Of a stretch of 29,014 bases of DNA, positions 1-29,014 are shown piece by piece (the stretch's first letter is position 1; each line of letters opens with the position of its first letter). The position numbers and the translations under genes were made by a program. Origin of the DNA: a virus. The DNA is taken from the IMG/VR virus record IMGVR_UViG_3300017996_000185, positions 1-29,014 of that record. One strand, given 5' to 3'. Under the pieces are notes generated by a model. It did not search any database. It saw only the letters and a program-made list of their open reading frames with translations, and was not told where the DNA came from.

Positions 1-106
1 ACGCCCAGGTCCATCAAGGCCAGTGCGCCGGCCCAACGATCGGTTGCCCAACGGCAATTACAGACCGAAAACTCCGGTGTGCTATAACTTACGGTTGGGA
101 GGATAC

Positions 107-400
107 GTGACGGAACTCCGGGAATGGATGCATCTGTTGACCGAAATATTTACGCTCATCGGCATCTGGTGGGCCGCGCTAAAGGTTGTCGCGGTAGCCG
201 AAAAAAAGATCGATGAGCACGAGCGCCGCATCTCCTCTCTTGAAAAAACGCGCGAATACGACGCCAATCTGTTCAGCGATTTGGTGAAGCAAATTGCCGG
301 AGTCGCCGGCAAGATGGATATCATGGTATCTGAACTTGGTCGCGTGCGGGACAGGCTCGACCGATTCGTGGACGCAAAGGCAACGGCGGGGGCGGATTAG
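107..400 (+). CDS. Small membrane-anchored coiled-coil protein (holin- or spanin-like)
   Basis: The protein has 97 residues from a GTG start. I chose GTG at 107 because a strong GGGAGG ribosome site lies 4 bases upstream; the open frame extends back to 23 but that part has no ribosome site. After a short N-terminus comes one hydrophobic segment (about residues 8-26, containing IFTLIGIWWAALKVVAV), then a charged helical stretch with heptad spacing (KKIDEHERRISSLEKT and on to the end), predicted to be a coiled coil. This topology is common in phage lysis accessory proteins such as class III-like holins or inner-membrane spanin subunits, but no family-specific motif is visible. It converges with the leftward cluster, the stop codons overlapping at 397-400. 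A lysis role is inference. Confidence 0.6.
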   Translation: MTELREWMHLLTEIFTLIGIWWAALKVVAVAEKKIDEHERRISSLEKTREYDANLFSDLVKQIAGVAGKMDIMVSELGRVRDRLDRFVDAKATAGAD

Positions 401-597
401 CCTTCCTGCCCGCTGATCCGGTGCCACTCCACCAGCATCAAGAACTCATCCGGCCCGATATTGCCATCCATTAGCGCGACAATTGCGCGCGCTCTCGGCG
501 AGTCGCCGCACTCCGGGTACATGAGCGCGAGCTGCGCGTCAACTACCGCCATGTCGGACGGTTCCTGCGGGTTTTCGACGATTGGAATGTCGGTCAC
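397..597 (-). CDS. Hypothetical small phage protein, 66 aa
   Basis: The leftward gene starts at GTG 597, directly preceded by AAAGGAGC, a good ribosome site; the longer frame back to 747 has no ribosome site and covers a hairpin. The acidic soluble protein begins VTDIPIVENPQEPSDMAVVD and ends in a likely helical segment (FLMLVEWHRISGQEG). I do not recognise a family. It is the last gene of the leftward cluster; its stop overlaps the stop of the convergent gene at 107-400. A hairpin lies immediately upstream of the ribosome site, so its expression may be limited by termination. Confidence 0.6.
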   Translation of the reverse strand: MTDIPIVENPQEPSDMAVVDAQLALMYPECGDSPRARAIVALMDGNIGPDEFLMLVEWHRISGQEG

Positions 598-617
598 GAT
601 TTGCTCCTTTCCAAAAC

Positions 618-643
618 GTGGGAGCCCCTCGCGAGACTCCCAC
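618..643 (-). terminator. Hairpin with T-run, possible terminator or attenuator
   Basis: On the minus strand GTGGGAG pairs with CTCCCAC across a 12-base loop that itself contains the palindrome CTCGCGAG, followed by G and TTTT. It lies between the leftward genes 749-874 and 397-597, just before the ribosome site of the latter. The short T-run makes it a weak intrinsic terminator or an attenuator. Confidence 0.4.
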
Positions 644-748
644 CGGGCCACATGCCTGCTACCACCGTCATATTGTGCGCATCCTCTAATGTTTCCAACA
701 CAATCCAGTCCTTCATTCCAAGGGGAATTATATACATGATTACCCACG

Positions 749-874
749 CTAAGACTTGGCCTTTACTTTCTTCGCTTTCCGCGCGCGGCGCTTCTGTGAC
801 TTCGTTTTCGGCGCGGGCTTATAGCGGAGAACGGCGTCCACAATGGCATCCAAGCACTTCGGCGTCTCGCTCAT
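749..874 (-). CDS. Tiny protein with a strongly basic C-terminal tail, 41 aa
   Basis: ATG at 874 is preceded by TGGAG about 9 bases upstream and an in-frame stop lies further upstream, which limits the start. The product begins MSETPKCLDAIVDAVLRYKP and finishes in a run of lysine and arginine (KTKSQKRRARKAKKVKAKS), 18 of the last 30 residues or so being small or basic. Such tails bind nucleic acid or make a protein sticky to the nucleoid or the capsid interior. It overlaps the 3' end of the preceding gene (819-1049) by 56 bases in another frame, which is large even for a phage, so one of the two may be mis-called. No family recognised. Confidence 0.55.
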   Translation of the reverse strand: MSETPKCLDAIVDAVLRYKPAPKTKSQKRRARKAKKVKAKS

Positions 875-1049
875 GCAGATACTCCATGGAAGCTATGGAC
901 GTGCCCGCGCGGGTCGGCCTTAATCCCGAAGCGTTTGGCGCGTTCCAAGCGCGATCCTGAAGGTATTGGCGAGCGTTGTACAGCGTGTCGCTGGCCGTGC
1001 TCTCCATGTAGGCCGCGCGGAGGATTCGGACGGCTTCTTTACGCAGCAC
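819..1049 (-). CDS. Hypothetical small phage protein, 76 aa
   Basis: The frame begins with two adjacent GTG codons (1052 and 1049). GGGGAGG sits 6 bases before the second, so I use 1049. The start lies inside the 3' end of the upstream gene (stop at 1039), a translational-coupling arrangement. The protein starts VLRKEAVRILRAAYMESTAS, a likely amphipathic helix, and ends with GCHCGRRSPL. No family is recognised. Its last 56 bases overlap the next small gene in another frame, which lowers confidence for the C-terminal end. Confidence 0.5.
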   Translation of the reverse strand: MLRKEAVRILRAAYMESTASDTLYNARQYLQDRAWNAPNASGLRPTRAGTSIASMEYLHERDAEVLGCHCGRRSPL

Positions 1050-1407
1050 CACCCACCTCCCCAAGTACCTCCGCCAGCGCCGTGGACCTGACGCGCTCGT
1101 GTTCCGCCAGCGCCTTGGCCGTGACGCGCTCATATTCCGCCAGCGCCGTGGCCGTGACGCGCTCGTGTTCCGCCAGCGCCGTGGACCTGACGCGCCGGTA
1201 TTCCGCCCACGCCTTGGCCGGGTCTTCGATGCAGGCGGTGGAATTGAGCAGCCACTCGGTATCCCCGACGCCGTTGTGCTTGAGCACGTCGAGTGCGTCG
1301 ATGGGGTCATTCGGGCCGATAGGCCCGAGGTTGGATTTGAGGTACTCGTAGCGGGCGGAGCAAGCTCCCCCCTCCTTGAGCCGGTGCAACGTTGTGTGAA
1401 TCTTCAT
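1039..1407 (-). CDS. Helical protein with tandem 11-residue repeats, 122 aa
   Basis: ATG at 1407 is preceded by GGGAGGTGA, an almost perfect ribosome site. Residues 1-65 form a small non-repetitive domain (MKIHTTLHRLKEGGACSARY at the N-terminus; then NDPIDALDVLKHNGVGDTEW). From about residue 66 the protein is built of 11-residue repeats of the form (T/K)ALAEHERVR(S/A), four clear copies and a degenerate first one beginning KAWAEYRRVRS. Hendecad repeats like this form long right-handed helical coiled coils. The 11-residue ALAE(Y/H)ERV repeat type is, from memory, seen in other uncharacterised phage proteins, but I know of no function. It sits in the leftward accessory cluster. The DNA repeats are described separately. 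Confidence 0.65.
   Translation of the reverse strand: MKIHTTLHRLKEGGACSARYEYLKSNLGPIGPNDPIDALDVLKHNGVGDTEWLLNSTACIEDPAKAWAEYRRVRSTALAEHERVTATALAEYERVTAKALAEHERVRSTALAEVLGEVGGAA
1072..1236 (-). repeat. 33-bp tandem repeat inside the hendecad-repeat gene
   Basis: On the plus strand the units start at 1072, 1105, 1138 and 1171, each 33 bases long and beginning CGCCAGCGCC, alternating between the cores GTGGACCTGACGCG and TTGGCCGTGACGCG (or a mixture). A fifth degenerate unit starts at 1204 (CGCCCACGCC). The unit length is a multiple of three and matches the 11-residue protein repeat exactly, so copy number can change without breaking the frame. Confidence 0.85.
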
Positions 1408-1410
1408 CGG

Positions 1411-1677
1411 TTAGGTCACCTCCCGTTTGCTTTTTTCCAGCGCGCGAAAAACGGACATTTGAGGACATCCTGGCGGCAGCGGGCGCGCGCTCCGCTGCAC
1501 AGGTTGCGTCTTAAGCCGAATGCTCATCGGTGTAGAGTTGCGACCCGGCTTGCCACGCCCCGCGTGGAGTTTCTTCGACTCGTGCTTGTTCGCTTCCAAC
1601 CCACCGACAAAGCACTCATCGATTTCCACGTCTCCGCGCAATTTGTCCAGGTCGATTCCGCCGCACCATGTAGATCC
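1411..1677 (-). pseudogene. IS1595-family transposase fragment (ISXO2-like catalytic part)
   Basis: On the minus strand the frame contains DVEIDECFVGG (1632-1600) followed by NKHESKKLHAGRG ending at 1552. This is the first part of the ISXO2-like transposase domain, where the typical form is (V)EVDEtyvGGk..NkH..K...aGRG, with a DDE-type catalytic acid. After GRG the sequence no longer looks like transposase, and upstream of it there is only the end of the gene at 1704-1976, so at most a quarter of a transposase remains. There is no start or ribosome site of its own. It lies between two small phage genes and is a decayed insertion. Compare the other two fragments at 2424-2583 and 2739-2900. Confidence 0.7.
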
Positions 1678-1705
1678 GAGCGGTTTCCTCGTCTGGAAAC
1701 CGCTC
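1678..1705 (-). terminator. Perfect 11-bp stem hairpin after the gene at 1704-1976
   Basis: GAGCGGTTTCC pairs perfectly with GGAAACCGCTC around a 6-base loop. The stop codon of the leftward gene lies in the stem. There is no T-run on either side, so it is a strong structure that may slow transcription or protect the mRNA 3' end rather than a textbook intrinsic terminator. It could also be an end of the decayed IS element next to it. Confidence 0.5.
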
Positions 1706-1976
1706 AGAGCAACTCGTACCGCACCTCGGCGCGATTGAACCAAGCGTCCAGCCCGCACGCCACGGCGTTGCGGACTTCGGTTTCAGACCAATCCGCGAAG
1801 TTGTCCGCGAGGGGGCGGATAGCACCGCCGCGCGGAAGGCCGAGCGCTTCGTTTATTTCCTCGTCGGTCGTTTCGGTTGTTTCCGCGTTGCACTCCGGGT
1901 GTGCTTCAAACCAAGCGCTTTTTGCGGATTCGATAACATCGATTACGCTGCTGTCGTCTTCGATCCAGGTCGTCAT
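1704..1976 (-). CDS. Hypothetical acidic phage protein, 90 aa
   Basis: ATG at 1976 has GGAGG 8 bases upstream and its own near-consensus promoter just before it (1998-2026), so this is a well supported gene start. The product is acidic, begins MTTWIEDDSSVIDVIESAKS, continues with a Thr/Glu-rich linker (ETTETTDEEINEA) and ends in a helical part (WSETEVRNAVACGLDAWF). I do not recognise it. A dedicated promoter plus a following hairpin suggests a single-gene early transcript, perhaps a host-interaction protein; that role is a guess. Longer upstream frame (to 2210) is not needed and would cover the promoter. Confidence 0.65.
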   Translation of the reverse strand: MTTWIEDDSSVIDVIESAKSAWFEAHPECNAETTETTDEEINEALGLPRGGAIRPLADNFADWSETEVRNAVACGLDAWFNRAEVRYELL

Positions 1977-1997
1977 CTGAACTGCCTCCATGCTTTT

Positions 1998-2026
1998 ATA
2001 ATAGTTCATCCACATGCTGCTGTAAA
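1998..2026 (-). promoter_or_regulatory. Leftward sigma70-type promoter with 17-bp spacer
   Basis: Minus strand: -35 TTTACA at 2026-2021, 17-base spacer, -10 TATTAT at 2003-1998. A start about 7 bases later gives a short leader with the GGAGG site of the gene at 1976. The -35 and following bases (TTTACAGCAGCATG) match the other leftward promoter at 2304 (TTGACAGCAGCATG) at 13 of 14 positions. Confidence 0.65.
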
Positions 2027-2038
2027 GCAAAAAGTGAA

Positions 2039-2269
2039 CTATTTTTGCGTTATCGGTAAAGTATGGGCATTTTGCGAGGATTTCGCGCGCGCTGCTCGCC
2101 GGCGCCGCTGGTAATCCCGCATCACGCACTTGCCGCAGATCCCACACTCGCAGGTCGGCCGCGACCCGCTGCCATGGCTCCGCCGGCGCGCCTGGCTTCG
2201 CCGCCCCCACTCCGACTTCAGCCGCGCGTCCGGTATCGTGTCAAGCTCCCAGTCCTCTCGGTATTTCAC
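2039..2269 (-). CDS. Small basic protein with a Cys cluster, 76 aa
   Basis: The frame is open back to 2554, but a near-consensus promoter (2304-2276) predicts transcription starting at about 2269, exactly at an in-frame GTG, so a leaderless GTG start is the best fit (the ATG at 2293 would lie within the promoter). The protein begins VKYREDWELDTIPDARLKSE, then has an Arg/Ser-rich stretch and a cysteine cluster CECGICGKCVMRDYQRRRRA, followed by a basic tail. C-x-C-x2-C-x2-C with a flanking RD-Y-RR helix resembles small zinc-binding HNH-adjacent or DNA-binding proteins seen in phages; without histidines no nuclease activity can be claimed. It is the first gene of the leftward cluster. Confidence 0.55.
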   Translation of the reverse strand: MKYREDWELDTIPDARLKSEWGRRSQARRRSHGSGSRPTCECGICGKCVMRDYQRRRRAARAKSSQNAHTLPITQK

Positions 2270-2275
2270 ATGCTG

Positions 2276-2304
2276 ATCATAGCCGTATTCCATGCTGCTG
2301 TCAA
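2276..2304 (-). promoter_or_regulatory. Leftward consensus sigma70 promoter
   Basis: Minus strand: perfect -35 TTGACA at 2304-2299, 17-base spacer, -10 TATGAT at 2281-2276 (5 of 6). Its -35 lies only 11 bases from the -35 of the rightward promoter at 2316, making a back-to-back divergent control region. The predicted start coincides with the GTG at 2269. Confidence 0.75.
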
Positions 2305-2314
2305 GCGCTTCCCG

Positions 2315-2354
2315 ATTGAGCCCAGCCAGCAAAAGCGCGATAATTGGCGCATGG
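2315..2354 (+). repeat. 40-bp direct repeat copy 1: rightward promoter ahead of the terS relic
   Basis: This 40-base block is 38/40 identical to 4642-4681; the last 29 bases are identical. It contains -35 TTGAGC at 2316-2321, a 17-base spacer, and -10 GATAAT at 2339-2344. An ATG follows 6 bases after the -10, as in copy 2, where that ATG starts terS. The block is therefore a duplicated promoter plus start codon rather than an anonymous repeat. Confidence 0.85.
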
Positions 2355-2431
2355 CATGGGCAAAGGCTGGGCCGGGGCGCAAATCTCTTTTCACCACCGA
2401 ACTTGCGGCGGAAATTTGCTGCGAACAGTGA
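2351..2431 (+). pseudogene. Truncated 5' end of a second small-terminase gene
   Basis: From the ATG in repeat copy 1 the frame runs for only 26 codons and contains GPGRKSLFTTELAAEICCEQ before TGA. The pattern (K/G)PGR-x-x-x-(F/Y)-T-x-E-L-A-x-E-I-C is typical of the N-terminus of phage small terminase proteins of the GRPxKYTPELAEEIC type. The intact terS at 4678 begins MGTRKPGRPTTYDPMFCELI, similar in layout but clearly different in sequence. The frame breaks at 2424-2431, exactly where an IS1595 transposase fragment on the opposite strand ends, so an insertion or rearrangement probably cut the gene. The assignment rests on about 20 residues. Confidence 0.5.
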
Positions 2432-2583
2432 AATCGAACGCACAGGAAAGACAGCGGTAGAACCCCGGTTTGCGCGTGGCGCATACGCCGAGCGCGGAGA
2501 CTTTCTCACCGGATTTGCAGTCGGGGCAGAGGCGCCCGGAGCCAGGACAGGCATTCCCTGGGGTCGAGTGGCAGGAGGACAGG
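2424..2583 (-). pseudogene. IS1595-family transposase N-terminal zinc ribbon, fragment
   Basis: On the minus strand one frame encodes CPDC (2528-2517), then about 20 residues, then PGFYRCLSCAFDFTV (ending near 2424). This is the N-terminal zinc ribbon of IS1595-family transposases (CPxC ... RPGxYRCxxCxxxFTV). Just upstream another frame gives RECLSWLRAP, matching the segment that normally precedes the ribbon, so there is a frameshift between them. After FTV the homology stops abruptly at the terS relic. No start codon or complete frame remains. Confidence 0.65.
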
Positions 2584-2738
2584 CTTCAGGGGAAGGAGTG
2601 GTTGGCGGAGCGGGCGTCGAAAAAGCTGAAGAACAATCTTCTTTACACGAGCATGGCAGGTGCGGTCCTGCGATTCGAAGTTCGAGAATCAGGGATTCGA
2701 GGAGGATTGATGCGCCTGCGCTTTGCCCAGCCGGAGCG

Positions 2739-2905
2739 GATCGATATCTGAGCGAATTTCAGTTCCGCTGGAACCGTAAGGCTCAGAACGTAGTCATACT
2801 TGTGACCGCGCTGCGGCTGGGATCGGGCGCGATCTGCCGTACGAGCAGCTCATCGCGGAGCTTGAGCAGACGACGGCCAGCGGACCGGATGTGGAACTCC
2901 GACCA
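2739..2905 (+). pseudogene. IS1595-family transposase C-terminal fragment, opposite orientation
   Basis: On the plus strand, from 2739, DRYLSEFQFRWNRKAQNVV followed by VTALRLG matches the C-terminal part of ISXO2-like transposases (RYL.EF.FR.N.R). A frameshift near 2820 then gives GRDLPYEQLIAELEQTTASG, the usual end of such proteins. The stop codon is lost and this second frame runs on in frame into the gene at 2957. Being on the opposite strand from the fragments at 1411 and 2424, it shows at least two insertions or an inversion. About 150 bases between it and the zinc-ribbon fragment (2584-2738) show nothing I recognise. Confidence 0.65.
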
Positions 2906-2910
2906 AGAGT

Positions 2911-2949
2911 TTGCTCACGCTTGACAAGATTGAGCAAAAAGACCATACT
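2911..2949 (+). promoter_or_regulatory. Promoter with flanking inverted-repeat operator for the XRE-ImmA operon
   Basis: A -35 TTGACA (2921-2926), 17-base spacer and -10 CATACT (2944-2949) precede the ATG at 2957 by 7 bases. The -35 is bracketed by a perfect 7-bp inverted repeat, TTGCTCA (2911-2917) and TGAGCAA (2931-2937), with half-site centres 20 bases apart, about two helical turns. This is the usual geometry for a dimeric or tetrameric HTH repressor, and the XRE protein encoded second in the operon is the obvious candidate. Confidence 0.7.
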
Positions 2950-2956
2950 GCTTAAC

Positions 2957-3379
2957 ATGAGACTTGAGTCCAAGCCATGGGGCGAGAAGTACGCCGACAT
3001 GTTTTGCTCTGAGGTTCCCGTCGAGGTCCAGCGGGCACTGCTCCACGGGCTGTTCCGCAATTATTCAGACGCATCAGAGCACTGCTATACGGTTTTTCGC
3101 CACCCTATAGCTCGGAATGCGAGCGGTCCATACAGGCACTCGAAGATTGAGGATGACTGGTGCGGCATAGCGGAGCGCTTCGCTTCAGAGAATCGCAACC
3201 GCCCCGCATTTGCAAAGGTACGCTTCCCGAACAGACGATTCTCTGGCTACATCGGCAAAGGAGTGGACCTCTGGACGAGGTTTGCGGATATTGTTGGGCA
3301 ATTCATTGATGTCAAGAACGACTTTACCAAACCTGCTCCCGTCAAACCGCGCACTCCTGTCAAAGAGGAACAGGCGTGA
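2957..3379 (+). CDS. Unrecognised 140-aa partner of the XRE-ImmA protein
   Basis: ATG at 2957 lies 7 bases after a -10 box and lacks a Shine-Dalgarno site, so it is probably leaderless; the frame is open further upstream only because it fuses with a transposase relic. The product begins MRLESKPWGEKYADMFCSEV and continues PVEVQRALLHGLFRNYSDAS, with HSKIEDDWCGIAERFA in the middle and a Lys/Pro-rich tail (KPAPVKPRTPVKEEQA). It is soluble, with no signal or membrane segment. Its stop overlaps the GTG of the next gene (GTGA), so the two are translationally coupled. The gene pair layout, with an upstream short gene and a downstream HTH-protease, resembles toxin-antitoxin, immunity or lysis-lysogeny modules, but I cannot assign a family. 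Confidence 0.65.
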   Translation: MRLESKPWGEKYADMFCSEVPVEVQRALLHGLFRNYSDASEHCYTVFRHPIARNASGPYRHSKIEDDWCGIAERFASENRNRPAFAKVRFPNRRFSGYIGKGVDLWTRFADIVGQFIDVKNDFTKPAPVKPRTPVKEEQA

Positions 3380-4524
3380 TTTCTGGGACGCCAGGGTTTG
3401 TAGGAGTCCGACTAAAACAGGCGCGGGAGGCCATGGGCCTTACAGTTACCTCTCTAGGGCAGGCTTTGGGGGTGACGAAGCAGGCCGTCTCCAGATGGGA
3501 AGGTGGATTAGATTCTCCACGTCCTGAGCTTTTTGATAGGCTTTGCGGTATTCTCTGCCAGCCGGCGTACTTCTTCATGCAGCCTATCAACTCAAGCCTG
3601 TTTCGGGGCACACGATTCTATCGCTCACTCGCCTCAACGACCTCCGCAGCAAGGCAGAAGGCCGACGCGCGTAATTTCTGGGCGAGGGAGACAGCCAACT
3701 ACGTGCTGCGCTACGTTGAGTTTCCGCGCGTTAATTTTCCGGTCTGGAAAATTGCCGATCCGTCAGCGCTGACCATGCGGGACGTTGAGGTGTGGGCAAC
3801 AGAAACCAGAAAATTCTGGGGGCTCGGAGACGCCCCTATCGCGAATCTGCTTAGGGTTGCAGAAAATAACGGGGCTTTGGTGGTGAGGGATTATCTCGAT
3901 GCGGAAACGCTTGACGCCCTTTCGGAGTGGCTGGAGCCTGAAGGCATTCCGTTTATTGTCTTGAACGCCGACAAGGAAAGCGCCGTCAGGTCGCGCCTGG
4001 ATCTCGCGCATGAACTCGGCCATTTGATCCTGCATAGAAAGGTAAGTCAGGAAGAACTAAACAAGAAGGCTTTGTTTAAGCAGATCGAGAAACAGGCCTT
4101 TCGGTTCGGGGGTGCCCTACTACTGCCAGAGCGCGCCTTTTTGGCCGACTTGTACTCACTTTCTCTCGACGCCTTGCGGGCGCTCAAGTCGAAGTGGAAA
4201 GTCGCCATCGCGGCGATGATCTATCGATTGGCTGATCTCGGGGTGCTGACCGAAGATCAGGAAAAACGCTTTTGGATCAATTACGTGCGTCGCGGCTGGA
4301 GGCTTCGCGAGCCGCTAGACGATCAGTTGCCGTTCGAAATGCCGAGCCTGCTACCGCAGGCATTTCAGATCATGGTGGACCAGGGGCACGACCGTGATCA
4401 GATTCCTGGCAGCATCGGGCATGGGAAATCGCAGATCGAACAGATTGCAAATCTTCCAGAGAACTTCCTTGGACCGTTGCCGAGCGTACAGGCCAAGATC
4501 ATTCCGTTTCGGAAACTCGGTTAG
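3376..4524 (+). CDS. XRE-family HTH regulator fused to ImmA/IrrE metallopeptidase
   Basis: The 382-aa protein starts at GTG 3376, with GAGGAA about 6 bases upstream. Residues 8-60 form an XRE (Cro/C1-type) helix-turn-helix (LKQAREAMGLTVTSLGQALG, then VTKQAVSRWEGG). Residues about 150-255 form an ImmA/IrrE (DUF955, COG2856) peptidase domain with the zinc motif HELGH (H212, E213, H216) and a downstream E238 in IEKQAFRFGGALLLP, the expected third ligand. All catalytic residues are present. Family members act as self-cleaving or partner-cleaving regulators: IrrE cleaves the repressor DdrO, and ImmA cleaves ImmR in ICEBs1. Some also occur in toxin-antitoxin and anti-phage systems. Here it probably represses its own operator and is inactivated or activated through the protease. 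It could serve phage immunity, superinfection exclusion or lysogeny control. Confidence 0.9.
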   Translation: MISGTPGFVGVRLKQAREAMGLTVTSLGQALGVTKQAVSRWEGGLDSPRPELFDRLCGILCQPAYFFMQPINSSLFRGTRFYRSLASTTSAARQKADARNFWARETANYVLRYVEFPRVNFPVWKIADPSALTMRDVEVWATETRKFWGLGDAPIANLLRVAENNGALVVRDYLDAETLDALSEWLEPEGIPFIVLNADKESAVRSRLDLAHELGHLILHRKVSQEELNKKALFKQIEKQAFRFGGALLLPERAFLADLYSLSLDALRALKSKWKVAIAAMIYRLADLGVLTEDQEKRFWINYVRRGWRLREPLDDQLPFEMPSLLPQAFQIMVDQGHDRDQIPGSIGHGKSQIEQIANLPENFLGPLPSVQAKIIPFRKLG

Positions 4525-4532
4525 GCGGGCGT

Positions 4533-4586
4533 CTAGCTGGTACTAGGAGCGGTCTTATGAACCGCGATGCTCCCCCGTGCAGCGGG
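4533..4586 (+). other. Three consecutive hairpins, tRNA-like but not a complete tRNA
   Basis: Just after the ImmA stop come CTAG-CTGGTA-CTAG (4533-4546), GCGGT-CTTATGA-ACCGC (4549-4565) and CCCG-TGCAG-CGGG (4574-4586). The second has a 7-base loop with T at the position of U33, like an anticodon arm with anticodon TAT; the first resembles a D arm. No matching acceptor stem or T arm can be built, so this is either a tRNA relic or a structured terminator for the XRE-ImmA operon. The rest of the 4525-4641 gap shows nothing else. Confidence 0.3.
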
Positions 4587-4641
4587 TCCGACACTGGCGG
4601 GCTGGGGCGCGGAAACTCCAGCAGTCTGAAGTGCCTATCCC

Positions 4642-4681
4642 ATTGAGACCAACCAGCAAAAGCGCGATAATTGGCGCATGG
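4642..4681 (+). promoter_or_regulatory. 40-bp direct repeat copy 2: promoter of terS
   Basis: The block has -35 TTGAGA (4643-4648), a 17-base spacer and -10 GATAAT (4666-4671), each 5 of 6 to consensus, with the terS ATG at 4678 only 6 bases later. No Shine-Dalgarno site precedes the ATG, so the transcript is predicted to be leaderless. It is 38/40 identical to 2315-2354. It probably starts the packaging and morphogenesis operon. Confidence 0.75.
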
Positions 4682-5169
4682 GAACACGCAAGCCAGGCAG
4701 GCCAACCACTTACGATCCTATGTTTTGCGAGTTGATCCTAGACTACTTCGAGCGCGCGCGCACTGCACCAGCGCGGGACTTGGCGCCAGTCGATATCACT
4801 GAGACCGGATACGATGTAAAAGGCAAAAAGGGGTCGCAAAAACACGAGGTGCGCCGGATCTGCGCGGAATTGCCAACCATCGAAGGTTTCGCTGTCTCGG
4901 TTGGAATCCCAAGCAAAACGATAAAAGGTTGGGTAGCAAGTGGCAACTTTCCCGAGTTTGCAGACGCATACGCGCGCGCGAAAGACATTCAGTACCAGAT
5001 ACTTATCGACCGTGGGGTCACGCGGCAGTACGATCCGACAGCGTTTATTTTCGTCGCCAAAAACATCACCGAGATGACGGATAAGCAGGTGTTGGCCGGC
5101 GACGCGGATAACCCGTTGACGCTGGTGGTAGACGATGTTGGGAGGCGAGGGAAAGATGGAGCTGATTGA
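4678..5169 (+). CDS. terS: Terminase small subunit
   Basis: The 163-aa product begins MGTRKPGRPTTYDPMFCELI, the GRPxxYDxxF N-terminus usual in TerS proteins, and has a helix-turn-helix (PTIEGFAVSVGIPSKTIKGW) around residues 70-90, then FPEFADAYARAKDIQYQILI and a C-terminal FIFVAKNITEMTDKQVLAGD followed by a DNPLTLVVDD tail. TerS binds the packaging site on the phage DNA and delivers it to TerL. Location upstream of terL agrees, although three genes lie between them. The start is inside repeat copy 2, with no ribosome site and a promoter -10 six bases upstream, so leaderless translation is likely. A relic of a different terS lies at 2351-2431. Confidence 0.85.
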   Translation: MGTRKPGRPTTYDPMFCELILDYFERARTAPARDLAPVDITETGYDVKGKKGSQKHEVRRICAELPTIEGFAVSVGIPSKTIKGWVASGNFPEFADAYARAKDIQYQILIDRGVTRQYDPTAFIFVAKNITEMTDKQVLAGDADNPLTLVVDDVGRRGKDGAD

Positions 5170-5431
5170 CCGGGGCGGAAGCCGGCGCCGGCCGGTGTGC
5201 CGCGATTGCCATAAGCCGGGGCGTGCGCGCAAAAGCTGTAAACCGAACTGGATCTGCGCGCGGTGCTTTGATCGGGCCGTGCGCCACGCCATGGGGCGAC
5301 TGCGGCGCGTTCGGCGCTTCCCGCTGCGCCGGCCGCTGGAGCTTGAGGACGATGTATTTGCGGTCGTCAACAAGCTGTGGCAATGCGAAGTGACGCGCAT
5401 TTTTCGAGGCGAGGAGGCGTCAAATGAGTGA
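5156..5431 (+). CDS. Small basic zinc-ribbon protein, 91 aa
   Basis: ATG at 5156 is used because GGGAGGCGAGG lies just upstream; it overlaps the end of terS by 14 bases. Two CxxC knuckles, CRDC (near residue 16) and CARC (near residue 37), with an extra Cys between them and basic residues around, form a probable zinc ribbon (CKPNWICARCFDRA). The following 25 residues are Arg-rich (GRLRRVRRFPLRRPLELEDD), then comes an acidic helix. It is likely a nucleic-acid-binding protein. Position between terS and terL hints at a role in packaging or in control of this operon, but no family is recognised. Confidence 0.7.
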   Translation: MELIDRGGSRRRPVCRDCHKPGRARKSCKPNWICARCFDRAVRHAMGRLRRVRRFPLRRPLELEDDVFAVVNKLWQCEVTRIFRGEEASNE

Positions 5432-5930
5432 GGATTTGCGGACCACAGCTGCGGACCACATTGTGGACCATAGCTGCGGACCACAAACTGGGGTGCATAT
5501 AAGGAAGAAACCCAAAACCCGCGAACGGCTTTTGTCGGAGCGCCCCGACCGAAACGAAAGATACAGCGCTCTGGTATGGTTCGTGCTGACTGATCGTCGG
5601 TTGAAGCCGCTCGACTGGGGAGTTTACGCTTGCATTACATCGCAGGCTTTCGAAACCGATACCGTACAGGTCACCACTCGGTGGATAGCCGCCAATCTGG
5701 GCTCTGGTAGTACTACCATAAAACGTGGCATCGCACGTTTAACTGCAGCCGGCCATATTGCCATAATCGTTCAGCGTCGCGGCAATCAGGCGCCGATTTA
5801 CCGGCTCACGTCGCCGGTCTTCGGCAAGCGGCAAAAGATCATTCTGGAGGCCGGCGGAAAGTCTAAGCTCACAACACGTGCGGATCTCGAAACATTGCGC
5901 GAACGGGTAAGATTGTGCCAGTCGAAATAA
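5424..5930 (+). CDS. Winged helix-turn-helix protein, replication-initiator-like or regulator, 168 aa
   Basis: ATG 5424 overlaps the previous stop (ATGA) and has GAGGAGG 7 bases upstream. Residues about 45-130 form a winged helix: LKPLDWGVYACITSQAFETD, then VTTRWIAANLGSGSTTIKRG as the recognition part, then IARLTAAGHIAIIVQRR and a wing (GNQAPIYRLTSP). This is the layout of DnaD/RepA-N-type and GntR-like wHTH domains that read plasmid or phage origins, or regulate genes. The first 25 codons contain four copies of a 10-mer, so the protein may bind its own coding sequence. No ATPase or DnaD C-terminal motif is present. Initiator and transcription factor are both possible. Confidence 0.7.
   Translation: MSEDLRTTAADHIVDHSCGPQTGVHIRKKPKTRERLLSERPDRNERYSALVWFVLTDRRLKPLDWGVYACITSQAFETDTVQVTTRWIAANLGSGSTTIKRGIARLTAAGHIAIIVQRRGNQAPIYRLTSPVFGKRQKIILEAGGKSKLTTRADLETLRERVRLCQSK
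5438..5485 (+). repeat. Iteron-like direct repeats in the 5' end of the winged-helix gene
   Basis: GCGGACCACA occurs exactly at 5438, 5451 and 5476, and as GTGGACCATA at 5463, so four directly repeated 10-mers are spaced 13, 12 and 13 bases apart. Copies two and three also form an imperfect palindrome (GGACCACA-TTGTGGACC). The period is not a multiple of three and the encoded residues (RTTAADHIVDHSCGPQ) are not repetitive, so selection seems to act on the DNA. Confidence 0.8.
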
Positions 5931-5946
5931 AGGGGAAGACAGTGTT

Positions 5947-6636
5947 ATGATTCAGGAAAAGAAAGGAGTGCGCGAAGGATTGCCAGAGCACTCGTGCGGG
6001 CGCGGCCCAGAACGAGCCCTAATTATGCAAAGTCGTATCATTTGTGCGCTTATGCTTTCGGCTCTTGCCGGATCAGCCCAACAGCCTCGCGCAGCGCGCA
6101 CTGTCGCCAGCAACTACCCTTCGGACCTATACGGGCCAGTGGATACCAGGATGGCGGGCTGCATCGTAGCGGGTGGCCCTTGCATTTGGGGGCATGCAGA
6201 TTCCTCCATCTTCAACCAGCGCTTCTATCCGCCGGCCGGCTACCGGGTCCGCATTCTCAGCTTCCGGGGCGATCTCATTGCCTGGATCAAGAGCCTGCCG
6301 GGCGATCCGCCGACACCGCCGGAGAGCGCGGCGGGAATCCTGCTCGGCTTTCAAAGCACCTGGGTAGCAGGTGCGGACTGCGATTACTGTTCGGCTGGAG
6401 TGCCGTTGTACATCCAAGGCTCGGTGACCCAAGCGCAGCCGAACACGCGGGAACCGTTTGATTATGAGGACGTAGGGCTGATCCTAGGCGCCGATAACAT
6501 TCTCCAGGTGAAGCTAGCCGAGTATCTGAACACGACCGGCAAGCCAATCCACCTGGAAGCCACTTACGTGGTTCGATTCGAATACACTACCCAGGTGCAT
6601 GAAACTCCTACTGCAACCCAAGCAGCGCCACGTTGA
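5947..6636 (+). CDS. Exported protein of unknown function upstream of terL
   Basis: Two starts are possible. ATG 5947 has GGGGAAG 8 bases upstream and gives 229 aa; ATG 6025 gives a protein beginning MQSRIICALMLSALAGSAQQ, a clear Sec signal peptide, with only a weak ribosome site. Either way the product carries the hydrophobic export segment, so the mature part is probably exported. The mature domain (from about NYPSDLYGPVDTRMAG) has several cysteines (GCIVAGGPCIW, DCDYC) that could form disulfides in an oxidising compartment, and looks beta-rich. I do not recognise it. Its last 38 bases overlap terL. Exported proteins are unusual inside a packaging operon. Confidence 0.65.
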   Translation: MIQEKKGVREGLPEHSCGRGPERALIMQSRIICALMLSALAGSAQQPRAARTVASNYPSDLYGPVDTRMAGCIVAGGPCIWGHADSSIFNQRFYPPAGYRVRILSFRGDLIAWIKSLPGDPPTPPESAAGILLGFQSTWVAGADCDYCSAGVPLYIQGSVTQAQPNTREPFDYEDVGLILGADNILQVKLAEYLNTTGKPIHLEATYVVRFEYTTQVHETPTATQAAPR

Positions 6637-8209
6637 CGACCTCCTGAGCGGGCCGGCGCGCTGGATCGGAGAAGGCGGCGGCCGCGGCTGCGCTAAGAGC
6701 TACGGCGAGGACGCGCTGATGCTCAAGCGCCGCGGCGAGTTTCCTGGCACGGTCGGCTGCATCGTGATGCGCAACTATGACCAGGTGCGCAAGTACCATA
6801 TTGAGCCGATATTGCGCAATTGGCCGGAGCTTCGCCCGTACTATAACAAGGGCGATGCCAACATCAAATTTCCAACTGGCGGAAAAGGCAAAGAGACCAG
6901 CCAGATTGATTTCAGCTACGGCGACAACCTGCAGGAGATCGAGCGCCGGTTCCGCTCAGCCAACTATTACGACATTTTCGTCGATCAGGCTGAGCAATTT
7001 CTGGAAGATGAACTGCGCGAGATGAACAAGGCGTGCCGCTGGCCCGGCGTCAGCGGCGGCAAGTGTAAAATGCTGCTCGCCTTCAATATGGGGGGCGCCG
7101 GCATCCAGTCGTTGAAGAAATGGTTTCACTCGCACGAATACGGTGAGCGCGAGGATCCGGCGGATTTCACTTTCTTGCACGTGGATCCGTGGGACAACGT
7201 GGAATGGGCTCGCGCCTCGCTGGCGGAAGACGGGTTGAGTGATCACGACTACTATTACCAGTGGACCGACGAGCAGCGGTTTCAGTATTTTATCGCGCGT
7301 ACGGACTGGGGGAAATCGCTCAACGCGGAAGACGACGCCATCCGCAATCGGGACTTGCTCGGCTCGTGGGAATCGCTGGAAGGCGCTTACTTCGGGCGCG
7401 TGTTCGACCGGCGCGCAATGCTGGTGACGGCTCACCAGGTCGGTAAACTGCTGAACTACTGGGACACGCGCTGGATGAGCACGGATTGGGGGAAGGCGCA
7501 CTTTTGCGTATCGTACTGGCACGCAAAGGCGAACGTTTCGCCGGCTGCGGTGCGCGATGTTCTTGGCTGGGATGTTGAGGAGCCGCTGAGCATTGTGGTT
7601 ACCTACCGCGAGTGCGTTGTAAACGAGATGGCGTCTCCCGATGTTGCGGCCCGGTTGGTGGGGGTGACCCCCGAGAAAGAGCGCTCGGCACTCAAGCGGT
7701 ACTTTTTGTCGCCCGACGCGTTTGGCGAACGCGATTCCAGCATTACAACCGCGGCATCGCTCGGCAAGGTTCTGCGCGAAGCCAAAATGCCGCAGCCTGA
7801 GCGCGCGGACACAGACCGGGCCGGCGGCGCGCGCCTGATGTACGACCTGATGACGGAGAGCAAACGGCACGGTAGTGGCGGTGGAGACGTTTGGTTGATT
7901 TCGGCAGAATGCCCGCAATTGCTTGCCGCGATTCCGGTAATGATGCGAGACCAAAAGAATCTGGATGACGTGCTGAAGACGGATAAGAGTTCGGCACGAA
8001 TTGAGCAGGACTGTTTTGAGAGCGCGCGGTACGGGCTGAAATCCATGCTCTCGGCTACCAATAGCGTTCCGGCGCAGGAGCAGGCTCGTAGAATTCTTGA
8101 CGAATACGCCGGCGACCGCACCACTCAGGCGATACGGATGCAGGAGTGGGAATTGAAGCGCAGGAAAGTGATCACGAGGCGTGCCAGATGGCGTGCCCAA
8201 TCGTACTGA
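6599..8209 (+). CDS. terL: Terminase large subunit (ATPase-nuclease)
   Basis: The 536-aa protein starts at ATG 6599, overlapping the upstream gene. Residues 24-36 hold the Walker A region GEGGGRGCAKSYG (K33, S34). Walker B is IFVDQAEQF at 126-134, with D129 but Gln where terminases usually have the catalytic Glu; E132 is nearby. RRFRSANYYD before it and LLAFNMGGAGIQ after it fit the usual coupling motifs. The C-terminal RNase H-like nuclease begins at MSTDWGKAHFCVSYWH (D296) with E338 in ECVVNEMASPDVA and D404 or D406 in RADTDRAGGARLMYDL as likely metal ligands. TerL pumps DNA into the prohead through the portal and cuts the concatemer. Length is normal for the family. Confidence 0.92.
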   Translation: MKLLLQPKQRHVDDLLSGPARWIGEGGGRGCAKSYGEDALMLKRRGEFPGTVGCIVMRNYDQVRKYHIEPILRNWPELRPYYNKGDANIKFPTGGKGKETSQIDFSYGDNLQEIERRFRSANYYDIFVDQAEQFLEDELREMNKACRWPGVSGGKCKMLLAFNMGGAGIQSLKKWFHSHEYGEREDPADFTFLHVDPWDNVEWARASLAEDGLSDHDYYYQWTDEQRFQYFIARTDWGKSLNAEDDAIRNRDLLGSWESLEGAYFGRVFDRRAMLVTAHQVGKLLNYWDTRWMSTDWGKAHFCVSYWHAKANVSPAAVRDVLGWDVEEPLSIVVTYRECVVNEMASPDVAARLVGVTPEKERSALKRYFLSPDAFGERDSSITTAASLGKVLREAKMPQPERADTDRAGGARLMYDLMTESKRHGSGGGDVWLISAECPQLLAAIPVMMRDQKNLDDVLKTDKSSARIEQDCFESARYGLKSMLSATNSVPAQEQARRILDEYAGDRTTQAIRMQEWELKRRKVITRRARWRAQSY

Positions 8210-8238
8210 TTGCGAATTTCCCTTTCCGGATGTATGAT
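8210..8238 (+). promoter_or_regulatory. Possible rightward promoter in the terL downstream gap
   Basis: TTGCGA (8210-8215), a 17-base spacer and TATGAT (8233-8238) fill the short gap after terL. The ATG of the next gene is 8 bases beyond the -10, the same close spacing as at the terS promoter. The -35 matches only 4 of 6 positions. Confidence 0.4.
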
Positions 8239-8246
8239 TTGTGTGA

Positions 8247-8570
8247 ATGGAGACGCTTTTTGTGAAGCGCTTTCGACTTTGGCTTGCGCGGTGGCTATTT
8301 AGCGGAATCTTTCCGGATCCGGCGTCGTTTGAGCCGCTGGGGCTGGATTGGCAGCGCCAGTTGTCGGAATGGAAGAACGAGACCAATGGCGCACTGGGAG
8401 AATGCGGGTCCAAGATCGCGGAATTGGAAAAGGAAGTTTCCGAGATCAAAGAGAGTCTAAAACGTAGGGATCTCGCGCCTCGCGTGCGCCGAAAGGGATC
8501 TTTCACACAGTTTCGCGAAGCGGTACAATCCGGATTAGCTAGTACCGGAACGGAAGGAGAACAACGATGA
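8247..8570 (+). CDS. Hypothetical protein with a coiled-coil segment, 107 aa
   Basis: ATG 8247 is 8 bases from a -10 box and may be leaderless; GTG 8262, with GGAGA 8 bases upstream, is an alternative that removes five residues. The N-terminus is basic and aromatic (RFRLWLARWLFSGIFPDPAS), possibly a membrane-peripheral amphipathic helix. Then residues about 48-76 (ETNGALGECGSKIAELEKEV and SEIKESLKRRD) form a heptad coiled coil. The C-terminus is basic and polar. No family recognised; position between terL and portal suggests a head-assembly or lysis accessory role. The gene ends in an ATGA overlap with the next small gene. Confidence 0.6.
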   Translation: METLFVKRFRLWLARWLFSGIFPDPASFEPLGLDWQRQLSEWKNETNGALGECGSKIAELEKEVSEIKESLKRRDLAPRVRRKGSFTQFREAVQSGLASTGTEGEQR

Positions 8571-8737
8571 CGGCTTGCAACGAATTTATCCCTGGGAGAA
8601 ACCTCGCTTTCGGCGTTTGCGAGCGCTGTGGCGAACAACGACATCTGCACAGGCCAGCCCAATCACCCGCGCCACCTGAAGTTGCGCAACCGAAACCCGG
8701 TCCGGGTGAGCCTGTGGAACCCCCGAAGGAGGCCTGA
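8567..8737 (+). CDS. Small putative zinc-knuckle protein, 56 aa
   Basis: ATG 8567 overlaps the previous stop (ATGA) and has GGAAGGAG 7 bases upstream. The protein begins MTACNEFIPGRNLAFGVCER and continues CGEQRHLHRP, giving C-x3-F ... C-x2-C-G-x4-H, a compact zinc knuckle that I know from many small phage proteins, though without an assigned role. The C-terminal half is Pro/Glu-rich and probably disordered (PAPPEVAQPKPGPGEP). It precedes the His-rich protein and shares its transcript. Confidence 0.65.
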   Translation: MTACNEFIPGRNLAFGVCERCGEQRHLHRPAQSPAPPEVAQPKPGPGEPVEPPKEA

Positions 8738-8740
8738 TAA

Positions 8741-9208
8741 ATGCCGACCGATTCCAAGGGCAAATTCCACCCAAATCACCAACTGGCGCATGCTGCGGAT
8801 CGTATGCCGATGCCGGATCGTCCGAAGCCGCCAGCGATCGGCAAAGCTGTCGGGGACGCCAGTGTGTCCCACACGACGCTGCACGACCACGGCGACGGAA
8901 CCTTTCACCTGGAGCACGAGGACGGGTCTAGTACCGAAAGCCCGCATATCGGCCACGCCTTAATGTCGATGGCGTCCAAGCACTCTGACGGAATGCACAT
9001 GCATGTCCACCAGCATCCGACCGAAGGGCTGAAAACGCATCATGTCGGCGATGATGGACAAGTACAGGGGCCGCACGACCACGCGAATATCGAAGCGCTG
9101 AAAGATCACCTTGGAAAGTTCTTCAACGAGGAAGAGCACGAGGGCGGCGGTTACGGTGGCGGCGAAGGATACGGATCGTCTGCCGAAGATGATGGGATGG
9201 GGATTTGA
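8741..9208 (+). CDS. Histidine-rich phage protein, 155 aa
   Basis: AAGGAGG sits 9 bases before the ATG. The protein has 21 histidines, in clusters such as HTTLHDHGDGTFHLEHEDG, HMHVHQHP, THH and HDH, and a Gly/Glu-rich tail (EEEHEGGGYGGGEGYGSS). The spacing suggests beta-strands with alternating histidines that could bind zinc, nickel or copper, and a region ALKDHLGKFFNEEEHE at the end that looks helical. His-rich proteins with HDHGDGT-type motifs occur in several phage morphogenesis operons, with no proven function known to me. No signal peptide. Metal binding is inference. Confidence 0.75.
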   Translation: MPTDSKGKFHPNHQLAHAADRMPMPDRPKPPAIGKAVGDASVSHTTLHDHGDGTFHLEHEDGSSTESPHIGHALMSMASKHSDGMHMHVHQHPTEGLKTHHVGDDGQVQGPHDHANIEALKDHLGKFFNEEEHEGGGYGGGEGYGSSAEDDGMGI

Positions 9209-9240
9209 GCCGGCCTAACGCCGGGAATGAAGACACAAAC

Positions 9241-10821
9241 GTGAAAACAAGAATTTTGCTGGTGGCTATACTGGCGGCGCTTCCGTTACTCGCTCAGAAT
9301 CGTACTAGTTTCGCTGGCGAATACAATGCGATGGACTACGCCTATGGCGTGATTCCTAACGTTGGGCCGTTGCGCGTCAACGTCGGGTTCAACGTTCCGT
9401 CATCGCCAACTTCGCTAACGCTCACTTTGGCATACGGAAACATTGCACTGGGAGACGGCACTACCGTCATGCCGCTGAGCGTAAATGCGCCGATCACCGT
9501 TGGCGTCGGCTCGAATGCCGAAACGGTAACGCCCTCCGGGGTAAGTTGCGGAACGCCAGCAATTTATTCCACGTGTCAGGTTACTGCGACGTTTTCAAAA
9601 GGGCACGGGACAGGCGACATTGTAGCTAGCGGCTCGTACGGATTGCAGGAAGCGATCAATGCAGCCTCAATGGGAGGGTTGGTTGCGGTGAGTTCGAAGT
9701 GGACGCAAATTGGCGGAACGAACGCGATAATTTCGTCGGCAGTTCCTCTGGCGGGAGTGGTCATCGAGGACAACCGTTCAGGCCCCTCTCAATGTTGGAG
9801 CGTTCAGCCGACGACTCTGACCACTATTTCTGCGCCTACAACTTTGACGAATTCGACCGTGACGTTCACGGCTTCTCCGACCGGGACATGGCAGACTTCA
9901 GCGTATTATTTCTGCATCACGTATGTAGATATGCTTGGAGGGGAAAGCGCTTGCTCTGCGAGCTATACGCAGACCCCCGGGACGGCGAACTATACGCTCA
10001 ACATCACGTCTCCAGCAACGAGCACGGGAGCTGTCGGGTGGCGAGCTTACGGTGGCGTGACTTCGACGGCCCTCGCGTATCTTCTGCCGATATCGGCTAC
10101 GAACTGCACGCTGACCACGCTGGAAAGTGTGATGCCGGCATGCGCCATCGGCTCGAATGGCCAATGGCCGTTGATCTATGTGACCACTACCGCGCTAAGC
10201 CCACTGGCGTTGGGAGTGACGAACCAGAACAATCCGGTACCGCAGAGCCATACCACATTTGCATACCAGCCTACCGGCTCGCTTCCGACGACGTTACAGC
10301 AGAATTACGGACCGTTCGCCAGCGGCGCGGTGGCGAGCGCCACGGCAACCGATGTGACTGTGCTCGGCACCGTGGAACTTCCGACCGGCTACCTAAACCA
10401 GATCGGTCGCACGGTTCGATTAACAGGCAAGATTGTCGGTGGAGTAACCACCACAGGGACGCTGGAGATTATCGTGGGAACCTCATGGCCTGGAGGGGCG
10501 ACTGCGGGATTGCCGAAGACGCTATGCGATATCGTCAATACCGGAGCGACGTTCACCACCGCTACCGTAGCGATTCCGTTCAGTTGTACTCTGACCACGA
10601 ATGCGGTAGGTGCGACTGCGGTTGGAAGCCTCCAGGCTGACGGGTGGGCTACAGCCGGTGCGGCTGGAGTACTTGGTGTGGCGTGGACCGACAATTCGCA
10701 GTCCGCAGTTGGATCGGTAGGGCTGTTCTCGCAGAACGAAGTATCCGTATTCGTAAAGCCCGCTACCGAAGCGTTCACTGCGGCTCAATTGATGGATCTG
10801 CACGTAGAGACCGTCCAGTAG
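9241..10821 (+). CDS. Large exported beta-rich protein, possible receptor-binding or fibre protein
   Basis: I place the start at GTG 9241, which gives a signal peptide VKTRILLVAILAALPLLAQ (526 aa in all); a TTG at 9205 overlapping the previous stop would add 12 residues before it. The mature protein is rich in Thr, Ser, Gly and Ala, with almost no long helices. N-terminal 150 residues look Ig-like or jelly-roll; the C-terminal 150 (from TVELPTGYLNQIGRTVRLTG to EAFTAAQLMDLHVETVQ) resemble the trimeric jelly-roll tips of phage fibres. Cysteines in pairs (VSCGTPAIYSTC, FCITYVDMLGGESAC) suggest disulfides. A fibre or surface adhesin is plausible, but a signal peptide is not expected on a virion protein assembled in the cytoplasm. 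Confidence 0.65.
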   Translation: MKTRILLVAILAALPLLAQNRTSFAGEYNAMDYAYGVIPNVGPLRVNVGFNVPSSPTSLTLTLAYGNIALGDGTTVMPLSVNAPITVGVGSNAETVTPSGVSCGTPAIYSTCQVTATFSKGHGTGDIVASGSYGLQEAINAASMGGLVAVSSKWTQIGGTNAIISSAVPLAGVVIEDNRSGPSQCWSVQPTTLTTISAPTTLTNSTVTFTASPTGTWQTSAYYFCITYVDMLGGESACSASYTQTPGTANYTLNITSPATSTGAVGWRAYGGVTSTALAYLLPISATNCTLTTLESVMPACAIGSNGQWPLIYVTTTALSPLALGVTNQNNPVPQSHTTFAYQPTGSLPTTLQQNYGPFASGAVASATATDVTVLGTVELPTGYLNQIGRTVRLTGKIVGGVTTTGTLEIIVGTSWPGGATAGLPKTLCDIVNTGATFTTATVAIPFSCTLTTNAVGATAVGSLQADGWATAGAAGVLGVAWTDNSQSAVGSVGLFSQNEVSVFVKPATEAFTAAQLMDLHVETVQ

Positions 10822-10834
10822 GAGAACAGACAAG

Positions 10835-11023
10835 GTGCCCTGGGCGTCCAAACGGCAGGCAAGATGGGGCCATTCAGAGGCCGGCAAGAAAGCGCTGGGT
10901 GGCCCTGCTGCCGTAGCCGAGTGGGACGCATCAACCCCCAAAGGAAGCCTTACCGACAAAGCTTCCGGAGCCATTGGCGCGGCATTCCGGAAGCGGAAAG
11001 GTAAAAATAATGGCAGAGCGTAA
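10835..11023 (+). CDS. Small conserved phage protein of the PW(A)SxxQxRWGHS type, 62 aa
   Basis: GTG 10835 has AGGAG 10 bases upstream. The protein begins VPWASKRQARWGHSEAGKKA and continues LGGPAAVAEWDASTPKGSLT. Small proteins with the RWGH(S/T)xxGxKALGGPxxVxEWD signature are common near portal and terminase genes in tailed phages, with unknown function. It ends in a basic tail and overlaps the next gene by 14 bases. Confidence 0.75.
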   Translation: MPWASKRQARWGHSEAGKKALGGPAAVAEWDASTPKGSLTDKASGAIGAAFRKRKGKNNGRA

Positions 11024-11186
11024 ATGGATATCCGGAGCGGTAAAACACCCCGGAGCGCTGACGGCGGCGGCAAAGCGGCGCGGCGTTTCGAAACTCCAGG
11101 AAGCAGAGAAAGAGTCGCACTCGTCCAACCCGAATATCCGTGCCAGAGGCGCGCTGGGATTGCGTTTCATCCGCAAAAAGATATGA
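11010..11186 (+). CDS. Small conserved phage protein, KWIxxAxKHPGAL type, 58 aa
   Basis: ATG 11010 has AAAGG upstream, inside the end of the previous gene. The protein begins MAERKWISGAVKHPGALTAA, a motif I recognise from many short proteins in phage packaging regions with unknown role. The rest is basic, ending GALGLRFIRKKI. It is followed by an ATGA overlap with the next gene. Confidence 0.75.
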   Translation: MAERKWISGAVKHPGALTAAAKRRGVSKLQEAEKESHSSNPNIRARGALGLRFIRKKI

Positions 11187-11497
11187 CAGACGCCGAACAG
11201 TTCGAGATCATCAGGCAACGGAGCACGCAACAAATCGCAGAACTTGCGTGCTTGGCTTCCTACGAAATCAGCATGAGTGGGAAAGGCGCAGGTCTGTCTT
11301 ATCTGCGTCGATTGGCTGCGCTCGACACTGCATCCCATCCAATAGTGGAACGCGCAAAAAAAGCACTGGAGTTGGCTGATTCTCACGTTATGTTTAAAGA
11401 CGACAACCACCACCGCGCCTTGGAGATCCCCAATTTTATGGAGAAGGATTTTCCTGGAGTTGATTTCCGTAAAATTTATCATCGGACGGATTACTAA
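11183..11497 (+). CDS. Hypothetical helical protein, 104 aa
   Basis: ATG 11183 overlaps the previous stop (ATGA), which fixes the start; the frame is open further back to 11024 in the shadow of its neighbours. The product begins MTDAEQFEIIRQRSTQQIAE and is mostly helical (ELACLASYEISM, LSYLRRLAAL, VERAKKALELADSH), soluble, with a hydrophilic C-terminus (DFRKIYHRTDY). No family recognised. It lies in the run of small genes that ends at the portal gene. Confidence 0.6.
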   Translation: MTDAEQFEIIRQRSTQQIAELACLASYEISMSGKGAGLSYLRRLAALDTASHPIVERAKKALELADSHVMFKDDNHHRALEIPNFMEKDFPGVDFRKIYHRTDY

Positions 11498-11527
11498 TGA
11501 AGTCCAGGCGATGCCCAGGAGCGCTAT

Positions 11528-11764
11528 ATGACCGCCGAAGAGAAGATCAAGAATGTCGAAGCGCAGATCGTTCTGATGGAACGCGGGGAAATCAACGCCG
11601 TCGCCTGCCCGTATTGCGGAGGGATTGCGCTCCAAGGCAAGGCTATGTGCTGCTCCACGCTTATCAAATGCGTTGAGGCAATTATGGATAAGCAGGAGTC
11701 GGAATCTCGCGCGGAGACGGCCAGCATAATTGCAGGCAAAATGATCCTGTCTGGGTTGAACTGA
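11528..11764 (+). CDS. Small putative zinc-binding protein, 78 aa
   Basis: CAGGAG lies 7 bases before the ATG. An N-terminal helix (MTAEEKIKNVEAQIVLMERG) is followed by a compact Cys cluster CPYCGG ... CC ... C (residues about 27-48), probably binding one zinc, and another helix. The C-terminus is polar. Its stop is two bases from the portal start. Function unknown; a similar small zinc protein often accompanies portal genes in phages of this kind, but I cannot cite one. Confidence 0.65.
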   Translation: MTAEEKIKNVEAQIVLMERGEINAVACPYCGGIALQGKAMCCSTLIKCVEAIMDKQESESRAETASIIAGKMILSGLN

Positions 11765-11766
11765 AA

Positions 11767-14130
11767 ATGGCACCAGATGCCGAGCTCGAAAACACAGGAA
11801 GCGATGCCACGCAAGAACATCCAGACGCTTTACCATCCTCGCAGGAGCCACAATCCCCCTTCGGCGAACGAAACGAGAACCTCCCAGAACAGATAGTCCG
11901 CTCAATCAAAAACGCTGTTCGGGAATTCCAGCAGCAGGAGCAATATGTTCGCCGCCGCGAGGTCATGCGCGACCGCCGCAATCGCTTCTACGAACTTGGT
12001 TATCAGCACATCTACGAAAATTCCCGCAATGGTTCTTTCGTTCAGGCGCAGGCTGGGCAGTCGGTGAATATCGGCGGTACCGCGCACCAGTGCCCGAACT
12101 ATATCGACGATTACAACATTTTTCAGCCTTATTTGCGGATATTGGAGGCTATCCTCACCCAGAATCCACCCGGCATCGATTTTCGATCGATCAACCCAAA
12201 TTTAGCTGAGGACGTGGAAGCAGCGCAGACGGCGGAAGGATACCGGAAGATCTTCGACCGCGCGAACAAGGTGAAATCCATCCAGACACAAATTGTGCGG
12301 ATGATGGGGCTATCCGGTCGTACGGTAATCTGGACGCGAACCGAGGCCAACGGTCAGAAATTCGGATTCGACTCTACCGGACAGCCGAAGAAAATGGAGA
12401 CGGCGACGGTACATGGCACGCTTGAATCGCGTGTCCCGATCCTTGCTAAGTCCCAGGAAGATGCCCTCTATTGCATCCTGTTCGACGATATCGACGTAAA
12501 GCAGGCAAAGGCTGAATATCCGGAGATCCGCGATAAAATCAAGCCTGCACAGTCGGGAATCGGGGAGTCGGCCTACGAGCGCATGGCCCGTCTCGGAGCA
12601 CTCCAGGGGACAAGTTCATTCGCTCAAATGGGCGATGCATTCTCGCACCTGGTCACGCGCGAACATTGCTGGCTCAGACCGGCGTCCTTCGAAGGCGAAC
12701 AGTGCGACGAAATCTATGAGCCCGTCCCAATGGATGACGGGTCTGCTTCGTGGGAACCTGAGCCGGAGCCGGACGGATCTCCAGCCAAGTTGCGTACGGC
12801 CATTCAGCAGATATTTCCCCTCGGAGTCCACGTCGTTTTTGTTGGAGAAGAGTACGCAGGGTCGTGGGCCGAGTCGATGGACGACGCCATCGTGATTGGA
12901 TTCCCATATGAAGGCGACGGCATGTTCCGCCTGTGCCTCATGAATCCCATGATTGTCGTGCAAGATTCATTCAGCGATGACATGAATTCGGCCCGTGAAG
13001 TCTGGGATATGGGCTGGCCTTCCACCTGGGTCAATGCCGAAGACGACGAGTACGACGCCATAGTGGACCAGCGGGCAGATCCGTACGCAATCCGGCAAAA
13101 AAAGTTGCCGACCGGAGCCGCGAAGATGGAGGATCAGTTCTTTCGCGAGCCCAATCCGGAATTGCCAGCCACATTCGTCCAGTTCTTGGAATTGCTGCAA
13201 GGTCCATTGCCACAATTCATGATTGCTACTCCTCCAGCGCTATTTGGTGATCAGGAATCGGCAAATAAAACAGCCAGTGGGTACGCCCAGGCGCGCGCAC
13301 AGGCGCTAGGACAGCAGGGGCTCACCTGGGCGGCCATCCAAGACATGATGGCGCGAATGTACTATCAGGCGGCGCTCTGCGCTAGCAAAAATCCGGACCA
13401 TTCGGAAGAGATTGTTGTCCCGTCTGGAAGCGGAGGCACGAATGCGGTCAGGCTGGAGCGGCTTACCAAAGGTAAATTTGGTGCCTATCCGGACGAAGAT
13501 TCCAGTTTCCCTGAATCGACTTCTCAAAAGCGTGCAGCTTTCAATGGGATACTCGCGCAGGCTGAACAGGCGCCGGCTATTGGTGCGCAAATCATGTCTA
13601 GCCCGGAGAACTGGAAAACCTATGCGCAACTGAACGGATTTCCAGAACTGCATATCCCTGAAGCTGAGGCAAGGGATAAGCAGGTGTTCGAGATTGAGAA
13701 ACTCCTTCAAGGCACTCCAGTTCCGGATCCGGATGCCGTTAAGATCGCTGAAATCCAGCATGCCGCAGCGACACTGTCAGCGCGGCATGCCGGTCAACCT
13801 GAACCACCGCCATTCGATCCGCAAGCGATTGCGCAGGCGACAATGCAGCCTTCGGTTCCGGTCCTGCCACTAGATTTTCACGCATGGGAATTCGCCGAAT
13901 GCAAAGAGTGGTTATCGTCTTCCGATTGCCGCCGACAAATTGCAGAAGGCAACCAGCGTGGCGTGGACAACGTGACATTGCATGCGATGGCACACAAGAA
14001 ACTGGCCGATGCCGAGGCTGGAACACAGCCGCCTCCAGCGCCACCAATGCGTAGACCTCCAGTTAGGGTGGTGCCTTCGCCTGGAGCGCCTGCCGCACCA
14101 GCAGCAATACCGGTCGAACAGAGTATGTAA
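11767..14130 (+). CDS. Portal protein
   Basis: This 787-aa protein is by position (after terL, before scaffold and capsid), size and composition the dodecameric portal. After a disordered 45-residue N-terminus comes the helical part (EQQQ-type, with VRRREVMRDRRNRFYELGYQ), then YNIFQPYLRILEAILTQNPP and the crown and wing region (VRMMGLSGRTVIWTRTEANG, AREVWDMGWPSTWVNAEDDE). Residues 480-560 hold PQFMIATPPALFGDQESANK and ASGYAQARAQALGQQGLTWA, the typical end of large portal proteins of podovirus type. The Pro-rich C-terminus (QPPPAPPMRRPPVRVV) may reach inside the capsid. The portal is the DNA entry channel and the site where TerL docks. No obvious ribosome site precedes the ATG, so coupling to the upstream gene is likely. 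Confidence 0.85.
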   Translation: MAPDAELENTGSDATQEHPDALPSSQEPQSPFGERNENLPEQIVRSIKNAVREFQQQEQYVRRREVMRDRRNRFYELGYQHIYENSRNGSFVQAQAGQSVNIGGTAHQCPNYIDDYNIFQPYLRILEAILTQNPPGIDFRSINPNLAEDVEAAQTAEGYRKIFDRANKVKSIQTQIVRMMGLSGRTVIWTRTEANGQKFGFDSTGQPKKMETATVHGTLESRVPILAKSQEDALYCILFDDIDVKQAKAEYPEIRDKIKPAQSGIGESAYERMARLGALQGTSSFAQMGDAFSHLVTREHCWLRPASFEGEQCDEIYEPVPMDDGSASWEPEPEPDGSPAKLRTAIQQIFPLGVHVVFVGEEYAGSWAESMDDAIVIGFPYEGDGMFRLCLMNPMIVVQDSFSDDMNSAREVWDMGWPSTWVNAEDDEYDAIVDQRADPYAIRQKKLPTGAAKMEDQFFREPNPELPATFVQFLELLQGPLPQFMIATPPALFGDQESANKTASGYAQARAQALGQQGLTWAAIQDMMARMYYQAALCASKNPDHSEEIVVPSGSGGTNAVRLERLTKGKFGAYPDEDSSFPESTSQKRAAFNGILAQAEQAPAIGAQIMSSPENWKTYAQLNGFPELHIPEAEARDKQVFEIEKLLQGTPVPDPDAVKIAEIQHAAATLSARHAGQPEPPPFDPQAIAQATMQPSVPVLPLDFHAWEFAECKEWLSSSDCRRQIAEGNQRGVDNVTLHAMAHKKLADAEAGTQPPPAPPMRRPPVRVVPSPGAPAAPAAIPVEQSM

Positions 14131-14152
14131 GAATGCGTAGAGGAGCAAGTCT

Positions 14153-15484
14153 ATGGCAGACGTAGCACTGACGATGGATCCAGCAGTAGAATCGGAGCCG
14201 ATATCGCCCGATTTTGAAACGCCAGAAAGTACACCAGACGGTCCGGCATCCAGTGATGGATCGACGGAAACTCCATCGGAGCAAGCCGCAGATACGACAG
14301 CCTCCGCTGCCGCCGCTCCGACAAATGAGCCTGCCATAATCGGTAATCGGCTTTCTCCCTCCGCATGGAAGATGATTTCCGAGCTGAAGAAGACAAACCC
14401 TCGCCAAGCTGCCGAAATCAAAGCGGCCCTTTTTGACTCCCACAACTTCCGGCAGATCGCCCCGGGAGGAGTCAAGGAGATCCAGGAACTCCGGACACAA
14501 CTTGAAGACCTCGGAGGCGTGCAGGCGATCAAAGATGTCAAAGAGAATCTGGCATTCTTTGAGGACTGGGATTCTAAGTTCTCGGCCGGAGACCCGCAGG
14601 CGCTTGAAACGCTTCTGTCTGAGCCCGCGGGGCAGCAGGGATTCGTAAACCTGATCCCGCAGATCATCGGGAAGTACAAAGAAATCGCTCCGGACCACTA
14701 CGACGCGTTCGTGGCCAGGCAGCAGTTGGACGGTATGAATGCCGCGAGGCTTGACTCGACGATCACGCTGATGGACTACCTGCTGACGGAGTTGCAAAAA
14801 GACAAGCCGGAAATGGCGGAGCGATTTATCCAACAGAGGAACGCTATTGTCAGCTATTACAACTCCGTCTCAGAACGCGCAGGAAAGAAAGTTGATCTGC
14901 CGCAGATTTCGAAGCCGACCGCTCCGGGATCTGACGACCGCGAGCAGAAAATCGCGGAGCGCGAGCGGAATGTCATCCGCACCGAATGGATTTCGGCTGG
15001 CAACTCCGAACGCATGAAAATCTTCAATTCGGAATGGGCGCGCTTGGTGAAGGACCGGAACCTGTCCCCAGAAAAAGCAGATGCCGTCAAGGAATTGTAC
15101 GCATCCAGACTGGCTAAAGCGATGAGCGCGCTGCCGAAGTTCAATGAGCGCGCCCAGGCGTTCTTCTCGGCTAATGATCGCGAAGGATTTCTGCGCCACG
15201 CCGTGTCCGCATGGCGTGAACAAATTCCGAGAGTGCTCCGCGCCAGCATGGACGCGGTGATTTCAGGGAAAGCGGTCCCGAAGGCGACACCACCGGCCAA
15301 CGGCAATGGTGCGCTGCCCGATGCCGCTCCCAAGCCCGGTGCTCCGGCGACAGGTTTTACCTGGGTTGGGTCCATGCCAGACAAGAACAAGATCAACTTC
15401 GCCAAGACGACTCCGGCAATGATCCGGGAAGGTAAAGCGATTCTGGACGACGGAAAGCGGGTCCAATGGCGAGGCGGTCTATAG
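14153..15484 (+). CDS. Putative scaffolding protein
   Basis: GAGGAG lies 8 bases before the ATG. The 443-aa product sits between portal and major capsid genes, the usual place for scaffold. It has an acidic Pro/Ser/Thr-rich disordered N-terminus (residues 1-65), a long helical coiled-coil middle (EIQELRTQLEDLGGVQAIKD; EQKIAERERNVIRTEWISAG), and a basic C-terminal stretch ending FTWVGSMPDKNKINFAKTTP. This acidic-helical-basic build is typical of scaffolds that bind capsid through the C-terminus and leave before or during packaging. No protease motif is visible. Assignment relies on context and composition. Confidence 0.7.
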   Translation: MADVALTMDPAVESEPISPDFETPESTPDGPASSDGSTETPSEQAADTTASAAAAPTNEPAIIGNRLSPSAWKMISELKKTNPRQAAEIKAALFDSHNFRQIAPGGVKEIQELRTQLEDLGGVQAIKDVKENLAFFEDWDSKFSAGDPQALETLLSEPAGQQGFVNLIPQIIGKYKEIAPDHYDAFVARQQLDGMNAARLDSTITLMDYLLTELQKDKPEMAERFIQQRNAIVSYYNSVSERAGKKVDLPQISKPTAPGSDDREQKIAERERNVIRTEWISAGNSERMKIFNSEWARLVKDRNLSPEKADAVKELYASRLAKAMSALPKFNERAQAFFSANDREGFLRHAVSAWREQIPRVLRASMDAVISGKAVPKATPPANGNGALPDAAPKPGAPATGFTWVGSMPDKNKINFAKTTPAMIREGKAILDDGKRVQWRGGL

Positions 15485-15677
15485 CCTATTGATTTCTCCC
15501 ATGGTTTTGCTGTAACATACAAATGACTAGCGGGCTGGGCAGCGGGAAGCCATAAACCGATAAGCCTAACGGTCGAACATCGGTCGTACACGCAAAGCGG
15601 CAGCAGCGGCCCATAGCTGGCTCCCACGGGAGTAAAGGGCGCGCGTAGGACACCAAAATCAAAATTGAGGTGTGTCT

Positions 15678-16943
15678 ATGCCAGGAGCCACTGTATCCCA
15701 AGCAATCGCTTCGCAACACGAATTTCTCCGCCCCGACCTGGAACTTCTCTACCTCGCGTCCTCGCGGCTTTGGTCGCGGATCAAGGCGCGTACCGATATC
15801 AAGGCAATCTCCAACCGTCCCGCTCGTATCCCGTTTGAAGCGCTGAGCGGCGGAAAGTTCCGTTCGTGGAACCCGGATGGAGGCAACCTCGGTACCGGTA
15901 GCGGACCGACCGAAGTCTTCGGTAACTTGTCCTGCACGTTCTTCCTGCAAGCCAGCCAGTACAGCGCTCTTGCCGACTGGAGCACGGATACGGACGATAA
16001 GGCCATCAAGGCCTATGTCAGCCTGACCCAGCAACGTGCCGCCGAAACCATGGCTGGATACATGGAATCGGTGTTCGTCACCAGCGACGGCAGCAACACC
16101 ATCGATACCGTCGTTTCAACCACCACGGGCGGACTGGTAGTCCACAATGCGAACTTCTTTCAGGATAACCAGGACATCGACTGCTATTCGGCGCTTACCG
16201 GTGCTCCGGGCTTCATCGCCACGGTAACCGTCGAATCCGTCGATATCGCGAACAACACGATCTGGCTGACCGGCGCCGTCCCTGGCGGTGTAACCGGTGG
16301 TACGTACTTGCTGGTTTCCGGTAGCGCGGGAGTCCCGAACTCCGGCTTGAATGGACTCCGCAATTACCTGGTCGGTGGCAATGCGGGCTCCTACATGGGA
16401 GTTCTGCGATCTTCGTACCCTGGGAAATTCAGCACTCCCGTTGTCAGCGTCAACGGCTCGCTGACCCCATCCATTGTCCGCGCGCTGCAAGCGCAGATCG
16501 AACTCGCCATCGGGATCGACAAGGCCGAGGCGGCCGAACTGGTTGCCCACTGCAATGTGGATATGCGCGCAGCCTGGGAGAATGTCGGCATCCAGATTAC
16601 GCGCGTCATGTACGGCGAAATCAAGGGCGATTCTTCGCTCGACATGCTCAAGAAGAACGCGCCCGGAGAAATCGCCGGTCGCGAGCTTCTGGTCAACGAG
16701 CGTGCACTCCCCGGCCTGATCGATTTTCTCGGGCTCAAGCATTGGTTCCGGCTGGAAACTAAGAGCTTGGACTACTACTCCATCCAAGGGCAAACGCTAT
16801 TTCCGGCGTATGCGGCAGATGGCGGACTCGCCGCCAGCATGCTCTTCTACCTGGTAGTCGGGCTGCAAACCGGAGCTGCCCAGCCCCGTCTCAACGCATC
16901 CCTGACGAACATCACGATCCCCCACGGGTACTTCGGCAATTAG
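15678..16943 (+). CDS. Major capsid protein
   Basis: GAGG lies 8 bases before ATG 15678; a GTG two codons earlier is less likely. The 421-aa product has the placement, length and features of an HK97-fold capsid protein: N-terminal arm, RPDLELLYLASSRLWSRIKA, NRPARIPFEALSGGKFRSWN, LADWSTDTDDKAIKAYVSLT, and C-terminal ELLVNERALPGLIDFLGLKH and HWFRLETKSLDYYSIQGQTL. An extra beta-rich segment at about 165-215 (TVTVESVDIANNTIWLTGAV, then GGTYLLVSG) looks like an inserted domain such as those of P22-like capsids. The 193-base gap before it has no gene; it holds a possible weak promoter (TTGATT at 15489, TAACAT at 15513, 18-base spacer), which would allow separate high expression. Confidence 0.85.
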   Translation: MPGATVSQAIASQHEFLRPDLELLYLASSRLWSRIKARTDIKAISNRPARIPFEALSGGKFRSWNPDGGNLGTGSGPTEVFGNLSCTFFLQASQYSALADWSTDTDDKAIKAYVSLTQQRAAETMAGYMESVFVTSDGSNTIDTVVSTTTGGLVVHNANFFQDNQDIDCYSALTGAPGFIATVTVESVDIANNTIWLTGAVPGGVTGGTYLLVSGSAGVPNSGLNGLRNYLVGGNAGSYMGVLRSSYPGKFSTPVVSVNGSLTPSIVRALQAQIELAIGIDKAEAAELVAHCNVDMRAAWENVGIQITRVMYGEIKGDSSLDMLKKNAPGEIAGRELLVNERALPGLIDFLGLKHWFRLETKSLDYYSIQGQTLFPAYAADGGLAASMLFYLVVGLQTGAAQPRLNASLTNITIPHGYFGN

Positions 16944-17017
16944 AATTTAATCCGGGGTGACGGCTTCTACCGCCTGCTGATTGGAGCCATCATCCTGGAT
17001 TGGAGTATGCTTAGGAG

Positions 17018-17737
17018 ATGGGAGTAGTTCAACCACTCAACGATCCGCAGACGACGCTACGCGTCTATCCGATGTCGATGGCCAGATTCGGCACCAATCC
17101 ATATGGAGAGCCGCTATGGCGCATTGTTTTCGCCGAAAGTCGGAAATATTTGGTCGGCGGAACATGGGGCGATGGCTTGACCGAATACCGCTGGCGACCG
17201 ACATACCGCCACATCACGGATCTTTGCCTGTGCGGCCAAAATCACGATCCGGGAACGTGCCCCGACGCCCCAAAATGGGTTCTGGAAAAATGGCTTTCGG
17301 CCAAGGATTTCACGCAAGGACAATCGGAACAGGCGTGGAATCTGAAGTATAGCCAACCCTGCGGGCTGTTGTTGCTGGGACCGTATCCATCGCGCGGCGA
17401 ATACCAACATGCCCACACCTTCATGGTTCCGGTTGCCGATGCCAATCTAGACTGGCTGATAAGCGTAATCGACGCTGGTGCCCGAAAAAGCATGCAGGAC
17501 AACCTAGATGCGTGTCGAGCCGACTACGATGCCGACACTAAGGCCAGGCGCTCGACGGTGGACGAGATGGTCCGTAATCGCATGTCGTCTTTTCTCAACA
17601 ACGCTTTCGTCGGTGGTGCTGGAGTCAAGCGAGGTACCAAGACGGCCCCGTTGATTCGCACCGCTAACGAATTGAAACTTCCGACTGGAAATAACAAGTT
17701 CCGGGTCATGAAACCAGCACTTCCAGCGCGACCGTGA
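17018..17737 (+). CDS. Hypothetical head-region protein with Cys/His cluster, 239 aa
   Basis: The protein starts at ATG 17018, six bases after a possible -10 box TATGCT (17006-17011); GGAG at 17002-17005 is a distant ribosome site. It begins VVQPLNDPQTTLRVYPMSMA (from residue 3) and continues FGTNPYGEPLWRIVFAESRK, YRWRPTYRHITDLCLCGQNH. CLCGQNHDPGTCPDAP may bind zinc. The C-terminal part is helical and basic. It lies directly after the capsid gene in the morphogenesis operon and is therefore probably a virion or assembly protein, but I cannot assign a family. Confidence 0.65.
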   Translation: MGVVQPLNDPQTTLRVYPMSMARFGTNPYGEPLWRIVFAESRKYLVGGTWGDGLTEYRWRPTYRHITDLCLCGQNHDPGTCPDAPKWVLEKWLSAKDFTQGQSEQAWNLKYSQPCGLLLLGPYPSRGEYQHAHTFMVPVADANLDWLISVIDAGARKSMQDNLDACRADYDADTKARRSTVDEMVRNRMSSFLNNAFVGGAGVKRGTKTAPLIRTANELKLPTGNNKFRVMKPALPARP

Positions 17738-17762
17738 TAAGATTCGTACAAGGAGAACGAAA

Positions 17763-18551
17763 TTGGCCACGATCCCTTTGATCCTGACAGCCGACCAGGC
17801 GGAAGCTAGTGCCCAAGGCTTCATGCGTAAGCACGTGCGCGGCAGGAAATTGCCCACCTTGGCTCCAACCATGCAGAAGTTTTCCCGGGAGACTTCGGTC
17901 CATATCTACAACGTTGGTCCTTGGTACCACTGGTCATTCTTAGGGGATTGGGGCAGGTTCATGATCCCGGAATGCAAAGAAGGGGAACCGTATTCCCGAA
18001 TGGAACCTATCCCTGGCATCTTCGTTGTTCCGGAGATCAAGGACGAATCTTCTTTCACGCTCACTCAGATCGACGGCATGGATGTGGCCGGAGAGATTCT
18101 CGGCATCGGCAAGAATTCCGCCTACTCGCAGTCGCAAGTGAAGATCGGAGCATTTATTGGGTCTCAGCGCGGCCCGGATGCAGTGCCGCTCCCGGAAGAA
18201 CTGGAGCGCGCAAGTGCGATTCTCTTCCAGACATTCTCCGAGCTTTTCGAGGAGGCGGAAACCGCCAGCGCGAATGGCGACAAAGAGGGCGTGATTGGGG
18301 ATCGACATCGCCTAGCCGCTCGCCGGTTGAATCGCGGGGATGTCAAATGGATGAAGACCGTCAGTCGCGGCAAGATGAAATCCTGCCCGAACTGCGGCAC
18401 GGCGTCCGAGGATGCAGTCGTGTCTTGCCCGACCTGCACATATGTTTTTGACCTGGACGCATTCAGGGAGATGAAATCCAGGCTGGCCGCAAACGTAGAG
18501 GAACCACGGCGCGGTCCTGGCCGTCCGCCGCTGGTACGCTCCCAGGAGTGA
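17763..18551 (+). CDS. Hypothetical protein with zinc ribbon and AT-hook-like tail, 262 aa
   Basis: The start is TTG 17763 with AAGGAG 7 bases upstream; the next in-frame ATG is far inside. Conserved-looking parts include VHIYNVGPWYHWSFLGDWGR and FFVVPEIKDES-like text (PGIFVVPEIKDESSFTLTQI). Near residues 207-228 a double CxxC zinc ribbon appears (CPNCGTASEDAVVSCPTC). The tail RRGPGRPPLV contains GRPP, an AT-hook core, suggesting DNA contact. Located between the capsid and the connector-like triplet it is likely a head-tail joining or DNA-binding protein. No family recognised. Confidence 0.7.
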   Translation: MATIPLILTADQAEASAQGFMRKHVRGRKLPTLAPTMQKFSRETSVHIYNVGPWYHWSFLGDWGRFMIPECKEGEPYSRMEPIPGIFVVPEIKDESSFTLTQIDGMDVAGEILGIGKNSAYSQSQVKIGAFIGSQRGPDAVPLPEELERASAILFQTFSELFEEAETASANGDKEGVIGDRHRLAARRLNRGDVKWMKTVSRGKMKSCPNCGTASEDAVVSCPTCTYVFDLDAFREMKSRLAANVEEPRRGPGRPPLVRSQE

Positions 18552-18554
18552 CCG

Positions 18555-19340
18555 TTGCCTACCGCTCCGCTGGATACGCTCGAAAGCGTTGTCAACACGG
18601 CGCGGAGCCGTCTCAATGATGCCATCGTAGCAATCGGTGGCGAAATTTTCACCGACAATTCCGCATTCGGGCTTACTGCTATCATCGCCGCGTGGCGCAG
18701 AACCCAGGAATACCTAGCCAGCCGAGGATTTCAAGATCTGATCCAGGAAACGATTTTCAAAAATGTCACGGCTTGCGCAAGTCCAGATCAAGGCCAGTTC
18801 GTGTGGTTTAACTGGACGCAATATTTCGACGGAAATGCACCGCACAACACCCCAGTATTTCCGCAGAACATGATATACCCAATAGCCGTAGAGGAGCGCA
18901 TCGGAGGCACAACCGGGAATTTCACGCCCGTGGATCAATGCTTCGTCGGGCTCCCAACGGTAGCGAAAGGAGTCTTAAATCTCCTGTGGGAATGGCGTAA
19001 CGAGTCGATCTACATGCCAGGAGCGACAGGGCCAACGGACATACGGTTGCGATTTGCGCAATTTTTGCCGGATTTCGTGTCGTCGTCCACCGACCCATGG
19101 AACAATCAGCCGGTTCCAATTATGCGCGTGCTCTCCTGCTTCGCCTGGTTCATTTGCTCCGAAGTCGCCCGTCCGCGCGGCGATATGGATGCCGGATATT
19201 TCGACCAGCAGGCTATCGCCGCGGCGGAGTTGGTGTTCGGGCGAGATTATCAGCCCGCGCAGCAGGTTTTCAAGCCTGCGGAACTCGCAAAGATGCCGGA
19301 TCAAACTGAGCCAGTCGGCGGGCAAGGGCGTGGACAATGA
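18555..19340 (+). CDS. Connector-like protein, paralog 1 of 3
   Basis: TTG 18555 has AGGAG 7 bases upstream. The 261-aa protein shares a set of motifs, in order, with the next two genes: LDTLESVVNTARSRLNDAIV; the FTDNSAFGL position (compare VKNDQAFSQ and LENNQSFSL); FPQNMIYPIAVEERIGGTTG; the VDQCFVGLP position; WEWRNESIYMPGATGPTDIR; QPVPIMRVLSCFAWFICSEV; RPRGDMDAG. These three proteins follow the capsid genes and precede the big tail or stabilisation protein, where connectors are expected. A head-tail connector or ring protein is the best guess from place and size. Confidence 0.7.
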   Translation: MPTAPLDTLESVVNTARSRLNDAIVAIGGEIFTDNSAFGLTAIIAAWRRTQEYLASRGFQDLIQETIFKNVTACASPDQGQFVWFNWTQYFDGNAPHNTPVFPQNMIYPIAVEERIGGTTGNFTPVDQCFVGLPTVAKGVLNLLWEWRNESIYMPGATGPTDIRLRFAQFLPDFVSSSTDPWNNQPVPIMRVLSCFAWFICSEVARPRGDMDAGYFDQQAIAAAELVFGRDYQPAQQVFKPAELAKMPDQTEPVGGQGRGQ

Positions 19341-20173
19341 CGGCTCCATACGATACCGTAAACAGCGTTCGCATCGCTGCCGAAGTGCGTCTCAATGGGC
19401 TTGTGAACACGCTCCAGCCTATTTCTGGACGCATTGTAAAAAATGATCAGGCGTTTTCGCAACAGGTGTTCAACAATTCCTTCAGGAGATTTCAGGAAGC
19501 TCTCGCAAATTTTAAGTATACCGGGCTCCAGCAGGAAACTACCTTCTCTTCCTTCCCCGCTGCACTCAGTAAGGACCCGTTGACACAGGTTACGCTTGGC
19601 TTCTATGGATATACCGACAGCTATAATGGAAACTTGTCTCCGATTCCGGCCCTACCCGCCAACATGATTCGACCTTATCAGATTTGGGAGAGGATCGCCG
19701 GCAGTGCAGCTTTATTGACGGAAGTGGATATCCTCACCGATGCTTTGCCGAAGGTTCCCAAGGGACCGTGGAATCGTCAATGCCAGTGGCTTGACGACGC
19801 ACTGCTTCTGCCTGGAGCATTGCAAACTACCGACATCGCGATGCTGTACGGTGCGTATATCGCTGATTTCGCCGACGTGCCGGCAAATCCTGGCCAGAAT
19901 CAGGTGATCGGGCCATGGTATTTGCAGCCAGTTCCAATTCTGCGCTGTCAGGATCCGCTTGCTGATTTCATTTGCCGGGAGATCTTCTACGCGCGAGGAG
20001 ACATGGACGCCGTTGCCGCAATTGAAGCAATGGCACAGGCCAGCACTCGACAACTAGCGGCACGAGACGCTACGGAGCCGGAATCGATATACAAGTCATC
20101 CGAGTTCGGTAAGATGCGTGATCCATATACTCCCACGGAGGGCGGCCCAAGGTCGCAGATGGTGAGGAGATAA
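19337..20173 (+). CDS. Connector-like protein, paralog 2 of 3
   Basis: ATG 19337 overlaps the previous stop (ATGA). The 278-aa product repeats the plan of its neighbours: YDTVNSVRIAAEVRLNGLVN, PISGRIVKNDQAFSQQVFNN, LPANMIRPYQIWERIAGSAA, PGALQTTDIAMLYGAYIADF, LQPVPILRCQDPLADFICRE, FYARGDMDA. It is closer to paralog 3 in its N-terminus (QPISGRIVKNDQAF versus YPITGRILENNQSF). The WEWR motif of the other two is replaced by QCQWLDDALLLPGA, so it has diverged. Probably part of the same ring or connector complex. Confidence 0.7.
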   Translation: MTAPYDTVNSVRIAAEVRLNGLVNTLQPISGRIVKNDQAFSQQVFNNSFRRFQEALANFKYTGLQQETTFSSFPAALSKDPLTQVTLGFYGYTDSYNGNLSPIPALPANMIRPYQIWERIAGSAALLTEVDILTDALPKVPKGPWNRQCQWLDDALLLPGALQTTDIAMLYGAYIADFADVPANPGQNQVIGPWYLQPVPILRCQDPLADFICREIFYARGDMDAVAAIEAMAQASTRQLAARDATEPESIYKSSEFGKMRDPYTPTEGGPRSQMVRR

Positions 20174-20174
20174 A

Positions 20175-20984
20175 ATGCCGATAATCCCTCCGCAGCAGGC
20201 ATCGGTCTACGACACGTTGAACAGCATCATCCTTGCGGCAAAGGCACGCTTAAACGACCGCATCACGACGCTGTACCCGATCACCGGCAGAATACTTGAG
20301 AACAATCAATCATTTTCGCTGCAAGTCTGCAACTCCGCATGGCGTAAGTTCCAAAACCGAGCCGCAGATCTTGGGTTCATGCAGTTGATAGGAGAGGCAG
20401 TCCTTTACCAGATACCGGTCGTGACAAGCTTGGATCCGGCTATCCAGGTATACCTCAATTGGTTCAATTATTTCGACGGACAGAATCTTCAGCAGCAACC
20501 CGTTCTTCCTCCCGACCTGGTTGTTCCCCTTAAGTGCGGGGAAAGGCTCACCGGATCACAAGCGAGCTTCAGCCCGATGGATCCGTGGGTAGACGGCCTT
20601 CCGAGACGCCCGAAGATGGCCGCAAATGTTTTCTGGGAGTGGCGCTCCGACGGGCTTTACATGCCCGGATCTCTCAACGTGATGGACATGTGGATCCGTT
20701 ATAAACGCCGTCTCGCCGACTTCCAGGATTACGGACAGGATCAGTGGTTTAATCAGACTGTTCCGATTCTGGATTGTCAGGATGCGCTTTCCTACTACAT
20801 CTGCGCTGAGTTCGAGGATGCCCGTGAGGACCTGAAGGGAAGCGATTTCCTGGCTAAGGCTGAGCAGGCGACGAATACCTTGGTGAACCGTGACATCAGC
20901 ATGAAGCAGAGGACGAACGTTAGGCGGCGCCCTCGCAGCGGACGTGGTGAGGGAAGCTCTTACGGCGGTGGTTTGTGGATATAA
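20175..20984 (+). CDS. Connector-like protein, paralog 3 of 3
   Basis: GAGGAG lies 5 bases before the ATG. The 269-aa protein has VYDTLNSIILAAKARLNDRI, ITGRILENNQSFSLQVCNSA, LPPDLVVPLKCGERLTGSQA, MDPWVDGLPRRPKMAANVFW, WEWRSDGLYMPGSLNVMDMW, QTVPILDCQDALSYYICAEF. The C-terminus is a basic and Gly-rich tail (NVRRRPRSGRGEGSSYGGGL), not seen in the other two, that could bind DNA or another virion part. It may have arisen from the same tandem duplication as its neighbours. Confidence 0.7.
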   Translation: MPIIPPQQASVYDTLNSIILAAKARLNDRITTLYPITGRILENNQSFSLQVCNSAWRKFQNRAADLGFMQLIGEAVLYQIPVVTSLDPAIQVYLNWFNYFDGQNLQQQPVLPPDLVVPLKCGERLTGSQASFSPMDPWVDGLPRRPKMAANVFWEWRSDGLYMPGSLNVMDMWIRYKRRLADFQDYGQDQWFNQTVPILDCQDALSYYICAEFEDAREDLKGSDFLAKAEQATNTLVNRDISMKQRTNVRRRPRSGRGEGSSYGGGLWI

Positions 20985-21018
20985 TGTTGATGGCGCGCTG
21001 GCGCCAGAGGAGAATGAA

Positions 21019-21396
21019 ATGGTAACCGTAACACCAGACCAGACTACACCTTTCGGCGGTATCGACAATACGGGGACGCTCATGTCCGTAGACGGTTCTC
21101 TGGCGCTTTCAGGGAACTACGGAGGCGCGGCCACTCATGGCGACACGATGGACTTGAGCAAACTGGGCGTGTCTTCGAGCCAATTGCCGGTCAAGGTGAG
21201 GGTCTACGAAGCGCCGGCGGCGGGAGTGCTCGCTACGGGCTACATCTTCATCTACTGCCACGGGACAACCCAGGCCAATGGCGTTCTGCAGATTCAAACG
21301 GCAATCGGTACCGAGTTCACGGAAGGCAATCCGTACAACACGACCTTTGCCAATTCCAATCTGCGATTCAAGGCGTTTTTCCCATCCCTGGTGTAG
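21019..21396 (+). CDS. Small beta-rich virion protein, capsid-decoration-like, 125 aa
   Basis: ATG 21019 is chosen because AGAGGAG stands 6 bases upstream; the longer frame from 20944 overlaps the previous gene. The product begins MVTVTPDQTTPFGGIDNTGT and has many short beta-strands (SLALSGNYGGAA, LPVKVRVYEAPAAGVLATGY, IFIYCHGTTQANGVLQIQTA), ending KAFFPSLV. Size and composition resemble jelly-roll decoration proteins, though their genes usually sit before the capsid gene. Function is inference. Confidence 0.6.
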   Translation: MVTVTPDQTTPFGGIDNTGTLMSVDGSLALSGNYGGAATHGDTMDLSKLGVSSSQLPVKVRVYEAPAAGVLATGYIFIYCHGTTQANGVLQIQTAIGTEFTEGNPYNTTFANSNLRFKAFFPSLV

Positions 21397-21411
21397 TCTG
21401 GAGCCTCCGAA

Positions 21412-24400
21412 GTGGCCTACAGTCCACAAAAGGGCGATGTGGAGGTATCCCTGTCGGTTTGGGGATCTCTCATCACCGAAACCCCTCCGGCATCGCTTCC
21501 CGAAGGAGTGAGTCCAGATAACGCCGATGTGGATTACGTCCCTGGTGCAGTCTTCAGTCGGGCCGCATTGCAGAAGGTGTTTCCCGTTCCATTTCCGGCG
21601 GGAGGTCCGAACGGGTACGTCCCAACAATCGTCTACGGTAAGACTTTCATAACCCCGCTGGGCGATGTGGAGAACCTATACTTTGACTCCAACGGGATTC
21701 TTTACTGGGAAGACGTTACGAATGCGCCTGGATCTCTTACTCGTCTTGGTGCCTTTGCGCCTGGATCATTCTGCAAGTCAATTACGGCGTTCGGGCGAGA
21801 GTACATCGCCATTTCGGATGGATTGCATGGATCAGACGTTCCTCTCCAGTGGGATGGGGTGAATCTTGACAGGGTTACGCAAGATGGCCCAGGAGCTCCT
21901 CCTACCGTGTCAAGTATTGCCTTACCTTCCGTTTCTCTACAAACGACAGGGGCCATCGTTCTTCATTTGAGTGAGTGCGACCCTGCCAGTCCCTCAGGCG
22001 GGTACTTCACGACCATCAACCTCTTCACACTCAGTTCGATCACTGGCATAAAAGTTGGGGATTCTGTCACGGTTGCCGGCTACACAGGAGCGTCCGCTCC
22101 AATGAATGGTGCATGGCCAGTTCTCCAGGCGGTGCAGGGGAGCGGAGGTGGATCAAGTTTGCTGATCCTTGGCGCTTACTTGCCATCGAGCACCGTCTAT
22201 TCGACAGCGCCAGCAACCGGCACCGTTCTCACTGGGACATTGGTTCGAAAGGGAAACACGGTAACTGCTAACTGTGTATCTCCGCACGGTCTCAAAGTTG
22301 GGTATCAGGCGCAGATATCCAACATAGTCGCAGCGGTCATTGGAACTTCGATATCGTACATCGTTATCGATAATGAGAACAACCCTGGAATTGCGACCGT
22401 AACGACGGCCACGCCACATGGGCTTGTACCAGAAATTTTCGTCAATATCCTTGGCGTTCAGCCGATCGCCGTTGGCACAGCAATCACGGCGATATCGTTC
22501 GCTGGGGGAATCGTCACAGTCACAACCAGTACAACTCACGGGCTGACACCAGGAGCAGTCGTTGGCATTTCCGGAACGACAAACTACAACGCCGGCGCTG
22601 TTGCTGTGGCAGGAACTCCATCGCCAACCACCTTCACCTATGCTTGGAATCCGGTTACAGCACCCGCCGCCGAATCCACTGGCAGCGTATCGCTTACCTG
22701 GCCAGTGCCGGATACTCAGGACCCGAGCTATTTCCAGATTCAGTCGTGCCCCACTGCGACATCCTTTCAAGTAGCAGTAACGTATTCGGATGGAACCTGG
22801 CTTAGCGGAATCGTAGCCTATCCATGGGACGGGACATTTTACGTGGCGGCGGTACCAACGCCGACGACATTTCAGTATCAGCACTATGGACCTGATGCGA
22901 GTTCCTCGACGGTCGGGACAGCTACACCATTCGGGCAAGCTGCCCCTGGGATTCATCAATGCCAAGTGCTATTCTTGACACGCAATGGGTACGTCACAGC
23001 TCCGAGCCCACCCGTGCAGTGGACAGCGCCAGGTGGCCAGTACGTCTCGATTTCTAATATTCCCATTGGCCCTGGAAACGTGGTTGCACGGATCCTGGCG
23101 TTCACTGGAGCAGATGGCGATAGTTTTTTCTATATCCCGGCTACACCGGAAGAGAATGGACAGGTCGTCGGGACACCTACGCAGATAAACGATAATTCGA
23201 CTACATCAGTTACGCTTGATTTCAGCGATCCGACGTTGTTTCAATCACTCGGTATCGATATCCCAGGCAATGACTTGGCTGCGCAGATCGTAATTGACGG
23301 TGCGCTCGGATTCGGCCTTTATGCCAGCCGTCTTTTCACTTGGGGTCAGCGCAATCGAATCCAAAATCTTTTGAACATGGGATTCGATGGGGGCTACTTC
23401 CTGGTTCCGTCCGGTGGAGGATCCTCCGCGCCCGGACCTCCTGCCGGGTGGACCTATAACGGCACTGGCAACGCCATTGTCTACGATGCGCATTTTGGAA
23501 TCGTCTGGGATATCAACGTCATTTCCGGTGGAACTCCACAGGGCTCACTGAGCCAATCGATGTTTGAGGACGCCTACGGAGATCCTATTGCTACTCCGAA
23601 CACGCCGTACTCCCTGCGCGTGTGGTTGCAGCCGCAATCGAATGGGTTTTCCGGTCTGACGTTTTTCGCGGTTATCAGCAGCTTTTCCACCGGATTCACA
23701 TCCCAGGCTTCAATTCCCGCCAGCGCGATGAACCAATCTGGGAGCTACTGTGAGGCGCAATTCTCGCTGCCGATTCCAGATGCAGCGATCCCAGCCGATT
23801 TAATACTGACCATCTATGCCACAAATGGAGGTGGTGCCAATGTGAATCTCTGGGTGGATGATTTATCCATCATTTATGCGCAGACACCTTACACCGATAC
23901 CGTGATGAATGCCAGCTATCCGAACAATCCCGAAGCGTTCGACGGCGTAGCCGGAGTCATCGGATCGACTCAGGACCAGCGCAAAATCATGGATTTTTCG
24001 GACATCCGCCAGACGGCTTATTTTCTAACGCAGGATCCGAGTGGCAGGCTACATGAGTTCAGCGACAATGCCGCGGCGCAACCCGTTGACTGGGAAGTTC
24101 GGGAGGTAGCGGCAAACTGCGGGTTGCTGTCCGCATTCGCGCTTACAAAATCCCAAGCGGATGACTCAAGTTCGGCCGGAGGGGAAGAGTGGTTCGCCTG
24201 GGCGAGTTACTACGGAGCGCGCATCTTTGGCGGTGACCAGCCGTGGAAAATATCGCAGGAAATCGAGCCGACGTGGGAAGCCCAACTCGACAGCGCGAAT
24301 CCTGCTGGGCTGATCACAAGTTGGGCGCTTAACGATCCCGTGAAGAAAATGCTGTTCTTTGGCATGCCAGCGAAAGATGCGCCGAGCATTATTTTTGCCG

Positions 24401-25044
24401 TGAGCTACCGGCAACTGGACACGGCATACGCCATTGGCAATACCGGCCCTGTCCGGATCGGATTCAGCGGTCGCCTGATCGCTACGGATCACAGCAGGAA
24501 GTGGACCCGTTGGCGCATCACTGCGAATGGCGCGGCACTCATGGTGCGCTCCCCCGGCAGCATCCAGCCCGTATTTTTTGGAGGGAATGGGCAGCAGGTT
24601 GGGAACTCTGCTGGGTTTGGGAATGTCTATGTGCTGAACCAAGCCAGATACACCGACGACGATTATGGCCAGATCCGGGCCTACTACACCACAGCGTTTC
24701 TTCCCTCCAAGGATCAAGAAGAAGCCACGCAAATGGGAGGGTATCGAAAGCTCCTGGTATACGTGATTTCGTATGCTACTGGGCTTGGCAATATGGTATT
24801 CCAGCCCTTGGTAAACCAACTCGGCAATGCATGGCCGATCACGGCGATGCGCCAATTATCATGGGCTCCGAATTACGACATGGAATTTGCCGGATGCTCC
24901 GCGCAGGGAAACCGTATAGCGCTCAGGATTGAATCGGTGCCGAACCCTCCCGTTACCAGCGCTACAGACAATTCTTTCAATATCCAAAGGCTGACGGCAT
25001 TTGTGCGCAAGTGCGCAAGATTGCCTGTGCGGGGGGCCGCATGA
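21412..25044 (+). CDS. Very large tail or DNA-stabilisation protein, 1210 aa
   Basis: GTG 21412 has GGAG 9 bases upstream. The N-terminus (LPEGVSPDNADVDYVPGAVF, SRAALQKVFP) has the opening typical of large phage stabilisation or tail-tubular-like proteins (EGxSPxxxDVxFxPGxVxxRxGL). It is beta-rich with several repeats that end in HGL (TANCVSPHGLKVG, TVTTATPHGLVPE, TVTTSTTHGLTPG at about residues 290, 335 and 375). Later parts (RIFGGDQPWKISQEIEPTWE, DDYGQIRAYYTTAFLPSKDQ, LSWAPNYDMEFAGCSAQGNR) look like a beta-propeller or WD-like fold. No enzyme motif is apparent. It is probably the main tail hub, plug or nozzle. Its stop overlaps the next start (ATGA). Confidence 0.75.
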   Translation: MAYSPQKGDVEVSLSVWGSLITETPPASLPEGVSPDNADVDYVPGAVFSRAALQKVFPVPFPAGGPNGYVPTIVYGKTFITPLGDVENLYFDSNGILYWEDVTNAPGSLTRLGAFAPGSFCKSITAFGREYIAISDGLHGSDVPLQWDGVNLDRVTQDGPGAPPTVSSIALPSVSLQTTGAIVLHLSECDPASPSGGYFTTINLFTLSSITGIKVGDSVTVAGYTGASAPMNGAWPVLQAVQGSGGGSSLLILGAYLPSSTVYSTAPATGTVLTGTLVRKGNTVTANCVSPHGLKVGYQAQISNIVAAVIGTSISYIVIDNENNPGIATVTTATPHGLVPEIFVNILGVQPIAVGTAITAISFAGGIVTVTTSTTHGLTPGAVVGISGTTNYNAGAVAVAGTPSPTTFTYAWNPVTAPAAESTGSVSLTWPVPDTQDPSYFQIQSCPTATSFQVAVTYSDGTWLSGIVAYPWDGTFYVAAVPTPTTFQYQHYGPDASSSTVGTATPFGQAAPGIHQCQVLFLTRNGYVTAPSPPVQWTAPGGQYVSISNIPIGPGNVVARILAFTGADGDSFFYIPATPEENGQVVGTPTQINDNSTTSVTLDFSDPTLFQSLGIDIPGNDLAAQIVIDGALGFGLYASRLFTWGQRNRIQNLLNMGFDGGYFLVPSGGGSSAPGPPAGWTYNGTGNAIVYDAHFGIVWDINVISGGTPQGSLSQSMFEDAYGDPIATPNTPYSLRVWLQPQSNGFSGLTFFAVISSFSTGFTSQASIPASAMNQSGSYCEAQFSLPIPDAAIPADLILTIYATNGGGANVNLWVDDLSIIYAQTPYTDTVMNASYPNNPEAFDGVAGVIGSTQDQRKIMDFSDIRQTAYFLTQDPSGRLHEFSDNAAAQPVDWEVREVAANCGLLSAFALTKSQADDSSSAGGEEWFAWASYYGARIFGGDQPWKISQEIEPTWEAQLDSANPAGLITSWALNDPVKKMLFFGMPAKDAPSIIFAVSYRQLDTAYAIGNTGPVRIGFSGRLIATDHSRKWTRWRITANGAALMVRSPGSIQPVFFGGNGQQVGNSAGFGNVYVLNQARYTDDDYGQIRAYYTTAFLPSKDQEEATQMGGYRKLLVYVISYATGLGNMVFQPLVNQLGNAWPITAMRQLSWAPNYDMEFAGCSAQGNRIALRIESVPNPPVTSATDNSFNIQRLTAFVRKCARLPVRGAA

Positions 25045-25616
25045 GTATCAAAAATCTGTCCTACTTCCGGAATTTGCCGGCCGGAGCAACCATTCAAGAA
25101 ATGGGGGCGCGTCTTTATGAGGCCATTGCGGACATCGATCAGCAAATCGGGAACGTCGCACAGCAGACGAACTCAAGCCGCGCCTCCCAACCTTCCGCGC
25201 CCCCAAAAATATCGGCACTCAATGTCACGGCGGCGGACGGAATCTTCGACGCCAAAATTACGGATACATCGGCGTCCTATCGCGGCATTGAATATTTTCT
25301 TGAGCATTCGCCGACGCCGCATTTTTCTGCGCCGACCGTAATACACCTCGGGACGACGCGGAACTGGCGTGGGGCGTTGGGAAACCAGTCGCTTTATTGG
25401 AGGGCGTACAGCGGCTACTCTACATCGCCAGCATCGGCACCGGTCTACCATGGTGGGGCACAGCCTAAGGTCGTGGTCGGCGGCGGTCAGTCATCTGGGC
25501 CTCCAATGCAGGCGTCGTCGGGGAGTGGGACGGCCACCACGCGCGGCAATCAGGGCGGATCTGGATATGGCAAGACACCGTTCGGAAATGGGGTTGTGAC
25601 GGCTCCTGTGCGATGA
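25041..25616 (+). CDS. Hypothetical virion protein, 191 aa
   Basis: ATG 25041 overlaps the previous stop (ATGA), which fixes the start. The N-terminal 45 residues (LSYFRNLPAGATIQEMGARL, YEAIADIDQQIGNVAQQTNS) are helical; residues 60-140 are beta-rich with a fibronectin-III-like look (ISALNVTAADGIFDAKITDT, YFLEHSPTPHFSAPTVIHLG, LYWRAYSGYSTSPASAPVYH); the C-terminus is Gly/Ser-rich and disordered. The layout, helix then FnIII-like domain, fits a tail accessory protein. Confidence 0.65.
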   Translation: MSIKNLSYFRNLPAGATIQEMGARLYEAIADIDQQIGNVAQQTNSSRASQPSAPPKISALNVTAADGIFDAKITDTSASYRGIEYFLEHSPTPHFSAPTVIHLGTTRNWRGALGNQSLYWRAYSGYSTSPASAPVYHGGAQPKVVVGGGQSSGPPMQASSGSGTATTRGNQGGSGYGKTPFGNGVVTAPVR

Positions 25617-25996
25617 AGACCCGCCCGATGATTGCGGCCGACATGCCAATCTTGAAGGCCATGGCTACATCGAGTGGGTTCCCCTACCCAGACCTCTCCG
25701 ATCCCCTTATTGAAGCTGTATACGTGGCTTTGGACGATGCTGGCAGGCCGATTGCCGCAGTTGCCGCAAAACGCATACTGGAACTTTATCTGATCGGGAA
25801 TTCCGAGATGCACCCAGCCTCTAAACTCCATGTCATCAGGATTTTACACGACTCAATGAGAGTCGTTTTGCGAAAATCTGGATATAGCGAGGTAAACGCG
25901 TTCCTACCTCCGGCCATCGCTTCCAGTTTCGGCCATCGCCTGGAGCGCACCTTCGGATGGCGCCCAAATTGGCCTTCCTGGATGAAATCTCTGTAA
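25613..25996 (+). CDS. GNAT-like acetyltransferase-type protein, 127 aa
   Basis: ATG 25613 overlaps the previous stop (ATGA). The chain begins KTRPMIAADMPILKAMATSS, a typical GNAT first strand and helix, and continues GRPIAAVAAKRILELYLIGN (strands 3-4), SKLHVIRILHDSMRVVLRKS (helix after the cofactor loop) and FLPPAIASSFGHRLERTFGW (the final strand-helix-strand). The usual Q/RxxGxG/A cofactor loop is not obvious (HPASKLHV in its place), so it may be inactive or structural. Similar GNAT-like genes occur in the morphogenesis operons of some short-tailed phages. Confidence 0.6.
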   Translation: MKTRPMIAADMPILKAMATSSGFPYPDLSDPLIEAVYVALDDAGRPIAAVAAKRILELYLIGNSEMHPASKLHVIRILHDSMRVVLRKSGYSEVNAFLPPAIASSFGHRLERTFGWRPNWPSWMKSL

Positions 25997-26028
25997 GAGG
26001 ATGTACAATAAGGGCGAGAGGTGCCAGC

Positions 26029-26574
26029 GTGGCGCGAAACTCGGCGGCGGCTCAGACGGCAGAAAATAGCGCAAACAATATCTCATCCACGGCGGCAAAC
26101 AATGCTGGAGCGCTGTTTAGCACGCTTGCCCCTGAATTGGAAAGCGAAATAGCCAACCCGACCGGCATCGCCCCTGCGGATCTCGCCAAAATTACCACGG
26201 CAAACATGCAAGGGGCCGGAGGAACACAGGCCGGCGCGGTGGGGCAAGGGGCGCTGATGGCCGCGCGAACCCGGAATGCAGGCGCGCCGATGGCTGCTAT
26301 CGCCAAATCGGCGCGCTCAGCAGGGAAACAGCTTTCCGAAGCAGATCTCCAGGCGCAGTTGGAGAATACCCAAATGAAAGGAGCAAATCAACGGTCTGCG
26401 ACTGCGGGTCTAGAGGGCTTGTACGGAGAGAATATGGGGACTTCGGTCAATTCTCTTGGGGAGGTGGCGAACAATGTGAACGCAAACACTAATCAGCAGA
26501 ATGAGAGTTGGGATTGGGCCAAGTATCTTCTCGACCCGGCCATGAGCGCAGCTACTAAGGCGATAGGAGTGTAG
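26029..26574 (+). CDS. Alanine-rich putative internal virion protein, 181 aa
   Basis: GTG 26029 has GAGAGG 8 bases upstream; the frame is open back to 25957 inside the previous gene. The protein begins VARNSAAAQTAENSANNISS and is rich in Ala, Gly, Asn and Ser, with helices (LFSTLAPELESEIANP, IAKSARSAGKQLSEADLQAQ) and a Gly-rich part (GAGGTQAGAVGQGALMAART). The end NESWDWAKYLLDPAMSAATK is more hydrophobic. Composition and position match internal or ejection proteins of short-tailed phages, which line the portal inside the capsid and form the DNA-delivery channel. This is inference. Confidence 0.6.
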   Translation: MARNSAAAQTAENSANNISSTAANNAGALFSTLAPELESEIANPTGIAPADLAKITTANMQGAGGTQAGAVGQGALMAARTRNAGAPMAAIAKSARSAGKQLSEADLQAQLENTQMKGANQRSATAGLEGLYGENMGTSVNSLGEVANNVNANTNQQNESWDWAKYLLDPAMSAATKAIGV

Positions 26575-26575
26575 C

Positions 26576-28279
26576 ATGAGCACGTTCACGAGCCCACTGC
26601 CTATTCTGGACGAAATCGACCGTGCCCACGCGCAACTGAGCCCAGAAGCGCAGAAGGCCATCCAACTCTCCGGCATCGTGCCGAAAGCGGCGGCGAACTT
26701 GCAAGCACAGACGCCATTACCAACAGGTCCGGCCGCTCCGGTTCCCCTGACAGCACCGCGCAGTACTCCGGTCGCAGGAATCCCAATCCCTACGCCACCG
26801 ACTCCATCATCAGGCAGAATTATTCCGATCCCATTACGTCCCGTTGGCACCGCGCCCGTATCCGCTACGCCGATTCCGATCCAGTCTCCGGCCCTTCAGG
26901 GCAGCCGCAATGAGGTTGCCCGCCTCACTGTGCCCACCGTTGATCCTGCCACGGGACAACCATTCACAAATCGCTCACAACGTCAGGATCTCGCCGGAAT
27001 CGACAAGTTGCCGAACGCGGCGCGCATCCCGCTCAAGGTGCTGAGCGGCATCGGCAGCACATTTCTGCCTGGCATTACCGCCAATATTCCCGGGACCGAA
27101 TTACACCATCAGATGGTTGTGAACCGTGCCGAGAATGCTGAGAAACAGCAGGAGACCCAACTGAGCGACGATCAACGGCGCGCATTGGAAGCAGCTCAGG
27201 CTTCGGAAGCTGAATCGGCGATTCCGCTCAAGGGGGCACAGGCCAGTGAGGCAGAGGCACGAGCCGAAGAGTTGAGGAATCCGAAACCGAAAGATGCATT
27301 CTCGCTGTGGGTCGCGCATAATCCGAATGGAACTCCCGAAGAATGGGCGCAATTCCAAGAATCGCATCGGCCCACGAGTACCGAATTTGAGGCGTGGGCA
27401 AAACAGAATCCAGGAAAGACAGTTGCAGATTGGCTGAAATTGAAGGAAGAGACGACTTCCGAAGGGAAAGCCCTGAATCCATTTCAGGAGTGGCGCAAAG
27501 CCAATCCCAAAGCGCCGGTGGATGACTGGCTCAAGTTGGAGGAATCTGTCAAACCTGGGGCGCGCGGCGAATACGAAGATTTCAAGGCGGCGTACAAAAA
27601 GAACCATCCCGTCGCCGACGACGAATCTGTCGTTAAGGCATACGCCGCAGAGCACAAACCGCCTCCGAATCCGCAGCAGCCGCCTCAGGCCCTTATCGTA
27701 AATCCGACGACTCATCAGTTCGAAGTCGCGCGGCCCGGATCCGCCGTTCCTGAAGGATTCATGACGGAGACGGGAGCAGCTAACGCCAATGCCCCAACCA
27801 CCCAGATGCGCAATGTGTCGGCTCAAGCCAGTCTAGTACATGAGCAAACTCCCGCCATGCTTTCGGAAATTGACCGGCTGAAAGACAAACTCGGACCCAT
27901 GGCAGGAAGATGGAACGATTTTATGCAGGGCAAGGTAGGCACGGCGGATCCAGATTTTGCGGGGCTCAGGGCAGATCTGCTGATGTACTCTTCGGCAGTG
28001 GCTTTGATGCATGCGCGCGGTAGATTACCGGAAAATCTTCGTGAGGAATTCGACCGCGCGATCAATAATCCAAAACAAGACTTTTCTAACTTGAAGGCAA
28101 CGATTTCTCGCATCGACGATTGGACTTCGAAAAACATGGAGGCGATGAGCGGAAAGAAATCGACTGCCGCTGCGACACACAATGCTCCGCAGGCCCAAGG
28201 TGGCTACATTATCGGGCAAAAGTACCAAGGACAAGAGTATCTGGGTGGTGATCCTAAGGTTCAAGGGAGTTGGAAGTAA
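26576..28279 (+). CDS. Putative internal virion or ejection protein with tandem repeats, 567 aa
   Basis: AGGAG lies upstream of ATG 26576. The order is: short helix (PILDEIDRAHAQLSPEAQKA), a Pro-rich low-complexity region (residues 45-110), a segment with IPLKVLSGIGSTFLPGITAN (about 151-170), a helical acidic region, four repeats of about 31 residues (241-358), and a C-terminal helical domain (MLSEIDRLKDKLGPMAGRWN, LRADLLMYSSAVALMHARGR, LKATISRIDDWTSKNMEAMS). The last ends GQKYQGQEYLGGDPKVQGSW. No catalytic motif. Position before another hydrophobic virion-like gene suggests a DNA-ejection protein. Confidence 0.6.
   Translation: MSTFTSPLPILDEIDRAHAQLSPEAQKAIQLSGIVPKAAANLQAQTPLPTGPAAPVPLTAPRSTPVAGIPIPTPPTPSSGRIIPIPLRPVGTAPVSATPIPIQSPALQGSRNEVARLTVPTVDPATGQPFTNRSQRQDLAGIDKLPNAARIPLKVLSGIGSTFLPGITANIPGTELHHQMVVNRAENAEKQQETQLSDDQRRALEAAQASEAESAIPLKGAQASEAEARAEELRNPKPKDAFSLWVAHNPNGTPEEWAQFQESHRPTSTEFEAWAKQNPGKTVADWLKLKEETTSEGKALNPFQEWRKANPKAPVDDWLKLEESVKPGARGEYEDFKAAYKKNHPVADDESVVKAYAAEHKPPPNPQQPPQALIVNPTTHQFEVARPGSAVPEGFMTETGAANANAPTTQMRNVSAQASLVHEQTPAMLSEIDRLKDKLGPMAGRWNDFMQGKVGTADPDFAGLRADLLMYSSAVALMHARGRLPENLREEFDRAINNPKQDFSNLKATISRIDDWTSKNMEAMSGKKSTAAATHNAPQAQGGYIIGQKYQGQEYLGGDPKVQGSWK
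27296..27649 (+). repeat. Protein-level tandem repeats of about 31 residues
   Basis: Within the 567-aa protein, residues 241-263 (AFSLWVAHNPNGTPEEWAQF), 271-292 (FEAWAKQNPGKTVADWLKLK), 302-324 (PFQEWRKANPKAPVDDWLKL) and a weaker 332-358 (EYEDFKAAYKKNHPVADDES) share F-x2-W-x3-NP-x4-x-DW-x-x-L. The first three are clear. The DNA is diverged, so they are old duplications. Confidence 0.7.
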
Positions 28280-29014
28280 TGGCTGACAAAAAATTCGTCC
28301 CTCCTCCTCCGATACCCGACAACGAGCCGGCGTTCGTACCCCCGCCTCCAATTCCGGACGTAGAGGCCGCTAAGCCGATCACAATCGGAAACCAATGGAA
28401 GGCCGTATCCCCTGGTCAACTGAGCGCCTATGACAAGGCTGGTCCATTGCCCACTCCAGACCTTGGAGAGAAACTCTTAAATCCGGTAGTGGGGCCGATG
28501 GTTGGCGGCATGACTGCTTTAGGCCGCGGATTGATCGCGCCGTCCTCGGAAGAACCTCTTGCCCGCAGGGCATCCGATCTGATCGAGGGCGCTGGTACCG
28601 TAATGCTTCCGCTGGCACTCCCAGGCATGCTCGGAAATCCATTGGCTGCGGGATTGGCGTCGCTGATCGGTCTTGGGGCGCAGCGAGGTGGTCAAGCGAT
28701 AGCGAATGCGGCCGGAGCATCCCCGGACACGTCGCGGCTGATCGGCGATGTTTCTGGAGCCATCTCTGGTCCACTGGCGGCACGCGGAGCGGGAATCATG
28801 CTTGGCAAACCTGCCCCGATGTTGGCCAAAAGTGCCTTCGGCATCAAAGGCGGTACGGAGGCCTACGGGGCTACTCCTGGCGAAGCCATCCTGAACGAAA
28901 CCACCGGAATTCGACCGGCCACGGTGGAGGCATCTGCTCGGGGACGAATTGCAGATCTGGGAAAGCAGTTGGAGAACAAAGCCGCTACCACGCCCGCCCC
29001 TCTGAGCCTTGCTC
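28279..29014 (+). CDS. Putative internal virion or membrane-penetrating protein, partial (C-terminus off the window)
   Basis: ATG 28279 shares its A with the previous stop (TAATG) and has GGGAG upstream. The frame stays open to the right edge (245 codons seen). The N-terminus has two copies of FVPPPPIPD (residues 6-14 and 20-28), then a helical part (GQLSAYDKAGPLPTPDLGEK) and a long hydrophobic, Gly/Ala-rich stretch: VVGPMVGGMTALGRGLIAPS, MLPLALPGMLGNPLAAGLAS, LIGLGAQRGGQAIANAAGAS. Such stretches are typical of ejection proteins that enter the host membrane. A Ser/Ala-rich helical part follows. Where it ends and what follows cannot be seen. Confidence 0.65.
   Translation, partial: MADKKFVPPPPIPDNEPAFVPPPPIPDVEAAKPITIGNQWKAVSPGQLSAYDKAGPLPTPDLGEKLLNPVVGPMVGGMTALGRGLIAPSSEEPLARRASDLIEGAGTVMLPLALPGMLGNPLAAGLASLIGLGAQRGGQAIANAAGASPDTSRLIGDVSGAISGPLAARGAGIMLGKPAPMLAKSAFGIKGGTEAYGATPGEAILNETTGIRPATVEASARGRIADLGKQLENKAATTPAPLSLA

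Follow-up and report, generated by a model that had tools for sequence, protein, structure and literature searches.

Why would a phage carry two almost identical copies of what looks like one promoter, the first joined to a broken packaging gene and the second to an intact one, with a two-gene module that resembles a toxin-antitoxin system in between? The question arises near the left end of a 29-kb viral contig (29,014 nucleotides, linear, from a metagenome), referred to here over its whole length as the window. An original prediction, made from the letters alone, had read the locus as an accessory module that entered at the promoter of terS, and had gone on to propose a hot spot at which phages of this group exchange genes while keeping packaging under the same promoter.

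The repeated promoter block and its two terS genes

The two blocks, both on the plus strand, are identical at 38 of 40 positions when 2315-2354 is compared with 4642-4681, and at 40 of 43 when the comparison is widened to 2312-2354 and 4639-4681. They share an identical run of 29 nt (from 2326 and from 4653), and no exact repeat in the window is longer; for the 28-nt core of the block shuffled sequence gave an expectation of zero chance matches with up to three mismatches allowed. Identity begins just 5' of the -35 element and ends one base past the ATG, and outside the repeat the flanks agree at chance level (12/40 on the left, 13/40 on the right). The left block (2312-2354) consists of TTGAGC (2316-2321), a 17-nt spacer, GATAAT (2339-2344), 6 nt and the ATG at 2351; the right block (4639-4681) has TTGAGA (4643-4648), a 17-nt spacer, GATAAT (4666-4671), 6 nt and the ATG at 4678. 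The predicted repeat is therefore real, and each copy does comprise a -35, a 17-base spacer and a -10, followed by an ATG that opens a TerS-like frame. A possible operator palindrome inside the block was dropped, its arms measuring just 4 bp by eye.

Used as a single query TerS found no relatives, and the comparison set of 80 phage loci was obtained through a TerL alignment with the terL of the window as the query (6599-8209, plus strand; PHROG 979, E 3.5e-6). When 769 six-frame fragments of the window were ranked against the N-terminal TerS model of these relatives, the top score went to the frame opening at 2351 (E 5e-5), followed by that of the intact terS at 4678 (E 0.009). The first of these, here called terS(A), is a remnant of 26 codons (MAWAKAGPGRKSLFTTELAAEICCEQ; 2351-2431, plus strand), and its top rank supports the proposal that an old, now broken, terS began here. 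The second, terS(B) (4678-5169, plus strand), matches PHROG 3064 (terminase, E 4e-14) and the relatives' TerS model (E 4e-12) and still has the C-terminal tail that is usual in this group. In DNA the two genes show no likeness past the ATGG (13/40 matches), and the right terS is, as had been suggested, both complete and different. Between terS and terL the window also encodes a replication-initiator-like winged-helix protein (5424-5930; PHROG 391, E 2e-5), whereas the replication initiator genes of relatives lie upstream of terS.

In both copies of the block the -10 is separated from the ATG by 6 nt, too short for a leader or a Shine-Dalgarno site, so that the expected transcription start is the start codon and the terS mRNA would be leaderless; from this spacing, we infer that transcription starts on the A of the ATG and is followed by leaderless translation. 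A -10 some 6-8 nt ahead of the start codon, the sign of leaderless expression for which we looked, is present in both copies and also in the promoter of the module described below. In 11 of 34 dereplicated relatives a -10-like hexamer precedes the terS start by 5-8 nt, compared with 0-3 of 34 in each of six upstream control windows, and the same signal is far rarer at the other ORFs of these loci (29 matches in 602), all these counts being approximate since ORF starts were set by the crude rule of the first start codon in frame. The relatives' terS promoters conserve the position of the -10 but not the sequence of the spacer. Because terS genes of relatives have this geometry too, with an equally spaced -10, the interpretation of the block as the promoter of the packaging gene terS is supported. 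GCGC before the -10 was also considered in the relatives, where it shows at best a mild excess (22 versus 2-14 for control motifs), and we make no claim for it. Leaderless expression of terS, should it hold for this phage group, would allow the packaging operon to be inherited, and to recombine, as a small unit that carries no ribosome-binding site, and this would account for changing terS variants under a constant promoter.

The left copy is adjoined on its left side by a divergent leftward gene that also has leaderless geometry, its promoter (2276-2304, minus strand; TTGACA-17-TATGAT) standing 6 nt before a GTG at 2269. This promoter has TTnACAGCAGCATG in common with another leftward promoter (1998-2026, minus strand), the start codon lying 6 nt past the -10 in both, so that this phage has a further family of promoters of leaderless geometry. 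Further to the left a leftward gene contains a 33-nt in-frame tandem repeat (1070-1234), and a homologue with Ala-rich repeats is found in a relative (L036, 4205-4819).

The RmrA-like gene and its 140-aa partner

The module between the two copies consists of two plus-strand genes that overlap by 4 nt (3376-3379). The downstream gene (3376-4524) encodes a 382-aa protein in which an XRE-type helix-turn-helix (HTH) domain is fused to an ImmA/IrrE metalloprotease domain. It is RmrA-like by PADLOC (E 5e-118, covering residues 1-377 of 382 and thus full-length), matches PHROG 2439 (E 4e-87), and its zinc motif HELGH is invariant in the alignment. The upstream gene (2957-3379) encodes a protein of 140 aa that belongs to no recognised family and occupies the position of RmrT, the candidate toxin. 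The predicted two-gene XRE-ImmA operon was correct as to the number of genes but not as to their content, since XRE and ImmA are domains of a single protein and the other gene of the overlapping pair is unrelated to either. The module has a promoter-like site of its own (2921-2949, plus strand; TTGACA-17-CATACT), 7 nt 5' of the ATG at 2957, which shares TTGA and the spacer motif AGCAAAA with the block in the same register; the spacers agree at 9 of 17 positions, a level reached by 1.6% of 17-mers.

RmrA is the antitoxin of the RosmerTA toxin-antitoxin phage-defence systems, whose toxins (RmrT) are diverse, and the phage-borne RosmerTA of Gordonia phage Kita protects against coliphages (PMC10440598). 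Nearly all of the roughly 80 RmrA relatives that we collected from genomes and plasmids have a same-strand upstream partner, mostly no more than about 50 nt away or overlapping. The 140-aa partner had no match in Pfam, PHROGs, NCBIfam or PADLOC, and no homologue in the plasmids, viral contigs or genomes searched. It did not match the PADLOC RmrT models at E values up to 5, although 7 of 8 reference RmrA partners do, and against 11 partner clusters its best score was non-significant (4.0 bits for the largest RmrT cluster, against 3.9 bits in shuffles). Its predicted structure is poor (pLDDT 50). With neither an RmrT match nor a homologue of the partner in the collections searched, the RosmerTA assignment is limited to the RmrA half. 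Judged by sequence, the module is an RmrA with an unrecognised partner and probably works like RosmerTA, in which case the 140-aa protein would be the toxin and the function of the module would be defence; as a candidate for a new RosmerTA-type toxin, the partner is directly testable. The original prediction also mentioned immunity and lysogeny genes among those that might be exchanged; nothing that we found indicates that the module serves as the immunity or lysogeny control of this phage.

IS1595 remnants and the loci of relatives

Directly after the terS(A) remnant lies the zinc-ribbon part of an IS1595-type transposase (2418-2537, minus strand; E 7e-7 in a tblastn search of the window only, with the transposase of relative L077), and a possible C-terminal scrap on the plus strand (2727-2774) is not significant (E 0.36). 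IS1595 pieces had been expected between the repeats in both orientations; the minus-strand piece is there, the plus-strand piece falls away at this E value, and the strongest piece, a remnant with internal deletions (1474-1743, minus strand; Pfam PF12762, E 2e-4; tblastn E 3e-14), actually lies outside, to the left of the left copy. Inverted repeats of at least 16 nt that bracket the module, as an IS1595 composite transposon would have, are absent from the window. In three relatives an IS1595 transposase is located left of terL and on the strand opposite to it (L077 912-1832, L054 860-1774 and L048 639-1154, all minus), intact in L054 and L077 and partly so in L048, so this zone seems to receive such elements repeatedly. 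Identity between the L048 and L054 copies is 97%, which points to recent movement.

Of 81 loci, 42 yielded a TerS, which with few exceptions was encoded no more than about 2 kb upstream of TerL. In 39 terS-bearing loci the sequence before terS was long enough, and in 17 of these it exceeded 2.5 kb, to look for a second copy of the locus's own terS promoter, and none of the 39 showed one; a search for RmrA homologues across the relatives' loci was likewise negative. Within 4 kb upstream of terS the genes of the same 17 loci belong mostly to replication, methyltransferase and regulator families. Two genes upstream of relatives' terS gave weak matches to RmrA (best E 9e-11), which we read as shared HTH domains. 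With no second promoter copy in the 39 loci and no RmrA found in the relatives, the proposed hot spot for gene swapping is unsupported. Some relatives do have just one terS promoter, of diverged sequence, and in several loci leftward genes border terS (from ORF calls only), as they do at the left copy in the window, which suggests that the left copy occupies the ancestral site and that the arrangement in the window is exceptional.

Another contig (L014/G003), with a capsid 65% identical to that of the window, was rejected as a comparison locus: its TerS-like gene is a different one, about 11 kb from terL, and its left arm is dissimilar. In one relative (L030) a single open frame of 3307 aa (69-9992) ends directly before terL. 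Elsewhere in the window three adjacent genes of about 261-278 aa (18555-20984) appear to be mutual paralogues, the first without a PHROGs match, and the window has no tRNA or Rfam matches.

Origin of the arrangement and comparison with known systems

The explanation to which we give somewhat better than even chances is one recombinational insertion of the RosmerTA-like two-gene module at a leaderless terS promoter unit. The earlier idea of an accessory module entering at the terS promoter survives here as the simplest account, shorn of its extension to a hot spot. The unit is compact, comprising the -35, the spacer, the -10 and the start codon, and a segment carrying a toxin-antitoxin or defence module would have recombined into it. 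A leaderless gene, which needs no leader, would be disabled by anything inserted between its promoter and its ATG, and a segment that destroyed terS(A) would persist only where a working terS retained the complete promoter-ATG unit; a single crossover or similar recombination at the shared unit would place one copy at each end of the segment. Both copies would survive because a leaderless gene works only with promoter and ATG joined, one copy remaining on the disrupted terS(A) and the other on the intact terS(B), which may have arrived with the module or before it. As the module has the same orientation as terS it could be read from the left copy too, besides its own promoter-like site; the HTH domain of RmrA would repress the operon, RmrA would neutralise the 140-aa partner, and the protease domain may respond to infection. 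That there was a single insertion event, and its direction, we infer. Against this reading, searches of viral_contigs with the promoter core and with a shorter version of it returned no match, hence no phage with the same promoter and no empty site at the DNA level, and the likeness of the spacers could be maintained by a regulator common to both sites instead of stemming from a recent duplication.

If such a regulator, for instance a phage late regulator, kept the two blocks alike by selection, they would be independent sites that were never duplicated. The module promoter, in which TTGA and AGCAAAA are aligned as in the block, and the leftward promoters, whose shared motif shows that promoter families exist in this phage, are consistent with this, but the identical run of 29 nt takes in the bases between the -10 and the ATG and exceeds the sharing among the other promoters of the window, and the relatives' terS promoters keep the -10 position without the spacer sequence; we therefore judge independent sites quite improbable. 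Unlikely, though far from negligible, is a tandem duplication of the terS region, or the acquisition of another terS from a closely related phage, after which the first gene decayed and the module and the insertion sequences came later and independently. Both TerS N-termini fit the group model, terS(B) has the group-typical tail, and the separate IS1595 debris on either side of the left copy speaks for repeated insertions; the DNA of the two genes, however, is unlike past the ATGG while their promoters are nearly identical, which excludes a simple duplication unless it is very old.

An assembly artefact, in which two related phages were fused at a shared promoter, seems very improbable to us. 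The window is a metagenome contig, no second contig covers positions 1-7300, and its composition is even, as that of a chimera of relatives would also be. The sole near-identical contig (L012/L003, the same population) does not reach the locus, L012 beginning inside terL, so the join across 2355-4638 rests on the window contig. The longest shared word of 29 nt is nevertheless short for an assembly error, the last-used k-mers of metagenome assemblers being usually longer than this, and the decayed sequence on both sides fits an old event. A bolder form of the single insertion at the leaderless unit, which we consider doubtful, would make the terS promoter and its ATG a leaderless recombination cassette at which cargo and terS variants are swapped; every insertion would have to bring a new copy of promoter and ATG, and the cargo here would be a defence pair whose toxin belongs to a new family.

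Among known elements, IS1595 (ISXO2-like) insertion sequences are represented by remnants in the window and by intact transposases in relatives, but the copies in the window have decayed and fail to flank the module on both sides. Defence hotspots are described for P2-like phages and P4-like satellites (PMC9122126); the locus is similar in having an accessory defence-like module in a phage at a fixed flank, and different in being one occurrence, with no module exchange seen in relatives. The HTH and ImmA domains recall the repressors and antitoxins of the ImmR/ImmA type and of the spr1629 family (NF052239, E 3e-55), although the score is below the NF052239 cut-off (188 versus 335 bits) and repressor and protease are not separate genes. 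From RosmerTA the module departs in the size of its partner (140 aa versus about 200-280 aa), which falls outside all PADLOC RmrT models, and in its place between two terS promoter copies, while it shares with RosmerTA the fusion of XRE and ImmA, the full-length match to RmrA, a partner directly upstream on the same strand, and its presence on a phage.
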